Assembly (NCBI RefSeq): GCF_009733845.1
Contig: NZ_WNXZ01000007.1
Coordinates: forward strand, 1 to 64,000
From: Pseudactinotalea terrae
GTDB lineage: Bacteria; Actinomycetota; Actinomycetes; Actinomycetales; Beutenbergiaceae
Direction: 5' to 3'
DNA length: 64,000 nucleotides
Of this stretch, positions 1-64,000 are shown one piece after another. Position 1 is the stretch's first letter. Each line of letters begins with the position of its first letter. The position numbers and the translations under genes were made by a program. A model generated the notes under the pieces. The model did not search any database and was not told where the DNA came from. It saw nothing but the letters and a program-made list of their open reading frames with translations.

Positions 1-239
1 TGTTCGGCGGGTGCCAGGCTGGTGGAGATGATCCCGATGAAGGGGCCGATCACCATCGCGCACGCGGCGCCCAGCACGATGGCCTTGATGATGGTCTCGA
101 CCCGGCCCGGGCGGGGCACCCCATCGATCAGTGTCCCCGACCCCGGCCTACGTCGTCGCCGCGGGGGTGGCGCGCCGGCGCCGGCGCCGGTGCCGGTGTG
201 GCTGTGGCTGTGGCTGTGGGTGGTGTGGGTGGTGCTCAT
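1..239 (-). CDS. Carbohydrate ABC transporter permease (LplC/AraQ-like), C-terminus off the window
   Basis: Only the first 79 codons lie in the window. The start is the ATG complementary to 237-239, which overlaps the stop of the upstream permease by four bases (ATGA), so the two are translationally coupled. The N-terminus is unusual: alternating His/Ser (HSHSHSH) runs into Gly-Ala and Pro-Arg repeats encoded by hexanucleotide repeats. It is followed by a first membrane segment (IVLGAACAIVIGPFIGI) and a periplasm-facing STSLAP sequence typical of the second inner-membrane subunit of sugar ABC importers. It would pair with the permease encoded next to it to form the translocation pore. The substrate cannot be told from this sequence; neither the solute-binding protein nor the ATPase is in view. 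Confidence 0.75.
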   Translation of the reverse strand, partial: MSTTHTTHSHSHSHTGTGAGAGAPPPRRRRRPGSGTLIDGVPRPGRVETIIKAIVLGAACAMVIGPFIGIISTSLAPAE

Positions 240-1228
240 GCGCGGTAGACGCCTTCCTCGCCCAGGGCGTGGGCGATCTTGTTGGCGACCAGCACCAGCA
301 CCAGCCCGACCAGGCCCTTGACCAGGCCGACCGCGGCGCTGACGCCCCAGGCGCCGCCGATGACGCCGTTGTTGTAGACGTAGGTGTCCAGCACCTCTGA
401 GACGTCCCGGCCTACGGCCTGCTGCTGCAGCAGCAGCTGCTCGAACCCCACAGAGAGGGAGTCGCCGAGCTTGAGGATCAGCAGCAGCACGATGATCGCC
501 CGCATCCCGGGCAGGGTCACGTGCCAGGTCTGGCGCCACCGGGACGCACCATCCATCGCGGAGGCCTCATACAAGGACCGGTCGATCTGGGACAGCACCG
601 CCAGGAACAAGATCGTGGCCCAGCCGGTGTCCTTCCAGATCACCTGCGAGGTGATCAACGCATAGAACGCCTCCGGGTTACCGATGATGTTCACGGCCTC
701 GAACCCGTTCGCGCGCAGGAAGTTGTTGATCATCCCCGCACCCCCCAGCACCTGCTGGAACACCGCCACCACGATCACCCAGGACAGAAAGTGCGGCAGA
801 TACAGCACCGACTGCACCGCCTGCTTGACCTTGTTCGAGACCAGGCTGTTCAACAACAACGCCACCACGATCGGCGCCGGGAACACGAACACCGTCTGCA
901 ACAACGTGATGAACAACGTGTTCCGCAACGCCTGCAAGAACCGCGGATCACCATCAAAAAGAATCGAGAAGTTCTCCAACCCCACCCACAGGCTGCGATC
1001 AATCCCCAGATACGGCTGATAATCCTGGAACGCGATCACATTCCCACCCAGCGCCACATACTGGAACACGATCACCACAGCAATACCCGGCAACGCCAAC
1101 AACAACACCGGATGATCACGCCGCAACCGAGCCCACCAACCCTGCCCCGGGCGGCGCGCCGGTCTGCGTGGGTCCCCGCCTCGCGGGGCGACCGGGGCGG
1201 TCACCTCCCGCTCGGACGTCGCCGTCAC
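236..1228 (-). CDS. Carbohydrate ABC transporter permease (LplB/UgpA-like)
   Basis: A 330-aa inner-membrane permease with about six transmembrane segments. The EAA loop that contacts the ATPase is visible near the C-terminal third (EASAMDGASRWRQTWHVTLP), as in LplB-type sugar permeases. The cytoplasmic N-terminal tail is rich in Arg and Pro and is followed by a first helix (PVLLLALPGIAVVIVFQYV). I chose the GTG complementary to 1226-1228. The reading frame continues upstream to 1426, but that part is not permease-like and crosses a possible promoter. The start is uncertain because no strong ribosome binding site precedes it. It overlaps the second permease by four bases. Together they would import a mono- or oligosaccharide. 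Confidence 0.8.
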   Translation of the reverse strand: MTATSEREVTAPVAPRGGDPRRPARRPGQGWWARLRRDHPVLLLALPGIAVVIVFQYVALGGNVIAFQDYQPYLGIDRSLWVGLENFSILFDGDPRFLQALRNTLFITLLQTVFVFPAPIVVALLLNSLVSNKVKQAVQSVLYLPHFLSWVIVVAVFQQVLGGAGMINNFLRANGFEAVNIIGNPEAFYALITSQVIWKDTGWATILFLAVLSQIDRSLYEASAMDGASRWRQTWHVTLPGMRAIIVLLLILKLGDSLSVGFEQLLLQQQAVGRDVSEVLDTYVYNNGVIGGAWGVSAAVGLVKGLVGLVLVLVANKIAHALGEEGVYRA

Positions 1229-1334
1229 GGCTCGACCGCGCAGGGTCGAGACGCCGGTGCAACGTTCGAGCGCGTGCACATCCGTGTGGTGGCTTCGGGC
1301 ATCTTCAGCTCCTTCTGACGAGTCCGCGGGAGCC

Positions 1335-1382
1335 ACCTTGCGACACCGAGCCATGTTTGTCAAGGGCCTACGATTAATCCGT
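1335..1382 (-). promoter_or_regulatory. Possible promoter and operator of the sugar permease operon
   Basis: On the minus strand a perfect TTGACA (complement of 1358-1363) is followed 17 bases later by a weak -10, CAAGGT (1335-1340). Just upstream lies a near-palindrome, ACGATTAATCCGT (1370-1382), placed where a LacI- or GntR-type operator could sit. This assignment rests on position and motif only. Confidence 0.3.
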
Positions 1383-1476
1383 CGAAGTGTGCCTCGCTGG
1401 CAGCACAACGGCGTGCGGGCCGTCACCGGGGTCGCGATCCCGCGCCCGGCCGCCGCCGATGCCCTAGGTTCTGGCC

Positions 1477-1944
1477 ATGAACCCGAGTGCGCAGCCGGGC
1501 AACGGCCTGGACGAGCAGGAGCGGCAGGGCAGGCGGTGGGCGATCGCGGCAGCGATCACCCAGCTGGCGAGCGCGTTCCTGTTCATCGGCGTGCAGTACT
1601 TCGGGCTCGAGTACGACATCCCTGTCGGCGGAGACCCGCACGGATACGCGCAGGTCTTCGGGTTCTTCCTCTCGTTCCTGCTGCTGATCCCCGGCATTGC
1701 CCTGCCCGGCATCGCGATCCCGCTGCTGCGCCGGTCCAGGCCCAGCGGTGCGGTGCTGCTCATCATCGCCGCGACCATGTGGGCGCTGCTCTTCGCGATC
1801 CTCGTGTCCGGCTACCCGGGCGGCATCACCGAGATGAACTGGGTGCGGGTGGTCACGATCGTGGTCAGCGCGTTCTGGCTGATCGTGTGCGCGTGGTCGG
1901 TCTGGGCCGGAGCCGCGGCCTACTCCCGTTTCGACCGACGCTGA
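1477..1944 (+). CDS. Small integral membrane protein of unknown function
   Basis: A 155-aa protein with a charged 20-residue N-terminal tail (rich in Glu, Gln and Arg) and four predicted transmembrane segments. The loop after the first segment carries a GVQYFGLEYDIP sequence. No known domain is recognised. It is transcribed away from the sugar transporter operon and lies 14 bases upstream of the next gene on the same strand, so the two may be co-transcribed. The ATG at 1477 is the only sensible start, since the hydrophobic segment begins about 22 codons later. Confidence 0.65.
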   Translation: MNPSAQPGNGLDEQERQGRRWAIAAAITQLASAFLFIGVQYFGLEYDIPVGGDPHGYAQVFGFFLSFLLLIPGIALPGIAIPLLRRSRPSGAVLLIIAATMWALLFAILVSGYPGGITEMNWVRVVTIVVSAFWLIVCAWSVWAGAAAYSRFDRR

Positions 1945-1958
1945 GGGACACTGGGGCC

Positions 1959-2684
1959 ATGTATCCACCAGGACCGCTCAATCTCGGCGAGGGCGAGGCG
2001 GGTCTCAGCTACGCCGGTGTCTACGCGGCGGCGGAGCGCGACCACGTGATCGCTGCGCTCGGCGAGATGCGCTTCACCGGGTACGTCGGGCCGCAGGAGG
2101 GCACCTGGGTGCTCTCGGTCGCAGGGAACCCGCTGGCGAAGGTGGCCGGCAAGAAGAGGCGGATCGACGACGTCGCTCGTGACCTTGCCGCGACCCTCGA
2201 GGTGGTGACGCTCGCCGCTGAGGTGAGCAAGGACGAGCGGCTCCGCCTCTGGGCGTTCGACGGCGACTCTCCCCTGCCGGTGTACGACTCCCAGCCGCCC
2301 GAGGACGATGGCGGAGCCGGCGGGATCGTGCTCGACGACTTCGGCAACCCGGTGATCGGCGAGGGCGCCTTCGTGGACACCGAGATGGTCGCCGTCTCGT
2401 TGCTCGCGGCCTTCGACGCCGACGACCCCGACGGCAAGCTCGCCGAGCTGCTGGAGGAGGACATCGGCGAGGACACCAACGAGTCCGAGCGGCTCACCGA
2501 GATCCTGCGGATCCTGGGGCTGCCCACGTGGATCGTGTCCTCGGACTCCCTGCCCAGGCGGGTGCCCGGCGGGCCGGACCGCGAGCAGGTGCTCAGGCTC
2601 GGCGCCGGGAAGCCGGGAGTGCAGGGCTGGTTCGCGGACGCGCTGAGGCGTCCCGTGCGGCCGCGACCGAAGAGGGATCTCTAG
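1959..2684 (+). CDS. Acidic cytoplasmic protein, unknown function
   Basis: A 241-aa soluble protein with no signal peptide or membrane segment. The sequence alternates hydrophobic and acidic stretches (LAELLEEDIGEDTNES) and ends in a basic tail (RRPVRPRPKR). I do not recognise the family. The start is the ATG at 1959; the frame is open further upstream but that part overlaps the preceding membrane protein gene. Transcription is in line with the gene before it and the kinase after it. Confidence 0.6.
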   Translation: MYPPGPLNLGEGEAGLSYAGVYAAAERDHVIAALGEMRFTGYVGPQEGTWVLSVAGNPLAKVAGKKRRIDDVARDLAATLEVVTLAAEVSKDERLRLWAFDGDSPLPVYDSQPPEDDGGAGGIVLDDFGNPVIGEGAFVDTEMVAVSLLAAFDADDPDGKLAELLEEDIGEDTNESERLTEILRILGLPTWIVSSDSLPRRVPGGPDREQVLRLGAGKPGVQGWFADALRRPVRPRPKRDL

Positions 2685-2713
2685 CGTCCCAGCCGAGCGA
2701 TAGCGTGCGGACC

Positions 2714-4348
2714 ATGACGACCGCTCCGCGACCGGCCGTGCGCGACGACGCACGTGGCATGAGCACGCGCACGGTCCGGACCGTGCAGCTGCAGCTCGGC
2801 GCGGTCATCCTGGTCACGGTCGGCGTGGTGGCGGCGGTCGATGCGATCACCAACCCGAACGCGCTCGTGCTGGGCCTCGCAGCCGCCGCGATCGCGACGG
2901 CGGCCGCCCTGCTGGTCCCGTGGCACCGTCTTCCCTTCTACGCGACAGCGCTCGTCCCGGCCATCGACATCGTGGCGATCGGGCTGCTGCGCGACAGCAG
3001 CCCCCCGGCGGGCTTCTCGCTGCTGTGGACGTTCCCGGTGATCTGGTCGGCGTGGGCGTACGGCCTGGTCGGGTCGATCAGCTCGGTGGCGGTGGTGTCG
3101 GTGGCGTACTGGCTGATGACAGCCTCGACCCCCACCGCTCAGTCGCTCGCCTTCCGGCTGATGTTCCCTGCCGTGCTCGCGATGCTGGCGGGGATCACAC
3201 GCGTGAACGCGCGCCGCGCGCAGGCCCAGCGCGTGCTCCTGCAGCGCCAGGCGCTCGCACTGCGGAACGCTGCCGGTCGCGCGCACCGGCAGGAGAGCCT
3301 GGTCACGGAGGTGCTCGACAGCGTCGACTTCTCGGTCGTGGCGTTCACTCCCGACGGCTCGGTGCTGATCACCAACGATGCGGCGGCGCGACTGCAACGC
3401 ACGCGGGACAGCTCAGGAGACGCCGTCTACGACGCCGACGGGTTCACCCCGCTCGAGCCCGCTGCCCGCGTCGAGGAGCGGGCCCGCCGTGGCGAGACCT
3501 TCTCGAACGTGCTGAGCTGGTACGGGGATCCCGGCTCCGACGACCGCCGCGCCCTTCAGGTCACGGCGCGACCTCTCACCGGCCCGGCCGGTGAAGGGGT
3601 GGGGCGCGTCGTCGTCGCGCGTGAGGTCACCGATGAGCAGCTCGCGCTGCGCGCCCGTGACGATCTGGTGGCCTCGGTGTCCCACGAGCTGCGCACGCCG
3701 CTCACCTCGATCGTGGGCTACCTGGACCTCGTCGAGGACGACCCCACCCTCAGCGCCAGCGCCCGCCACAACGTGCAGGTGGCCCAGCGCAACGCCGAGC
3801 GGCTGCTCGCGCTCGTCGCGGACGTGCTCGCCGTCTCCGCCGCCTCCCGCATGGGTATCGACATCCGGATCGAGCGGGAGGCCATCGACCTGGCCGAGGT
3901 GGTCGAGGCAGCGATCGAGGCAGCGGAGGTCCGCGCGCGCGAGCGGTCGATGACCATCGACAGCACCGCCGTCGAACCCTGTCCAGCGCGTGCCGACCCG
4001 CACCGCATCCGGCAGGTGGTCGACAACCTGATCGGGAACGCGGTCAAGTACGGCCGTGAGGGTGGGCGGATCGAGATCGGCTGCACCACCGACGACCACC
4101 ATGCGTGGATCGTGGTGCGCGACGACGGACCGGGCATCACCAGCCACGACCAGGCCCGGCTGTTCGAGCGGTTCTTCCGGTCTCTGTCCGTGCGGAACAC
4201 CTCGACGCACGGCAGCGGCCTGGGGCTCGCGATCAGCCGCGACATCGTGCGCGCGCACGGCGGCGACATCACGGTGACCAGCACGGTCGGAGCGGGCGCG
4301 ACGTTCGTCGTCCGGCTCCCCCTCACATCCCCCGAGGAGTCGTCATGA
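2714..4348 (+). CDS. Sensor histidine kinase with membrane sensor and PAS-like domain
   Basis: A 544-aa kinase. About six hydrophobic segments lie in residues 25-170, followed by a helical linker (residues 175-200) and a PAS-like domain (about 205-300). The transmitter begins with the H-box SVSHELRTPLTS, whose phospho-accepting His is residue 324. The N-box (DNLIGNAVKYG), G1 (DDGPGI), F-box (FERFF) and G2 (GSGLGLAI) follow, so the catalytic parts are intact. Its stop overlaps the start of the next gene by four bases (ATGA). The likely partner is the OmpR-type regulator encoded convergently at 5517-6272. The signal sensed is unknown. Confidence 0.88.
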   Translation: MTTAPRPAVRDDARGMSTRTVRTVQLQLGAVILVTVGVVAAVDAITNPNALVLGLAAAAIATAAALLVPWHRLPFYATALVPAIDIVAIGLLRDSSPPAGFSLLWTFPVIWSAWAYGLVGSISSVAVVSVAYWLMTASTPTAQSLAFRLMFPAVLAMLAGITRVNARRAQAQRVLLQRQALALRNAAGRAHRQESLVTEVLDSVDFSVVAFTPDGSVLITNDAAARLQRTRDSSGDAVYDADGFTPLEPAARVEERARRGETFSNVLSWYGDPGSDDRRALQVTARPLTGPAGEGVGRVVVAREVTDEQLALRARDDLVASVSHELRTPLTSIVGYLDLVEDDPTLSASARHNVQVAQRNAERLLALVADVLAVSAASRMGIDIRIEREAIDLAEVVEAAIEAAEVRARERSMTIDSTAVEPCPARADPHRIRQVVDNLIGNAVKYGREGGRIEIGCTTDDHHAWIVVRDDGPGITSHDQARLFERFFRSLSVRNTSTHGSGLGLAISRDIVRAHGGDITVTSTVGAGATFVVRLPLTSPEESS

Positions 4349-5535
4349 CCTGGCTGGACGCGCCCACCATGAGCGCCGCGACCGCCCTGGTGGTGACGGT
4401 GTGCGGCGTGCTCTACCTGCTCGACACGCTGTACCGCCGGGGCAACGCTGCCGCACACCTGTGGTCGGCGGCCTTCGTGGGCGGCATCCTTACCACGCTC
4501 TCCTACCTGGCCTGGAACCTCCTCGAGGAGGGCTGGGTCGCGAACGCCGTCGGCAACTGCTCGTTGGTGGCGACGATGGGCTTGTTGTGGCTGGGGTGCG
4601 CACGGTTCAACGGCCCGCTGGGCCGGATCCGTGGACCCGTGGTCGGGCTGGCAGCCACGCTCACCTTCCTGACGACGCTCATCCCTGGGCCGGACGGCGG
4701 CGACTGGGCGGGCGCCGAGGTCATGTTCGTCTCGATGGCGCTGCTGGCGGGGCTCGGGGCGCTGGAGGCCAGGCGAGGCGGGATCGCCCGCTTCCGCCCC
4801 GCGCTCTTCCTCTCGCTGACGTTCGGGGCAGCCAGCCTCTTCTACGCGGCCCGCACCGTGGTCGCGCTGACCACGGGCACCGCGAGCGCGCTCTTCACGG
4901 AGTGGTTCGGCACCGCCAGCGCATCGATCCTGACGATCGTGCTCACGGTGGTCGCGGTCGTCGCGATGACGATGCTTCGCGTGCAGTCGCAGGCGGAGAG
5001 CAGGGGTCGCAGCACACCCCTGGGCCTGCGCGAGGACGGCTTCCTCGACGTCCGCTCCTTCACGCACGCGTTGGCCAGCGTGATCGAACGGGCCAGGGCG
5101 ACCAACCAGCAGGCCACGGTCCTGATGGTGCGACTGCATGGCGTGGAAGAGATCGGTGCCGCGTTCGGGGCCCGCCCCGCCCGCGACCTCACCACGCGCT
5201 GGCGCACGATCACGCTGCGCTTCATGCCTCTGGAGGCGTTCGCTGCGGACGACGACGGGGACGCGATCGTGGTCGCCCTCCCCGGCATGGCCGACGGCGA
5301 GGCGCTCAACCTGGGAAACCGGCTCTCGCAGCACCTCGCCAGCGAGCTGGCCGCAGTGGAGGGCGAGATCGTGCCGGTCATCGGGGTGGGGATCGCCACC
5401 GGCACGTGGAGCCGAGACGCAGCCGAGCTGGTCGCCGCGGCGCAGGCGGCAGCCGAGCAGTCGATCGACAACCTCGACGGCGGCGCCGTCCTCGACGCCG
5501 CGCCCGCACCGTCGGGTCAGGCCGTCATCCGGTAG
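4345..5535 (+). CDS. Membrane protein with a degenerate GGDEF-like domain
   Basis: A 396-aa protein with seven or so N-terminal transmembrane segments (residues 8-215) and a cytoplasmic domain (about 225-380) laid out like a diguanylate cyclase. At the place of the GGDEF active site the sequence reads DDDGDAIVVALP, so the catalytic signature is lost. Cyclic-di-GMP synthesis is therefore unlikely, and a sensory or protein-binding role is inferred. The start codon overlaps the kinase stop (ATGA), so the two proteins are made together. Its 3-prime end overlaps the convergent response regulator gene by 19 bases. Confidence 0.6.
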   Translation: MTWLDAPTMSAATALVVTVCGVLYLLDTLYRRGNAAAHLWSAAFVGGILTTLSYLAWNLLEEGWVANAVGNCSLVATMGLLWLGCARFNGPLGRIRGPVVGLAATLTFLTTLIPGPDGGDWAGAEVMFVSMALLAGLGALEARRGGIARFRPALFLSLTFGAASLFYAARTVVALTTGTASALFTEWFGTASASILTIVLTVVAVVAMTMLRVQSQAESRGRSTPLGLREDGFLDVRSFTHALASVIERARATNQQATVLMVRLHGVEEIGAAFGARPARDLTTRWRTITLRFMPLEAFAADDDGDAIVVALPGMADGEALNLGNRLSQHLASELAAVEGEIVPVIGVGIATGTWSRDAAELVAAAQAAAEQSIDNLDGGAVLDAAPAPSGQAVIR

Positions 5536-6272
5536 CCGACGCCGCGGATCGTCTCGATCCAGCGGGGCCCGGCGGCGGACTCCCCGAGCTTGCGCCGCAG
5601 GTTCGCCACGTGCACCTCGATCGCGCGGGTGTCGTGCTCGGAGACGTAGGTGCCCATGTGCGCCTCGCCGCGCACGACGAGGGCGAGGTCCGCCTTGCTC
5701 ACCACCCGGCGACCCGCGGCCATCAGCTCGGCGAGGATGTCGAACTCGCTGCGGGTCAGCTCGATGTCGACGTCGTCGCAGGTCACGATGCGCATCGCGA
5801 CGTTGAGCCGCAGCCCGCGGTGCGTGAACCACTCCGAGGAGTCACCGCTCTCCTCGCGAGCGGGGGTGGGCGGGGGCGCCGACTCGGGTGAGCCGGCGAC
5901 GCTACGCGGACGGCGGAGCATCGCCTCGATCCGGGCGCGCAGCTCGCGCGGCCGGAAGGGTTTGGTGAGGTAGTCGTCGGCTCCGGACTGCAGGCCCTGC
6001 AGGGTATCGATCTCGTCGTCACGCGCCGTCAGCATCACGATGTAGGTGGAGCTGATGGCGCGGATCCGCTTGGCGGTCTCGAACCCGTCGATACCGGGCA
6101 TGCTGACGTCGAGGGTGGTGACGATCGGGCCGTGCTCGCGCACGAGCTCGACGCCCTCGAGCCCGGTCGCGGCGGCGTGCACCGTGAAGCCCGCCTGCTC
6201 CAGCACCACGCTGACGAGGCCGCGGATGTCCTCGTCGTCCTCGATGACGACGGCGATGTTCGCCTTGTCCAT
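5517..6272 (-). CDS. OmpR/PhoB-family response regulator
   Basis: A 251-aa two-domain regulator. The receiver (residues 5-120) has the acidic pocket (EDDED), the phospho-acceptor Asp in LDVSMPG, and the conserved Thr and Lys (MLTARD and LTKPF). The C-terminal winged helix (about 150-248) has the family pattern IELTRSEFDIL and VANLRRKLG and ends GVGYRM. The start is the ATG complementary to 6270-6272, giving MDKANIAVV at the start of the receiver; the longer upstream frame is out-of-frame coding noise. It is convergent with the histidine kinase operon, its probable partner. Confidence 0.88.
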   Translation of the reverse strand: MDKANIAVVIEDDEDIRGLVSVVLEQAGFTVHAAATGLEGVELVREHGPIVTTLDVSMPGIDGFETAKRIRAISSTYIVMLTARDDEIDTLQGLQSGADDYLTKPFRPRELRARIEAMLRRPRSVAGSPESAPPPTPAREESGDSSEWFTHRGLRLNVAMRIVTCDDVDIELTRSEFDILAELMAAGRRVVSKADLALVVRGEAHMGTYVSEHDTRAIEVHVANLRRKLGESAAGPRWIETIRGVGYRMTA

Positions 6273-6378
6273 GTCCGCGCTCCCCGAGTCAAGGCGCTGG
6301 TGCACCGTTGTCACGCTCTCGGTGACGATATCGGAGAAGAGGTGCTTGAACGCCGGACCGGGGCCGGAACCGGGCACC

Positions 6379-7971
6379 TCAGCCCTGCCCGCAGGGCAGC
6401 CGCCAGCCAGGACCGGGGCTGTAGGAGGCGAAGATGAACTCGCGCGAGTGGCTGGCCGAGACCAGCTGGGTGTCGAGCGAGGTCCCGGTGATCGTGTATC
6501 GGGAGCCGCTGCCGGCGACCGTGGTCGCGTTGACCGACTGGAACGTGAGCGGGTGACCGGTGAGCGAGGTGCCGCAGACGAGCGTGGCGAAGTCGATCTC
6601 AGCGCGCCACGGCACGTAGAACTCGCTGGTCGAGGTGACCCGCACGCGGAAGGCCACGTAGTAGTCGCTCGACGGCGCGACGCTGACCTCGACCTTGTAC
6701 AGCGACGGGTTCGGCTGCGGGGTCGGCACCTTGAGAGCGCAGAACTGCACGGTACGCGCGCCACCGGGCTGGAGCTGGCTCGCCCAGCCGTTGGAGCCGC
6801 CCACGGTCCAGTACCCGGTGGTCCGGTCGTAGCTGCGGGTCTCGATGTTGCTCAGCTGTACGGTTCCGGGCGCGGTCGGGTCCATCCCCCACATCGGGGC
6901 GAGCCTCGTGTTGAGCTGCACGGTCCAGTCCCCGAGAGGGCGGCGCGTGGTGTTGGTCACCGTGAAGGAGTGGCAGAAGGTCAGGGCGTTGGTCTGCGCA
7001 CCTGTCCACGGCGTGGAGTAGCTGTAGGAGATCCCCGGGCTGACCGTCACCGGCACCAGGCCGTTGCCGCCGGTTCCCGGTGTGGGCGTGCCGCCCCCGT
7101 CGCCGGTGCCGCCGCCGTCGTCGGGGTTGGTCCCGCCGCCGCCGTCGCCCGGGATGGGTGTGGCCGCACGGGTCGCGTGCGACAGCAGCACGCTGGCTGC
7201 GCCGTCGGCGGACCCGATGCTCTGGGGCACGCTGATCGCGACGTCGAACGTCAGGTCGGTTGCGGTGGTCCAGCCCTCCCCGCTGACGTCGATCGTGGCC
7301 TGCGCGCCGCTGACGGTCGTGACCAGGGTGTCGGTGCTGCCGCTCGCCGTGAGCACGACGACGGCCCGGCCGCCCTGGAGCGCGGCCGGGTTCGGCACGT
7401 CGACGACGACGCTGGTCACGGTGCTGCCGGTGGTGGTGATGGTCAGTGCCGCGGTCTGCGCCACTGCGCCGGCGAATCCGGCGACGGAGCCGGTGAGGGC
7501 GCCGAGGTTGCTGACGAGCGTCTCGCCGTCGGCGCCCGTGACCGAGAGCGCCACCGAGGTCGCTGCGGTGAGCCGCGGCAGGGCGCCGCAGGCGGCCGTG
7601 AGGTCGGCACCGTCGAGCTCGATGGTGGCTGATGCCGCGCTGGTCTCGGTGGCGATCTCGCAGGTCGATGCGCCCGCGATGGTGACATCGACCGAGTCGC
7701 CGGCGAGGAAGCCGCGGGAGGGGTCGGCGGTGACGCCGAGCGCTCCCACCCGCCAACCGCCGTCGTGCCACTCCGGCGCCCAGTCGAGCGTGGCGCCGTC
7801 GAGCGTGTGCACCGAGGCAGCGGCTGCGCCGAGATCCTCGGTGCGCAGACCGCCGAGCCCGGCGGCCGAGGAGACGACGACCGAGGCCAGGGCGAGGCCG
7901 GCGAGGCCGGCGAGGCCCGCGATCAGCGGGCGGCGCAGGCGGCGAGGCTCACGCACGGTGGGCCGCCTCAC
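6379..7971 (-). CDS. Large exported protein, probable SipW-processed surface protein
   Basis: A 530-aa protein with a twin-Arg-rich basic N-terminus and a long hydrophobic segment ending in SSAAGLGGL. The mature part has beta-rich Ser/Thr/Val segments (residues 45-260), a Gly-Asp-Pro-Thr linker (about 270-305), and a C-terminal region with four Cys. The C-terminal region has a TVTNTTRRPLGDWTVQLNT pattern that looks like a CBM2-type carbohydrate-binding fold; that comparison is tentative. The start overlaps the end of the signal peptidase gene by 23 bases. The motif after the signal peptide is shared with the small protein at 8587-9021, which suggests both are cut by the same peptidase. Confidence 0.65.
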   Translation of the reverse strand: MRRPTVREPRRLRRPLIAGLAGLAGLALASVVVSSAAGLGGLRTEDLGAAAASVHTLDGATLDWAPEWHDGGWRVGALGVTADPSRGFLAGDSVDVTIAGASTCEIATETSAASATIELDGADLTAACGALPRLTAATSVALSVTGADGETLVSNLGALTGSVAGFAGAVAQTAALTITTTGSTVTSVVVDVPNPAALQGGRAVVVLTASGSTDTLVTTVSGAQATIDVSGEGWTTATDLTFDVAISVPQSIGSADGAASVLLSHATRAATPIPGDGGGGTNPDDGGGTGDGGGTPTPGTGGNGLVPVTVSPGISYSYSTPWTGAQTNALTFCHSFTVTNTTRRPLGDWTVQLNTRLAPMWGMDPTAPGTVQLSNIETRSYDRTTGYWTVGGSNGWASQLQPGGARTVQFCALKVPTPQPNPSLYKVEVSVAPSSDYYVAFRVRVTSTSEFYVPWRAEIDFATLVCGTSLTGHPLTFQSVNATTVAGSGSRYTITGTSLDTQLVSASHSREFIFASYSPGPGWRLPCGQG

Positions 7972-8560
7972 GGGTGCGGTGGGGGGCGCCGTCCTCGTCG
8001 TCGTCGTCGGTGCGCGTGGACCACAGCAGCACGCTGACGATGGCGCCGATGACGGCTGCCAGAAGGATGGGGAGCACGGTCGGGCCGAGGTAGCGGCCCA
8101 GGCCGGGCACGGAGAAGATGGCGGTGCCGGTGATGTCGTTGGCGGTGAGCAACCACTGGTCGGCCGTCGGGTTGTTGTCGCCGAGGGTGGTGTAGACGAG
8201 CTCGCCGTCGACCTGCTCGGCGGTGACGACGCGGTGGATCACGTGGCCGCCCTCGCCGGGCTGGCCGTCGGGCACCGTGTAGGAGACGACGTCGCCGGGC
8301 TGGTAGTCGGCCTGGCGCCACGTGACCACGAGGTCGCCCGTGTAGTAGGTGGGCTCCATCGAGTGACCACTGACGATGGTCAGCCCGGTGAGGCCACCCC
8401 AGTGCGCCGGCCACATGAGCACGGCTGCGGCGATCACGAGGAGCCAGCCGAGGACCGAGACCACGCGGCGTGCCACGGGGCGGTCCGCCGTCGTGGGCTT
8501 GGTGTCCTGGGGGACGACGCAGGCACTGGACCCTGCCCTGTCCAGTGCCTGCGAGCTCAT
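7949..8560 (-). CDS. sipW: Signal peptidase I, ER-type (SipW-like)
   Basis: A 203-aa membrane peptidase with an N-terminal transmembrane segment (about residues 32-52), the nucleophile Ser in SGHSMEPTYYTGD, and a C-terminal transmembrane segment. Where the usual bacterial enzyme has a catalytic Lys, this one has GHVIHRVV, and an Asp box TLGDNNPTAD follows. This Ser-His-Asp arrangement is that of archaeal, eukaryotic and SipW-type peptidases. In Bacillus SipW processes TasA-like matrix proteins. The neighbours on both sides encode exported proteins with similar leader ends, which fits a dedicated role. The start is the ATG complementary to 8558-8560. Confidence 0.85.
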   Translation of the reverse strand: MSSQALDRAGSSACVVPQDTKPTTADRPVARRVVSVLGWLLVIAAAVLMWPAHWGGLTGLTIVSGHSMEPTYYTGDLVVTWRQADYQPGDVVSYTVPDGQPGEGGHVIHRVVTAEQVDGELVYTTLGDNNPTADQWLLTANDITGTAIFSVPGLGRYLGPTVLPILLAAVIGAIVSVLLWSTRTDDDDEDGAPHRTREAAHRA

Positions 8561-8586
8561 GGTGATCCGATCAGTGGTGGTGGGAA

Positions 8587-9021
8587 TCAGGCCTGGTCGA
8601 TGGCGGTGGACCCGCCGCCGGTGACGACGACGGAGACGCCCTCGACGTCGTGCGCGGCGATGTCGGGGAGGGTGGTGGTGAAGTCGACGGTGCCGCCGGT
8701 GGCGACGGTGCCCTCGACCTCGGCGGTGCCCTCGGCGAGCTGCAGGGTGAGCTGGACGTCGGCGCCCTGGGGGAGGGTCTCGGTCTCGTCGGTGGTGTCG
8801 ATCGTGAAGCCGGAGACGATGTAGTAGCCGAGGTCGGCGTCGTAGGCGGTGTCCCACGTGACGTCGAGGCCGCCGGTGATCGGCGACTGCACGACGTTGC
8901 TGTTGGCGCCGAGCCACTGGGTGGTGAGGCCACCGAGCGATGCTGCGGAGGCGGCGACGGCGGTGGCGACCGCCACACCGGCCAGGACGGCGACGACGTT
9001 CTTCTTGCGGAGCTGCTTCAT
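8587..9021 (-). CDS. Small exported protein, probable TasA-like SipW substrate
   Basis: A 144-aa protein with a basic N-terminus (MKQLRKKN), a hydrophobic core and an ASAASLGGL cleavage region, followed by a Thr/Asp/Glu-rich beta-type mature domain without Cys. The length and layout resemble small alternate-type signal-peptide proteins encoded beside SipW in Gram-positive bacteria. The ATG complementary to 9019-9021 is preceded by GAGAGGG at good spacing. It is first in a minus-strand set of three: substrate, peptidase, large substrate. A fibre or matrix role is inferred from context only. Confidence 0.6.
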   Translation of the reverse strand: MKQLRKKNVVAVLAGVAVATAVAASAASLGGLTTQWLGANSNVVQSPITGGLDVTWDTAYDADLGYYIVSGFTIDTTDETETLPQGADVQLTLQLAEGTAEVEGTVATGGTVDFTTTLPDIAAHDVEGVSVVVTGGGSTAIDQA

Positions 9022-9208
9022 GATGTTCCCTCTCATGGCGGCCGGATCGCGGCCGGTTCTGTGTTGTCCCCCCGCTGCCCACAAGGTCGTGTCGCGGTGA
9101 TGTGAGAGACGTTAGGAGCGGCTCCTCAACGGCCGCTCAAGGCATCGGCCGGGTCACCTCAGGATTGGCTCAAGATCCCGCACGGGGCGCGATGGCACCC
9201 CCGAAGAC

Positions 9209-9237
9209 TTGAGTCGTTCACGTCTGCGACCTACCGT
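9209..9237 (+). promoter_or_regulatory. Promoter/operator of the Fur-family gene
   Basis: TTGAGT (9209-9214) and TACCGT (9232-9237) are 17 bases apart, a reasonable -35/-10 pair that would start transcription at or next to the start codon. The -35 overlaps GAGTCGTTCACG (9211-9222), which recurs exactly upstream of dps (9719-9730). This suggests a shared operator. Confidence 0.45.
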
Positions 9238-9246
9238 GGAGGGGTG

Positions 9247-9672
9247 ATGTCGACGGCCCTGACCTCGGACGCGGACCTGCTGCGCGCCAGCGGGCTGCGA
9301 GCGACCAGCGGGCGGCTCGCCATCCTGAGCGCGCTGGCGAAGGCGCCGCACGCCGACGCGGAGTCGTTGCGGCGGCGCCTCGGTGCGGATGCGCCGAGCC
9401 TGCAGGCGGTGCACAACATCCTGGCCGACCTGCATGCTGCGGGGCTGGTGCGGCGGTTCGAGCCGGCGCGATCTGCGGCGCGGTACGAGCGGCGGGTCGA
9501 TGACAACCACCACCACGCGGTGTGCTCGGCGTGCGGGAAGGTCGTGGACGTGGACTGTGCCGTCGGGGCGGCTCCGTGCCTGCACGGCCCCACGCCGCCG
9601 GGGTTCGCCGTCGCGGCCGCCGAGGTGATCTTCTGGGGTGTGTGCGACGACTGCGCCGCGGCCCCCAGGTAG
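9247..9672 (+). CDS. Fur-family metalloregulator (PerR/FurA-like)
   Basis: A 141-aa regulator. The winged-helix DNA-binding domain covers residues 10-75 (LRATSGRLAILSAL and SLQAVHNILADLHAAGLVRRF). The metal region has DDNHHHAVC, then two CxxC-type zinc pairs (CSACG and CDDC). Fur-family proteins bind DNA in a metal- or peroxide-dependent way. The next gene encodes Dps, which fits control of oxidative or iron stress. GTG at 9244 and ATG at 9247 are both possible starts; GGAGGGG lies just upstream. Confidence 0.85.
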   Translation: MSTALTSDADLLRASGLRATSGRLAILSALAKAPHADAESLRRRLGADAPSLQAVHNILADLHAAGLVRRFEPARSAARYERRVDDNHHHAVCSACGKVVDVDCAVGAAPCLHGPTPPGFAVAAAEVIFWGVCDDCAAAPR

Positions 9673-9711
9673 GTTCGCCTCACCTTCCTGGCGCTCCTCG
9701 ACGAACGCCTC

Positions 9712-9730
9712 TAAACTGGAGTCGTTCACG
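9712..9730 (+). promoter_or_regulatory. Promoter and possible Fur/PerR operator of dps
   Basis: A -10-like TAAACT (9712-9717) is followed at once by GAGTCGTTCACG (9719-9730), identical to the 12 bases overlapping the -35 region of the Fur-family gene. A repressor bound here would cover the transcription start. The binding protein is inferred from gene order. Confidence 0.4.
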
Positions 9731-9780
9731 AAAAGAGCGACACCGGGTCGCCTCAGCGGCGACCGGAGAGGCAGAGACTG

Positions 9781-10242
9781 ATGTCCACTCGCACAACCGC
9801 TTCCGAGAAGCTCCGTGGCTACCTGCAGCGCGTTCTCATCGACCTGATCGACCTGCACCTGCAGGGCAAGCAGGCGCACTGGAACGTGACCGGCCGCGGC
9901 TTCCGCAGCCTGCACCTGCAGCTCGATGAGCTGGTCGCCATCGCCCGTGAGGAGAGCGACGTCATCGCCGAGCGCATGCGTGCGCTCCAGGTTGTTCCCG
10001 ACGGCCGCACCGAGACGATCGCCGCCACCAGCGACCTGACCGCCTACCCCGCCGACCTGGTCTCCGTGACCGACACGGTCGACAACATCGTGGAGCGCAT
10101 CAACCAGACGGTCGCCGTGATCCGCGAGGTTCACTCCGACGTCGACGCCGAGGACCCGGCCACCGCCGATCTCCTCAACAACACCATCAGCCAGCTCGAG
10201 CAGCAGGCATGGATGATCGCCTCGCAGAACCTCGAGGTCTGA
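9781..10242 (+). CDS. dps: Dps ferritin-like DNA-binding protein
   Basis: A 153-aa four-helix ferritin-like protein. The ferroxidase signature is present: HWNVTGRGFRSLHLQLDEL in helix A and the DVIAERMRAL stretch in helix B. Dps forms dodecamers that oxidise and store iron using hydrogen peroxide and protect DNA in stress or stationary phase. It is preceded by GGAGAGG at good spacing and lies 108 bases after the Fur-family regulator, with its own promoter-like sequence. A strong hairpin follows the stop. Confidence 0.93.
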   Translation: MSTRTTASEKLRGYLQRVLIDLIDLHLQGKQAHWNVTGRGFRSLHLQLDELVAIAREESDVIAERMRALQVVPDGRTETIAATSDLTAYPADLVSVTDTVDNIVERINQTVAVIREVHSDVDAEDPATADLLNNTISQLEQQAWMIASQNLEV

Positions 10243-10257
10243 TCCTCATCAGTCGAT

Positions 10258-10287
10258 GGCCCGGCCCGCGTCACGCGGTGCCGGGCC
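10258..10287 (+). terminator. Hairpin terminator after dps
   Basis: GGCCCGGC (10258-10265) pairs with GCCGGGCC (10280-10287), with a further CCGCG/CGCGG inner stem. It starts 16 bases after the dps stop. There is no long T run, as is common for terminators in high-GC genomes. Confidence 0.55.
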
Positions 10288-10415
10288 TTCGGCGTTGGTG
10301 GGCGGCGGGAGTCCGGCATGGGCCGGGCCGCTCCGCCCGGAGTCGCCAGCGATGACCCGCGCGTTGCCTTCGCCCGCGTGCCGCCGCCGCAAGCAACAAC
10401 GGTGCCCGAGCTGCG

Positions 10416-10489
10416 ACTGGACTGCCTCGAGCGCGGTTGTGATGCGGATCCGACGTACAAGGTACGTCCAACTCGCATCACAGTGGCCT
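10416..10489. repeat. Hairpin-forming repeat, copy A
   Basis: The first of three copies of a roughly 70-base element. Outer arms TGTGATGCG (10438-10446) and CGCATCACA (10474-10482) are perfect inverted repeats, and the inner GACGTAC-AAG-GTACGTC is also perfect. The flank GACTGCCTCGAGCGC is conserved with copy C. This copy lies downstream of the first lipoprotein-PKD module, where no third module is present. Confidence 0.75.
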
Positions 10490-10545
10490 CCGGGCCGGTT
10501 GGCGCCCGTACGGCGCGGATCCGGTTCACGTGTCACGTCGAGCCG

Positions 10546-11114
10546 GCACCCGAGTGAGGTCAGGGGACGAGGTTGACGTCCATCGCGACGATCTCCACCG
10601 CTGGGGCGCTGCTGGTGGTGGTCGCGAACCCCGCGATCGGCAGCCACGGGCCGGCGCCGTTGATCTGAAGCTCACCCTGCCACGACGTCGTCAACGACAC
10701 CTGAACGGACTCCGCCGCACTCGTATACACATGCGCCAACGTGTGATCCGGATACGGCCGCCCCGCATCAGTGGTCGACAACGGGGCACTGCCATCACCG
10801 AAGTCCCACGAGTAATGCACCGGCGTCGCCCGCACCGTCACCGGCACACCCAGAATCGTGGTGCTCAGGAGCTGCTGATCAGCATCGGTGTAGACGATGA
10901 AGTCCATGTTCACCAACGCCCAATCACCCTCAGGCTGATACGTGATCGCCGGGGCGGTCAACGGCAGCGTCCTGAACTCCGAGGACACCAACGCGACCAG
11001 CTCCGCAGTCGAGAGGTCACCCTCCTCCTCTTCGCATAACTCCGTCTCCTCGTTGAGGAGCTCACCCTCCTCATTCGCCGCCTGCCGCAACGAGCACTGA
11101 AACTCCGCCTCCTC
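10546..11114 (-). repeat. Long direct repeat, unit 1 (pairs with 12342-12910)
   Basis: About 570 bases are almost identical to 12342-12910, offset 1796 bases. I saw only about two mismatches, for example 11037 versus 12833. It covers the shared C-terminal 195 or so residues of the two PKD proteins and a few bases past their stops. Identity falls sharply at about 11114. Confidence 0.85.
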
Positions 11115-11345
11115 ATACGCCGCCCCCACAGCGTCCTGTGTCTCGGTCGATGTCGCCATCGGGGTGTCGTCGACGCGCGGCGCGAGGTGGTTGAGAACAT
11201 CGCCGACGACATAGTGGTCGTCTTGGGACTCGGCGAATACGTCTTCGTCCTCGATTTCGTCCGCGTACGTCGGGATGATCGGGCCCATGACGAGCGCGAT
11301 TGCTGCGCAGGCTGCGGCGAACAGGAACGTGCTCGATCGAGTCAT
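10560..11345 (-). CDS. Exported PKD-domain protein, copy 1
   Basis: A 261-aa protein with a signal peptide (MTRSSTFLFAAACAAIALVM, likely cut near TYADE) and an acidic region rich in Glu with two Cys. A PKD fold follows, recognised by YSWDFGDGSAPLST and HTLAHVY. The start codon overlaps the stop of the lipoprotein gene by four bases, so the pair is translationally coupled. Residues from AYEEAEFQCS to the end are practically the same as in the second copy at 12356-13132, while the N-terminal 65 residues differ. PKD domains usually mediate binding at the cell surface; the partner here is probably the co-encoded lipoprotein. Confidence 0.75.
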   Translation of the reverse strand: MTRSSTFLFAAACAAIALVMGPIIPTYADEIEDEDVFAESQDDHYVVGDVLNHLAPRVDDTPMATSTETQDAVGAAYEEAEFQCSLRQAANEEGELLNEETELCEEEEGDLSTAELVALVSSEFRTLPLTAPAITYQPEGDWALVNMDFIVYTDADQQLLSTTILGVPVTVRATPVHYSWDFGDGSAPLSTTDAGRPYPDHTLAHVYTSAAESVQVSLTTSWQGELQINGAGPWLPIAGFATTTSSAPAVEIVAMDVNLVP

Positions 11346-11950
11346 TCCAAGTTCACCCCGAACACAACGAAACGACCGTCGACGAACTGGACGGCAACGA
11401 CGCCGGCTCCTGAGGCCGCGTCGACGTTATCTACCGATCCGTCACTCCGGAAGATCCGCTGTGGCTCCTGGGCAAGAGGGAATCGGACGAGGTAACTCGG
11501 TTCCTGCTCCGTCGGGTAGTCCGCCGTTGCGTCGCTGACATCGAACACGATGGATCCACCTTCGACCCATCCGCCGGCGTCGTGGATCTCGGTGGCGTTC
11601 TCGATGGAACTGGCACAGAACTCGCACTCGGCGGCGCTCATCGCTTGGAACTGCGCCGTGTCCCCCGTCTGCCGCATGTAGGCGTACAGGTCCATGAAGT
11701 ACCGCGCTGCGTGGATCGCACCCACGTGATCGTCGGTAGCAGCTTCCGGCGCCGGCGTCGGTGCCTCAACCTCGGGCGGCGTGGCCGTCTCGGCCGGCTC
11801 GGTCGTCTCCGTCGCCGGCTCCGTCGGAGCTTCGCTCGACGACGACTCCGTCGGCGGATCGGTCGGATCCTCGCCACCGTCGCACGCCGCCAGCAGCAGC
11901 CCCGCGCTCATTGCGAGCGCTGCTGCGGCCAGCCCGCCCCGTCGCCCCAC
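11342..11950 (-). CDS. DUF6318-like lipoprotein, copy 1
   Basis: A 202-aa lipoprotein with signal peptide and lipobox LLAAC (Cys at about residue 22), then a Pro/Thr/Glu-rich spacer (residues 25-65) and a compact domain. The domain has YFMDLYAYMRQTGDTAQF and two nearby Cys in SAAECEFCAS, the layout of the actinobacterial DUF6318 family. The start is GTG, preceded by GGGGAGGACC. The function of the family is not known. It is coupled to the PKD protein after it, and a close paralogue lies at 13129-13740. An 18-base-spaced promoter (TTGTGC, TAGTTT) is conserved upstream of both copies. Confidence 0.75.
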   Translation of the reverse strand: MGRRGGLAAAALAMSAGLLLAACDGGEDPTDPPTESSSSEAPTEPATETTEPAETATPPEVEAPTPAPEAATDDHVGAIHAARYFMDLYAYMRQTGDTAQFQAMSAAECEFCASSIENATEIHDAGGWVEGGSIVFDVSDATADYPTEQEPSYLVRFPLAQEPQRIFRSDGSVDNVDAASGAGVVAVQFVDGRFVVFGVNLE

Positions 11951-11978
11951 GGTCCTCCCCTATCAGTCCGTGACCGAG

Positions 11979-12008
11979 AAACTACTTTGCCCACCCCCTC
12001 CGGCACAA
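11979..12008 (-). promoter_or_regulatory. Promoter of lipoprotein-PKD module 1
   Basis: On the minus strand TTGTGC (complement of 12003-12008) and TAGTTT (complement of 11979-11984) are 18 bases apart, and the GTG start lies 28 bases further on. The whole stretch is conserved at module 2. A sequence equal to the actinobacterial DnaA box, TTGTCCACA, sits just upstream (12015-12023). Confidence 0.45.
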
Positions 12009-12014
12009 CGCCCC

Positions 12015-12042
12015 TGTGGACAACACCGCTTCCGCGGAAGCG
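12015..12042. other. DnaA-box-like sequence next to a 16-base perfect palindrome
   Basis: TGTGGACAA (12015-12023, TTGTCCACA on the other strand) is followed by CGCTTCCGCGGAAGCG (12027-12042), a perfect palindrome. The same pair occurs upstream of module 2 (13805-13833). The rest of 11951-12355 holds the module promoter and repeat copy B; no gene is seen. Confidence 0.6.
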
Positions 12043-12171
12043 CCGCAACGCCGATCTGGGTCGGTTCGAGCCACCTGGTGGCCCGAGCCGACCCCAAAGC
12101 CTCCGCCCGAGCTGGCCCGACCCAACTCCTCGCGTGCCACCGCCGGAATTGGGCTGTGACCGGCCGCGGCT

Positions 12172-12240
12172 GACTGCCTCGGGCGCTTGTGATGCGGATC
12201 CGACGCACCAGGTACGTCGAACGCGCATCACAGTGGCTCT
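12172..12240. repeat. Hairpin-forming repeat, copy B
   Basis: Outer arms TGTGATGCG (12188-12196) and CGCATCACA (12224-12232) are intact. The inner stem has changed from copy A (GACGCAC opposite GTACGTC). As minus-strand RNA this change is a U-G pair, so folding would be kept on that strand only. The element lies about 220 bases upstream of the module 1 lipoprotein start. Confidence 0.75.
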
Positions 12241-12341
12241 GGGCACGAGGTTGGCGGCCATCACCAGTCACCACCGCCACGGCCAACGGCCTCCTTGACG
12301 TCATTGCGGTATGGACCCCATAGAAGAGGCGCGTCGAACCG

Positions 12342-12910
12342 GTACCCGAGTGAGGTCAGGGGACGAGGTTGACGTCCATCGCGACGATCTCCACCGCTGG
12401 GGCGCTGCTGGTGGTGGTCGCGAACCCCGCGATCGGCAGCCACGGGCCGGCGCCGTTGATCTGAAGCTCACCCTGCCACGACGTCGTCAACGACACCTGA
12501 ACGGACTCCGCCGCACTCGTATACACATGCGCCAACGTGTGATCCGGATACGGCCGCCCCGCATCAGTGGTCGACAACGGGGCACTGCCATCACCGAAGT
12601 CCCACGAGTAATGCACCGGCGTCGCCCGCACCGTCACCGGCACACCCAGAATCGTGGTGCTCAGGAGCTGCTGATCAGCATCGGTGTAGACGATGAAGTC
12701 CATGTTCACCAACGCCCAATCACCCTCAGGCTGATACGTGATCGCCGGGGCGGTCAACGGCAGCGTCCTGAACTCCGAGGACACCAACGCGACCAGCTCC
12801 GCAGTCGAGAGGTCACCCTCCTCCTCTTCGCACAACTCCGTCTCCTCGTTGAGGAGCTCACCCTCCTCATTCGCCGCCTGCCGCAACGAGCACTGAAACT
12901 CCGCCTCCTC
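12342..12910 (-). repeat. Long direct repeat, unit 2 (pairs with 10546-11114)
   Basis: The second copy of the near-identical block that encodes the PKD half of the exported protein. Identity starts just after the stop codon flank and ends inside the gene, near the codons for AYEEAEF. Such an internal boundary points to gene conversion or a recent recombination rather than slow divergence of a whole duplicate. Confidence 0.85.
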
Positions 12911-13132
12911 ATACGCCGCAGCCACCGCGTTCTGCGTGGCAACCGACGTGGTGAGGTCGCTGTCGGGGATTCGCATGGAGAAGTCGGTCAACCCGACGGT
13001 GAACTCCTCATCGGCGGCGCCGGACTCGATCGTCTCTCCATCAATCGATAGTGCTGCGGCGGGCCCAGTCACCGCAGTAATGAGTAGTAGCAACAGACCA
13101 GCACCGGCGGCCCGCAACGTTGTGCGCATCAC
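12356..13132 (-). CDS. Exported PKD-domain protein, copy 2
   Basis: A 258-aa paralogue of the protein at 10560-11345. The signal peptide (MMRTTLRAAGAGLLLLLITA) and the next 40 residues are different in sequence. From AYEEAEFQCS onward the two proteins are identical or nearly so, including the acidic Cys-containing segment and the PKD fold (YSWDFGDGS). The start overlaps the stop of the upstream lipoprotein gene by four bases. The divergent N-terminal part may give each copy a different partner, presumably its own lipoprotein. Confidence 0.75.
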   Translation of the reverse strand: MMRTTLRAAGAGLLLLLITAVTGPAAALSIDGETIESGAADEEFTVGLTDFSMRIPDSDLTTSVATQNAVAAAYEEAEFQCSLRQAANEEGELLNEETELCEEEEGDLSTAELVALVSSEFRTLPLTAPAITYQPEGDWALVNMDFIVYTDADQQLLSTTILGVPVTVRATPVHYSWDFGDGSAPLSTTDAGRPYPDHTLAHVYTSAAESVQVSLTTSWQGELQINGAGPWLPIAGFATTTSSAPAVEIVAMDVNLVP

Positions 13133-13740
13133 TCGACGTTCACCCCGAACACCACGAATCGGCCGTCTAGGAACTGCAACGCTACAACGGCGTCAGCAAC
13201 GACTTCCTCAGTCTCGCCAGTGCTGCCGTCACCCCGGTGAATGACTTGCGGCTCCTGTGTGAGGCTGAAGCGAACCAGATAGTTCGGCTCCGCATCTGTC
13301 GGATAATCGGCCGCCGCCTCGAGGACATCGAACACGATGGCACCACCCTCGACCCACCCGCCAGCCTCGTGCAGCTCACTTGCGTAATCCACAGCCCCGG
13401 CGCAGAACTCGCATTCAGACGCGCTCATTGCCTCGAACTGCGCGCTGTCGCCGGTCGTGCGCATGTAGGCGTACAGGTCCATGAAGTACCGCGCTGCGTA
13501 GATCGCCCCGACGTGATCATCGACGGCCGCTTCCGGCGCCGGCGTCGGCGCCTCGACCTCGGGCGGCGTGGCCGTCTCGGGCGGCTCGGTCGTCTCCGTC
13601 GCCGGCTCCGTGGGCACTTCGCTCGACGACGGCTCCGTCGTCGGCGGATCGGTCGGATCCTCGCCACCGTCGCACGCCGACAGCAGCAGCCCCGCGCTGA
13701 TTGCGAGCGCTGCTGCGGCCAGCCTGCCCCGTCGCCCCAC
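13129..13740 (-). CDS. DUF6318-like lipoprotein, copy 2
   Basis: A 203-aa paralogue of the lipoprotein at 11342-11950. The signal peptide and lipobox (LLLSAC) and the Pro/Thr/Glu spacer are nearly the same. The folded domain is similar but clearly diverged (YFMDLYAYMRTTGDSAQF; Cys pair in ASECEFCAG). It starts with GTG after GGGGAGGACC and is coupled to its own PKD gene. The conserved upstream region suggests both modules answer the same signal. Confidence 0.75.
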   Translation of the reverse strand: MGRRGRLAAAALAISAGLLLSACDGGEDPTDPPTTEPSSSEVPTEPATETTEPPETATPPEVEAPTPAPEAAVDDHVGAIYAARYFMDLYAYMRTTGDSAQFEAMSASECEFCAGAVDYASELHEAGGWVEGGAIVFDVLEAAADYPTDAEPNYLVRFSLTQEPQVIHRGDGSTGETEEVVADAVVALQFLDGRFVVFGVNVE

Positions 13741-13768
13741 GGTCCTCCCCTATCAGTCCGTGATCGAG

Positions 13769-13798
13769 AAACTACTTCGCCCACCCCCTCCGGCACAA
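13769..13798 (-). promoter_or_regulatory. Promoter of lipoprotein-PKD module 2
   Basis: TTGTGC (complement of 13793-13798) and TAGTTT (complement of 13769-13774), with 18-base spacing, match the module 1 promoter base for base. The region between promoter and start differs at only one or two positions. Confidence 0.45.
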
Positions 13799-13804
13799 CG
13801 CCCC

Positions 13805-13833
13805 TGTGGACAACCACCGCTTCCGCGGAAGCG
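13805..13833. other. DnaA-box-like sequence next to a 16-base perfect palindrome, second copy
   Basis: TGTGGACAA (13805-13813) and CGCTTCCGCGGAAGCG (13818-13833) repeat the arrangement at 12015-12042. The rest of 13741-14224 holds repeat copy C and a hairpin at 14168-14185; no gene is seen there. Confidence 0.6.
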
Positions 13834-13957
13834 TGGCACTCTCCGATCGGGGGTCGATACGGACCACCTGAGCCCCAAACCGGCCCCCCACCGCCCGGAG
13901 CGATGCCCGAGCCTCTACTCCGAGCGACGCGCCGCCATCGACCGTGCCCGCGGCGCT

Positions 13958-14032
13958 ACTGGACTGCCTCGAGCGCGGTTGTGATGCGGATCCGACGCAC
14001 CAGGTACGTCCAACGCGCATCACAGTGGCCTG
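13958..14032. repeat. Hairpin-forming repeat, copy C
   Basis: Outer arms TGTGATGCG (13980-13988) and CGCATCACA (14016-14024). The flank ACTGGACTGCCTCGAGCGCG is the same as in copy A, and the inner stem is like copy B. It lies about 220 bases upstream of the module 2 lipoprotein start, the same place as copy B relative to module 1. Confidence 0.75.
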
Positions 14033-14167
14033 CGTGGCTGGCGGGCGGGCGAACATCACCGATCACGCCCGCCACCGCCTCCGGCTCGATCCCGACCACC
14101 TGATGGCCTACGTCCCCGAAAGCCTGCTCCCGGCGCAGGGCCAGAGCCCCACACGAGCAGCGAGCGC

Positions 14168-14185
14168 GAGCGCTTCCCCGGAAGC
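14168..14185 (-). terminator. Hairpin after the 14225-14674 gene
   Basis: GCGCTTCC (14168-14175) and GGAAGCGC (14178-14185) form an eight-pair stem with a two-base loop, 40 bases past the stop of the minus-strand gene. No T run follows. The stem resembles the palindromes upstream of both lipoprotein modules. Confidence 0.4.
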
Positions 14186-14224
14186 GCCCCGCTCGATCAG
14201 GCCACGCCCCGGCAGCGCCAGCGC

Positions 14225-14674
14225 TCAGCGCCGCAGCCCCACCATCAGGATCAGCCCCACGGTCAGGTGCTCGGCGAGCAGCACGACGAGCGCACCGGTC
14301 GTCGTCGCTCCCATCACGCCGATCAGCGAGGCCAGCAGGACCACCCCGCTCAGCACGAGCCAGACCACTCGCGCCCGGGCGGCGCTCCCGGTGAGCTTGC
14401 CGATCAGGGCTCGCACGCCCCAGCCGGCGAAGCCGATCACGAGGCCGGCCACCGCGACCGAGACGATCGTGACCTGCTGCATCGCCGCGCCGGTGTCAAC
14501 GACCACGTCGCCCACGCCGGCCAGCATCCCGAGCGCCCACACCGCGAGCGCGCCCAGCGTCGCGACGAACGGCATCAGCCATCGGGGTGTGCGACGGCGT
14601 CCTGCCGCCTCCTTGTCGCTGGCCCTCACCTCGGTGGTGGTGGGCATGGCAGGGTTCGCATCCTTGATGCTCAT
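14225..14674 (-). CDS. Four-helix membrane protein (DUF6069-like)
   Basis: A 149-aa protein with a polar N-terminal tail of about 35 residues and four transmembrane segments (starting LMPFVATLGALAVWALGML). The layout, including the long second helix and the loop after it, is like the DUF6069 family of actinobacterial membrane proteins, whose role is unknown. The ATG complementary to 14672-14674 has GAGGAG upstream. It is divergent from the two-component system that follows. Confidence 0.55.
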   Translation of the reverse strand: MSIKDANPAMPTTTEVRASDKEAAGRRRTPRWLMPFVATLGALAVWALGMLAGVGDVVVDTGAAMQQVTIVSVAVAGLVIGFAGWGVRALIGKLTGSAARARVVWLVLSGVVLLASLIGVMGATTTGALVVLLAEHLTVGLILMVGLRR

Positions 14675-14842
14675 CGGTGGCTCCTCTCGTCGTCGCGGCT
14701 CCTTGCCGCATCGAGAACTACGCTCCGCCGAACGCGCTGACGGCGGTACCGCCCTGCGTCGGCGGTCGCAGCGACGTTGGTCGCGCCAGGCACCGACTTT
14801 GGTCGGTGCCACCTCAGCGACCCGATGCCTACGGTGATCTCC

Positions 14843-16033
14843 ATGACCTCGACCTGGGTGCCGCCGTGGGCGCAGCACTCGTCCGCCACCGGCGAGCCCT
14901 GGGAAGGGCTCCCGAAGGCGCAGCGTCGCCGTCTGCGCTGGGCGAGCGTGCCGCTCGGCGTCCTCAGCGCGATCGTCGTCTGGAGCACCTGGCGGGCCGG
15001 TGATGGTCTGCCAGCCCTCGATATCGCGGTCGCCGTTCTCGCGACAGCCGCCACGCCGCTGCTCTGGACCCGGCACCAGGTGCCCACCGCGATCGCGCTG
15101 GCGGCGCTCGCCGCACTCTCACCCGCGGCCACACCGGCTGCCACCGCGATGGCGGTCGTCGCCGGCCGGCTGCGCTCGCTCCGGATCGCCATCCCGGTCG
15201 CCGCTGCCGGCTTCCTCGGCCACGCGGTGCAGGGACTGTGGCGGCCGGCCCCGCACCCGTTCGGCTGGTGGCTGCTGGGCGTGGCGGCCGTCTACGGCGC
15301 GCTCGCCGGCTGGGGCGCATGGGCGCGCACCCGAACCGCGCTGCTCCGCTCGCTGCACGAGCGCGCGCTGAGGGCCGAGCAGGAGCAAGCCGCCCGCCTC
15401 CGCCGCGCCAAGCTCGACGAGCGGTCCCGCATCGCCCGCGAGATGCACGACTCCCTCGCCCACCACCTCACGCTCATCGCCACCACCGCGGGCGCGATCG
15501 AGTACCGCCCCGACGCCGACCCCGAAGCCACCCAGGCCGCCGCCGGCCGCGTCCGCACCTCAGCAGCCGACGCCCTCGTCGAGCTGCGCGGCATCCTCCG
15601 CATCCTCCGCACCGACGAGGACGAGCTGCGTCCCGCTGCCGGTCTCCCCGACATCGTCGCGCTCATCGAGCACGCGCGCGCCGGCGGCACCGAGGTCTCC
15701 TGGGAGCGAGCAGGCCAGGAGGACCCGCCAGCCGCCGTCGGGCTGGCCTCCTACCGCGTGGTCCAGGAGGCGCTGACCAACGCGCGCCGCCACGCGCCTG
15801 GAGCGCCCGTCGCGGTCACGCTCACCACCGCTCCCGGCCATCTCGATCTCACCGTGGTCAACGGGCCGAGCCAGGCGGAGGCGAACGACGACGGCGCAGG
15901 CACCGGGCTGGTCGGTCTCACCGAACGGGTCGAGCTGTTGGGCGGAACCCTCACCGCCGGGCGCCGGAACGGCGGATTCGCCGTCACCGCCTCGATACCG
16001 TGGCAGCCATGGGCCCGGTCCGCATCGTCATAG
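14843..16033 (+). CDS. LiaS/DesK-type sensor histidine kinase
   Basis: A 396-aa kinase with about five membrane segments (residues 30-160), then a coiled linker and a HisKA_3 phosphorylation domain whose His lies in SRIAREMHDSLAHHL. The HATPase domain has the N-box in VVQEALTNARRHAP and a glycine-rich lid GAGTGLVGL. This family usually responds to cell-envelope or membrane stress. The ATG at 14843 was chosen because GGTGAT precedes it; 14825 is the alternative. Its end overlaps the response regulator gene by 25 bases. Confidence 0.88.
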   Translation: MTSTWVPPWAQHSSATGEPWEGLPKAQRRRLRWASVPLGVLSAIVVWSTWRAGDGLPALDIAVAVLATAATPLLWTRHQVPTAIALAALAALSPAATPAATAMAVVAGRLRSLRIAIPVAAAGFLGHAVQGLWRPAPHPFGWWLLGVAAVYGALAGWGAWARTRTALLRSLHERALRAEQEQAARLRRAKLDERSRIAREMHDSLAHHLTLIATTAGAIEYRPDADPEATQAAAGRVRTSAADALVELRGILRILRTDEDELRPAAGLPDIVALIEHARAGGTEVSWERAGQEDPPAAVGLASYRVVQEALTNARRHAPGAPVAVTLTTAPGHLDLTVVNGPSQAEANDDGAGTGLVGLTERVELLGGTLTAGRRNGGFAVTASIPWQPWARSASS

Positions 16034-16653
16034 TCGACGACGACGCCCTCGTCCGCTCCGCCCTGCGCCTCATGCTCGACGGCGCGGACGGGATCGAGGT
16101 CGTCGCCGAGGCCGGGGACGGCGCCGAGGTGCCGGACGTGCTCGCGGCGCACCCGGCCGACGTCGTGCTCATGGACCTGCGCATGCCGCGCACCGATGGC
16201 ATCGCCGCCACGCGCGAGATGAGACGACGGCGGGACTCGCCTGCCGTCGTCGTGCTCACCACGTTCGACACCCAGGCCGAGGTGGAGGGTGCACTGGCGG
16301 CCGGCGCTGCCGGATACCTGCTCAAGGACGCCCCGCCGCAACGCATCGCGGCGGCGGTGAAGGCGGCCGCGGCCGGCGAACCGGTGCTCGCGCCGCAGGT
16401 GGCACGCCAGCTGATGGACGCCGCCGCCGCCAGCGGCTCGGCGCGTGAGCGGGCACGGGCGGCCCTCGCGACGCTGACCCCGCGCGAGCGCGACGTGGCC
16501 GAGGGCATCGGTCGCGGCGAGAGCAACGCCCAGATCGGGCGCGAGCTGCACCTCAGCGTTCCGACCGTCAAGGCCTACGCATCCAGCGTGCTCGACAAGC
16601 TCGACCTCGACAGCCGCACCCAGGTGGCGCTGCTCGTGCAGCAGGCACGCTGA
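16009..16653 (+). CDS. NarL/LiaR-type response regulator
   Basis: A 214-aa regulator. The receiver domain (residues 1-120) has the acidic pair VDDD, the phospho-acceptor Asp in VLMDLRMP, Thr in VLTTFD, and Lys in LLKD. The C-terminal LuxR-type helix-turn-helix (about 150-210) has LTPRERDVAEGIGRG and LSVPTVKAYASSVLDKL. It is the cognate partner of the kinase whose gene overlaps its start. Targets are not known; the divergent membrane protein upstream of the kinase is a candidate. Confidence 0.9.
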   Translation: MGPVRIVIVDDDALVRSALRLMLDGADGIEVVAEAGDGAEVPDVLAAHPADVVLMDLRMPRTDGIAATREMRRRRDSPAVVVLTTFDTQAEVEGALAAGAAGYLLKDAPPQRIAAAVKAAAAGEPVLAPQVARQLMDAAAASGSARERARAALATLTPRERDVAEGIGRGESNAQIGRELHLSVPTVKAYASSVLDKLDLDSRTQVALLVQQAR

Positions 16654-16685
16654 CTGCGCACCACGGCGGCGGGCCGGTCGCGATG

Positions 16686-17243
16686 TCATGCGACGCCGCG
16701 GACCCAGCCGGCGCAGTTCTGGGTGTCGTCGAGGCAGACGCGGATCCACACGTTGTGGCCTTCGGCGATGTCACCGCTGCCATCTGGCGTGCCGAGGTTG
16801 AACTTGTCGTCGACAGCGTCTGCGTAGAACGTGTCGCGATCGAGCACCCGATCGCTCGTGTCCGTCACGAGGACGTCGGCGCGGGCGATGTGATAATCCC
16901 CGGTGCGATCGGTGAGATACAGCCACTCGCCCCGCGGTGCGACCATCGCACTGATCAGCCGCTCCGGTGCATCCACGAGCCAAAGCTGTGACGAGGCCCA
17001 GTAGCCACCTGCATCGTTCGTCGCTGGACCGCGTAGCGTCGATGAGCACGTCGACTCGTTGCACACCTTCGCCGCGATGGTGATCCCGTCGGGCGTGAAC
17101 ACCTCCCCGACCTCGGGAAGGTCATCGGGGTGTGGGGTCTCGTCGACCTGAGCGCTCGCCGGCACGACCGCCACCGCGAGCAGTGTCAGTGCTCCCGCGA
17201 GCGCCGTGATGACCTGTCGGATCTTCTTCCGTGTCGTATCCAT
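16686..17243 (-). CDS. Small secreted protein with Cys pairs, unknown function
   Basis: A 185-aa protein with a clear signal peptide (MDTTRKKIRQVITALAGALT, cleavage near ASAQ) and a mature domain with four Cys (VCNESTCSS and VCLDDTQNC), which probably form disulphides. Trp and Asp are frequent (GYWASSQLWLVDA). The family is not recognised. It is convergent with the response regulator gene, 32 bases away, and transcribed alone. Confidence 0.6.
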   Translation of the reverse strand: MDTTRKKIRQVITALAGALTLLAVAVVPASAQVDETPHPDDLPEVGEVFTPDGITIAAKVCNESTCSSTLRGPATNDAGGYWASSQLWLVDAPERLISAMVAPRGEWLYLTDRTGDYHIARADVLVTDTSDRVLDRDTFYADAVDDKFNLGTPDGSGDIAEGHNVWIRVCLDDTQNCAGWVRGVA

Positions 17244-17293
17244 GCCCCTACTGGAACAAGGACCACTTTCACCTGTCTTTCATCAGCCCGGGC

Positions 17294-18622
17294 TCAGTAC
17301 CAGTAGCTCAGCACCGGCGCACTGACGGGTGCGAAAGCGAGGTCGAGCCAACGGGCAGTGCCCGGGCTCGCCTCGATCCGGCCGGCGGCGAGCAGCGTGG
17401 ACGCGGTGACACCGCCGAGCAGCAACGAGCTGAGCTCGCTGATGCCGAGGGAGACCTGGTCATCGGCGCCTGCCGAGCCTGCGCCGTCGACCTTCTCGAC
17501 CACCCCGGAACCTGCAGCGTCCACCTCGAGGCGCCAGGTGCCCTCGGCCATGCCGAGGGCGTCGGAGACCGAGAAGGTCACCGACCCCGGCACGCGATAG
17601 CGGCGCGCCTGCAGGCACCGGGCCACGTCGAGGATGCGCAGCCAGTGGTGGTCCCGCTCGGTCACGGTGAGCGCGCGCTGGTCGGCGATCATCCAGCGCA
17701 GCGGCTCGTCGAGCGCGCGGAGGCTGGTGGTGACCGTGCCGATCAGGTCGTGCTCGAGCACGTAGCGCCAGAGCGCGGCGTAGGCGTCGGTGCCGTCGGC
17801 GAGCGCAGCGACGACGTGGAGCGTGGAGCGCGTGAAGTCCGCCTCGTTCTCGCTCACCGTGTAGGCCAGGACGCCGCGCATCTCGCCCTGGGCGTCCGTG
17901 TACCGGACCGCGCGGACCTTCGGGTCGGGCTTGCCGGGCGTGAGACCGGCGAGCTCGACCCACAGCCGCGACCAGCCTTCGATGTCCCCCGGGCGGCTGC
18001 CGCGGGTGGCGGCGTTGAGGGTGTCGAGGTCGCGCTGCAGCGCCTCGCGCTCGATGTGGTCGAGGCGGCCATCGGGGCGCGGGCCGATCCAGCCGGCGCG
18101 GCGGGCGTCGATGTTCCAGCTCGCGGTGTGCGCCGCGACGCCGAACCCGTACCGCCCGTAGATCGTGGCCTCGGAGACCGTGAGGCCGGCGATCGGGACA
18201 CCGGCCTCGTGCGCTGCGCGCAGCTCGCCCTCGAGGAGCGCACGTGCGATCCCTCGACGGCGGTGGGTCGAGGACACCGTGACCGCGCTGATCGACCACA
18301 TGGGAAGGAACGAGTCGGCGTCGACGGTCACGTCCATGACCCACGCGTTCACCGTGCCCACGGGCACACCGGGCTCGGCGCCCTGCGGGTCGTGCACGCC
18401 CACCAGCCGGCTGCCGCCGAGCGAGTCCCGCCATCCCTGCGCCACCTCGGGCGTGGACCGCTCACCGAGGAAGCCGCGGCCCACGGCGTTGCGATAGCCG
18501 TCCAGCTCGTCGCCGTCGATCGGGACGATGCGGTACTCGAGGCCGCGGTCGGCCAGGGCCTGCTTCGATCGCGGGTCCAGCGGGACGTCGGGTGCGGAGG
18601 TTCGGGAGGGTGTGGCAGTCAT
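17294..18622 (-). CDS. Eis-like GNAT N-acetyltransferase
   Basis: A 442-aa acetyltransferase of the Eis class: an N-terminal GNAT domain with the acetyl-CoA loop RRRGIARALL (about residues 120-130), a second GNAT-like domain (about 185-320), and a C-terminal SCP2-like domain. The protein ends in aromatic residues (LSYWY). The family hallmark is that the terminal carboxylate takes part in catalysis. Eis enzymes acetylate amines of aminoglycosides, lysines or small molecules. The start is the ATG complementary to 18620-18622, where the GNAT domain reads through in full. Confidence 0.8.
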   Translation of the reverse strand: MTATPSRTSAPDVPLDPRSKQALADRGLEYRIVPIDGDELDGYRNAVGRGFLGERSTPEVAQGWRDSLGGSRLVGVHDPQGAEPGVPVGTVNAWVMDVTVDADSFLPMWSISAVTVSSTHRRRGIARALLEGELRAAHEAGVPIAGLTVSEATIYGRYGFGVAAHTASWNIDARRAGWIGPRPDGRLDHIEREALQRDLDTLNAATRGSRPGDIEGWSRLWVELAGLTPGKPDPKVRAVRYTDAQGEMRGVLAYTVSENEADFTRSTLHVVAALADGTDAYAALWRYVLEHDLIGTVTTSLRALDEPLRWMIADQRALTVTERDHHWLRILDVARCLQARRYRVPGSVTFSVSDALGMAEGTWRLEVDAAGSGVVEKVDGAGSAGADDQVSLGISELSSLLLGGVTASTLLAAGRIEASPGTARWLDLAFAPVSAPVLSYWY

Positions 18623-18632
18623 GACGGCCACG

Positions 18633-19589
18633 CTACTGGGCAGGGCCCAGGGCGAGCGGTATGAAATACACCCCCTTCTCGTTCTCGACGAGCCTCGCCT
18701 CCAGTCGCTCGCCCTTGCGGACGAAATCATGGACCCTGACGTAGCCGCTCACGCCCGCGAGGCGGCGCACCGCGTAGGCCGGGATCAGGCCCTGCACCCC
18801 CTCCTCGTCGACGGCGAGCGCGTAGCGCGGTCCGGTGGTGCGCACCGTGATGGTTCGGGCCGGCGGCTCTGGCTCCGCGGTGTCCGGGCCGCCGAGGTCC
18901 TCGTCGCCCTCGGGGGTGACGGTGCTCTCCAGCTCGAAGGCGAGGTGGTCGGCGAGACGGTCCACCTCCGCGAGCAGGTTGGCCATCGTGGCACCGACCG
19001 CGCTGTGGAACGGCGAGGTCTTGATGGGGGCGCCGGGCTTGTAGAGATCCTCGTGCGTGAGCTCGCCCCAGGAGTCCTGCAGCATGGTCTTGATCTGCAG
19101 CTCCACGACCACCGGGGCGTGCCCCGGGACCGTCACCGCGAACTCCAGGTGCACGGCTCGGTACCCGGAGGTCTTCGGCTCGGACACGTAGTCCTTCATC
19201 CGTTGCAGCGCGATGCCGCTCGGGATCTCGACGGTGCCCAGCCGATCGGCCAGCAGGCGCTGGTCTCTGGTGGACTTGCAGAGGACCTTCATGCCGACGA
19301 CGTCGCGCACCACCTCCTCGACCACCGCCTGGGCGGGCTGCCGCCCCGACGACGGCTCCAGCCTGCTCCGCAGCTTGTCGCCGGTCCTGCGCTGATCCTT
19401 GATGCGGTGGGGTGCCACGGTCATGCGGGAGACATCGGCACCGTCGAGCAGCTCGGCGCACTGCGCGGTCAGCCACGCACCCAAGGTGCTGGCAGCCAGG
19501 TCCCATGCTCGGCGTCGCTTCGCGTAGACGGCGTCGACGAGCTCACCGAGACCATCGGGCTCCTCGCCCGGGCCGCCGTCGTCAGTCAT
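18633..19589 (-). CDS. RelA/SpoT-domain alarmone synthetase with C-terminal OB-like domain
   Basis: A 318-aa protein without an HD hydrolase domain. The synthetase core spans about residues 55-200: HRIKDQRRTGDKL, DVVGMKVLC, KTSGYRAVHLEF and the substrate motif VELQIKTMLQDSWGELTHED. These are the positions expected for (p)ppGpp synthesis. An acidic linker (about 225-250) is followed by a beta-rich domain (about 255-318) that looks like an S1 or OB fold. Its start overlaps the stop of the hydrolase gene by four bases. It could be a small alarmone synthetase or a toxic relative; no clear antitoxin gene is adjacent. Confidence 0.75.
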   Translation of the reverse strand: MTDDGGPGEEPDGLGELVDAVYAKRRRAWDLAASTLGAWLTAQCAELLDGADVSRMTVAPHRIKDQRRTGDKLRSRLEPSSGRQPAQAVVEEVVRDVVGMKVLCKSTRDQRLLADRLGTVEIPSGIALQRMKDYVSEPKTSGYRAVHLEFAVTVPGHAPVVVELQIKTMLQDSWGELTHEDLYKPGAPIKTSPFHSAVGATMANLLAEVDRLADHLAFELESTVTPEGDEDLGGPDTAEPEPPARTITVRTTGPRYALAVDEEGVQGLIPAYAVRRLAGVSGYVRVHDFVRKGERLEARLVENEKGVYFIPLALGPAQ

Positions 19590-20455
19590 CGGGGCCCTGA
19601 GTCCAGCACCTCGCGCAGCTTCTCGGCGAACGCCGCCGGGTCGTTGTTCGGCGCCCAGTCGTTGACGGTGAAGCCGCCGTGGTCGCCGGGGAACACGACC
19701 GGGTCGACACCGAGCAGCGCGCCGAGCGCCTCGCCACCGCGGCGGGCCATCGAGCCGGCCCCCTCCGCACCGATGGCCGGCACGATCCGGACGCCGGTGG
19801 CCTTCAGCGCCTCCGCGTCGGGTAGGTAGGGCGGCATCGCCATGTTGTGGGCCAGCAGCGGGTCCTCGCGGAAGCCGTCATCCTCTGTGGGGAGGCCGAA
19901 CTGGGCCGGGTCGGGCTCCGGGCGATCCAGGTACTCCTGGGTGAATTCCCCGGTGTGCATGACCAGCTGCATGAACTTCGCCATCGCCGGCCCGAAGCCC
20001 CGCTGCTGATAGGTCTCGACGATGTCCGCGCTCACCTGCCGGAGGACATCGGCATCCGGCAGCAGCAGTGTGAGCGGCGGCTCGTGCGCGACCAGCGTGC
20101 GCACATCGCCAGGGTGGGCGATCACCCAGGGCAGCGCCGCCTGCGCACCGCCGCTGGATCCGAACGCGTCGACAGGGCCGCGCCCGGCTGCCTCGACCAC
20201 CCGGTGCAGGTCGTCGCCGTGGATCTCCACGCTGACCTCGCCACCCTCGGTGAGATGGCTGCGCTCCATCATGCGGGGGTCGTAGGTGATGACCACGCGG
20301 TCGTCGAGAAGCGAGACCAGCCGCTCGAAACCGGAGGCGCCCATCGGGGATCCGAAGACGAACAGCGGCGGGTGCTCGCTGAGCTGCTGCGGCTCGTGGA
20401 TGTCATAGGTCAGCACCGCTCCGGGCACCTCGAGGGTGTGCGTGGTCGTGGGCAT
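19586..20455 (-). CDS. Alpha/beta-hydrolase
   Basis: A 289-aa hydrolase. The nucleophile elbow is DAFGSSGGAQA (Ser about residue 97), the oxyanion region is FGSPMGASGF, and a late His lies in GDHGGFT. The Asp of the triad is less clear. Substrate unknown. The start is the ATG complementary to 20453-20455. The stop overlaps the start of the alarmone synthetase gene (ATGA), so the two are made as a unit, which is an uncommon pairing. Confidence 0.75.
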   Translation of the reverse strand: MPTTTHTLEVPGAVLTYDIHEPQQLSEHPPLFVFGSPMGASGFERLVSLLDDRVVITYDPRMMERSHLTEGGEVSVEIHGDDLHRVVEAAGRGPVDAFGSSGGAQAALPWVIAHPGDVRTLVAHEPPLTLLLPDADVLRQVSADIVETYQQRGFGPAMAKFMQLVMHTGEFTQEYLDRPEPDPAQFGLPTEDDGFREDPLLAHNMAMPPYLPDAEALKATGVRIVPAIGAEGAGSMARRGGEALGALLGVDPVVFPGDHGGFTVNDWAPNNDPAAFAEKLREVLDSGPR

Positions 20456-20576
20456 CGGATCCTCCGGTCGTCGGGCCACCACGGTATGCGGGGCCTCCGA
20501 CACTCTCAACGGGTTCGAGGAGGCAACGCGCCGGCGCGCGCGTTCGAGGTGCTGCGGGACGAGCTGCACGAGCGAG

Positions 20577-21395
20577 CTACGACAGCACGTCCTTGGTGGT
20601 GAACCGCCCGTAGGCGAGCGCGCCGAAGAAGGCCACGTAGGCGCCCTGCAGCGCGGCGTTCTCGGTGAACGAGGTCCACACGATCGGGGTGCGCAGCAGG
20701 TCCGCGAACCCGAGCCAGTGGTGGGTGAACAGCCAGGGGTGCAGCCACGCCAGCTGGTCGAGCTGGCCCAGCACCTGCGCCACGATCGTGAGCACCGCGA
20801 CCGCGGCCATGGCCCCCACGCCGGCGTCGGTGAGCGTGGAGATGAACTGCCCGATGGCGGCCAGCCCGATCATGCAGATCGTCACGTGGGCACCGACGAG
20901 CAAGGACCGCAGGACCGCATCCCCGACGCCGATCGTGTCGCCCGAGAGCAGGGTCGCCTCGCCGGTCCCGAACAGCGCGGCGCCGATCGCCCACCCCACC
21001 AGCAGCACCGTGCCGCTCGCCACCACGGCGAACACCACGGTGGTCAGGTACTTCACCACCAGCAGCCGCACCCGCCCGGCGGGCGCGACCAGCAGGTAGC
21101 GCAGCGTCCCGAGCGAGGCCTCGCCGGCGATCGTGTCGCCCGAGACCACCGCGATCGTCAGCGGCATGAACAGCGGCGTGGTCATCACGAGCGCCGTCAC
21201 GGCCACGAACATCCCGTTGTTCGTCACCTGATCCAGGAACGGTGGCCCCTCGCCCGGGCCGGGCGGGTCCGAGGACAGCCGCACCACCACCGCCATGAGG
21301 ATCGGGATCGAGGCCAGCGCCGCCAGCATCGCCCACGTGCGCCACCGGCGGAACAGCACCCGCAGCTCCGAGCCGAGCAGACGTTCACCGCGCAA
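20577..21395 (-). CDS. ABC exporter permease (ABC-2 type)
   Basis: A 272-aa integral membrane protein with six transmembrane segments and a large first extracytoplasmic loop (residues 40-60), as in BcrB/NatB-type exporters. The inferred start is TTG complementary to 21393-21395, overlapping the upstream ATPase gene by 11 bases; the basic segment MRGERLLGSELRVLFRRW then leads into the first helix. It is the third gene of a coupled set: LolA-like protein, ATPase, permease. Confidence 0.78.
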   Translation of the reverse strand: MRGERLLGSELRVLFRRWRTWAMLAALASIPILMAVVVRLSSDPPGPGEGPPFLDQVTNNGMFVAVTALVMTTPLFMPLTIAVVSGDTIAGEASLGTLRYLLVAPAGRVRLLVVKYLTTVVFAVVASGTVLLVGWAIGAALFGTGEATLLSGDTIGVGDAVLRSLLVGAHVTICMIGLAAIGQFISTLTDAGVGAMAAVAVLTIVAQVLGQLDQLAWLHPWLFTHHWLGFADLLRTPIVWTSFTENAALQGAYVAFFGALAYGRFTTKDVLS

Positions 21396-22368
21396 CGTCG
21401 AACCCCTCCCCGGTCAGGGCCACGAACCGGTCCTCGAGGCTCGGGCGCTCGACGTCGAAGCCGCGCACCCGCACGTCGGCACGCACGAGGGCGGCGACGA
21501 CGTCCTCGGCGGCCGGCCCGTCGTCGGGCAGCGGCGCCACGACCTCCGCGTCGCCGGCACGATGCGCCGCGAGGTCGCTCGGACCCACCTCGAGACCGAG
21601 GTGAGCGAGCTCGCTCACGCAACGATCGCCGTCGGGAGTGATCACCCGGACCACGCGAGAACCGGTGCCACGGAGCTCGTCGAGGCTGCCCTGCGCCACG
21701 AGCGAGCCCACGTGCATCACGGCCGCGTGGGTGCAGATCTGCTCGACCTCGGCGAGCAGGTGGCTGGAGACGAACACCGTGGTGCCCTCGGCGGCGACGG
21801 CGCGGATGAGCGAGCGGACCTCGCGCGTGCCCTGCGGGTCGAGGCCGTTGGTGGGCTCGTCGAGCACGAGCAGGTCGCGGGGCTCGAGGAGGGCGGCGGC
21901 GATGCCGAGGCGCTGCTTCATGCCGAGGGAGTAGGCGCGTGCCTTCTTCTTCGCGGCGTGCGTGAGACCGACGCGTTCGAGCGCCCGGGCGACCCGCTCT
22001 GCTCGGGTGGCGGGGTCGGCGTGGCGGTCGGCGGCGTCGAAGCGGCGCAGATTGTCGGCGCCGGAGAGGAAAGGGTAGAACGCCGGGCCCTCGATGAGCG
22101 CGCCGACCCGGGGCAGGGCCTCGCGGAGCCGGGTGGGCACGTCGTGGCCGAGGAGGCGCGCGCTGCCGCTGGTCGCGGCGGCGAGGCCGAGCAGCACCCG
22201 GATGGTGGTGGTCTTGCCGGAGCCGTTGGGGCCGAGGAAGCCGAAGACGGCGCCGCGCGGCACGGCGAGGTCGATGCCGTTGACGGCGATCTGCTGCCCG
22301 AAGCGTTTGGTCAGTCCCGTGGTCGCGATCGCGAGATCGCCGGGTTCCGCCTCAGCGGTCTCGCTCAC
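21385..22368 (-). CDS. ABC exporter ATP-binding protein (BcrA/NatA-like)
   Basis: A 327-aa ATPase with Walker A (GPNGSGKTT), the Q-loop region, signature YSLGMKQRLGIAAALL, Walker B (LLVLDEPTNGLD) and the switch His (VSSHLLAE). A C-terminal extension of about 90 residues is typical of the BcrA/DrrA group. The start overlaps the stop of the LolA-like gene by four bases. It would drive the permease encoded next. Substrate not identifiable. Confidence 0.9.
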   Translation of the reverse strand: MSETAEAEPGDLAIATTGLTKRFGQQIAVNGIDLAVPRGAVFGFLGPNGSGKTTTIRVLLGLAAATSGSARLLGHDVPTRLREALPRVGALIEGPAFYPFLSGADNLRRFDAADRHADPATRAERVARALERVGLTHAAKKKARAYSLGMKQRLGIAAALLEPRDLLVLDEPTNGLDPQGTREVRSLIRAVAAEGTTVFVSSHLLAEVEQICTHAAVMHVGSLVAQGSLDELRGTGSRVVRVITPDGDRCVSELAHLGLEVGPSDLAAHRAGDAEVVAPLPDDGPAAEDVVAALVRADVRVRGFDVERPSLEDRFVALTGEGFDVAR

Positions 22369-23405
22369 TCAGCGGCCGCGGCCTGGAGCCGCTCGAGCGG
22401 CACTGCCCCGACGAGCACGCGCCCGTCGTCGGTGATGAGGGCGTTGACGAGGTCGGTGCTGAGCAGGCGACCGCCGTCGACGGCGGTGGTCAGCTGCGCG
22501 AGCAGCGGCTCGCTGGCGATGTCGCCGGCCTCGAGCACGGCCACGGACTCCCAGCCCTCGCCGATCACGGTGGGCTGGGGCTTGTCGGTGGGCTCGCTGC
22601 CGTGGTCGCCGGTCGGCGGGGTGACCTCCTCGACCTCCGCGTCGGCCGGCGGGGTGAAGGTGAACAGGTCGGCGTCGGGGGCACCGAGGTCGAGCGAGGT
22701 GTAGGCGAGCTGGAAGGCGGGGGCGTCCTCGCCGCGGGCGGTCACGGTGACGCGCAGCGGCTGGCCGGTCTCGCCGTCGACGGCGATCGCGACCTCGCCC
22801 ACGAGGGTGGCGTCGGTGCGCGGGGTCAGCACCAGGTCGTAAGCGGCGCGGCCGGCGACCTCGACGTCATCACGGACGCTGAGATCGGTGGTGGGGCCGG
22901 CGGCTTCGATGATGCGGTCGGCGACGGCGTCAGGGGTGAGCTGCTGCTGATCGGGCGCCGCGGCGTGGGCGCCCTCGGGGATGGTGGTGTGCGTGGCGGC
23001 GTTCTCGCTGGAGTCGTACGCCCAGACCTCCGTGCCGTTGACGATGAGGTCGCGCTCGCCGAAGGACTCGAAGACCTGCAGCCGCGCCTGGTGCTCCTCG
23101 CCCACGAACACGCGGCCGGAGTGGTCGCTGGTGAGGGCGTCGAGCGCGGCGGTGACGGCGGCCGCGTCGCCCTCGCCGGCGGGCAGGTCCACACCGCCGG
23201 GCAGCGACGGCAGGCCGAGGTCGGAGCTCTGCTCGAACTCGCCGGAGAAGGGCTGGTGCTCGCGGTCGGCGAGCAGCGTGAGGATCTCCTCGGGGGTGCG
23301 TTCCGGGAGCTCGTCGGCGCCGGCGGCCGAGGCGAGGGCCACCGACCCTGCGATGACGAGCGGGACCGCAGCGGCGGGTAGCCAGCGGGTCAGCGTGCGT
23401 GCCAT
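22365..23405 (-). CDS. Exported LolA-like (DUF2092/RseB-type) protein
   Basis: A 346-aa protein with a signal peptide (MARTLTRWLPAAAVPLVIAG, cleavage near AGADE) and a half-barrel LolA-like domain. The pattern FSGEFEQSSDLGLP, then WAYDSSENAATH, then AYDLVLTPR and the ADLFTFTPP ending is typical of actinobacterial LolA-like lipoprotein or sigma-regulator proteins. A C-terminal beta segment (residues 280-346) follows an acidic linker. It is coupled to an ABC exporter, which suggests it handles a lipid-like or lipoprotein substrate outside the membrane. Confidence 0.65.
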   Translation of the reverse strand: MARTLTRWLPAAAVPLVIAGSVALASAAGADELPERTPEEILTLLADREHQPFSGEFEQSSDLGLPSLPGGVDLPAGEGDAAAVTAALDALTSDHSGRVFVGEEHQARLQVFESFGERDLIVNGTEVWAYDSSENAATHTTIPEGAHAAAPDQQQLTPDAVADRIIEAAGPTTDLSVRDDVEVAGRAAYDLVLTPRTDATLVGEVAIAVDGETGQPLRVTVTARGEDAPAFQLAYTSLDLGAPDADLFTFTPPADAEVEEVTPPTGDHGSEPTDKPQPTVIGEGWESVAVLEAGDIASEPLLAQLTTAVDGGRLLSTDLVNALITDDGRVLVGAVPLERLQAAAAE

Positions 23406-23504
23406 GGAGATCACTCCCAGAGGTTGATGTGCCTGCCTCGACGGTACGTCGCGGTTCGCGGAATGACTACCCCTCTGGAGGGGGATCTGTTGTGGAGGTC
23501 TTGT

Positions 23505-23530
23505 CTGTCCACAGGTGGACGTTGTCCACA
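23505..23530. promoter_or_regulatory. Two DnaA-box-like sequences upstream of the LolA/ABC operon
   Basis: CTGTCCACA (23505-23513, one mismatch) and TTGTCCACA (23522-23530, exact) stand 17 bases apart, about 100-125 bases upstream of the LolA-like start. GTCCAC-AG-GTGGAC (23508-23521) is an inverted repeat. Apart from this, 23406-23758 shows no gene. Confidence 0.35.
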
Positions 23531-23758
23531 GAAAGTGCCGATCTGAGCCTCGGCCCGAGCGGGCGCCGTCGCGATCTCGGCAGCCTGGACCGATGGCTGA
23601 CACAGACGAGGCGAGGTTCCCGTGGTGATCGCGATCGACGAAGGGCTCGGGGAGGGGTGCGACGCGCCGCGGCCGTCGCGTGGTGGGCGAACGAGGGACG
23701 CTGACCCGGGGGTCGCGGCGGCACGGGGCGAATGGGATTCAGTTGGTAGCCCGTTCCC

Positions 23759-23998
23759 ATGAAGGCGACGATCGATTCTGGGGGCCGTCTCCTGCTGCCC
23801 AAGGCACTGCGAGACGCCCTGGCACTGACTCCCGGCGCCACGGTCGACATCTCTCCGTACGGCTCGGGTGTTCAGATCACACCCGGCGGACGCACGGCAC
23901 AGCTTGAGCGAGATGCCGATGGCCGCCTGGTGGCCACGAGCGGGACCGTGGTCACGGACCAGGAGATGTTCGCGCTCATCGACGCGGGTCGTCGGTGA
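23759..23998 (+). CDS. AbrB/MazE-type antitoxin (VapB-like)
   Basis: A 79-aa protein with an N-terminal swapped-hairpin DNA-binding fold (MKATIDSGGRLLLPKALRDAL, a variant of the AbrB pattern) and a short acidic C-terminal tail. It would bind its own promoter and the PIN-domain toxin encoded next. The stop overlaps the toxin start by four bases (GTGA). The toxin is truncated, so this may now be an orphan antitoxin. Confidence 0.8.
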   Translation: MKATIDSGGRLLLPKALRDALALTPGATVDISPYGSGVQITPGGRTAQLERDADGRLVATSGTVVTDQEMFALIDAGRR

Positions 23999-24282
23999 GC
24001 ATCACGGCGGTCGACACGAGCGTCGCGGTTCCGCTGCTGATGTCATCGCACATCGCCCACGCGGCTGTGAGCGCACGGGCGAGGGATCGTCCGCTGGTGC
24101 TGAGCGGCCAGGCGCTCGCCGAGACGTCCTCGGTGCTCACCCGGCTCCCGGGGGATGCCCGGGTGGCCCCGGCGGACGCCGTGACCTTGATCGACGAGAC
24201 CTTCGGTGACGCCGTGGTGCTCGATGAGATCCACCCGGCTCCGGAGCTCGGCGGGCTGATGGTGCATCTCTGGTGGGACTGA
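23995..24282 (+). pseudogene. Truncated PIN-domain toxin (VapC-like)
   Basis: A 95-aa remnant. The start of a PIN domain is clear: VDTSVAVPLL with the first catalytic Asp, then GQALAETSSVLTRLP with the conserved Glu. Intact VapC proteins run to about 130 residues and carry further catalytic Asp residues in a TYDA-type and a D-R segment. Here the frame stops after VHLWWD, before those parts. No continuation is visible before the next gene at 24341. The RNase is therefore expected to be inactive. Confidence 0.7.
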
Positions 24283-24340
24283 TGTCCGCGGAACAGCCCC
24301 GTCGCCACCGGGGTCCGGTGCGACGTGCCACTGTGAGCGC

Positions 24341-25273
24341 ATGAGACCGGACGCAGGAACCTACGACCTCGAGGACGTGCGGCGACGGATCATGCAGACA
24401 CAGGGCGGGGCAGTGGACGAGAGCATCCCCGAGCTCGCGGCTGCGGACCCAGATCTGTGCGCGCTGGCACTGGCGCTCCCGGACGGGACGCTGCGCGCCA
24501 GCGCGCAGGCGGACGTGCCGTTCAGCGTGCAGTCGGCTGTCAAACCGTTCCTGTTCGCGATGGCCCTGCGCGACACGGACGGCGACGCCCTCGAGAGGGT
24601 CGGGATCGAACCGACCGGCGAGGCCTTCGACGCGATCAAGCTCGAGAGCGGCACCGGCCGCCCACCGAACCCGATGGTCAACGCTGGAGCGCTGCTCACG
24701 GCATCGCTCATCGACGGCGGGGACGTCGACGAACGTGACGATCGGATCCTCCGAGGCCTCTCGGCCTTCGCCGGGCGCCGGCTCGAGGTCGATGAGAGCG
24801 TGGCCCGCAACGAGCACCTGCTCGGCGACCGCAACCATGCGCTCGCCCACCTCATGCGGGCCGAGGGAACCCTTCACGTCAGCGCCGACGACGCTGTCGC
24901 CGTCTACGCCCGGGCGTGCGCCGTGCTGGTCGATGCGGAGGCGCTCGCGGTGATGGGGGCGACCCTCGCCTGCGGCGGGGTGAACCCGGTGACGCAGGAA
25001 CGCGTCGTGTCACCGGCCGTGGCGCGCGACGTCGTCTCCGTGATGGCGACCTGCGGTGTGTACGACGGCTCCGGGCGATGGATGCGCGCGATCGGCATCC
25101 CGGCGAAGTCCAGCGTGTCAGGCGCGATCGTGCTCTCCGCCCCCGGGCGGCTCGGTGCCGCCGTCGTCAGCCCTCCCTTGGACGAGTACGGCACCAGCAT
25201 GCGCGGAAAGGTCGCCTGCGACGCGCTGAGCATCGAGCTCGACCTGCACGCCTTCGGAACCGCGGCGCGCTGA
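24341..25273 (+). CDS. glsA: Glutaminase A
   Basis: A 310-aa serine-dependent glutaminase, the usual length. The catalytic Ser-x-x-Lys is in FSVQSAVKPF (about residues 62-71), and the family blocks GRPPNPMVNAGAL, ACGGVNPVTQ, and CGVYDGSGRW with IPAKSSVSG are all present. It converts glutamine to glutamate and ammonia. It stands alone, with no neighbouring amidotransferase or transporter. Confidence 0.92.
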   Translation: MRPDAGTYDLEDVRRRIMQTQGGAVDESIPELAAADPDLCALALALPDGTLRASAQADVPFSVQSAVKPFLFAMALRDTDGDALERVGIEPTGEAFDAIKLESGTGRPPNPMVNAGALLTASLIDGGDVDERDDRILRGLSAFAGRRLEVDESVARNEHLLGDRNHALAHLMRAEGTLHVSADDAVAVYARACAVLVDAEALAVMGATLACGGVNPVTQERVVSPAVARDVVSVMATCGVYDGSGRWMRAIGIPAKSSVSGAIVLSAPGRLGAAVVSPPLDEYGTSMRGKVACDALSIELDLHAFGTAAR

Positions 25274-25373
25274 CGAGGTCGAGGCACACGAGGTGCCGAC
25301 CGCACACGCCGCAGCTCCACGGCGCCGAAGCGGTGCGAATGCGGCAGGAACACTCAGCGCCAACCCTCGCCAG

Positions 25374-25748
25374 TCAGACGCCGTCGTCGCGTTCCGGACC
25401 AAGCGTGGCCGCCGCCTGGTTGAACAACCGCTGCAACGAGGCTCTCCATGCCGGGAGGTCCTCCGACAGCGTCGCCCACGTCAGACTGCGGTCGATCTCG
25501 TCGTACTGATGGATCAAGAAGTTGCGGTTGGCCACGGCAACAGCCCAGGTGACGCCGTCGGGTGCGAGTACGTCGAGCTTCGACAACCGGTTGGCGGCTT
25601 CCCCGAGCTTCATCATCAGCGAGTCACCCGCCTCTTGGAGCAGCTCGTCCTCAAGGTAGGCGGCGGGACCTCGCGCGATGACGTCATCGACGCGGTCCAA
25701 CCAGCCCTCGATGTGAAGCAGCTCCTTAGCGGCCTTGCGCTCCATCAC
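25374..25748 (-). CDS. hepT: HepT-like toxin (DUF86)
   Basis: A 124-aa helical HEPN protein. The RNase-type motif R-x4-H-x-Y is intact in RNFLIHQY. In type VII toxin-antitoxin pairs HepT is an RNase (or a target of AMP transfer), and MntA inactivates it by adding AMP to the Tyr of this motif. Its start overlaps the stop of the nucleotidyltransferase gene by four bases. Confidence 0.85.
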   Translation of the reverse strand: MMERKAAKELLHIEGWLDRVDDVIARGPAAYLEDELLQEAGDSLMMKLGEAANRLSKLDVLAPDGVTWAVAVANRNFLIHQYDEIDRSLTWATLSEDLPAWRASLQRLFNQAAATLGPERDDGV

Positions 25749-26218
25749 AGCACCACCGCATCCCGCTTGATGTCGTCATCGAGGCGGTCCTTGAGACCGC
25801 CCCATGAGATGAGATCGATCTCCCTCCCGAGGACCTGCTCCAGCAGAAGCTTGAACTCGACGAAGGCGAACGACGACGTCCCCTCGGGTGGGGCCACCAG
25901 CAGGTCGATGTCCGAGTCTTCACGCGCCTGACCACGCGCGACCGAACCGAATGCAGCGAGCTCGGTGTACCCCCGCTCAGCGGCCAGTGCCTTGAGGACC
26001 GGGGCCGCAGCCTCGAGCAGAAGCTCGGGGCGAACGTCCCGCAGCTGGTGGGAGAGCTTGAGCTGCTGACTGACGGCTGGCTGACTGACACCCAGTGCGT
26101 GAGCGATCGTGCGTTGACTCATCCCCGTGGCGATCATCGCGCGAAGCGCGATTGCACGACGGAGCCTCGCGACATCCTCATCTCGTCGAGCGCCTCGGTA
26201 CTCCGCCAGCAGTGCCAT
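25745..26218 (-). CDS. mntA: MntA-like nucleotidyltransferase antitoxin with N-terminal HTH
   Basis: A 157-aa protein. The C-terminal half is a minimal nucleotidyltransferase with GSVARGQAREDSDIDLLV, the G-S-x(n)-D-x-D pattern needed to transfer AMP. The N-terminal 60 residues form a helix-turn-helix (MSQRTIAHALGVSQPAVSQQL), absent from the classic MntA. The antitoxin can therefore probably repress its own operon. It precedes and is coupled to hepT. Confidence 0.85.
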   Translation of the reverse strand: MALLAEYRGARRDEDVARLRRAIALRAMIATGMSQRTIAHALGVSQPAVSQQLKLSHQLRDVRPELLLEAAAPVLKALAAERGYTELAAFGSVARGQAREDSDIDLLVAPPEGTSSFAFVEFKLLLEQVLGREIDLISWGGLKDRLDDDIKRDAVVL

Positions 26219-26282
26219 AAGGCAATCTTATCAGCCGCTCGTCGGCCGACGGGTGCCGCAGCCAGTCGCACTGGAGCCTTGC

Positions 26283-27548
26283 TCACACCTCGACGGCGTG
26301 CGGCTCCTCGTGCGTGGTCACCCAGAACCGGGCGGCTGCGACGACCCCGATCACCAGCAGCACGGCGGTCAGCAGGAACGGCAACCGGCGGTCCATGCCG
26401 GAGAGCCAGCCGCTGATCCAGCCGAAGGGGGCGGTGACGAGCATGACCGCGGTGCGTTGGATGGCCATCACCCGGGAGCGCTCGTGGCGGTCCACGTGGA
26501 GCGCCACGAGCGACTCGGACAGCATGAACAGGATGCCGGCGCCGAAGGCGTCCAGGACCAGGCACAGACCCAGCAGCAGATAGGTGGAGAAGGAGGCTCC
26601 GCCGTCGGCCCCGGGAATGGCGACCAGCAGCAGCTGCCCAGCCAGGTACACCAGGAAGCCGATCAAGGTGGGGGCCCGCAGCTGGCGGCCGTGCGTGAGC
26701 AGCGGGATGAGGGTGAAGAAGAACAGCACCGAGAGCAGCGAGCGGGCCATCGGGAAGAACGGCAGCAAGGCGTCGGGCACGCCGAGGCGCTGGTTGATCA
26801 CCACCTGCCAGAAGGTGGCGTTGACGAGGGTGACGGCGCCCACGAGGGCCGCGATCGCCAGCGAGAAGATCGTGCCCTTCGAGCGGATGATCAGCCCGAG
26901 CACGGTGCGGTACTCCCACAGCGACTTCCAGATGCTGACGCCGCGGGTCTGCTCCATCCGCACCACGCCGGTCGCCGTCTCGGTGGTGAAGCGGTACAGC
27001 AGCCAGATCTTGAGCGCCATGATGACGAACGCGTTGAGGTAGAGGATCCGCACCGCGAGCTCGAGCCCGAGGTTGGAGACCAGCAGCGCCGCGATCGGGG
27101 CGAACAGCGCCGAGAAGTCGCCCGCGACCTTGACGAGCGAGTAGACCTTGGGGATCTCGGCGCGGTCGACATCCTCCACGAGCAGGCAGTCCCAGGAGTT
27201 CTGGGTGACCTGCCACGCGCCGTTGATCACCGAGGCGATGAGGAACCACCAGAAGTTCTGCGCGAACGCCCACACGAGGCAGGGGATCGCCCAGGCGATG
27301 ATGTCGAAGATCGCGGTGGTGCGCCGTCGGCCCAGCTTGTCGGTGATGACCCCGCTGAGGAGCCCGAAGACCACCTGAGAGAGCATCGAGATGGTCGCGA
27401 GCAGCCCGATCTGGGTGTCCCGGACGCCCAGGGCCAGCATGAACACCGACGCATACGGCAGCACCAGCATCATCGACAAGCCCCACATGGGCTCGGTGTA
27501 GACGGAGGCGCGACCGTTGCCCCGCAGGTTCAGCAGGGTGGCGATCAT
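26283..27548 (-). CDS. MFS transporter
   Basis: A 421-aa membrane protein with 12 predicted helices. The MFS signature loop after helix 2 reads GVITDKLGRRRT. A longer cytoplasmic loop sits in the middle (TTETATGVVRMEQ), and several Trp lie in the extracytoplasmic ends. I cannot name the substrate. The start is the ATG complementary to 27546-27548; upstream reading is not membrane-like. It is divergent from the membrane protein at 27757. Confidence 0.8.
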   Translation of the reverse strand: MIATLLNLRGNGRASVYTEPMWGLSMMLVLPYASVFMLALGVRDTQIGLLATISMLSQVVFGLLSGVITDKLGRRRTTAIFDIIAWAIPCLVWAFAQNFWWFLIASVINGAWQVTQNSWDCLLVEDVDRAEIPKVYSLVKVAGDFSALFAPIAALLVSNLGLELAVRILYLNAFVIMALKIWLLYRFTTETATGVVRMEQTRGVSIWKSLWEYRTVLGLIIRSKGTIFSLAIAALVGAVTLVNATFWQVVINQRLGVPDALLPFFPMARSLLSVLFFFTLIPLLTHGRQLRAPTLIGFLVYLAGQLLLVAIPGADGGASFSTYLLLGLCLVLDAFGAGILFMLSESLVALHVDRHERSRVMAIQRTAVMLVTAPFGWISGWLSGMDRRLPFLLTAVLLVIGVVAAARFWVTTHEEPHAVEV

Positions 27549-27756
27549 CGGGTTGCGAGTGCGCTGCACCGCAGGAGTCAAGCCCGTGGCGCGCGGATTG
27601 TCCACTTGGTCAGAGCGGCGCCTTCTGACCGGTGCGGCGGGTCCGGCGATCGCTCGTGCCCGACGCTTGACCGACCAGCGATACTCGACCCATGCCCAGG
27701 GGGACGGTCGCACTCGACGCGAGCATCTGCCGTCGCCCCTCGGCACGGGGCGTGGC

Positions 27757-29130
27757 ATGAGAACTCTCACCGAGCTCACCACCCTCGCCGTCGACACCGC
27801 TTCCCTGTGGTGGCGCACCTTTCCGCGGCTGTTCCTGTGGTTCTGCCTCGGCTTCGGTGTCCACCACCTGGGGCAGCAGGCCTCCGCCCTGGTCGGCAGC
27901 GCCCACCAGCTCCTCGCCACGATGCTGTTCGTGCTCGGCGTGCTGGGCTGGCTGGCGTGCCTGGTCATGATGATCCACTCGGTGAAACCGGCCCTGTGGA
28001 CCCCGCGCCACCTCGAGCCCGGTGTGGTCCACGACGGCGTCCCGCAAGCCCTCTTCACCAGCGAGCGCGGCATCAACGTGCTCGCCCTCGCGCTCGGCCC
28101 GTTCCTCGCCGTCTACTCGGTGTGGGGGCTGGTCGAGGACGAGGTCGCCGACCTGTTCTTCGCGAACATCAGCCGCGAGGGTCTCACCGACCCCGAGGGC
28201 TGGTCGATCAGCTTCGCCCCTGACCGCCTCGGCTTCTACGCCGCGCTCACGGTCGGCGCCTGGCTCATCGGCAAGCTCGTCACGCTGCTGAGCGTTCGAC
28301 TGCGGGCGCGCGACGGCGTCGGGCTGGGGTTGCGGATCGTCGCGATCGTCGCTGACGGCACCGCCGTCTTCGGTCTCTTCGTCGCCCTGGGGATCGGCGC
28401 CGGCCAGATCCGGGAGTGGTGGCAGGGCCGGATGGTGTCGGTGTGGTTCGGTCAGACCTGGCGCGCCCTGCTCGACCGGCTCCCCGAGTGGCAGCTCTGG
28501 TTCGGCGCGACCCTGCCCGAGGCTCTGCGCGGCGCCGCTGCCTGGTTCTGGACCACTCTGCTCCCGGCGATCTCGGACCGGGTGCTGCTGCCGCTGATGT
28601 GGTTCGCGCTGGCCGCCACCGTGTTCGGATGGCGGGAGTTCCGTGGCCGCGACGTGGTGGCCGGCACCCGGCTGGAACCCGCCGCCGTTCGCCTCGACCA
28701 CGCGACCGGGCGTGCCGGCGTCCAGGCCGGCGCGATCCCGACCCTGCTCGCGCTCGCCACCGACGACCTGCGCCGCAAGTACCTGCCGGTCGCGAACGCC
28801 CTGCGGGTGGTCTGGCACGCGGGCCCGCGCTTCATGGGTGTCTACCTGGTGCTCGCCACCGTGCTGTGGGCGGGTGAGGTGTGGGCGTCCGAGGGGCTGG
28901 TGCGCCTGGCCGGTCCTCAGCCCGACGACGTCTCGTTCGCGCTCGAGCCGTTCTACGACCTGCTGCTCGGCGGGGTGTTCCTCACCGCCTCGGTGGCCCT
29001 GTACGCCACCGGTGTCGACCGCGCGCTCGCGGAGGTCACCCGCACCCCGTGGCGCCCGGCCCGTTCGCCTCGAGCCTTCCCGACGGCGGAGCCTCCTCAG
29101 TCGGTCAGTCGCACCATGCCGCCCTCGTAG
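27757..29130 (+). CDS. Polytopic membrane protein, unknown function
   Basis: A 457-aa protein with about eight transmembrane segments: three in residues 20-95, then a cluster in 110-290 and more near 400-440. The segment between residues 205 and 275 is Trp-rich (REWWQGRMVSVWFGQTW). No known family is recognised. Its end overlaps the convergent gene at 29097 by 34 bases. The three small exported proteins encoded opposite may be functionally linked, but that is only position. Confidence 0.65.
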   Translation: MRTLTELTTLAVDTASLWWRTFPRLFLWFCLGFGVHHLGQQASALVGSAHQLLATMLFVLGVLGWLACLVMMIHSVKPALWTPRHLEPGVVHDGVPQALFTSERGINVLALALGPFLAVYSVWGLVEDEVADLFFANISREGLTDPEGWSISFAPDRLGFYAALTVGAWLIGKLVTLLSVRLRARDGVGLGLRIVAIVADGTAVFGLFVALGIGAGQIREWWQGRMVSVWFGQTWRALLDRLPEWQLWFGATLPEALRGAAAWFWTTLLPAISDRVLLPLMWFALAATVFGWREFRGRDVVAGTRLEPAAVRLDHATGRAGVQAGAIPTLLALATDDLRRKYLPVANALRVVWHAGPRFMGVYLVLATVLWAGEVWASEGLVRLAGPQPDDVSFALEPFYDLLLGGVFLTASVALYATGVDRALAEVTRTPWRPARSPRAFPTAEPPQSVSRTMPPS

Positions 29131-29636
29131 CCGAGCGAGAGGTCGACGTAGAGGGTGTCGACGGCGTCCGCCGGGACCACGAAGACGAAACCGACCGGGA
29201 GCGGCTCACCCGGGCGGATCGGGTCCTCGGAGGTGCCGCGGCACGAGTACGCCTCCGGGCCGGCCACGTCGCTGAGCAGGTCGGAGCGCCACCGCCGGCC
29301 GGCGGCGTCGTACGCCGTCGCCTCGCAGTAGTGGGTCTCGGGGTCGACCTCGTCGCTGAGGATCTCGGTCGTCACCACGACCTGCACGAGCGTCGCCCCC
29401 GCGGGCGCCTCGACCCACTCCTGCCCCTCGATGGTCGATGGCAACCGCGGCGCGGCCGTGAGGCTGTCGAAGCGATAGGAGGCACCGTCGATCTCGACGG
29501 TCTCGCCCAGGCCGATGACGGCGTCCGGCACCGGGTTGCGGGCGGTCCAGTGCAGGTACGCCTGCCAGCCCGCCACAGCGAGGGCGAACGCCAGCGCGGC
29601 GGCGAGCACGGCCCGAGACCGCAGCACCGCCGTCAT
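29097..29636 (-). CDS. Membrane-anchored exported protein, third of an operon
   Basis: A 179-aa protein with an N-terminal anchor (LAAALAFALAVAGWQAYLHW) and an extracytoplasmic beta domain with two Cys. The pattern ATLVQVVVTTEI and EPLPVGFVFVVP resembles Ig-like DUF4352-type domains. The start overlaps the stop of the gene before it by four bases. It is the last of three coupled genes with the same overall plan. Function unknown. Confidence 0.65.
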   Translation of the reverse strand: MTAVLRSRAVLAAALAFALAVAGWQAYLHWTARNPVPDAVIGLGETVEIDGASYRFDSLTAAPRLPSTIEGQEWVEAPAGATLVQVVVTTEILSDEVDPETHYCEATAYDAAGRRWRSDLLSDVAGPEAYSCRGTSEDPIRPGEPLPVGFVFVVPADAVDTLYVDLSLGYEGGMVRLTD

Positions 29637-30202
29637 GGCGTCACCTCCTGGCTGGGCGGGGCCAGCAGCACCGGTTCGGTGATCACGGGGGAGTCCTCGG
29701 TGAGGCCGAGGTCCACACGCACGGTGACGTCGTAGGTGAGGAACAGCGGCGTCCAGGGCTCCACCAGCAGCCGGGCGCCGGCGAGGCGGTCGGTGGGCAC
29801 CTGGAACACGAAGGTGCCGGCCGCCGTGAAGCCGGGGTCCACGAAGGAGGGCTGCGCGGTGCTGAACTCCGGCCGCGGCCCGTAGCGGTGCCCGGTGGTG
29901 GTGAGCAGCCACACGTCGCCGCTGAACGAGACCGGTTCGCTGCGGGCGTCGGCGGTGAGCTCGACGACGAGGAAGCGGTGGTCGGTGGTGAGAGGCTCGG
30001 AGTACTCGTCGCGCTGCACCTGCTGGGTCACCTGCACTCGCCGCACCTGGGCGGCGAAGGTGGTCGAGACGCCGGTCTGGCCGATGCCGACATCGGCGTA
30101 GCTGACCGGGATCTCCTCCTCGTGGCCATCGGTGCCGATGGCGATCGCCGCCACGACGGCGAGGCAGCAGGCGAGCGAGAGCCACCCACGCCAGCGGCTC
30201 AC
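29633..30202 (-). CDS. Membrane-anchored exported protein, second of an operon
   Basis: A 189-aa protein starting at GTG (complement of 30200-30202), with a signal anchor (LSLACCLAVVAAIAIGT) and a beta-rich domain (RFLVVELTADARSEPVSF; GTFVFQVPTDRL) similar in plan to the proteins encoded on either side. The start overlaps the upstream stop by four bases (GTGA). No enzyme motif is present. Confidence 0.65.
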   Translation of the reverse strand: MSRWRGWLSLACCLAVVAAIAIGTDGHEEEIPVSYADVGIGQTGVSTTFAAQVRRVQVTQQVQRDEYSEPLTTDHRFLVVELTADARSEPVSFSGDVWLLTTTGHRYGPRPEFSTAQPSFVDPGFTAAGTFVFQVPTDRLAGARLLVEPWTPLFLTYDVTVRVDLGLTEDSPVITEPVLLAPPSQEVTP

Positions 30203-30786
30203 TGCTCGACCCGATTGTCGGTGACGGGCAGGGTGACGACGGCGGCGACGTCGTCCACGCTCCAGTCCCACCCGAACAGGGGGTTGTCGGCCCACGTCTC
30301 GTCGCGGACCACCACCGCGACCGTGGCCGGCACCGCGGTGATCGGCGGCTGGGCGCCGTCATCGGGGCGTGGCGGCCAGGGGTGGTCGATCACGTAGGGG
30401 CGGGGGAGGTCGGGGTCGAGCTGGCTGCTCCACACGTCGCCGGCCTCGAAGCCGCTCTCGGGGGCGGGCCCTTCGGGGACGACCACGCTGACGATCCCGG
30501 AGGGAAGCCCGAACTGCGACTCCTCATCGGTGAGGGTGACGGTCATGTGCACCCGCAGCGTGGTGTCGGTGGGCGAGCCGGCTGCCGTGGTGTTGACCAG
30601 CTCGACCTCGTGCACGGTGAGCCGCCAGCGAGCCAGGGGGATCTCTGCGCCGGGATCGGCAGCCGGGCCTGCTTGTGCGTCGGCTTCGCGGAACCCGCCG
30701 GCCGCGGCGACCACCGCGACGAGGATCGCGACGGCCGCGAGCGGCAGGAACCACCGCGTCAGCAACTCCCGACGGCGCGGCCCCAT
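30199..30786 (-). CDS. Membrane-anchored exported protein, first of an operon
   Basis: A 195-aa protein with a basic N-terminus (MGPRRRELLTRW), one membrane segment and a beta domain with LRVHMTVTLTDEE and a Pro-rich stretch (PRPYVIDHPWPPRPD). It heads the three-gene set. All three seem to share an anchor plus Ig-like domain, which suggests duplication within the operon or subunits of a surface complex. Confidence 0.65.
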   Translation of the reverse strand: MGPRRRELLTRWFLPLAAVAILVAVVAAAGGFREADAQAGPAADPGAEIPLARWRLTVHEVELVNTTAAGSPTDTTLRVHMTVTLTDEESQFGLPSGIVSVVVPEGPAPESGFEAGDVWSSQLDPDLPRPYVIDHPWPPRPDDGAQPPITAVPATVAVVVRDETWADNPLFGWDWSVDDVAAVVTLPVTDNRVEQ

Positions 30787-30895
30787 GTGCTCACGGTAGT
30801 CACCGACGGGCGCTCACCACGCCATCACGACCTTGGTCCCAGGAACGCTGCAGCCGCCGTCTCGACAATGGAGGTACCAGCGAGAGGTGAGGGAG

Positions 30896-31702
30896 ATGCG
30901 AATCCAGGGTGCGGTGCTCGTGGTCACCGGGGGTGGCAACGGGATCGGGCGAGCGGTGGTGCTCGAGCTGCTCCGCCGCGGCGCAAAGGTGGCGGCGGTC
31001 GACCTCCGCGAGGAGGGTCTGGCCGAGACGGCGGCGTTGGCCAGGGCAGGTGCCCGGCTGAGCACGCACGTGCTCGACGTGACTGATCGGGACGCCGTCG
31101 GGCAGCTGCCCGAGTTGGTGGCCGACGCGCACGGCACGATCGACGGCCTGGTCAACGTGGCCGGCGTGATCCAGAAGTTCGTCCCGTTCGCCGAGCTGGG
31201 CTACCCGGAGATGGAACGGGTGGTCTCCATCAACCTGTGGGGCGTGGTCAACACCTGCCACGCGTTCCTCCCGTGGCTGCTGGACCGGCCGCGCTCGAGC
31301 ATCGTCAACGTCTCGAGCATGGGCGCCCTCGCACCGGTCCCCGGGCAGACGATGTACGGCGCCAGCAAGGCGGCCGTCAAGCTCTTCAGCGAGGGCCTGT
31401 ACGCGGAGATGCAGGGAACGGAGGTCGCGGTCACGACCGTGTTCCCCGGTGGCGTCGCGACCGGCATCGCCGAGAACTCTGGAGCCGCCATCCCCGGCCA
31501 GGCCGAGCGTGCTGGTGAGATGGCCTCGAAGCTGACGACGGCGGCCTCCGCCGCCTCGCAGATCGCCGACGGCATCGAGAAGGGTGCTTTCCGCGTGGTG
31601 ATCGGCAACGACGCCAGGATGCTGGACCGGCTGTCGCGGCTGGCGCCGCGTAAGGCCGTGGAGATGATCGCTTCGAAGATGAAGTCGTTGATGACCGTCT
31701 GA
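30896..31702 (+). CDS. Short-chain dehydrogenase/reductase
   Basis: A 268-aa classical SDR. The cofactor motif TGGGNGIGRA is at the N-terminus and an acidic residue ending the second strand (AAVDLREE) suggests NAD rather than NADP. The catalytic residues lie in NVSSMGA (Ser) and YGASK (Tyr, Lys). The substrate is unknown. The ATG at 30896 has GAGGGAG just upstream. Confidence 0.88.
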   Translation: MRIQGAVLVVTGGGNGIGRAVVLELLRRGAKVAAVDLREEGLAETAALARAGARLSTHVLDVTDRDAVGQLPELVADAHGTIDGLVNVAGVIQKFVPFAELGYPEMERVVSINLWGVVNTCHAFLPWLLDRPRSSIVNVSSMGALAPVPGQTMYGASKAAVKLFSEGLYAEMQGTEVAVTTVFPGGVATGIAENSGAAIPGQAERAGEMASKLTTAASAASQIADGIEKGAFRVVIGNDARMLDRLSRLAPRKAVEMIASKMKSLMTV

Positions 31703-31740
31703 CTCGCCCGGCCGGGTCACGCCATCCGCTCCCGTGCCGT

Positions 31741-32088
31741 TTACCCGACCGTGGGGGCGGCGAGCACCACGGCGGGCACCACAGCCTTGCCGCCGGCGGC
31801 CCCCGTGGTGCCGACCGGGCCGAGCTGGCCGCGCAGGCCGCGGATCGCGGGCACCGTGTACTCGAGTGAGACGTCGCCAGGTCCCGCGGGGATCGTCGTC
31901 GAGGCGCGAGAACCGCGGGTAAGCCCGAGCCGGCAGGTGAGCTCACTCGGGCGGTCGGCCAGAAGCGGCATCACGTGGGTGCCGTAACAGCGCGCGACCT
32001 CGACGCCGTCGAGCTCGGCGACGGGAGCGACGCCCAGGTTCGCGGGCATTCCTTGTCGTTGCAGCGTGATCGTGAGCGTGCGAGACAT
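31741..32088 (-). CDS. Beta-rich hypothetical protein, possibly the end of a frameshifted gene
   Basis: From the ATG complementary to 32086-32088 the frame gives 115 aa (MSRTLTITLQRQGMPANLG...). It has no signal peptide and reads like the C-terminal half of a beta-sandwich protein. The same frame is open upstream to 32184. The sequence just upstream in the next frame (ACFVLTDSR, near 32200) would join it smoothly as DSR-QMLWHF if one G of the GGG at about 32190-32195 were absent. So this may be one gene of roughly 190 codons broken by a single base. The family is not recognised. Confidence 0.4.
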   Translation of the reverse strand: MSRTLTITLQRQGMPANLGVAPVAELDGVEVARCYGTHVMPLLADRPSELTCRLGLTRGSRASTTIPAGPGDVSLEYTVPAIRGLRGQLGPVGTTGAAGGKAVVPAVVLAAPTVG

Positions 32089-32501
32089 CGGCGTCAGTAT
32101 GGCGGTGCGGTCGACGGCGGCCAACGCCACGTCGGGTCCGTCCGCCCTCCGCAACCGCGCCAGCCCGGTGAAGTGCCACAGCATCTGCCCGGGAGTCGGT
32201 CAGCACGAAACAGGCGGCTCCTGGTTCCGCGAGCGCGGTAGCGATCGGGTCGCGCTCGGGCAAGATCTGCACGTCGTGCGCCGACTGCGACCCGGTCGAC
32301 CGCTGGGCCACACAGCCACTCAAGACCACATGGCGATCGTCCAGCTGTCACCTGGATGTTCGTTCTGATCCGCTCACAGCACGCGTGCCACGCGACGCCC
32401 TGGTCAGGTGGCGAAGGTTCGCTGCGACCGACTGATGAGCCTTGCGATGCCCTATCAGCCATGGTGGCCTGGAACCCGATCCAACCGAGGGAGGAATCGC
32501 G
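32089..32501. other. No intact gene; possible 5-prime part of the frameshifted gene at 31741
   Basis: The minus strand from about 32329 to 32195 encodes HDVQILPERDPIATALAE and then ACFVLTDSR, which looks like real protein. It runs out of frame where the 31741-32088 gene takes over. The rest holds the cupin ribosome binding site (GAGGGAGGA near 32487) and nothing else I can name. Confidence 0.35.
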
Positions 32502-32846
32502 ATGGATGCGTACGTGCTCGACCGGGCCGATGGTCGCGACGATGGTGAGCATTGGACCGAGAACTATCAGGAGCTGCCGGGTGGGCCAGGAATCTCGCTG
32601 ATCCTCGAGTCGACGACGCAGGAGGGCGTCGGCCCACGCCTACATCTGCACCCGTACGCGGAGACGTTCGTCATCCGGCGCGGAGGTGCGCGATTCACGG
32701 TCGGAACCGATGACCTCGAGGCACACGCCGGGCAGATCGTGGTCGTGCCCGCCCAGACCCCGCACACCTTCCGCACGCTGCCCGGCGGCTACGAGGCGAT
32801 CCACATCCACAGCAACGACCGGTTCGAGACCACCTGGCTGGAGTAG
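32502..32846 (+). CDS. Small cupin protein
   Basis: A 114-aa single-domain cupin. Motif 1 is HLHPYAETFVIRRGGARFTVG, with the metal-binding His, His and Glu. Motif 2 is VPAQTPHTFRTLPGG, with the last His. Such small cupins bind a metal and act as isomerases, dioxygenases or ligand-binding proteins; the role cannot be chosen here. GAGGGAGGA lies upstream. It is the last ordinary gene before the defence-type region. Confidence 0.75.
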   Translation: MDAYVLDRADGRDDGEHWTENYQELPGGPGISLILESTTQEGVGPRLHLHPYAETFVIRRGGARFTVGTDDLEAHAGQIVVVPAQTPHTFRTLPGGYEAIHIHSNDRFETTWLE

Positions 32847-32884
32847 CCCAGGCAGGCCGGCCACGAGGCAGGCCATACTCTCGA

Positions 32885-34081
32885 TCACAACGTCTCGGAG
32901 TAGATGAGGAAGTTGTCGACGTTCCGCTTCGAGATGATGACCTTCAGAGCTCGTTCCGCGCCGCTCACCTGGACCCCCTGGTGGAAGTCGTCCAGGATCA
33001 CGTGGAAGTTCGCAGGGTTCACCTCGAGGATCCTCATGCTTCTGAAGCTCACGGCTTCCTTGAGCTTTGAGGAGTACGACAGATCGTTGTAGTCGGTCTT
33101 GAGCTGACCAAGAGAGCGTCGGAGCCGGTTCCAGGCGACGGTCACCTGGCCACCCGTGTCTCGCGCATGTGTGGTCGCGTGGTCGTAAATGACGTACCAG
33201 AACTTGCCGTACTCGTTCACGCAGCGTCGGATGGCGTCGGCGTCGTTGCCCGGTGACTCGCGCTTCACGATGTTGGACGTCTTCAGGTCGCCGTAGTGGG
33301 ACACGTACGGACCGTCGGGGAAGACGAGGTCGGCGTCGAACCGACCGACACGCTTCTCCTTCTGGAAGCGGACAAGCGAATCGAGGCCATTCGCTCGAAC
33401 GAAAGAGTCGAAGCGGTACTCGAGGTAGAAGCCCTGCCACTCGCTCTGGAACCTGTCGGGCCAGGACGCGGCGTGCATCTCGTTGACGGCGTCGAGCACA
33501 TGCACCCATCCGTCCGTGAACAGCTCGGCGTTGAAGCGTCGGAACACCTCGACGCTTGGGTCTACCTGTGCGATCTCGCCGAGGAGGTGCGTCCGAAGGA
33601 GGTCTGATCGAACGGTCGTGAGCCGATTGCCGTTCGCGTCGACGCGCCAGAAGGTCCCGTCTACGTACGCCTGGTACAGATCGTTGGTCGATACGTGCGC
33701 CGCCGAGTTATTCGCCTTGCGTCGGATGTAGGTCGCGGGGTCGAAGTCGGCGAACAGGGTGGTCTCGCCGTACCGGTAGATGCCGATAAACCGCACCCTC
33801 AGCCCGTCACGCTGCGCTTGCTCGGCGACGTTCACCCACGCCCGACTGATCTGTATCCGCTTCTTGAAGATCGGGTGCGGGATCCCCAGATAGGTGATCT
33901 GGGCCTTCAGAATGATCTGGTCACGGAACCTGAGGACACGCTGCCCGGCGTAGGTGTCGACGGTCGCTCCGGGGACCGCGGCAGCCACTATCTCGTTCTT
34001 CTGCTTCTCGCTGAGAGTCAAGTCAGCGCCGCTGACGAGCACGCCTCCGGGACCGACTTGATCGACGACCACCGTCCCCAA
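32885..34081 (-). CDS. Probable type II restriction endonuclease (PD-(D/E)XK)
   Basis: A 398-aa soluble protein with no match I can name. Residues about 247-266 have FDADLVFPDG followed by HYGDLKTS, which fits the PD-(D/E)XK nuclease core (Asp, then D-x-K). It lies next to, and divergent from, a Vsr and C5-cytosine methyltransferase pair, as expected for the cutting partner of a restriction-modification system. The start is TTG (complement of 34079-34081), preceded by GGAGG. The cut site is unknown. Confidence 0.5.
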   Translation of the reverse strand: MGTVVVDQVGPGGVLVSGADLTLSEKQKNEIVAAAVPGATVDTYAGQRVLRFRDQIILKAQITYLGIPHPIFKKRIQISRAWVNVAEQAQRDGLRVRFIGIYRYGETTLFADFDPATYIRRKANNSAAHVSTNDLYQAYVDGTFWRVDANGNRLTTVRSDLLRTHLLGEIAQVDPSVEVFRRFNAELFTDGWVHVLDAVNEMHAASWPDRFQSEWQGFYLEYRFDSFVRANGLDSLVRFQKEKRVGRFDADLVFPDGPYVSHYGDLKTSNIVKRESPGNDADAIRRCVNEYGKFWYVIYDHATTHARDTGGQVTVAWNRLRRSLGQLKTDYNDLSYSSKLKEAVSFRSMRILEVNPANFHVILDDFHQGVQVSGAERALKVIISKRNVDNFLIYSETL

Positions 34082-34280
34082 GACTTGCTACCTCCAGGTC
34101 CGCTCGCCGAGCGCTCGCATACATGTGGAGATGATTATTCCCCGCACACCGGACGTAGGGAGACACCGTAGTCTCGGCGGCACTGCGCAGACCGGCTCCC
34201 GGACGGGGTGAGATCAGATGAAGTCAGCACGAGGAGACACAACAGCGCCGAGTGGGCCTCGATCGTGCGAGAGCTCGGAG

Positions 34281-34766
34281 ATGGCCGAGATACGGACCTA
34301 CCACGTCCCAACACACCCGGGCGCGTCGTCAGTTCAGGTCTCACGACGGATGTCGACAGCACGGCGAAAGGACACCGCCGCCGAGATGGCGCTGCGGCGG
34401 GAGCTCCATCGTCGCGGCCTTCGGTACCGCGTCACCGTCAAAGTTCCGGACCGGCCTCGCCGAACCATCGACATCGCCTTCACACGGCGCAAGGTCGCGG
34501 TTTTCGTCGATGGCTGCTTCTGGCACGGCTGCCCTGAGCACGGGACCGACCCGGCCAGCAACGCAGCGTGGTGGCAGACCAAGCTCGAGGCCAACAAGCT
34601 GCGAGACGCCGACACTACGCATCATCTCGAGTCGCTCGGGTGGAGAGTGGTGAGGGTGTGGGAGCACGAGGACCCGGTAGCGGCTGCCACGAACATAGGG
34701 CAAATCGTGCGCACGTTGGCAGGCTCACCGACCGACCTCCCGGCCGATGTCGGGGCCGTCAGGTAA
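34281..34766 (+). CDS. vsr: Very short patch repair endonuclease (Vsr)
   Basis: A 161-aa Vsr nuclease. The family pattern runs RRKDTAAEMALRRELHRRGL, then DIAFTRRKVAVFVDGCFWHGCPEHG with the catalytic Asp and zinc-binding Cys/His, then WWQTKLEANKLRDADT and LGWRVVRVWEHE. Vsr nicks T:G mismatches caused by deamination of 5-methylcytosine. It stands ten bases before the C5 methyltransferase gene, its usual partner. ATG at 34281 or 34218 are both possible starts. Confidence 0.88.
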   Translation: MAEIRTYHVPTHPGASSVQVSRRMSTARRKDTAAEMALRRELHRRGLRYRVTVKVPDRPRRTIDIAFTRRKVAVFVDGCFWHGCPEHGTDPASNAAWWQTKLEANKLRDADTTHHLESLGWRVVRVWEHEDPVAAATNIGQIVRTLAGSPTDLPADVGAVR

Positions 34767-34775
34767 GCTGCACGC

Positions 34776-36218
34776 ATGTTCGAGCCGACTGACAACAACG
34801 AGACCGTGGACGCCCCCACGTTCACCTACGCGGACGCCTTCGCGGGCATCGGCGGTTTCGCCGCTGTCCTAGAACGCCTTGGCGGAGAGAGCGCCTACGT
34901 GGTCGAGTTCGATCGACACGCAGCGGCGGTCTACGAGCGCAACTGGGGTCACCGCGCCTATGGCGACATCACGGTCGATGCCACCGACCAGGGGTTCCGT
35001 CCTCTCGAGAAGCGCGACGGTCAGCAGCTGGGGGCTCCTCAGCCTGCACCCAGCATCGACGTGTTCACCGGCGGGTTCCCCTGTCAGCCGTTCAGCAAGT
35101 CCGGAGCCCAGCGAGGCATGGACGAGACACGCGGCACCCTGTTCTGGAACATCGAGAAGATCCTCCGTGAAACCCGCCCAACGCTCGTCGTGCTCGAGAA
35201 TGTGAGGAACCTCGCCGGACCGCGCCATCTCCATGAGTGGCAGGTGATCATCGATCACCTGCGGCAACTTGGATACCAGGTCTCGTCTACTCCAGCAATC
35301 TTCTCGCCACACCAGATAAAGCCAGAGCACGGCGGCAAGCCTCAAGTTCGCGAGCGCGTCTACATCACAGCGACGCTCGTGCCCGAAGGCATGCCAAACG
35401 ACGAGCTCGTCGAACCGGTGCGCTTGCCCGAGAGCATCCGGATGGACCGCGAGTGGGATCTGCGCATCGATCTTCCTCTTCAAGAGGAGCGTGTCCTCCC
35501 GGGTACACAGATCAGCGCCGATGAACATGTCTGGATCGACCATTGGGACGAGATGGTCACAGCAATCCGTGAGATGTTCGCGCGTGATGCTGACCGAGAG
35601 GGCGAGCCAGCGCGCGGAGTGCCCGGCCACCCGATCTGGGCCAACGTGTGGACCACCGACGATCGGAAACGCCGCAGCCTGATGGCTCCGGGGGGTGTGC
35701 CGGTGCCGTCCTGGAAGGCGGACTTCCTGAGAAAGAATTGGAATCTCTACGAAGCGCTCCTCGAACGCGGCGACGCGGCCTGGCTCCGGAAGTGGCTGCA
35801 CAAGACGCGCACGTTCCCCGAGTCCCGGCAGAAGCTCGAGTGGCAGGCCCAAGACGCGCGTGGCATGTGGGACTGCGTGATCTCGTTGCGACCCTCAGGA
35901 CTCCGTGTGAAGCGCATGACTCACCTGCCCGCGCTTGTCGCCATCACCCAGACACCGATTCTCGGCCCGCTCGGGAGGCGGCTTTCCGTGAGGGAAGCGG
36001 CTCGCTTGCAGGGCCTGGAAGATACCTTCACCTTTGGTGAGCAACGCGATGCGCTCAGCTACAAGCAGCTCGGCAACGGCGTCAACACGGGTGTCGTACT
36101 GAGTGTCCTTAAGGCACACGTCGAGCGGGATCGAGGACTGCTCGAGATGACCGAGGTCGGCCGCCGGCTGCTGAAGGTCGTCACTGGAGCCCGCGCCGTG
36201 CTCACCACCTCGGCCTGA
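34776..36218 (+). CDS. DNA (cytosine-5)-methyltransferase
   Basis: A 480-aa enzyme. Motif I is DAFAGIGGFAAVLERLG, motif IV with the catalytic Cys is GGFPCQPFSKSG, motif VI is LVVLENVRNL, motif VIII is QVRERVYI and motif X is YKQLGNGVNTGVV. A long variable region between VIII and IX (about residues 225-375) is the target recognition part. It would protect host DNA from the endonuclease at 32885. The gene ends one base from the stop of the convergent small gene. Confidence 0.92.
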   Translation: MFEPTDNNETVDAPTFTYADAFAGIGGFAAVLERLGGESAYVVEFDRHAAAVYERNWGHRAYGDITVDATDQGFRPLEKRDGQQLGAPQPAPSIDVFTGGFPCQPFSKSGAQRGMDETRGTLFWNIEKILRETRPTLVVLENVRNLAGPRHLHEWQVIIDHLRQLGYQVSSTPAIFSPHQIKPEHGGKPQVRERVYITATLVPEGMPNDELVEPVRLPESIRMDREWDLRIDLPLQEERVLPGTQISADEHVWIDHWDEMVTAIREMFARDADREGEPARGVPGHPIWANVWTTDDRKRRSLMAPGGVPVPSWKADFLRKNWNLYEALLERGDAAWLRKWLHKTRTFPESRQKLEWQAQDARGMWDCVISLRPSGLRVKRMTHLPALVAITQTPILGPLGRRLSVREAARLQGLEDTFTFGEQRDALSYKQLGNGVNTGVVLSVLKAHVERDRGLLEMTEVGRRLLKVVTGARAVLTTSA

Positions 36219-36219
36219 T

Positions 36220-36459
36220 CTACCCGATCTCCGGAAAGACCGACCGACAGATCGCTACCAGTTCGGCCGCCTTGGTCGCGTCGAGCTGGATGGACTGACT
36301 CACAGTTCCTTTGTCCTTCCGTTCGGGCGAGCCGTAGGTATCGATCTGCAAGACACGCAAGCCCTCGCGCGTCGCCACCCGCCATGTCGCGTCCGACACG
36401 GAATGGGGTCTGCCTCGGTCGAGGGGATCGAGGGCAGAGAGTGATTCGAGGTATGCCAT
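36220..36459 (-). CDS. Small conserved protein, possibly PC4-like DNA-binding
   Basis: A 79-aa protein: a short N-terminal segment (LSALDPLDRGRPH), then WRVATREGLRVLQIDTYGS, SQSIQLDATKAAEL and a C-terminal helix. Proteins of this size and pattern occur beside defence helicases and are sometimes mislabelled as formyltransferase. The order of strands and the final helix suggest a PC4-like fold that could bind single-stranded DNA; this is inference. It starts ten bases after the giant helicase gene on the same strand, so it is probably the third gene of that operon. Confidence 0.6.
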   Translation of the reverse strand: MAYLESLSALDPLDRGRPHSVSDATWRVATREGLRVLQIDTYGSPERKDKGTVSQSIQLDATKAAELVAICRSVFPEIG

Positions 36460-36469
36460 GGGTTCTCTC

Positions 36470-39400
36470 TCATGTCTGGAACAACCGGAACACTTTGTCG
36501 GGACGGTTTCGAAGCACCCGCGGGTCCGTCCAGCGGAGACTCATACCTGCACCGTGGACCTGCTCAGCTAGCTCGCCCTGAGAAGAGTTGAGGCGGCCGG
36601 CGGCGCGCGACCACAACGGGTGCCCGACGGCCACGACGCGGGAATCCGTCTCGAGCGTCACCATGCCGCATCGCTCGTGGATGGCAACTGCGCCAGCCAG
36701 TTCCTCGATGGCTTCTCCGTAGGCGTCGATGAAAGCGGCTGCTCCCGACTCCGCGGTCGCTCGCCACCGCGCAAGGCGCACAGTCCCACCGCGCGCTGCA
36801 TCGACCACGTCGAGCGCAAGGCGCCAGTCCAGCGCACCGTGCAGATGGCGGTTGTCCCATGAGCGCAAGCAGTCCGGGCACGAGCTGTCGCAGGCAGCAT
36901 GCCCGCCCGCCTCCCACCGGGCTCCGACAACATGGGCAAGTGTCTCCAGCACCGGCTGGAGCCGACCGCGTGCGAGCTCGAGCGCGTAGCCCGCTCCGTT
37001 CTCGAGCGTGTCGGCTGCGTAGAGGGCCGCGGTGCGGACGCCGCCGACCTCGCGAGGTTGGAGGCCGACGACGAGCTCGGATGGATCGATGTCAAGCTCA
37101 GCTTGGCAACCGCGACGCAACGCCTCCGCGAAGGACAGCATCGCAGCGCGTCCTGACGCGCACTCGGCCGGGTCGGTCGGCACGACTCCTCCCACCAGGT
37201 CGGCATCGGAAACGAGCAGCAGGACCGCATCGGTGACCCTCACCTCACCGATCGCTGCCTCGCCGATGACGGGCATCTGGGTCGCGCTCGAGCCCTTGAC
37301 CTGCACGATGACTGACTGATCGCTGTGTCGCTGAAGCTCATACAAGCGGCCGTTGTTGTCGTTGATCGTCAGCAGGCGTGCCTGGTCAAGACTCCACAGC
37401 TCCATCGCACCTATCTGCCCCGGAGCAGGTCCGAGCTCGAGCCAGCTCAGCACAGGGCGGGCAGCGGTGGCGGCGTCACGATCTTCGATGTGACCGTCAC
37501 TGCGCTCGATATGCGTCCTGAATCCCAGTGGCTGGTACATCGTGACAGTGCGGACGGCATCACCGCACACCGGGCACTTCTGCCAGGTGTCGACGACGGT
37601 TGAGGCGGAGCACGAGTTGCAGCGCTGCACGGCCAGAGGGGTGCCGAGCGGGTCCATCGGTGCGCTCTTGCGCCCCTGTTGCCTGAAAGCGGCGAAACCG
37701 TTAGCCGTGTAGACCCATCCATCTCTGATCACTTGGGCCCCGGGGGCAAAGAGCGAGACTGCCTGACCAAGCGGACGGTCGCTGATCGGCTCGGGGCGCT
37801 TGCTGCCGTGCTCGGTGGAGTAGAGGTAGCGCACCTTGGTCGGAAAGCCGAACATGGGCAGGATTCCCGCGTTGGCAAGCCGTTCGCTCAGCGACCTGTC
37901 CGAGTGCACCTCCTCGTGCACTGCAGCATCCACAGCCGTGACGAGGTTGAAACGCGTCCACGTGATCGTCTCATCGACGTCAGCGGGGTCCAGCCCGGTC
38001 AATCGGGCGAGACGTCGGAGCGTGGTGTCGACCTCGGCCGATGACGACAACCAGCGAGCGACGCCGGTGCGGTATTGCACCCACTGCTCTACTCTCCCGA
38101 ACGCGCCGTGGACGTTGTCACCGCGAGGCTCGGGCGGCTGCTCGAGCGAACTGAAGGCGCGCCGAAGCACTTCTGCAGCAGCGACGCGTTGGAAGATGCG
38201 TCGTCGACCGGTGTCCAGGAACGGCTGGGGTGGTAGGTCGCCCGTGATGCGATGCGCGTTGCTGAAGTAGTAGTCATCGTGGGAACGGTCGCGGCAGAGT
38301 GTCGCGGCGTAGGAGAAGGTCTGACCCGAGCGTCCGGCTCGTCCGACGCGTTGCTGGTAGTTGAACCTTTGTGGGGGCATGTTGCCCATCACCGTCGACC
38401 GGAGCGAGCCGATGTCGACGCCGACCTCCATCGTGGTGGTCACACTGAGGACGTCCAGCGGGGTGGCCCGGCGGTTCTCGGTCGGTTCCGGGAGAAGAGC
38501 GCCGCGGAACACACGCTGTCGACGCCGCTGCTCGTCCGGGGGCCGGGTCTGCCCGGTGAGCTCGGCGACAGCGAGCCGCTGGGGTTCTCGAGTTGCTAAC
38601 CATGCGTAGTAGTCAGCCGTCCCGAGCTCCGACGCCGGTTCTACCTCGAGCTCTCCTGTGCACTTCTCCCGCGTGCAGATTCCCGCCGAGGCGTGGAGGT
38701 GACGCCGACCGCACAGCGTGCATACCCATACGGCGTCCTCCGAGGGTCGCACGTCCAGCGGAAGGTCGAGACGGTCGAGGTGAACCTGTCCATCAGTCAA
38801 CAGTTTGTCGAGGCGGGTCTGGACGATGGTGACGAGCTCATCGGCCGCAACGCCCACGCGAGGCGCCGCTCGACCGAGGAAGTCCGTCAGTGCTCGCGGC
38901 CACGATGCCGTCGAGGCGCGAGCCTGTGGCAGCCACCGGCCGCTGCTCAGCAGGATCCGGAGGCTGGAGCAGACGGCTTCCACGATCTGCGGGCTGTCGT
39001 GCTCGACCGATCGAGGCACGAAATATGCCACGAGGGTCTCTTCTGCGTCACGACTGCTCTGCCCTAGCAGGACGTCGCCAAGGGACGAGGCAAGCCAGTG
39101 CAGGTAGCGCTTCTGGGCGTCGTGACGAACGGTCGGGTCCTCGAGCGGGCGCCACTCGCCTGTCACCGGAGGGTCGAACGCGGTGTACCACGGTGAGTCA
39201 TCGGGCAGCTTGAGCAACGAGGCTCGCGGTCCACCCGGTGGGACACCCAGGGCTACCAGTCGGTCTCGGATACGTGTGACCAGTGACGGCCACGAGAGCT
39301 GCCGCGCCGCGGCTGCCTGTGCTTTTTCGAACTGCTCGATGAGGGCAACGTGCTCAGCTTGCGCCACACCCACGCTCTGCAGCGTGTAGGCCGTGGTGAT

Positions 39401-41692
39401 CTCGTGGTTCTCGGCGGCCAGCTGTCCGTAGCGTGCCGCAAGATGCGGTTGAAGGTTGCCTGAGGAGCCAGCGCGGAGGATCGCAGCGACGTCCTCGCCG
39501 GGTTCGGTCAGCGTCTGCTGGACCTGCTGCCGCACAAGATCCGCATAGTGGGTCATCGCGAGCCCCATCGCCATCCGCGCAGCGTCATCACGTGAATCCG
39601 TGAAGATGATCGTCCTGCTGGACTCGGGGTCGTCTCCGAGCTCTCGGAAGATCTCGGAGACGAGCAGCTGGGCTGCCTGCGCCGCGCCTTGCGTGTGCGC
39701 GCGAATGGCTGAGGTGACGCGGCCCTTCTCAAAAGCTCGCTGCTGTCGAGTGTGCGCGCAACGTGGGCAATGAGATGGCAGGGCAGGGGGTGACCACTCT
39801 TTGTCCGGCCCCGTCCAGGTCATGACCGTGCCCGTCGGGTCGAACGGGCTGGGGGCCAGATAGCCGGTGGCAGGATCGAACGAGCCTCCAGCGAAGCCGA
39901 ACTTCCACGTGCCCTGCCCGGGGCCGGTGTGCGTCCAGCTCACCCCCGCGCCGTCCCGGCGTGGGAGATACCAGCGGTACTCGCGCGTACTGCGCTCGTA
40001 GACGTACCTGCTCCGTTCGTCGTCACTCTCCCGTGGATCTACGCCGAGGAACACGCCGCCTGCCTCGTCGTGCTCGCTGAGGACGTGCCCGCCGAGGCTC
40101 GCGTCACCACAGTTGCCGCAGTAGAGGAGCTCGAGGACCCTTCCGCCGCAGGAGCAGCGGTGCATCGGCCTGGCGAACAACCGACCGAAGCCGCGTTCAG
40201 TCCTGGCTTGGGCATCGATCTCCGTGCAGAAAGGGCTTGAGCATGCCCACATCCCGCGCATCGTCCGGACGAAGTAGTGGGCTCGGAAGGGGATACCACC
40301 GCTTCGTTGGGGCGCTCCCGCGGCGAGCACGTCGAGCGCGGTTGAGACGAGCTTCGGATCCGGGTCGCCAAAAGCTCGCGCGGCGATCTCGGGCAGGCGC
40401 GTGGCACGGACGACACCGTCGTCTCCGCGGCACGCCGCAGCCAGGATCTCGTCAAGCGGCGCAGCCGCGTCCTGCAGGACGTCGCTCGTCGTGGGGAGCG
40501 GTTGCTCAACCGCCCGAGGGGATCCAGCGATCTGCTGGAAGGACTCCCGGGGCACACCGAAGAAGCGTTCGAGGTATTCGTCTGCGTCCGCGTTCAGTGA
40601 CGCGCTGGTCCCGACGACCCTCAGCTGCCGGGACTCAGGTTCCAAGCCGAGTCGCATCAGCAGGTTCCTCAAGATCAGTGCGACCTCGGATCCCTGGGTG
40701 CCGCGGTAGAGGTGCAGCTCGTCGACCACGAGCGTGAACACATTGTCCGGGTCTGCTCGCAACCACGCCGCAGTCTGCTCGAAGATCGGCTGCTCACGCT
40801 CCCGCATGAGCATGATGTTGAGCATCGAGTAGTTGGTCACGAGGAGGTCCGGTGGCGTCTCCACCATGTCCCAGCGCGTCAGCAGCTCGACGCGCCGAGG
40901 ATCTGAGAGAAAATCAGCGATCTCAGGGTTGGCGGCCGTGACCGAGTCGAACTCCGCGACGAGGTCTCGCAGCTGCTTTGCGATGGCTGCGACATCTTGG
41001 GGTAGATGTGCCTCCGGCCGCTTGGTGCCACCGATGGCTGCGGACGTGTAGCGGCCGAACCAGAGCGCAGGGCCCCCGAGGTCGGCGATCCGTCTCGCAG
41101 CCCGCCGAAGCCGCGACATCTGGTCCTCGACCAGCGCGTTGGTCGGGTAGAGGACCAGGGTGCGGACTGCAGCGTGGCGTCGTTCGTGCGCCCGGACCGG
41201 AACCCAGTGCCTGGGGTCGGCGTCCCACCACGGTGCCGCCGGTTCGTCAGCCTCTCGCCAGCCTCGCGCCTCTATCAGCAGCCGTGACAGCACTGGGAGC
41301 AGAAAGGACTCCGTCTTGCCGGATCCCGTTCCGGAGGTGATGACGGGGTTGCTCGGCCCCGCAGCACTGAGGGCAGTGCGGAGCGCATCTGCCTGGTGCT
41401 GCCTCAGCCGAACTTCAGAAGCGGCCCGACCGAACAGCCCGCCGATGAGCCATTCCGCCTCGTGAGCTGCGAGGCCCACCTCGGCACAGACAGCGCGGGC
41501 GTCGTCGGTCCCGTCGTACGGCAGCACGGGTTCCAGGAGCGGTGGGGGTACCAGCGGAGCATCCGCTGCGAGCAGACGCCGTCTCTCGAGCGTGATTGCG
41601 CTGTCCCGGAGGTAGAAGGCGGTATCGATGTAGCGCAGGAGCGTCTCGCGCAACCTGTCGCCGAGCAGCACAGGGTTGATCTCAGCAGTCAT
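36470..41692 (-). CDS. Very large DEAD/DEAH helicase with DUF1998 (DruE-like)
   Basis: A 1740-aa superfamily 2 helicase. Walker A is [12 protein letters not shown] (residues 119-130), the DEAH-type box is [10 protein letters not shown] (about 322), and motifs V-VI are VGVDIGS and [11 protein letters not shown] (about 1115). Several Cys clusters suggest zinc ribbons, for example [25 protein letters not shown] and CNSCSAS. The C-terminal [14 protein letters not shown] belongs to a DUF1998/MZB-type region. Size and layout resemble DruE of Druantia. It starts at the ATG complementary to 41690-41692, eight bases after the 1003-aa gene. It probably unwinds or translocates on phage DNA. Confidence 0.8.
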
Positions 41693-41700
41693 GTCAACGC

Positions 41701-44700
41701 TCAATTCGTCAGGAGGTACGTGAGTCGTGAGGCGACGCGCTCGGGGACGCTCATATAGACCATGTAGTTGCGGCGCCGTTCCGGCGCGCGGCCAGAGCAG
41801 AGGACGGCGGCCCTCTGATAGAGCCCCGGAAGGCTCGCCCCGAGGGGGACAGCCAGCTCCCGAGAGTCTCGGGACCACGCGATCAGAGGTCTGTTCGCCA
41901 GGTCGGCGGCGGCGGCGTGCTTGACGAGGTAGACGTCGCCGATCGCTGCGGTGCCGTCGTCGAGGTCTCCGTGGGTCCGGTAGAAGTACTCTGAAGCGAA
42001 CCGCCCGACGCGATACGCGCCAACACCATCCATGCCTTCGCCGTCGACCCACGCAGCACGAGCAGGGTCGAACCACTGAGTCTCGAGCCACCCGTTCATG
42101 TGGCGACGTGGCAGGGCCGCGATGACGGTGCTCAACGGGGGAAGCGCGTCGACGAGCGCACCCGCGGCGTCGCCTGCGATGGCCACATCCTCGATCTCCA
42201 ACCACTGAAGCAGAGCGTCGTCGCTCGCCGTCGTCGCCACCCGATCGGGTCCACGTCGCTGCTGCTCGACACTGTAGATGTGCCCGTGGTCCTCGGAGTT
42301 CTGAGCTGCGATGTCGCGCAGAACGGGTGGCCAGTAGCCCGTGAGGACTCGATCGGCGCCCGTGTCCACGACGGCGGTAGATGTGACCTCCCAGCTGATC
42401 TCAGAGAGATCTGTGGCAGCCCGCCTCAGCTCGATGTGGCCGAGCGAGTCGAGCGTCTGTACGAACTCCTTGTAGAAGACCCGGCTCGGGTCGATCTGTG
42501 CGGCAACCCGAGCAAGCAGGGACGCGTGGCCTCCACCGGTGTACTGGAGAGCGTCGAAGGCAGTGCTCCAGTCGTCACTCGGCTCTGTCACCGGGACAAC
42601 CGGTGGAAGAGCTCGTACGTCGACCGTGTCGCTCGTGCTGGCACCCCGGCGGCGGTCGTAGTCGCGCTTGTTGCGCCAGTAGCTCGCCGGATAACGCCTT
42701 TCGAGCCCGCACCACTTGCACACGCCTGCCGAGCTGGCCACCTTGGGTCGGAAGGTCTTCGAGTCGATCGGTACCTGCTCGACGATCGTGTAATGAGCTC
42801 CCGTGTAGAAGCACGACTCGGCCTCCGGTCGGCGCAAGGCCACCTTTGCCTGGCGCTCTTTGTCCCGGACTGGCTTCCACCAGGGCTGAGCCGGTGGTGG
42901 TGACGACTCGGAGGGACGGCGAATGGGGGCGTCGTACTCGAGCTCCACTCCGTGCAGCCGAACAGCACCGGCGCCGCTGTCGGCTCCCATGACCGCCAGC
43001 GGGTCGGAGATGTCGTGCATGATCGATTCGACGCGGGCCCACTGAATGGCATCGGGGTTGTCGCTGCTGCGAAGCACGACAGACTTGCGGGCGGAGACCG
43101 TGCCGTCTGCCACCAGCTCGACCTGATAGTCGCCGTCTTCGAGATCGAGACCGTCAAGAGCCTGGATGACAGAGCCCGTCCCGTTGTCTGACCACTCCTC
43201 GAGCACCAAGGGTTCGTCGTCCTCACCGGGAGCTCCCAGGGAGACGAGGCGAACGGTGAAACCACTGCTGTCGCTGACGGCGCGAATCTCAGGGGCGCGC
43301 CAGGTGTGCCACCGATGGCGGAGAGCTCCGGGCAGGGCGAACCCACCAGCCAGCTTCAGCTGGCTGCTCGTGAGCGGCACCAATGCCCTGACGTCAAGGT
43401 GCAGCGACTCGGGACTTGCCGGTCGCCCGAAGACCTCGACATCTCGGACTAGGGTCCAACCCTGCGGGATGCCCGGCGTCTCCTTGTCGAGCTTCCACCC
43501 GGCTCGAGCGACCGCATCGAGCAGCGACGTGGTCGCTGCGAGAAGGCGATCAGCGACAAGAAGTACGACATCGTCGCCGAGCAGGACCTGCGGGACCTCG
43601 ATCCACGCGCCGCTGAGCTCATCGCGTCGGAATACCACCAGCCCTCGCGGACGCCGCTCGAGCCGGCCGGCTGTCGCATCCTCGAGAGTGAGCACTCCTT
43701 CGAGCAGGTCGGCGGCGTCGATCAGGCCAGCATCCGCCAGGGTCGCAGCCCCGGGCATGCTGGGGACCAGCTTCACGTCGACCGGTGTGTCTCCGAGCAG
43801 CCTGCTGTCCCGGGTACGGCTCGCGTCGGCGACGAAGAACAGGGGTGAGAGGCGCGCTCGTCGCTTCGGGAACGACGTCAGCTGCAGAACAAGGCGTACG
43901 CGGCCGCGGTGAGCTGCACCATTCGCGTTCTCCTGCTCTGCTCCGTCCCACTCGGCGAGCAGGGTCGCCGCCACCTCGGCGATGCGCTCCTGCAATGCCG
44001 GCTTCTTCCACAGCTTGGCTAGATGGTTGGTCGCGGGGGATGGTGTCTGGCTGACCCACGAGCCGATCAGAGGCAACAGCTCGCCCGGCGGGAGCTCGGA
44101 GCGGGGGGCGAGAGCGAAGTCTGCGAAGAAGCGTTCCAGATTCCGTCTGTCTGCCTCACGCACCAGGGCCTGTGAGAGCGCGAGACCCACGTAACGCAGC
44201 CCCACCGAATAGGCGGTGGGAAGCCCTCGCCTGCCGCCGAGCGACTCGAGCCACAAGTTCAAGCTGGCCCAGAACGGCTCAGCAACTGCCCGGTAGCTCG
44301 AGGCCAGCCGCTCGCTGTCGCGCACGGCCAGGAGATCGCCCAGGCGACCGTAGTAGTTGTGCGCCGCCATTCCGTCGCCGGACGCCATCTTCTCCGCAGC
44401 GAGGCTGAACACCGACAAGAGCGCGATCAGGGGATTCGTCTCCACCCGTGTTCCCGCGCGCCATGCAGCAAGCCGTCTGTGATGGCGATCGAAGGCCGAT
44501 GGACCACGACTCAAGAGCGTTGCCCGCACGACGTCGAGCAGTGCGGGCACGACGTCGTCCGCTGCTATGCCCGCCGAGATGGAAAGCCTGGCAACCACGT
44601 CGTCCTCGACGTCGAGGTAGACCGGAGTCGCCACCTCCACCTCGGGGAACAGGATCTCGGCGATCCAATCGTTCCATTCGTCATAGTCCGACCATTGAAG

Positions 44701-44712
44701 ACTGTTCGACAC
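41701..44712 (-). CDS. Large defence protein of unknown fold (possible DruH-like)
   Basis: A 1003-aa soluble protein with no enzyme motif I can identify. Residues 1-230 are helical. The middle (about 420-600) is beta-rich. A probable zinc site lies at about 700-740 (SCFYTG and [13 protein letters not shown], three Cys visible). The C-terminal 300 residues are mixed. It begins with GTG and is followed after eight bases by the DUF1998 helicase. A large uncharacterised protein paired with a giant DUF1998 helicase is the layout of Druantia type III (DruH-DruE). The assignment rests on that, not on sequence comparison. Confidence 0.6.
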
Positions 44713-44858
44713 CCGCGTCTCGTCCCCCGTTGGTCCAGATTAGGTTGATGCTGTGACCGTATCGAAGGGCTGTGACAACGGGCGTCGTACCTGGACACGA
44801 TCCCATAACCATTAGCCTGGCCTGAGCAGCGATGCGGACGAAGAGGGCGGGACTGACA

Positions 44859-46733
44859 ATGACGCATCTGGCCGAGCCATCTGTCGGTGACGAGCGCAGC
44901 GAGGTGTTGACGAGCCTTGCAGCGGGACTCGCCATGCTCTCGGCGACCGAGGTCACACCCACCGAGGTCGACGAGGTCGTGCCCTTCGACGCCGAGGACG
45001 TGACCTTCGACGCCGAGGCCACCTGGCTCGATCAGCTCGTGCTCGTGCAGGACTGGCTGCGACTCGATCATCGCCTGGATCCCTTCGCGAGCACGGCGAC
45101 GCTGGCGACCCGATTGTTCGACGGCCTCGGAGCGAGGGACCACAGCGAGCTCTACGTGCTCGACGGCGACAGCCTGGTGCTCACGGATGCCGGCGTGGAC
45201 CTTCTCCGGGCGCGCGTCGAGCGGGCGACTGCCCTTCGTGATTCCTTCCTGGCCTCCGTCGAGACAGGCTCGCGGTCGGCCGCGACGGCGGAGTGGTTGA
45301 CCGCGTGGGACGACAGTCTCACCGCCACGGTGTCCGGTCGGATCCGCGCCAAAGCGGAGGTCTGGTCGATACACGACTTCGCATCGCGAGCGAAGTCTGG
45401 GCGACTCGACCTCAGCCCCTCGTATCAGCGGGGCGACGTCTGGCCGACTGCAGACGCACAACTCCTGATGGAGTCGATCCTCCGTGGGATCCCGTTGCCG
45501 TCGATCATCATCCTGCGGCCGCGGTCGGTCGCGGACGCACCGTTCGAGATCGTCGACGGCAAGCAGCGGCTGACCTCGATCCTCCGGTTCATCGGTGCGC
45601 ATCCCACAGCGCTCGAGTCGGTCGAGGCAGCCAACAGACAGCACCCAGGATTCGATCTCCCGCATCTGTTCCGCACCAACTACCCGGCCTTCCGACGGGC
45701 ATGGGCCGATGCGACCGGCGAGCGACTGACTACGACCCTGGAGCGGTCCTACTTCTTCCCGTACCGGCTCGCCTCTGGAGCCTCTGGACTGTCCGGCGAG
45801 CTGGCACCCTTCGCCGGGAAGTACTACCACGAGATCACCGATGAGTACGTGCACGTGGGTGGAGAGCAGGTGGCCGTCCGGGACGTGTTCGAGTCCACGA
45901 CGGACTACAAGATTCCTGTGATCGAGTACACCGAGGCGACACCTCGACAGATTCACGAGGTCTTCAGTCTCTACAACAAGCAGGGCAAGCACCTGAATGC
46001 GGAGGAGATCCGCAACGCGGTGTACCACGAGCTCCATCTGATGCGCGCCCTGTCCGCCGCTTCCGGCGACGCCCCGAGCATCCGCAAAGCGGCTCCATTC
46101 CTAGCAGCCGTCGGGGGTGACGCCGCTGACATCAGCAAGTTCCTGCAAGACGCGGGCATCGCAAGCGCGCGCTACCGCCGCACCAAGGTCCTGTCATGGC
46201 TGATGTCGATGCTGGTGGTCGAGTCGCTGAACGAGCGCGGAGAGCCGCGCAGGCTCTCGACCGCCAGCCAGATCAACGCGATGCTCGACCGAGCACAGCA
46301 CCCAGGCGACCCGCTGAACGACCCCGGAACCATCAACGAGCTCATCTCGCTCGTAGCTCTCGGCATGCGGGCGCACAGCGAGTCCGATGCCTGGGCGGAC
46401 ACGTTCAAGGACGGCAACCTGGGCAAGCGATGGCAAGACCTTCAGCTAGTGGCGAGCCTGACGGGCGTCTGCCTTGCGGGGGCGGCCCTTGGGCCGACTG
46501 TGGTGCCTGTTCTGACTGAGAATGCCGAGCGCATCAGGGCGGTGTCCGCGTCGGAGTGGAAACGACCCGCGAAGACGCAGACCTCCGTGCAGTGGGACTA
46601 CCTCGGACGCGTGGCTGTGAAGATGCTCAAGTTGCTGAAGGTCGATCCGCAGCGGGCGCACGAGGCGGTTCATTCGCTGTCTGGTGCCTCGTCAGTTACG
46701 GCTTTAGTAAGAGCCGCGGTCGAGTCGGAGTAG
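44859..46733 (+). CDS. DUF262-domain protein
   Basis: A 624-aa protein. The N-terminal 170 residues are acidic and not recognised. The central part is a DUF262 (ParB/GmrS-like) domain: LSPSYQRGDVWPT, LRGIPLPSIII and the hallmark FEIVDGKQRLTSI. In GmrSD-type enzymes this domain hydrolyses nucleotides to drive cutting of modified DNA. No HNH or other nuclease domain is seen in the C-terminal half. It is divergent from the 1003-aa gene with a 146-base gap between starts, so it may be co-regulated with that operon. The ATG at 44859 follows GGGCGGGA. Confidence 0.75.
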   Translation: MTHLAEPSVGDERSEVLTSLAAGLAMLSATEVTPTEVDEVVPFDAEDVTFDAEATWLDQLVLVQDWLRLDHRLDPFASTATLATRLFDGLGARDHSELYVLDGDSLVLTDAGVDLLRARVERATALRDSFLASVETGSRSAATAEWLTAWDDSLTATVSGRIRAKAEVWSIHDFASRAKSGRLDLSPSYQRGDVWPTADAQLLMESILRGIPLPSIIILRPRSVADAPFEIVDGKQRLTSILRFIGAHPTALESVEAANRQHPGFDLPHLFRTNYPAFRRAWADATGERLTTTLERSYFFPYRLASGASGLSGELAPFAGKYYHEITDEYVHVGGEQVAVRDVFESTTDYKIPVIEYTEATPRQIHEVFSLYNKQGKHLNAEEIRNAVYHELHLMRALSAASGDAPSIRKAAPFLAAVGGDAADISKFLQDAGIASARYRRTKVLSWLMSMLVVESLNERGEPRRLSTASQINAMLDRAQHPGDPLNDPGTINELISLVALGMRAHSESDAWADTFKDGNLGKRWQDLQLVASLTGVCLAGAALGPTVVPVLTENAERIRAVSASEWKRPAKTQTSVQWDYLGRVAVKMLKLLKVDPQRAHEAVHSLSGASSVTALVRAAVESE

Positions 46734-47099
46734 GCCGCCTCGGGAGGGGCGCAAGCACTACCGCGCAGTTGGATAGCGTCTGCGATCGGGCCGTCAGTCA
46801 GCGGGCCGCCGTCCACGAATACTTCGCGTTCGTTCCAAGTTCGTCCGAACTCGACGGGCACCTGGCGGGATGTTGATTGATCGACTTCTCCGGCTCGCCG
46901 GCGTCGAAGTCCCAGGTGGCGGGCGCTCTACGAAACAATGGAGAGGAGAGCGCACATCGAAGGCTACGGATGGATCAAGGTGCTTGGGCACTCCACACCA
47001 GATGTCCCAGGAACCCGAAGCTTCAGTCCTCTGGTCGCGCAAAGCGGCCTCTGTGACCAGCGATTCTTGTTGAATCCTGGAACGGCTAAGTCAGGTGGC
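46734..47099. other. Intergenic stretch between two convergent DUF262 genes, no gene seen
   Basis: Short open frames on both strands lack a plausible ribosome binding site and family features. From about 47000 the base composition looks less GC-rich, in step with the next gene. No terminal inverted repeat was recognised. Confidence 0.4.
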
Positions 47100-48974
47100 C
47101 TAAGCACTTTGGGCAGCCTGGATCTCAAGGTTTCGATAGAGTGCGTCCTTCATCGTACTCCAGCGCCCCCTCAAGAAGGAGCGGTATGCCTCCAACGTCA
47201 AGCCAGGCTCGCTAATATCGACATCCTCTGCTCTGCAGAGTAGAAGCCGGTCAAGAACGGCACGCTCCTCCTTTGACAATTGGTGGGCCGAAAGATACTC
47301 AGAAATAGTCTGCTCAGACTTTTCGCGATTGAGAATCTTGGTGAAAAGGGCAAGATTCGCGATACAGCTGATTGGCCAACCGGGCCCTTCGCTGGACACG
47401 ATCACACGCTTCAATCGGGAGACCGGGTACAGATGCTCCAACTCAAACTGGTGCTTCTTGTCGTCCTTGAAAGATACGAGACCCGCATATACAAAGCGCA
47501 GCAGCAAACGATCGACTGCTCGAACATACTGCCTGCTGCGCTGCTCCCTCTCGAGCTGCTTTCCGAACCACGTATCGAGCGCGTTCTCCCACGTACGCCG
47601 CTCAATTGGGCGACTATAGTAGGGCGAAGGATCTATTGCTCTTCCATCGTCGTCCATTTCCCAGACCCGTGAGAATAGCGTCGAGTAGATCGGCCCGCGC
47701 CAAGTCTCCTCAATTGCGTCCATGAGGTAGTGCTGCGGAACCGCGAGCGCAAGCCGTTTCCAATCCGCCTCCCAGTTGGGTCGTTCTGACCAGTCGCCCC
47801 TCGTGTCCCACCGGCCGGCCGCAGTGCGCGCAATAATCGAAACGATCTGGAGTTCACCATGTGCAATATCTATGCCATCGGATGTATTGTTTAGTCGGAG
47901 CCCGACGAATGGTGCCAGCCATCTTTGAACTTCAGTCGCTGCGGCGGTGAGGCAGGCTTCCATCTCGGCCGGATCGATAATCCCATCCTCAGCCCGGGGC
48001 ATGAACTCGGGCAGGAGAGCCATCCGCGATAATTGCTGACCCCGCACCACGCAACTGAGCGAAAACGCGGCCGGCTCCGTCTCCGCGGGATCGGACCGCT
48101 GGTTGAACAGCAGACTATGGCCACGGACCAGACACTTTCCGAATCCGAATAGGTACTCGAAGAGGTTGAAGTCTTGGATTGCGCGGCCAGAATCGAGATC
48201 GCTTATCGCGAATCCGCGGGATATGAGTGCGTCGTACTTGTCATTGATTGCGACGCGAACGTCAGTGGAATTGACCTGCGTCTGCGAGTTGCTCATCCAT
48301 GTGGCTGCAAACACCTCGTACTTGTTGAGCTTGGTCCCCGACTGATTGATGCGTTCGAAGATTTCGGGCAATTCACCTTCGGGCCCCGCGTAGGTGACCA
48401 CCGGTAGCGATACGGCGGTGATATCGACGGCAACCTTCAACTCGTCGAGCGCCTCCTCGATGAGGACATCGAGCTCCGCGGAACGCTTCGATGGCAATAC
48501 ATCGAGTGCGTCAAAGACGAACGCCGCAAGATTGTGCGGGGAGAAGCCTGCGGCGAATGTGAGTTTCTTCGTTGCGCGCATCCAATCCTGGATGGCGCGT
48601 TCGACGTGCAAGGAGTCGCGCTCGATGAGGTGGGCGATGCCGCTGATATGCGGTGCGCTTAGCAGTTTGCTCGATGCATATGTCAGCGGTTGTTCGCTAT
48701 AGCCAATCAATGTGCTTGTCCGCTGAAGTCCGTCGACAACTTGGTATGTCTCGTGCTGACCACCGGGATTCGGACGCCGATAAAGAAGGATCGAGCCTAT
48801 CGGATAGCCGCGATGTATTGAGTCGATGAGGTCAATTCTTTGTTGATCTTTCCATACCAGGCGGCGCTGGAACTTGGGGATTTCTACGCGCACCCCAGAA
48901 TCTGCTATCGCCTGGACCGCCTGGACCAGTTTACCGATGGTCCAGATCGAACTGCCAGCCGTATCTTTCAGCAT
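47100..48974 (-). CDS. DUF262-HNH (GmrSD-like) type IV restriction protein
   Basis: A 624-aa protein. The N-terminal DUF262 domain has IPKFQRRLVWKDQQR, RGYPIGSILLY and the hallmark YQVVDGLQRTSTLI. The C-terminal part (about residues 510-560) has FELEHLYPVSRL and later NLALFTKILNREKS, which fits the HNH-type DUF1524 nuclease of GmrD. Fusion of both halves is typical of BrxU/GmrSD-type enzymes that cut modified phage DNA. The start follows GGGAGAG. Codon use looks less GC-rich than the neighbours, a sign of separate acquisition. Confidence 0.75.
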   Translation of the reverse strand: MLKDTAGSSIWTIGKLVQAVQAIADSGVRVEIPKFQRRLVWKDQQRIDLIDSIHRGYPIGSILLYRRPNPGGQHETYQVVDGLQRTSTLIGYSEQPLTYASSKLLSAPHISGIAHLIERDSLHVERAIQDWMRATKKLTFAAGFSPHNLAAFVFDALDVLPSKRSAELDVLIEEALDELKVAVDITAVSLPVVTYAGPEGELPEIFERINQSGTKLNKYEVFAATWMSNSQTQVNSTDVRVAINDKYDALISRGFAISDLDSGRAIQDFNLFEYLFGFGKCLVRGHSLLFNQRSDPAETEPAAFSLSCVVRGQQLSRMALLPEFMPRAEDGIIDPAEMEACLTAAATEVQRWLAPFVGLRLNNTSDGIDIAHGELQIVSIIARTAAGRWDTRGDWSERPNWEADWKRLALAVPQHYLMDAIEETWRGPIYSTLFSRVWEMDDDGRAIDPSPYYSRPIERRTWENALDTWFGKQLEREQRSRQYVRAVDRLLLRFVYAGLVSFKDDKKHQFELEHLYPVSRLKRVIVSSEGPGWPISCIANLALFTKILNREKSEQTISEYLSAHQLSKEERAVLDRLLLCRAEDVDISEPGLTLEAYRSFLRGRWSTMKDALYRNLEIQAAQSA

Positions 48975-49948
48975 GATCTCTCCCTTGACACAACTCAACA
49001 TTGCTAGCAAAGGCTAGCGGAACGGATGGGACTCAGGGGTACGTCGATCGTCCTGCGCGCGGCTCAATCGTCGTCGGGCTGGCCTGCAGGTTTCCGGCTC
49101 GCTCAAGGCATCACGATTGATCTCGTCCAGAGCCTTGGTGACGGTTTGGGACATCAGTGGTCAATGTTGGCGCGAGCCGGGCAACGGGCAGCACGGCGGC
49201 GAGCAGGCGGTCACCCAGCCAGACACTGACGCGGCGCGCTGCCAGTTCTACGGTGTCTTAATGGATGAGCAAATGGGTACCGTTGGGCACTCGGCATGGG
49301 AAGCATGTGCCTTCATCATGGCTACGATTCCAGTTTGGCAGTGGCCGCCCGGCAGGATATCCATCTGTGTGACTCGGTGTCGTGAGCGATCATCCCTTGC
49401 GGCGGGCGCGGGGCAGGGCGATGCCGCCCGCGCGATCGGAAACGATGACTCTGTAGGGGCCGCGCCCGGAGCAAGTAGCGGGGCCGCCGTGAGGCGACGC
49501 TCTGAGTCCTTGTGCCGGGGCTCCGGCAAGTGGTGTGTGCCCAGTCAGTCCCCGCGCTCTCCGGCCCCTATTCACGGTGCGGTGGCATCCGGCGGCCTGG
49601 GGACCCGTAGACGCCGTCGAGATGACGATCGCGTCGAGCACTTCCGCTGCGGTCTCACCGTCGAAGTTGTGCACCGCGGCTGTGTCGAGGGCGTCATGCC
49701 TCACGGATCGAGCGTGTGGTCTCGCGGAGCGGGTTCGCGACCTTTGCCTCAGACCCTTCGTTCGACGCCCGGACCGGGAGCCTCCCGTAGAGAATCGTCA
49801 GGGCCGAACGATGTGGCGCGGCACGTAGCGGTGAGTACTTCGCGGCCAGCGTTTCCAATCCCCTATTCTCGTGGGCTAGCGGTACCGACGGACTTCGCGT
49901 GCGACATGTCCCCCACCGCACGAGTAATCGTGCTGCCCGGGGAGACAG
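48975..49948. other. 974-base stretch without a convincing gene
   Basis: Several frames are open on both strands but none has a good start region or a recognisable family. A minus-strand frame at 49390-49704 (MRHDALDTAAVHNFDGETA) is the most protein-like and could be a decayed gene. Together with 46734-47099 it brackets the lower-GC DUF262-HNH gene, so it may hold the scars of insertion. The last 20 bases carry the ribosome binding site (GGGGAGA) of the next gene. Confidence 0.4.
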
Positions 49949-52252
49949 ATGGCGTCGACGTACCGCCTGCAGGCGGCCGATCTGGTGCGGATGTTCGAGC
50001 CGCCCTCACCCGGGGAGGAGCAGCTCGCGCGGACACTCGCCTACTCGGGCGCCTCGCCGTCGGCCTCGGAACGGCAGTCGTGGCGGGCGTCGCTGCCCGT
50101 ACTTGGCCGAGACCTGGTCGACGCCGACCTTGGCCACATCGAGGTTCTGCTTGAGCATCGCCTACCGCTGAGCTCGAAGCGGACCGATGCCGTTCTCGCG
50201 GGCGTGCACCCACGCACTGGCCATCCCTCGTACGTGGTGGTCGAACTCAAGCAATGGTCGAATGCGCACCGGTGGGAGGACGACGACATGCTCGTCGAGG
50301 TACCAGGCGCCGCCTACCGACCCGTACTGCACCCGTCGCTCCAGGTGGCTGGGTACGTCGGCTACCTCCGCGACTTCACCACGTCGATCGACGCCACCCA
50401 CGCTTCGATTCAAGGCGTCGCCTACCTGCACAACGCGGCCGATACCGGCGTCGCCGAGCTGTGGTCCGTCCCGGCCGCACATCAAGCGCCGGTGTTCACC
50501 GGCCAGCGTCGCGGCGAGTTTGTCGATTTTCTGCGAGGCCAGTTCTCTGACGAACCTGGCCGCAGCGCGGCCGATGTCCTCCTCGGGTCCGCGATCCGCC
50601 CCTCGAAGCGCCTGCTCACAGTTGCGGCCGCCGAGATCCGCGAGCGCGAGAACTTCATCCTCCTCGACGAGCAGCGCGTCGCCTATCAACTCGTGCTGCA
50701 CGAGGTCGAGGCGGCTCGACGCGAAGATCACAAGACCGCCGTCGTGATCTCGGGCGGACCGGGCTCGGGCAAGAGTGTCATCGCTCTCGCCCTCCTTGGT
50801 GAGCTCGCTCGAAGCGGGCGAGCCGCGCTCCATGCGACCGGCTCTCAGAGCTTCACGCAGACGCTGCGCAAGGTGGCGGGACACCGCTCCCGTGAGACGC
50901 AGTCGCTCTTCAAGTACTTCAACTCGTTCATGAACGCCGACCGCAACGGTCTCGACGTCCTTATCCTCGACGAGGCGCACCGTATCCGGGACAAGTCCGT
51001 CAACCGGTACACGTCCAAGGTGGTTCGCGAGCACGCGGGTCCGCAGATCGACGAGCTCCTCGACGCCGCCCGCGTGCCCGTGTTCCTCCTCGACGAGCAT
51101 CAAGTGGTCCGCCCGGGTGAAGTCGGCTCCATCGACCTCATCGAGAGCCGTGCAGAAGAACGCGGGATCGACATCAGACACGTCGACCTCAACGCCCAGT
51201 TCCGCGCCGGCGGGAGTGAGGCCTACATCAGCTGGGTGCTCAGCCTTCTCGGCCTCGCTCCGGGTGGCCCACAGCCCTGGCGGGGTGACGAGCCCACCTA
51301 CTCGCTCGACGCCGTCGACAGTCCCGAAGAGCTCGAGGCTCGCCTGCTCCTGCACCACGACGGCGGGGCGACTGCCCGTATGACCGCAGGCTATTGCTGG
51401 CGGTGGAGCGACCCGACGAAGGACGGGCAGCTCGTCCCTGACGTCACGATCGGTTCGTGGCAGCGCCCGTGGAACGTCAAGGGCGATCGGCGCGTGGGCG
51501 ACGCGCCGCCGTCACAGCTCTGGGCAACCGAGTTGGGCGGCTTCGAGCAGGTCGGCTGTGTCTACACCGCGCAGGGATTCGAGTACGACTGGAACGGCGT
51601 GATCCTCGGCCCCGACCTCGTGTGGCGCACCGACCGATGGGTCGCCGTACGGGAGGCAAATCGAGATCCGGCGTTCCGATCCCGCTCGGCTGTGAGTGAC
51701 GTGGAGTTCGACCGGCTCGTGCGGAACGTCTATAAGGTCCTCCTCACGCGCGGGATGCGCGGGACGCTGGTGTACTCAACCGATCCCGAGACTCAGGAAC
51801 TGCTGAAGTCCCTGGTGCTAAGGCGGGGAACCGTGGCTCAAGTCACTGGCGGTACTCCGTTGGTTGGCAATCCCTCGGCTGCATACGTCGTTGGTGAACC
51901 GTCACGGCCGAAGGAGAAGGTCTCCACAGTCCGAGTGACGGGCCTGACGCCACAGTCAGTGCTCAGAGACTTCGTTCTGCTGGCACTCCGCGACCTAGGA
52001 GGGTCTGCGACGAAGGAGAAGGTCCTCGACCGGATCGACGAACGCTTTGGCGCCGGCTTGACGCGGGATGACCGCCGGCGGCAGCCCTCGAACAACGAGG
52101 TCAAGTGGGAGAACCAGGCCGCCTGGGAGCGCAACGCCATGGTCACGGACAAACTGATCGAGCCTTATGTCCGTGGCGTCACCACGCGCGGTGTCTGGAC
52201 CCTCACACCACTCGGGCGGGTTGAGGCCGACCGGCTCGCAGACGGCGGATAA
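49949..52252 (+). CDS. DUF2075 helicase with N-terminal nuclease-like domain
   Basis: A 767-aa protein in three parts. Residues about 30-180 contain RTDAVLAGV and YVVVELKQW, the Asp and E-x-K pattern of a PD-(D/E)XK nuclease. Residues about 260-650 are a DUF2075 helicase (Schlafen group 3-like): Walker A GGPGSGKS, DEAHRI, and FLLDEHQVV. The C-terminal 100 residues form a winged-helix-like domain (DLGGSATKEKVLDRI; GVWTLTPLGRVEAD). Such proteins are found in defence islands. It stands alone, with its own ribosome binding site. Confidence 0.78.
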   Translation: MASTYRLQAADLVRMFEPPSPGEEQLARTLAYSGASPSASERQSWRASLPVLGRDLVDADLGHIEVLLEHRLPLSSKRTDAVLAGVHPRTGHPSYVVVELKQWSNAHRWEDDDMLVEVPGAAYRPVLHPSLQVAGYVGYLRDFTTSIDATHASIQGVAYLHNAADTGVAELWSVPAAHQAPVFTGQRRGEFVDFLRGQFSDEPGRSAADVLLGSAIRPSKRLLTVAAAEIRERENFILLDEQRVAYQLVLHEVEAARREDHKTAVVISGGPGSGKSVIALALLGELARSGRAALHATGSQSFTQTLRKVAGHRSRETQSLFKYFNSFMNADRNGLDVLILDEAHRIRDKSVNRYTSKVVREHAGPQIDELLDAARVPVFLLDEHQVVRPGEVGSIDLIESRAEERGIDIRHVDLNAQFRAGGSEAYISWVLSLLGLAPGGPQPWRGDEPTYSLDAVDSPEELEARLLLHHDGGATARMTAGYCWRWSDPTKDGQLVPDVTIGSWQRPWNVKGDRRVGDAPPSQLWATELGGFEQVGCVYTAQGFEYDWNGVILGPDLVWRTDRWVAVREANRDPAFRSRSAVSDVEFDRLVRNVYKVLLTRGMRGTLVYSTDPETQELLKSLVLRRGTVAQVTGGTPLVGNPSAAYVVGEPSRPKEKVSTVRVTGLTPQSVLRDFVLLALRDLGGSATKEKVLDRIDERFGAGLTRDDRRRQPSNNEVKWENQAAWERNAMVTDKLIEPYVRGVTTRGVWTLTPLGRVEADRLADGG

Positions 52253-52275
52253 CCCCGCCGCCACAAGTACGTCTG

Positions 52276-53415
52276 TTACTCCTGCATCTTGCTGTGGGGC
52301 GATGCACCTGGCCGTCGATGCGCCCGCAGTGGGGGAAACCGTCTTTCGTTGAGATCGATCTTTGCACCGGTGACCTGGAGTAGGTCGATCTGCGCGACAT
52401 CGGCGAGGCGGGCCAGGTAGATGAGCACGTCAGCCATCTCCTGACTGACACGTTCGCGGAGGGCGGCGTCCTCGATGACAGCCGTTCGACTCGCCTCGCC
52501 GTCGAGCCACTGGAGCTCGGCTGCCAACTCGCCTGCTTCACCTGCAATCGCCATCGCAAGGTTCTTCGGGGTGTGGAACTGGTCCCAGTCACGAGCGGCG
52601 GCGAAGGCTCTCAGACGGTCGGTGAGTGCCTCGACGGTCCCAGTAGCGCTCTCGGCGCGCCGTGTGACGTCGGGGACGACGGTTGCACTTGCCGGTCGCC
52701 GTGGCGGATGGTGCGGTGCGGGCGGAGCGACGATGTAGCCGGTCTCGATATCACCAAAGGCCATCAGGGTTCCGGGGTCGTTGTCGAACAGCCAGGCGAG
52801 GTAGGCGCACACGACTGCGTCCACCTCGTCCTCGACTGAGTCCAGGTCCACCGGACGGGCACTGCGTGACACAACCGCTCGGATCTCCTGCCACCGTGCG
52901 TTCGTCTCGAGGGCGAGGATGTGCCATGTCTCCATGAGATCCAGGAGCCTGATCAGCTCGGACCTCCGCCCCTCGATTCGGCCCTTCTTGTACCGGACCA
53001 CCCACTCAAGGCCGAGCAGGCCCACGAGCGCCGCGTGGGGGTACACCTCAACGCACACCGGACGGCCGGAGCTCGCCGGATCCACCTCCCAGCCGTGGCG
53101 CTCCGCAAGGAGCTCAGCGCGCGGGGGGTTCATGTACGCACGGGAACGGTTGCTCGCATGGCAGCTCGCGCCATAGCGGCCGTAGGCCACGCCGACCAGC
53201 CGTTCGCACTCGCGCATCCCGGTCTCGTTCGGAACGATCAACGGGGCGTCCACGGCAATGACTTGCGGCGCGCCGGCAAAGGTGCCTAGCCACGCGTCGA
53301 TCTCGTCATCGGTACGTCCCGATCCAGATGCGATAAGGCGTCCGGCCGTGTCCACCACGGCCAGACCTGTACGCGCCCGGTCGCCCCAAGCGAGGTCGAT
53401 GCCGACATAACTCAT
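52276..53415 (-). CDS. DUF429 - MazG-like pyrophosphohydrolase fusion
   Basis: A 379-aa fusion. Residues 1-235 are a DUF429 domain (MSYVGIDLAWGDRARTGLAV, IAVDAPLIVPN, EVYPHAALVGLLGL, DEVDAVVCAYLAW), an RNase H-like fold with conserved acidic residues. After a Pro-rich linker, residues about 255-360 are MazG-like: AMAIAGEAGELAAELQWL and VSQEMADVLIYLARLAD give the E-x-x-E and E-x-x-D metal sites. MazG enzymes cut (d)NTPs or alarmone-like nucleotides to monophosphates. The fusion is unusual. It starts at the ATG complementary to 53413-53415 and is divergent from the DUF6361 operon, 54 bases away. Confidence 0.78.
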   Translation of the reverse strand: MSYVGIDLAWGDRARTGLAVVDTAGRLIASGSGRTDDEIDAWLGTFAGAPQVIAVDAPLIVPNETGMRECERLVGVAYGRYGASCHASNRSRAYMNPPRAELLAERHGWEVDPASSGRPVCVEVYPHAALVGLLGLEWVVRYKKGRIEGRRSELIRLLDLMETWHILALETNARWQEIRAVVSRSARPVDLDSVEDEVDAVVCAYLAWLFDNDPGTLMAFGDIETGYIVAPPAPHHPPRRPASATVVPDVTRRAESATGTVEALTDRLRAFAAARDWDQFHTPKNLAMAIAGEAGELAAELQWLDGEASRTAVIEDAALRERVSQEMADVLIYLARLADVAQIDLLQVTGAKIDLNERRFPPLRAHRRPGASPHSKMQE

Positions 53416-53469
53416 GACTTGCTTCCTCGATCCACCGCCTGGGCGTGCGTCCGCACTAGGTTCCCATGT

Positions 53470-54681
53470 ATGCCGTCTCTCCTCGCCTGGCTCGACACGA
53501 CTGAAGATGAGCAGCGCGTATCCCGCGAGCTGATGTCGCTCTTCGTCGAGCCCGAGGGCCGCGACGAGCTCGGGATCGGGCAGGTCCGTGACGCGTTTAG
53601 CGAGCTGCTCTTTCCCGGCACCACGACCCTGCTCACCCGAGCGCGGTACTACCTGCTGGTGCCGTGGTGCTATCGCGACGGTCGCGCCCGCGGCACCTCC
53701 GGTGAGGAGTGCTTCCGGATCGGCCAGCGGCAGGAGCGGGACCTCATCGGCGCCCTCCGCCACGAGCTCCAGCCGGGAGAGACCGGGCTGATCGGGGCCA
53801 CGCTCGGCGCCAACGTCCGCAATCTGCCCTCCGTCTACTACTGGGGTGGCCTCATCCGCTTCGGGATCCTGGCCAGCGGCGTCGATGTGCACCATCTCGG
53901 CCGCCACCAGCCCGACACCTCGGAGGCGACCGAGCTCGCCGAGCGGGCGGTCACCGACTGGGATCCCACGCTCCCCAGTCCGCCTCCCCGACGCGAGGGG
54001 GAGGACGGGTTTCCCTGGCGGATGCCCGGCGGCTTCCGTCTCACGCCCGAGGAGTCGCAGTACCTCACCGAACGCATCGTCCGGAGCGTCCCCGACACCG
54101 CCCTCGCGGCACTCCTCCTCCGTGACGACCCGCTCCCCGACACGCGGTTCGCGTGGGACTTCCTCGACGACGGCGTGCCCCACCTTCGCCACGCCCGGCT
54201 GTTCTCCGCCGCGATTCACGGCGCGCAGATCCTCTACAACCTGCTCGTCGCCGAGCGATACGTCGCGACCCCGGACCTCGACCGCTACGACGTGGACATC
54301 CTGGACGAGTACCGCACCCTCCTTTACGACTGGGCGGACGAGCTTCCTGCGGCCGACCTCGCCACCTGGGACGTCCCCGAGATGTGGCGCACCGTCACCG
54401 GCGTCAACCCCCGCATCGCCCCCGCCACCAGGGCCTTCATCGACGCGTGGATCACCGCAGTCCGGACCGACCCACAGCAGGTGGCGGACGACCCCCGGCT
54501 CCGGAACGCCGTCGAGAACCGCGAGCGCCGCAAGGGCAAGCGGTCGCGCTTCGCCAACCGCAAGCTCCTCGCTAGCTGGCCCCGCGACTCGGGCATCGGC
54601 CGGCTCGACTTCCGCTGGTCCACCGTGAAGCGGATCGTCGACGACATCCACCAGGGCAGGACGATCGATGCTGCGGCCTGA
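53470..54681 (+). CDS. DUF6361-family protein, first gene of a three-gene operon
   Basis: A 403-aa protein. The N-terminal block is characteristic of DUF6361: PSLLAWLDTTEDEQRVSREL, DELGIGQVRDAFSELLFPGT, LTRARYYLLVPWCY. The rest is helical with many Arg and Asp, and no catalytic motif is evident. The basic C-terminal segment (ENRERRKGKRSRFANRKLL) could touch nucleic acid. The ATG at 53470 begins the conserved block; the frame is open further upstream but that part is not conserved in kind. It overlaps the PLD gene by 14 bases. Confidence 0.7.
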   Translation: MPSLLAWLDTTEDEQRVSRELMSLFVEPEGRDELGIGQVRDAFSELLFPGTTTLLTRARYYLLVPWCYRDGRARGTSGEECFRIGQRQERDLIGALRHELQPGETGLIGATLGANVRNLPSVYYWGGLIRFGILASGVDVHHLGRHQPDTSEATELAERAVTDWDPTLPSPPPRREGEDGFPWRMPGGFRLTPEESQYLTERIVRSVPDTALAALLLRDDPLPDTRFAWDFLDDGVPHLRHARLFSAAIHGAQILYNLLVAERYVATPDLDRYDVDILDEYRTLLYDWADELPAADLATWDVPEMWRTVTGVNPRIAPATRAFIDAWITAVRTDPQQVADDPRLRNAVENRERRKGKRSRFANRKLLASWPRDSGIGRLDFRWSTVKRIVDDIHQGRTIDAAA

Positions 54682-56473
54682 CGACCGGACGATCCTCCTC
54701 GACAGCTTGCGCCCGCCCGCCGGCTACGTGCTCGACGCCGCCGTCGCCACCACATTCACGCTCAGCCTGCCGGCCGCGGTGCTGCCGCCTCTGGCCTTCA
54801 GCGCGTTCGCGATGAGCTCCTCCGCACCGGACCCTGTCGCGCTGCTCCAGGCGATCCGTAGCGCCGCGGACAAGGTGGACATCTTCTGCCAGGCGGGCGC
54901 TGTCGCGATCCCGCCCGCGCCCTACGACCTGTTCGCGTTCCTCGAGCCGATGATCCATCAGGTGCGGCGGCCGCAACGCGGGCTGTTCCACCCCAAGGTC
55001 TGGGCCGCGCGCTTCACGGCCGATGACGCCGCACCCTGCTACCGCGTGCTCGTCCTCACCCGGAACCTCACCCACGACCGCACCTGGGACCTCGCCGTCC
55101 GCCTCGACTCCGCCGAGGTCGGCACCCGCCAGCCCGCCAACGACGGCCTCGCCTACCTCATCGCGAGCCTCCCCGACATGGCGCTCGCCCTCCCCCGGAG
55201 ACGTGCCGACCGCGTGCGCCGGCTCGCACGCGATCTGCGAAGCGTGTCGTGGCAGCCCATCGACGGCGTCTCCGACCTCACGTTCCATCACCTGTACGAC
55301 GGGGGGCCGGTGCCGTCGTTCATGGGCGGGCGGCACCTCGTGGTGTCGCCGTTCGTCGACGACAACGGTCTGCAGCTCCTGCGGTCGGCGCGGCGTGACA
55401 CCGTCCTCGTGTCTCGCGAGGAGGAGCTCGACACCCTCAGCCCGGAGACACTCTCCGGCCTCGAGACCTATGTGCTCAGCTCGAGCCTCACCGAGGCCGA
55501 CCCCGACACGGACGAACCGTCCACGCTCGGGAGCCTGCTCGGCCTGCACGCGAAGCTGGTCATCGACGAGGACCCAGCCACCCGGGGACGGCGCGGTCCT
55601 GTCTCGATGTACGTCGGCAGCGCCAACGCGACCTCAGCCGCATGGGTCGGCGGCAACGTCGAGCTCATGCTCCAGCTCGACGGCGCACGCCAGGACCTGG
55701 GCGTCGACGCGCTCCTCGACCCCAGGACCGGCTTCGGGGCTCTGCTCGAGAGCTATGCCACCACGGGCGGCGCCGAGCCCGATCCCGAGGACGAGGAGCT
55801 CCGTCAGCTGGAGAACCGCTTGCGCGCGATCGCCGAGATCCCGCACACGGTGACCGTCGCTCCCGACGAGCAGGGCACCCACACGCTGACGGTCACCGCA
55901 GCGCGCCCGTACCGACTCGAGAGCGGCTGGACCTGCATCGTCTACCCATTGACGCTTGCCCAGCGAGGCGGCGGCAGCCCGATCGACGACGCCACCTTCC
56001 ACCACGTGGGGACGACGGAGGTCACTCCGTTCGTCTGCGTCTCGATCACCTCGGAGTCGGGCGCGAGCGCCGGAACGGTGCTGCTGGCCAAGCTCGTCGG
56101 CGACCCTCCCGACCGTCTCGACCTCACGCTCGCCGAGCAGCTCAGCACGCCCGAGAAGTTCCTCCGGTTCCTGCTCCTCGTGCTCTCGCTCGGCAACCCG
56201 CACCTTCTCGCACAGCTGCAACGGGCAGGCGCCCTCGCAGGTGACGTGACGACGTCGCTCGTGGACCTGGGGACCGGGCCGGGGATCCTCGAGCTGGTCT
56301 TGCGTGCTCTCGCGGAGCGGCCAGAGTCGCTCGACGACCTCGCGGCGGTCATCGAACGCCTGCACGATCGCCGCGGTCCCCACGGTGAGCCGATCCTGCC
56401 TCCGGGGTTCGAGGCGTTGTGGTCCGCCGTCGAGGAAGCGCGGCGAGCGCTCACCTCAGGAGGTGCTCGGTGA
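54668..56473 (+). CDS. Phospholipase D-like protein, second gene of the operon
   Basis: A 601-aa protein of the PLD superfamily. The first half-site is FHPKVW (His108, Lys110) followed by LTRNLT, and the second is LHAKLVID (His294, Lys296) followed by VGSANAT. Two HxK half-sites and the downstream Asn-containing strands form one active site, as in PLD-type nucleases of defence systems (DISARM DrmC, Mokosh). The C-terminal 200 residues are of unknown fold. It overlaps the genes on both sides (14 and 4 bases), so the three proteins are made together. Confidence 0.8.
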   Translation: MLRPDDRTILLDSLRPPAGYVLDAAVATTFTLSLPAAVLPPLAFSAFAMSSSAPDPVALLQAIRSAADKVDIFCQAGAVAIPPAPYDLFAFLEPMIHQVRRPQRGLFHPKVWAARFTADDAAPCYRVLVLTRNLTHDRTWDLAVRLDSAEVGTRQPANDGLAYLIASLPDMALALPRRRADRVRRLARDLRSVSWQPIDGVSDLTFHHLYDGGPVPSFMGGRHLVVSPFVDDNGLQLLRSARRDTVLVSREEELDTLSPETLSGLETYVLSSSLTEADPDTDEPSTLGSLLGLHAKLVIDEDPATRGRRGPVSMYVGSANATSAAWVGGNVELMLQLDGARQDLGVDALLDPRTGFGALLESYATTGGAEPDPEDEELRQLENRLRAIAEIPHTVTVAPDEQGTHTLTVTAARPYRLESGWTCIVYPLTLAQRGGGSPIDDATFHHVGTTEVTPFVCVSITSESGASAGTVLLAKLVGDPPDRLDLTLAEQLSTPEKFLRFLLLVLSLGNPHLLAQLQRAGALAGDVTTSLVDLGTGPGILELVLRALAERPESLDDLAAVIERLHDRRGPHGEPILPPGFEALWSAVEEARRALTSGGAR

Positions 56474-59400
56474 GGTACTCGGCCGAGCCGGTCCTGGATG
56501 GTCTGACAGCGTTCCAGCGGCGGACCGTCGACCACGTGATCGAGCAGCTCTACGGCGTCGGCGCGGACCGGCTCCTCGTGGCCGACGAGACCGGGCTGGG
56601 CAAATCGATGGTGGCGCGGGGTGTCATCGCTCGCGCCGTCCAGCACCTGCAGGACGTCGACAGCGTCGAGCGCATCGACGTGGTCTACGTCTGCTCCAAC
56701 CTCGACCTCGCCAACCAGAACATCCGGCGCCTGCAGGTGACGGACGACGACGTCATCCCCTTCGCGAGCAGGCTCACCCTCCTCGGCAAACACTCCGCCG
56801 AGCTCTCGCGGCCGACGACGGACCACAAGCCGGTCAACCTCGTGTCGTTCACACCCGGGACGTCGTTCGACCCGAAGTCCAGCACCGGCTCTGCCGAGGA
56901 ACGAGCGATGCTCTACCTGCTGCTGGAGCAGCTGCTGGAGCTGCGGCGGGCGCGCACGACCGCCGGGCTGCGCCTGCTCCAGGTCGGCGTACGGAGTTGG
57001 CGACGCTTCAAGGGCCGTGTCGACGACCTGACACGCGAGCTGCGCGACCACGGCATCGACCCGGCGATCGTCGCCACGTTCCAGACGCTGGCGAGCGAAC
57101 GAGGCGAGCTCGCCAGCTTCGAGGAACTCGTGCAGCGCACGGTCGGGCACGACGCCGTGCCGGCGGACCTCCACGGGCCGAGCCGGGCGCTGGTCGGTGC
57201 GCTGCGCCGCACCCTCGCTGAGGCGAGTGTCGCCACCCTCGAACCCGACCTGGTGATCCTCGACGAGTTCCAGCGGTTCCGGCACCTGCTGAGCACAACG
57301 AACCCGGCCGGTGAGCTCGCGCACCACCTCTTCGACTGGCCGGACGCGAAGGTGCTGCTGCTCTCCGCCACGCCGTACAAGCCGTTCACGTACGCGGAGG
57401 AAGGTGCGGAGGAGAACCACGAGCGCAGCTTCCTCGAGGTGCTGGACTTCCTGACCACGGGTCGATCGGACGTCTCGACCGAGGCGGTGGCGGGCGAGCT
57501 GCGGGAGTACCGAGACGCCGTCGTACGTGGCCGACCTGCAGCCGACATCACGCAGCGCCTGCAGCGCTCCCTGCTCAGGGTGATGACGCGTGCGGAGCGC
57601 CCGCGCAACGAGCACGACGGGCTCCGGGAAGTGGTCGCCGGGGCGCTGCCCATCACCGCCGAGGACCTCGTGGGATACGCGCAGCTCCATCACGTGGCGC
57701 AGAGGGTGCGACAGGATCGCGACGGCGCCCTCGTCTCCGCCCCGTACTGGAAGAGCGCACCGTACTTCGCGACGTTCTGCGAGGGCTACCGGCTCGGGAC
57801 GCGGCTCAAGGAGGCGCCGGCCGAGGCGGTCGATGCGTTCGGGCGGCTGCCGCAGGTGCGGCGCGACGACCTGGAGGGTTTCCGGCCGATCGATCCGGGC
57901 AACGCACGCATGCGCCATCTCGTTGACACCACGATCGGCGAGGGGTGGTGGCGACTTCTGTGGGTGCCGCCGTCGATGCCGTACCTCACGCCTGGTCGAC
58001 CGTTCGTTGACGATGACGGTCAGCCGGTCTCGATGACCAAGCGGTTGGTGTTCTCGTCTTGGACGGCGACGCCGTCGGCGGTCGCGAGCCTGCTGTCCTA
58101 TGAGGTCGAGCGATTGGCCGCTCAGGGCACCGACGGCAGTCCGTCGAACTACGCCGAGTACACGGCGGCGGCACGGCAGCGGCTACGCCTCCCCTTCTCT
58201 TACTCGGTGGCCGATGATCGGCCGTCCTCGATGGCGACGCTGCTGCTGTTCTGGCCGTTCCCCGGGTTGGCGGACATGGCCGATCCCCTGCGCCTGGTCG
58301 CCGAGGCCGGGGGCGAGCCGCTGACGCGGCGCCAGGCGTGGGAACGCGCGCGACCGGGTGTAGCTCGAGCCGTGGGTGGGTCCGAGGATGTCTCGGAGGA
58401 CGCGTCGCCGCTGCTGGAGGCCGAAGGGGAGATGCGTCCCACGATCTGGCGCGCGGCCTTCGCGCGGGCCCAGGCGTGGCCGGAGCTCGCAGATCACGCG
58501 ATCAGTGAGGTCCTGGTCCCGCTACGACGAAAGGCCGAGGACAGCGAGGACGACGACGCGCCGTCGGACCCGGTGGGTCTTGCCGCCCACATCGCGGCCG
58601 CACGCGAGGCGCGTCAGGGGGAGCGCCCTGAGCCGGATGCGGACGCCGTCGATCTGCTGACGTTGGTGGCGCTGCACGCGCCGGGCACCATCGCCTGGCG
58701 CGCGCTGGGGCGGCAGCTCGAGGGTGCTGACGTGAGCGACGCGGGCCACTTCCGTGCAGCCGCCGTGCTCGCCAACGGTCTGCGGTCCCTGTTCAACCGC
58801 CCGGATGTCACGAAGCTGATCGAACGCGTGACGGACCCCGGCCCGTACTGGCGACGCGTCCTGCAGTACACGGGACGCGGCAATCTTCAAGCGGTGCTCG
58901 ACGAGTACATCCACCACCTGCGAGCGGATCAGTTCGCAGCACCGTTGACCGACGAGTCGCTCATGGAGCTGGCGACGACGGCCGCATCCGCCGTGAGCCT
59001 GCGGTCCTCGACGTACCGAGCTCTCGACCTCGCGGACGTGCACGGGCCGGGTCTGGCGTTCACGCCGAGGTTCGCGCTGCGCTACGGCGGCCGCAAGCAA
59101 GACGCCGAGGATGCACGGCAGCCGGAGGTGCGGCGGTCGTTCAACAGCCCGTTCTGGCCGTTCGTGCTGGCGTCGACATCGGTGGGGCAGGAGGGCATCG
59201 ACTTCCACTGGTGGTGCCATGCGGTGTTCCACTGGAACATCCCGCCCAACCCGGTCGACTTCGAGCAGCGCGAAGGCCGGGTCGATCGATACCGCGGGCA
59301 TGCGGTGCGGAGGAACGTCGCGGAGAACCATGCCCGCGAGGTCTTGCGAGCTCCTGGGACGGATCCGTGGGCGACGGCGTGGAGGCTAGCGGCGCATGAC

Positions 59401-59640
59401 GAGGAAGGGTTCACGCCGTCGTGGGTGTATCCCGGCAGCGCACGCGTGGAACGGCACGTCGCGCCGTACCCGCTCTCGAGCGACGAGCCGCAGTACGACC
59501 GGGTGAAGGAAGACGTGGCGCTCTACAGGCTCACGTTCGGACAGCCTCGGCAGGAAGACATGCTCACGCTGCTGAAGGAACGTGGGCTGGGGGACGATCG
59601 CGCTTCAGCTGAAGCCCTGCGGGTGCGCTTGGTGCCATAG
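56470..59640 (+). CDS. SNF2-type helicase, third gene of the operon
   Basis: A 1056-aa superfamily 2 helicase. Walker A is VADETGLGKSMVARG (about residues 37-51), the DE-box is VILDEFQRF (about 261-269), motif III is LLSATPYKP (about 295), and motifs V-VI are VGQEGIDFHWW and DFEQREGRVDRYRGH (about 900-940). Between the two RecA-like halves lies a long insert of some 500 residues. GTG at 56470 overlaps the PLD stop (GTGA); the longer frame would run into the PLD gene. Motor for the operon's nuclease activity is the likely role. Confidence 0.82.
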   Translation: MRYSAEPVLDGLTAFQRRTVDHVIEQLYGVGADRLLVADETGLGKSMVARGVIARAVQHLQDVDSVERIDVVYVCSNLDLANQNIRRLQVTDDDVIPFASRLTLLGKHSAELSRPTTDHKPVNLVSFTPGTSFDPKSSTGSAEERAMLYLLLEQLLELRRARTTAGLRLLQVGVRSWRRFKGRVDDLTRELRDHGIDPAIVATFQTLASERGELASFEELVQRTVGHDAVPADLHGPSRALVGALRRTLAEASVATLEPDLVILDEFQRFRHLLSTTNPAGELAHHLFDWPDAKVLLLSATPYKPFTYAEEGAEENHERSFLEVLDFLTTGRSDVSTEAVAGELREYRDAVVRGRPAADITQRLQRSLLRVMTRAERPRNEHDGLREVVAGALPITAEDLVGYAQLHHVAQRVRQDRDGALVSAPYWKSAPYFATFCEGYRLGTRLKEAPAEAVDAFGRLPQVRRDDLEGFRPIDPGNARMRHLVDTTIGEGWWRLLWVPPSMPYLTPGRPFVDDDGQPVSMTKRLVFSSWTATPSAVASLLSYEVERLAAQGTDGSPSNYAEYTAAARQRLRLPFSYSVADDRPSSMATLLLFWPFPGLADMADPLRLVAEAGGEPLTRRQAWERARPGVARAVGGSEDVSEDASPLLEAEGEMRPTIWRAAFARAQAWPELADHAISEVLVPLRRKAEDSEDDDAPSDPVGLAAHIAAAREARQGERPEPDADAVDLLTLVALHAPGTIAWRALGRQLEGADVSDAGHFRAAAVLANGLRSLFNRPDVTKLIERVTDPGPYWRRVLQYTGRGNLQAVLDEYIHHLRADQFAAPLTDESLMELATTAASAVSLRSSTYRALDLADVHGPGLAFTPRFALRYGGRKQDAEDARQPEVRRSFNSPFWPFVLASTSVGQEGIDFHWWCHAVFHWNIPPNPVDFEQREGRVDRYRGHAVRRNVAENHAREVLRAPGTDPWATAWRLAAHDEEGFTPSWVYPGSARVERHVAPYPLSSDEPQYDRVKEDVALYRLTFGQPRQEDMLTLLKERGLGDDRASAEALRVRLVP

Positions 59641-59729
59641 TCCGTGTGACGAGGTTCGAGCATGCGAGCGGTCGATGGGCTAGAGAGGGAGAGGCGAGCA
59701 TGACGCCGCAGGACGTAGGGGAGGAAACA

Positions 59730-60401
59730 GTGGATCCCTCGCGCATCGAGATCGGTTCCACCACCGTTGGTGCCGTCATGGCGGATCTTGCCCGCCACCG
59801 TTCGGTGTTTCACAGCGAAGCGGATCTCCAGTTCAGCTTCGCGCAGACCGTCGAGAGGTTGTCGTACGGCCGGGTTCGGTGTCGGCTGGAGGCCCCGATC
59901 AGGGACCCAGAATCTGGACGGACTACCTACCTCGACCTCCTCTGTCTCGCCGAATCTGGCGACGTCGGGATCGAGTTCAAGTACTTCACCCGCTCGTGGA
60001 CCGGATCGGCGCAGGGCGAGACGTACTCGCTGCGCAACCATGCCGCGAGCGACCTCGCCCGGCTCTACTTCGTCAGTGACGTGAGTCGATTGGAGGCCCT
60101 CACGGCGGCGCGCTCCTGCCAAGGCGTCGCCCTCATGATGAGCAACGAGCCTCGCCTCTGGCAGCCTCCGGGCCCGCGCGCGCGAGCTCGGAACGACCGG
60201 GCCTTCGGCATCCATGAGGGCGCATCACTCTCGGGAGAGCTTCGATGGGGGAACGGCTACGCAGCCAATACCCGGACACTGCGAGGCCGCTACGACGCCG
60301 TCTGGCGCGACTTCTCCGCACCCGACCCGGGAGTACCCGGTGGCACTTTGAGGTGGCTGGCACTCGCAGTGGGCCCTGCGGCGGGGGGTACTGCAACCTG
60401 A
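59730..60401 (+). CDS. PD-(D/E)XK nuclease-like protein
   Basis: A 223-aa protein with HSEADLQFSFAQ, then TYLDLLCLAESG and VGIEFKYFTRSW, giving the Glu, Asp and E-x-K pattern of a PD-(D/E)XK fold. The C-terminal part (SGELRWGNGYAANTRTLRG) resembles small nuclease-like proteins that sit at the end of defence operons. GTG at 59730 follows GGGAGGAAACA and is a good start; ATG at 59700 is possible too. It is 89 bases past the helicase stop on the same strand, so it may be a fourth component. Confidence 0.6.
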   Translation: MDPSRIEIGSTTVGAVMADLARHRSVFHSEADLQFSFAQTVERLSYGRVRCRLEAPIRDPESGRTTYLDLLCLAESGDVGIEFKYFTRSWTGSAQGETYSLRNHAASDLARLYFVSDVSRLEALTAARSCQGVALMMSNEPRLWQPPGPRARARNDRAFGIHEGASLSGELRWGNGYAANTRTLRGRYDAVWRDFSAPDPGVPGGTLRWLALAVGPAAGGTAT

Positions 60402-60514
60402 CAGTGCGCAGCCCCGGACCGCCGTCGAGCACGATGAGCGCGACCGCTGCCTGCTTCCGCGACACTCGATCGAACACAGGGCGAGAGCGTCGCGAGTAGC
60501 CCACACTCAATGGC

Positions 60515-61810
60515 GTGGCGGACTGGCAGCCTCTCCGGGAGCTCTTGCAGGGCGTTTCCGGCTCCATCACGCTCGGGTGGCACGAACTCGACACGCTTGT
60601 CGGCGGTCTGCCGCCCTCGGCCTCGCGCTACCGGGAGTTCTGGTCTAGCGACAGGAGCACCTGGCGAGGCTTCAGAGTCAGCGACGTCGACGTAGGCGGC
60701 TCCGTCACGTTCACTCGCGGCGTCGGCGTTGATGGGCAGCTCCCGACCACCGTCTCCGAGCACCGCGAGTTGCCAGGCTCGAATCCGCGCAGGCTGGCAG
60801 CGAGCACGAGAGCGGATGTCGTGCTCGTCAGCTGCGCCAAGTCCAAGGCAGATCACGAGGCACCCGCGGCTGACCTCTACGTGTCGCCGTTGTTTCGGTT
60901 CACACGCGCGTACGCCGAGGCGACTGGCAGACCGTGGTTCATCTTGTCTGCGAAGCACGGGCTGGTCCGTCCCGACCAAGTGCTGCAGCCTTACGACCTC
61001 AACCTCGGCGACCTTGATCGAGGGTCGCAAGGAACGTGGGCACGACAGGTCTCCGACGACCTTGCGCTCGCCCTGGATGGACTGGCCGGCGCGGTGATCG
61101 AGATTCACGCCGGTGAGACATACACCCGCCACCTCCGAGCGCGCCTGCTCCGGGCCGGCGCCTTCGTCGGGGAACCACTCCACGGGCTCACGCTCGGCGA
61201 GCGGCTGGCGTGGTACTCCAACGCAGACCGGGAGAGTGTCGAGTCGGCCGCGGTCCCCGAAGGGCTGCTGCAACAGGACGAACTCGTTCGCCGGCTGACG
61301 AATCACGCTTACGCCCGCACCCCTGCGGAGGTTGTGGCAGGTGCGGATGCCGCACTCCTCCAGCCGGGGATGTATAGCTGGTGGGTAGACGCCGCCGGTG
61401 CGCGTGAGCTGAGCCAGGGACTGGGCCACGAGATAGCACCGGGACTGATCTACGCGGGCCTGGCAGGGGCGACAAGACGGCGGAGTCAACGTCGGTCGAG
61501 CAACACGCTGCGCGGGCGGCTCGTCGGAATGCACCTGGGAAGTAGGTACCGGTTCTCCACCTTCCGCTACAGCCTGGGTTCAGTGCTGGCCTGCGCCTGG
61601 GAAGCTGACGTGATCGATGAGCAAGGGCTGACGTCTTGGATGCACGACCATCTGCGTGTCGTGGCTGTTCCGGTCGCCGACCCTGACGCTCTTGAGGGTC
61701 TTGAGGACCGAGTCCTGGAGATGCTCGACCCGCCCTTGAACCTCAGCAAGGTCCGTTCAACACCTACACGTCGGAAACTCACGGAACTACGCCGCCGCCA
61801 CAAACGCTGA
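60515..61810 (+). CDS. DUF7662 - DUF6884 - GIY-YIG-like fusion protein
   Basis: A 431-aa protein in three parts. Residues 1-75 resemble DUF7662 (LREL, then ITLGWHELDTLVGGLPPSA and a Trp-rich end). Residues about 105-235 are DUF6884, a YaaA-like fold: LVSCAKSKADHEAPAADLYV, WFILSAKHGLVRPDQVLQPY and EIHAGETYTRHLRARL. Residues about 290-420 look like a GIY-YIG nuclease (GMYSWWVD, GLIYAGLAG, RRSSNTLRGRLVGMHLGSRY). The start GTG at 60515 has no strong ribosome binding site. It follows the PD-(D/E)XK gene on the same strand. DNA binding and cleavage are suggested by the last domain; the middle domain's role is unknown. Confidence 0.65.
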   Translation: MADWQPLRELLQGVSGSITLGWHELDTLVGGLPPSASRYREFWSSDRSTWRGFRVSDVDVGGSVTFTRGVGVDGQLPTTVSEHRELPGSNPRRLAASTRADVVLVSCAKSKADHEAPAADLYVSPLFRFTRAYAEATGRPWFILSAKHGLVRPDQVLQPYDLNLGDLDRGSQGTWARQVSDDLALALDGLAGAVIEIHAGETYTRHLRARLLRAGAFVGEPLHGLTLGERLAWYSNADRESVESAAVPEGLLQQDELVRRLTNHAYARTPAEVVAGADAALLQPGMYSWWVDAAGARELSQGLGHEIAPGLIYAGLAGATRRRSQRRSSNTLRGRLVGMHLGSRYRFSTFRYSLGSVLACAWEADVIDEQGLTSWMHDHLRVVAVPVADPDALEGLEDRVLEMLDPPLNLSKVRSTPTRRKLTELRRRHKR

Positions 61811-61942
61811 TCGTACGGCTCGCAAATTCGTTCACGATCGTGTGCGTCAGCCTACAGACCGCTGGACGAGGCCACGGCACCCCCCGTGCGGTCGCTGAGC
61901 GATGCCGTTTCGGATGCATTCGGCTGCTCAGGCTTCCAGCCG

Positions 61943-62530
61943 TTACGGCTTTCGCGACGAAGCGCGCCCAGCCTCATAGATGAATCCCAGTCGACTCACT
62001 AGCTCGCTGTGCTCTCGCTCCATGTACTTCGCAGCATCTATGGGTCGCACGTAGTCGACCAGCTTGGCGAAGAAGAGCAGTTCGAAGGCCATGGACTCGA
62101 ACCAGTCGACGTCCTGGGTGAAACCGCTTAGTAGGCGAACACCTAGCGATTGACGAATTTGTTTCGCAAAGTCGTTCCCGCCGTCGAGCACCGCACATGA
62201 ACCCAAGTGGAGGCACTTGGCTGTGAGGTCTACCCCTTGAAGCTCACCTCCAAGATCGACCATGGAGATCTTCTTCCGTCCGGTGTAGACCGCACCAGGC
62301 GACCCGTGCAGCGCCAGGTAGCCGATTCCGTAACTATCATGCTGCTTCTGTCCCCAGCGCCGGAGTGCCTTGACCAGATCCTCCGGACCATTGACTTGCT
62401 GTCGCGCGGCGTCCGCAACCTTGGCCGCCCTCATTGCGTCGAGGATCGGGCTGACCGACCGTACGTCCGTGACCCGAGCGGACCATTGGCCCTCCATTGC
62501 CCAGATCCCAGGCTTCCTCCGCCTTGCCAT
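61943..62530 (-). CDS. DUF6642-family protein with CHAT-like His/Cys pair
   Basis: A 195-aa protein. It begins GIWAMEGQWSA, then has YLALHGSPGAVYTG (His75), LHLGSCAVLDGG (Cys112) and SGFTQDVDWFESMAFELLFF. The His in an ALHG motif followed by a Cys in a GSC motif is the layout of CHAT/caspase-fold peptidases, and the blocks fit DUF6642. The ATG complementary to 62528-62530 is preceded by AAGGAGAG. It is monocistronic between the DUF6884 gene (convergent) and a DUF6308 pair. A protease that acts on host or phage proteins is possible. Confidence 0.65.
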   Translation of the reverse strand: MARRRKPGIWAMEGQWSARVTDVRSVSPILDAMRAAKVADAARQQVNGPEDLVKALRRWGQKQHDSYGIGYLALHGSPGAVYTGRKKISMVDLGGELQGVDLTAKCLHLGSCAVLDGGNDFAKQIRQSLGVRLLSGFTQDVDWFESMAFELLFFAKLVDYVRPIDAAKYMEREHSELVSRLGFIYEAGRASSRKP

Positions 62531-62570
62531 GACTCTCTCCTTCGCTAGCCCGAGCTTGCCGGCCTGCAGG

Positions 62571-62900
62571 CTATCCACTTGCTGGCTCAGGCGCTCCGCG
62601 ATCGAGCAAGCCGTGGCGAACCGCCTGCCCAGTTGTCATGAGCACCAGCGTGTAGCTCGCCTCGATGTAGTCGTCATCTTCACGGTAGTGCGGAGATTCG
62701 AGATCCTCGGCCGCCTCCTCCAGGGTCTCCTGGGAGATGAAGTCCAGCAGTACGACGCGTTGCCCATTCAACGAACCGACGTAGGGCTCAATCGCTCCGC
62801 CGAGCTGGAGATCCGCGCGGAAGTTGCTGACCAGTTGCTCCTCGTCAGCTGTGAGCCAGTTGCCCGTAGCCTCGACACGATCTTCCCCATGGTCATACAT
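62571..62900 (-). CDS. Small acidic protein coupled to the DUF6308 gene
   Basis: A 109-aa protein beginning MYDHGEDRVEATGNWLTADE and rich in Glu and Asp (EEAAEDLESPHYREDDDY). The only basic stretch is close to the C-terminus. It shares eight bases with the end of the DUF6308 gene, which points to translational coupling. No family is recognised; a regulator or inhibitor of its partner is conceivable on size and charge alone. Confidence 0.5.
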   Translation of the reverse strand: MYDHGEDRVEATGNWLTADEEQLVSNFRADLQLGGAIEPYVGSLNGQRVVLLDFISQETLEEAAEDLESPHYREDDDYIEASYTLVLMTTGQAVRHGLLDRGAPEPASG

Positions 62901-63645
62901 CCTCGTCGTTGATGTCGACCGTCTCCCCTGCATCGACGTCACTTCCTGCATCCGTACCGTCCATCCAAATGACGACGTCGAGCACTCGAAGCAGCGAGAG
63001 GTTCTGGTCAAGTCCGGCTCGTCGGCGAAGGTCACGGAGACGCTCGGCGAGCGGCCGGTCGTCAAGCGCGGGGTGGGGCGCACTACCGAACTGCGCACAG
63101 AGGAACGCCCAGTAGCCAAGGGAGCCGTCCGCGCCGTACTCGCGACCTATGACAGAGTCATAGATCGGGAACAGGTGCGGTCGTTTGCGCGCAAGAAGTT
63201 TGCTAGTCCGGACCGGTCCGAAGCTCTGAGCTCGACGCATACGCTGCGGAGCGGCGGCGCCGGCTTTCCGCACCGAAGTCCATAAGCGCGACGCTGCTCC
63301 GTCGCGCTCGGTGAGCAAGGTGCGGCCCTCCTCGTTCTCGATCGTTGCGCTATGGGGTATCTGCCGCAGCAGGTCGCTGATCTCGTCGGCGAGTGGCCTC
63401 ATGAGGATCTCCCGGGCCGCAAATCCGCCGACCGAGACGGACAGCATCGCTAGCGCAAGCAGATCATCGGCAGTGATGCGATCCGCGACCTCGGGCCGAT
63501 CACCCCCACCGCCGAGCCGCTCGAAGCTCGCACCCGCGTAGTTGCCCTCTCGGAAGTAGGTGATTAGGTGCTGGACCGCTCTATCCTCGGATTCTGGCGT
63601 CAGGATCCTCGGAATGGTGCTACCCCACTGTTTGGTTTTCGCCAT
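62893..63645 (-). CDS. DUF6308-family protein
   Basis: A 250-aa soluble protein. The block RTSKLLARKRPHLFPIYDSVI is typical of the DUF6308 family, whose role is not known; the helical segments before it (about residues 55-135) and the C-terminal VIWMDG match the usual length. It is not clear whether it has enzyme activity. It starts with an ATG complementary to 63643-63645 and heads a two-gene unit with the small acidic protein. Confidence 0.6.
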   Translation of the reverse strand: MAKTKQWGSTIPRILTPESEDRAVQHLITYFREGNYAGASFERLGGGGDRPEVADRITADDLLALAMLSVSVGGFAAREILMRPLADEISDLLRQIPHSATIENEEGRTLLTERDGAASRLWTSVRKAGAAAPQRMRRAQSFGPVRTSKLLARKRPHLFPIYDSVIGREYGADGSLGYWAFLCAQFGSAPHPALDDRPLAERLRDLRRRAGLDQNLSLLRVLDVVIWMDGTDAGSDVDAGETVDINDEDV

Positions 63646-63835
63646 GCTCCATCCTGGCGGTCGATCAGCGCTGCGTCTTCCATTTACCCGGAAAGGTGCA
63701 TCGGTACGGATGTCGGTCTTCGTGCGGCTGCCTCACTTGGTACGTGGGGGCGTCCTCCCGCGCGGACAGCCGCGACTGTGCACGCCCTGCTTCCACGATT
63801 GGATGCCATCGCCGGCGGGCCGACGATCGATGTGG
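63646..63835. other. Short intergenic stretch, no gene seen
   Basis: Upstream region of the DUF6308 unit. It lies between that gene and the end of the next minus-strand gene and shows no strong hairpin or repeat. Confidence 0.4.
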
Positions 63836-64000
63836 TTAAGTTTCAGGTCCCCACGACAGGCCGTTCCTTGCGATCCGTACGTTCCTCCTCCGGATGAAGT
63901 GCATGCTCGCATCGCGATACGCGAGGTACTCCTCCGGAGTCCGCGGCAGCGGGTCCTGGCCGAACCGCGTGAAGGGAAGGTGGAAGCGCACGGCGGATCC
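63836..64000 (-). CDS. C-terminal end of an unidentified protein
   Basis: On the minus strand an open frame enters from beyond the window and ends at TAA (complement of 63836-63838). The visible 54 or so residues include FHLPFTRFGQDPLPRTPEEY and end in LSWGPET. The sequence is charged and protein-like but too short for naming. Confidence 0.45.
   Translation of the reverse strand, partial: GSAVRFHLPFTRFGQDPLPRTPEEYLAYRDASMHFIRRRNVRIARNGLSWGPET

What the first reader, a model, noticed from the sequence alone, without database searches (positions are those of the whole stretch)
53470..60401. Coupled DUF6361 - PLD nuclease - SNF2-type helicase operon with a trailing PD-(D/E)XK gene: candidate undescribed anti-phage system
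Seen: three genes overlap by 14 and 4 bases, and a nuclease-like gene follows 89 bases later. The PLD protein has both HxK half-sites (His108/Lys110, His294/Lys296) and the helicase has all core motifs. Known: PLD-helicase pairings occur in DISARM and Mokosh. Inferred: DUF6361 as first gene and a helicase with a 500-residue insert do not fit either, so this may be a separate system with DUF6361 as sensor or adaptor.
Basis: partly seen in the sequence, partly recalled or inferred. Interest (0 to 1): 0.75.

Follow-up and report, generated by a model that had tools for sequence, protein, structure and literature searches.

The report
Azaca anti-phage system (known)
The three tightly coupled genes are a complete copy of Azaca, an already named bacterial anti-phage defence system whose mechanism is still unknown; the fourth, nuclease-like gene looks like an unrelated neighbour.

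Summary
All three proteins match, nearly end to end, one named system in PADLOC: ZacA (1.4e-109), ZacB (1.9e-160) and ZacC (1071 bits). This is Azaca; a published list reads 'Azaca (ZacC)' and the helicase was placed in SNF2. In 80 named loci found with ZacB alone, ZacC follows in 80; ZacA precedes in 73, and the other 7 start at a contig end. Gene overlaps recur, and the three families share one history (distance correlations 0.91-0.94, 57 loci). The trailing PD-(D/E)XK-like gene is in 0 of 84 other Zac loci, and 5 of 5 loci around its relatives hold no Zac gene, so it is probably not a component. PLD and ATPase active sites are almost invariant. ZacC is predicted to fold as an SNF2 ATPase; ZacA is all-helical without a clear match. 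Inferred mechanism: ZacC moves on DNA and delivers or switches on the ZacB nuclease, with ZacA as adaptor or sensor. The locus lies in a defence island beside a Druantia II-like set.

The parts
53470..54681 (+). zacA (DUF6361), 403 aa, predicted all-helical
   Evidence: PF19888 E=1.5e-49; PADLOC ZacA PDLC03828 E=1.4e-109, model positions 1-393/396; AlphaFold2 mean pLDDT 89.3, no strand of 3 or more residues
54668..56473 (+). zacB, PLD-family protein with two HxK half-sites, 601 aa
   Evidence: PADLOC ZacB PDLC03829 E=1.9e-160, 1-582/586; H108, K110, K296, N320 and E332 85/85, H294 84/85
56470..59640 (+). zacC, SNF2-type SF2 ATPase, 1056 aa
   Evidence: PADLOC ZacC PDLC03830 E=0, 1070.8 bits, 5-1016/1019; predicted fold resembles SNF2 remodellers
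59730..60401 (+). neighbour, probably NOT part of the system: stand-alone PD-(D/E)XK-like protein, 223 aa
   Evidence: no Pfam, PADLOC or NCBIfam family up to E=1 and no PHROGs family up to E=0.1; found in 0 of 84 other Zac loci; no Zac gene in 5 of 5 loci around its homologues

Best explanation
The three genes are a complete Azaca (ZacABC) anti-phage system. Shown: family identity of all three proteins, the conserved order A-B-C with overlaps, shared descent of the three genes, intact active-site residues in ZacB and ZacC, and an SNF2-type predicted fold for ZacC. Inferred (about 0.45 for this mechanism): ZacC loads on double-stranded DNA of an incoming or replicating phage and translocates with ATP; this positions or switches on the two-half-site PLD protein ZacB, which cuts the DNA; ZacA is a helical adaptor or sensor that holds the two together or restrains ZacB until a phage signal appears. 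No gene family recurs beside most of the operons, so no dedicated methyltransferase was seen, and self/non-self discrimination probably rests on DNA state or a phage product. The confidence below is for the identity as Azaca.
For: PADLOC matches of all three over nearly their full length. 'Azaca (ZacC)' in a list of defence helicases; ZacC assigned to SF2_SNF2; a PLD-like domain listed for Azaca. From a ZacB-only query: a ZacC match after ZacB in 80/80, ZacA before it in 73/80, the 7 without ZacA starting at a contig end. Overlaps recur. Distance correlations A-B 0.909, A-C 0.913, B-C 0.938 over 57 loci, largest of 200 permuted values 0.122. Active-site conservation. SNF2 fold: Foldseek 5.4e-05 (TMq 0.24), VIA Z 16.4 (409 aligned, rmsd 7.4). 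No flanking family in more than 9 of 85 loci.
Against: PLD enzymes can act on lipids or proteins as well as DNA (recalled). Pfam sees only a sub-threshold PLD match in ZacB (E=0.32). One of 85 ZacB rows has D in place of H294. No call states in words that ZacA and ZacB are the other two Azaca proteins; that rests on the shared name stem, consecutive PADLOC accessions and recall.
Confidence: 0.9

Rival explanations
1. Same Azaca system, but ZacB acts by abortive infection: once triggered it degrades host as well as phage nucleic acid (or membrane lipid), and ZacC is the sensor rather than a delivery motor, as published for the nuclease-helicase complex Hachiman.
For: A helicase-as-sensor design is published for Hachiman, where HamB constrains the nuclease HamA until DNA damage is met (starts of abstracts shown). 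No gene family recurs beside most Azaca operons.
Against: HamB is placed in Ski2 while ZacC is SNF2; nothing here measures cell fate.
Confidence: 0.3
2. A new, undescribed three- or four-gene defence system.
For: DUF6361 is not named in any paper of the held library; the trailing gene is only 89 bases away on the same strand.
Against: All three proteins match one named system over nearly their full length; the trailing gene is in 0 of 84 other Zac loci and 5 of 5 loci around its relatives hold no Zac gene.
Confidence: 0.02
3. A variant of DISARM or Mokosh carrying DUF6361.
For: The C-terminal helicase motifs of ZacC match DrmD models (5.1e-12 at best, 7e-14); a PLD-like domain is listed for Mokosh.
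Against: The DrmD matches cover about 43-83 residues of ZacC, 51.1 bits against a cut-off of 610 in NCBIfam. No Mko model matched any of the four proteins up to E=1, while ZacC scores 1070.8 bits with its own model.
Confidence: 0.01

Closest known systems
Azaca (ZacA-ZacB-ZacC)
   Same: All three proteins, PLD-like domain, SNF2 helicase; order and overlap style as in the other loci found here.
   Different: Nothing essential seen. The nearest ZacB among the named loci is 48% identical in its best segment (Humibacillus, L036; that tool may leave out very near relatives).
DISARM
   Same: SNF2-like helicase with related C-terminal motifs. That some DISARM types carry a PLD protein is recalled.
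   Different: No full-length Drm match. That DISARM has a methyltransferase and no DUF6361 is recalled, not tested.
Mokosh
   Same: PLD-like domain plus helicase.
   Different: MkoA/MkoC are placed in SF1 Upf1, ZacC in SF2 SNF2; no Mko match.
Hachiman (HamAB)
   Same: Small system joining a helicase and a nuclease; a possible mechanistic model.
   Different: HamB is placed in Ski2. An unrelated nuclease and no DUF6361 are recalled.

Membership tests
Azaca | ZacA (DUF6361) present, full length | tested here: met
   E=1.4e-109, 1-393/396
Azaca | ZacB (PLD family) present, full length, catalytic residues kept | tested here: met
   E=1.9e-160, 1-582/586; both half-sites
Azaca | ZacC helicase present, full length, motifs kept | tested here: met
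   1070.8 bits, 5-1016/1019; motifs
Azaca | Three genes adjacent in order A-B-C | tested here: met
   window coordinates; same order in other loci
Azaca | Protection against phage | not testable with these tools
   needs plaque assays
DISARM | DrmD/DrmA-type helicase over its full length | tested here: not met
   DrmD 51.1 bits against a cut-off of 610, residues 885-942 only; PADLOC Drm matches equally short
Mokosh | MkoA/MkoB or MkoC proteins | tested here: not met
   no Mko family up to E=1 in the tables for the four proteins

The most novel reading that the evidence does not exclude
ZacA is a previously undescribed all-helical fold that senses a phage product or DNA state and gates a PLD nuclease riding on an SNF2 translocase, so that Azaca would be a translocation-coupled nuclease that needs no DNA modification for self-protection, used from Actinomycetota to haloarchaea.
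Probability: 0.25. Interest if true: 0.5.

Novelty: already known. Interest (0 to 1): 0.15.

Why it matters
It removes a false lead for a new system and places a complete Azaca copy in a defence island. Azaca is still listed as of unknown mechanism in papers of 2023 and 2026 (passages read), so the conserved residues mapped here (ZacB H108/K110/H294/K296, ZacC K45, ZacA E352/K355/R382/W383) give direct targets for mutants.

Tried and rejected
Undescribed system: rejected. DISARM or Mokosh variant: rejected by relative scores. The trailing PD-(D/E)XK gene as a fourth component: rejected as unlikely (0 of 84 other loci). Of 394 class genomes, 7 including the own one hold a match to it; I fetched the loci of 5 of the other 6 and none holds a Zac gene; G614, a short match with a stop, was not fetched. 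Another conserved partner: the commonest flanking family occurs in 9 of 85 loci; 71 of 85 have over 1500 bases of room downstream and 68 of 85 upstream.

ZacB by family model: 80 of 396 phylum genomes pass E<=0.001, and 5 of 14 control genomes ring too, so that tally is loose; 5 of 396 have a long match (E<=1.4e-126), the own genome among them, and the other 75 only partial matches at 4.8e-11 or weaker. DUF6361 without its partners: 8 of 392 genomes have it, 0 of 14 controls. Five of these 8 have the long ZacB match; in G206 the gene runs off a contig end; G204 and G133 hold only fragments, with no ZacB or ZacC within the 15 kb read.

Solved structures by sequence: none for ZacB or the trailing protein alone or for the ZacA profile; for the ZacB profile one short match to a putative helicase chain, 7clg_A (3.8e-06); for the ZacC profile five RapA chains in a short motif region. 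Fold search for ZacA: best Foldseek E 0.56, VIA Z 4.1 at most; inconclusive, no family excluded. Virus-borne copies: none in viral contigs (15 pattern matches, none a relative); one unannotated phage record covers 58% of ZacB. Plasmids: 36 records, 30 of them covering at least 80% of ZacB. Simple promoter and terminator scans gave nothing above shuffles.

Literature: DUF6361, 0 papers. 'Zac' with defence terms, 0. One search was swamped (47,450 papers hold a term; of 20 listed none is relevant). One search (whole words) gave 4 papers, 2 of them the Hachiman papers. 'Azaca': 28 papers, 27 listed; 12 of the 27 look like defence or genome papers, and I read the passages with the word in all 12. 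None of those passages, and no title seen, gives a mechanism. Most subscription journals and preprints are not held. The original description (Millman et al. 2022) is not held; it is cited from recall and through passages of other papers.

Rows dropped: the ZacA alignment used 66 of 78 rows, and ZacC 63 of the 77 rows over 900 aa (84 in all); near-duplicate, partial and some over-long rows were left out. ZacB used all 85. The 57 loci of the distance test are those present in all three alignments. Gene starts were chosen by script, so overlap lengths are approximate outside the window.

Full report
At 53470-59640 three genes on the + strand overlap by 14 and 4 bases: a 403-aa DUF6361 protein (PF19888, E=1.5e-49), a 601-aa PLD-family protein and a 1056-aa helicase. 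A 223-aa gene follows after 89 bases.

The identity is not new. In PADLOC the three proteins match three models with one name stem over nearly their whole length: ZacA 1.4e-109 (1-393/396), ZacB 1.9e-160 (1-582/586) and ZacC 1070.8 bits (5-1016/1019). A passage of PMC12278908 lists 'Azaca (ZacC)', and a passage of the preprint PMC10925250 places ZacC in SF2_SNF2. A table of PMC10952713 lists a PLD-like domain for Mokosh and Azaca, citing Millman et al. 2022. A passage of PMC10482375 names Azaca among systems enriched in Actinobacteria and of unknown mechanism. That ZacA and ZacB belong to Azaca follows from the shared stem and consecutive PADLOC accessions, and from recall; no call states it outright for those two.

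Co-occurrence was tested without bias towards A or C by searching with ZacB only. Of 80 named loci returned (the best 80 of 247), all 80 have a ZacC match downstream of ZacB. ZacA is upstream in 73; the other 7 begin at a contig end, 21 to 159 bases before ZacB. Among the 73, ZacA is cut by the contig end in L106 and L086, and in L115 only a 227-aa frame matched. ZacC is split or cut in 8 loci (L047, L053, L061, L077, L079, L084, L090, L098). Hosts, with phyla assigned by me from the record titles, include Actinomycetota, Chloroflexota, Pseudomonadota, Bacillota, Verrucomicrobiota, Planctomycetota, Gemmatimonadota and Acidobacteriota. A haloarchaeal plasmid carries the same three genes in order, as do a Mesorhizobium and a Cronobacter plasmid; that Azaca occurs in archaea was already in print (passage). 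A and B overlap in 73 of 78 rows, by 8 bases in 44 and by 14, as in the window, in 18; B and C overlap by exactly 4 bases in 48 of 84 (starts chosen by script). Pairwise distances of the three families correlate at 0.909-0.938 over 57 loci, against a largest permuted value of 0.122. The three genes therefore travel as one unit.

The trailing gene is different. It was found in 0 of 84 other Zac loci. In 394 genomes of the class, 7 including the own genome match it, and the 5 other loci I fetched hold no Zac gene. Its family keeps a motif resembling PD-(D/E)XK (E30, D69, E82-x-K84); one of the five homologues lacks the E-x-K. It is best read as a solo nuclease-like neighbour. No other family recurs beside most operons: the commonest is in 9 of 85 loci. 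I scanned representatives of 8 recurrent flanking families against PADLOC: 7 of 8 match something at 1e-10 or better, three of them strongly (an Hma helicase, a type II methyltransferase and candidate PDC-S37), the others partially, such as a type I restriction enzyme at 1.3e-30; one (L078) has no match.

The system is an accessory of its host: ZacB is in 1 of 3 genomes of the genus, the own one, and as a long match in 5 of 396 genomes of the phylum. At the loose limit of E<=0.001, 80 of 396 genomes and 5 of 14 controls match, the other 75 only in part, at 4.8e-11 or weaker.

Mechanism. ZacB keeps both PLD half-sites (H108, K110 and K296 in 85 of 85, H294 in 84 of 85; N320 and E332 invariant). 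ZacC keeps every helicase motif residue counted in the 63 aligned rows. A model of ZacC (pLDDT 86.2) resembles SNF2-family remodellers: the Foldseek hits with E<=0.001 shown are INO80, SWR1, SRCAP, Chd1, CHD4, Isw1, SMARCAD1 and ALC1 chains, Rad54 following at 1.2e-3 (best E 5.4e-05, TMq 0.24); VIA gives Z 16.4 with ALC1 (409 aligned, rmsd 7.4). That these act on double-stranded DNA is recalled. ZacA (pLDDT 89.3) is all-helical with no clear match among solved structures. It has invariant W66, W125, W229, W288, E352, K355, R382 and W383 in 66 rows but no catalytic motif that I recognise. I therefore infer that ZacC is a DNA motor, ZacB the effector nuclease and ZacA an adaptor or sensor. These roles are inference; about 0.45 for direct DNA cutting by ZacB and about 0.3 for an abortive, Hachiman-like variant.

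Surroundings. The operon lies in a defence island: Vsr 34218-34766, DruM 34776-36218, DruE 36470-42205 and DruF 41701-44712 form a Druantia II-like set; then come two GmrSD_N proteins, a Schlafen-group-3 helicase with an Mrr N-terminal domain and a DUF429 protein with a weak MazG match, and downstream a DUF7662-DUF6884-GIY-YIG protein.

Verdict: a complete Azaca system, already known. The confidence of 0.9 refers to this identity. Interest is low, apart from the open mechanism of Azaca itself.

Noticed in passing
window 34218-44712: Druantia II-like set: Vsr, DruM (+ strand), DruE and DruF (- strand); the listed DruE and DruF frames overlap by 505 bases, so one start is probably over-extended.
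   Followed up: partly
window 52276-53415 (-): DUF429 protein with a C-terminal MazG-like stretch (MazG E=0.0027, below its cut-off), divergent from zacA with 54 bases between; its DUF429 part matches PADLOC candidate PDC-S44.
   Followed up: partly
window 49949-52252 (+): Schlafen-group-3 helicase domain fused to an Mrr N-terminal domain, a possible further defence gene; related frames lie near the Zac operon in L069 and L070.
   Followed up: partly
window 44832-46733 (+) and 47100-49010 (-): Two separate proteins with GmrSD N-terminal domains.
   Followed up: no
window 60515-61810 (+): Three-domain protein DUF7662 - DUF6884 - GIY-YIG_2, with a PADLOC candidate match PDC-M57A; a related frame lies next to the Zac operon in L037.
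   Followed up: partly
window 59730-60401; L123-L127: Small family of solo PD-(D/E)XK-like proteins with a conserved HSEADLQ-like start, without a match in Pfam, NCBIfam, PADLOC or PHROGs at the limits used.
   Followed up: partly
L138 (G204), L139 (G133): Fragments of zacA with no zacB or zacC within the 15 kb read, perhaps remnants of lost Azaca operons.
   Followed up: partly
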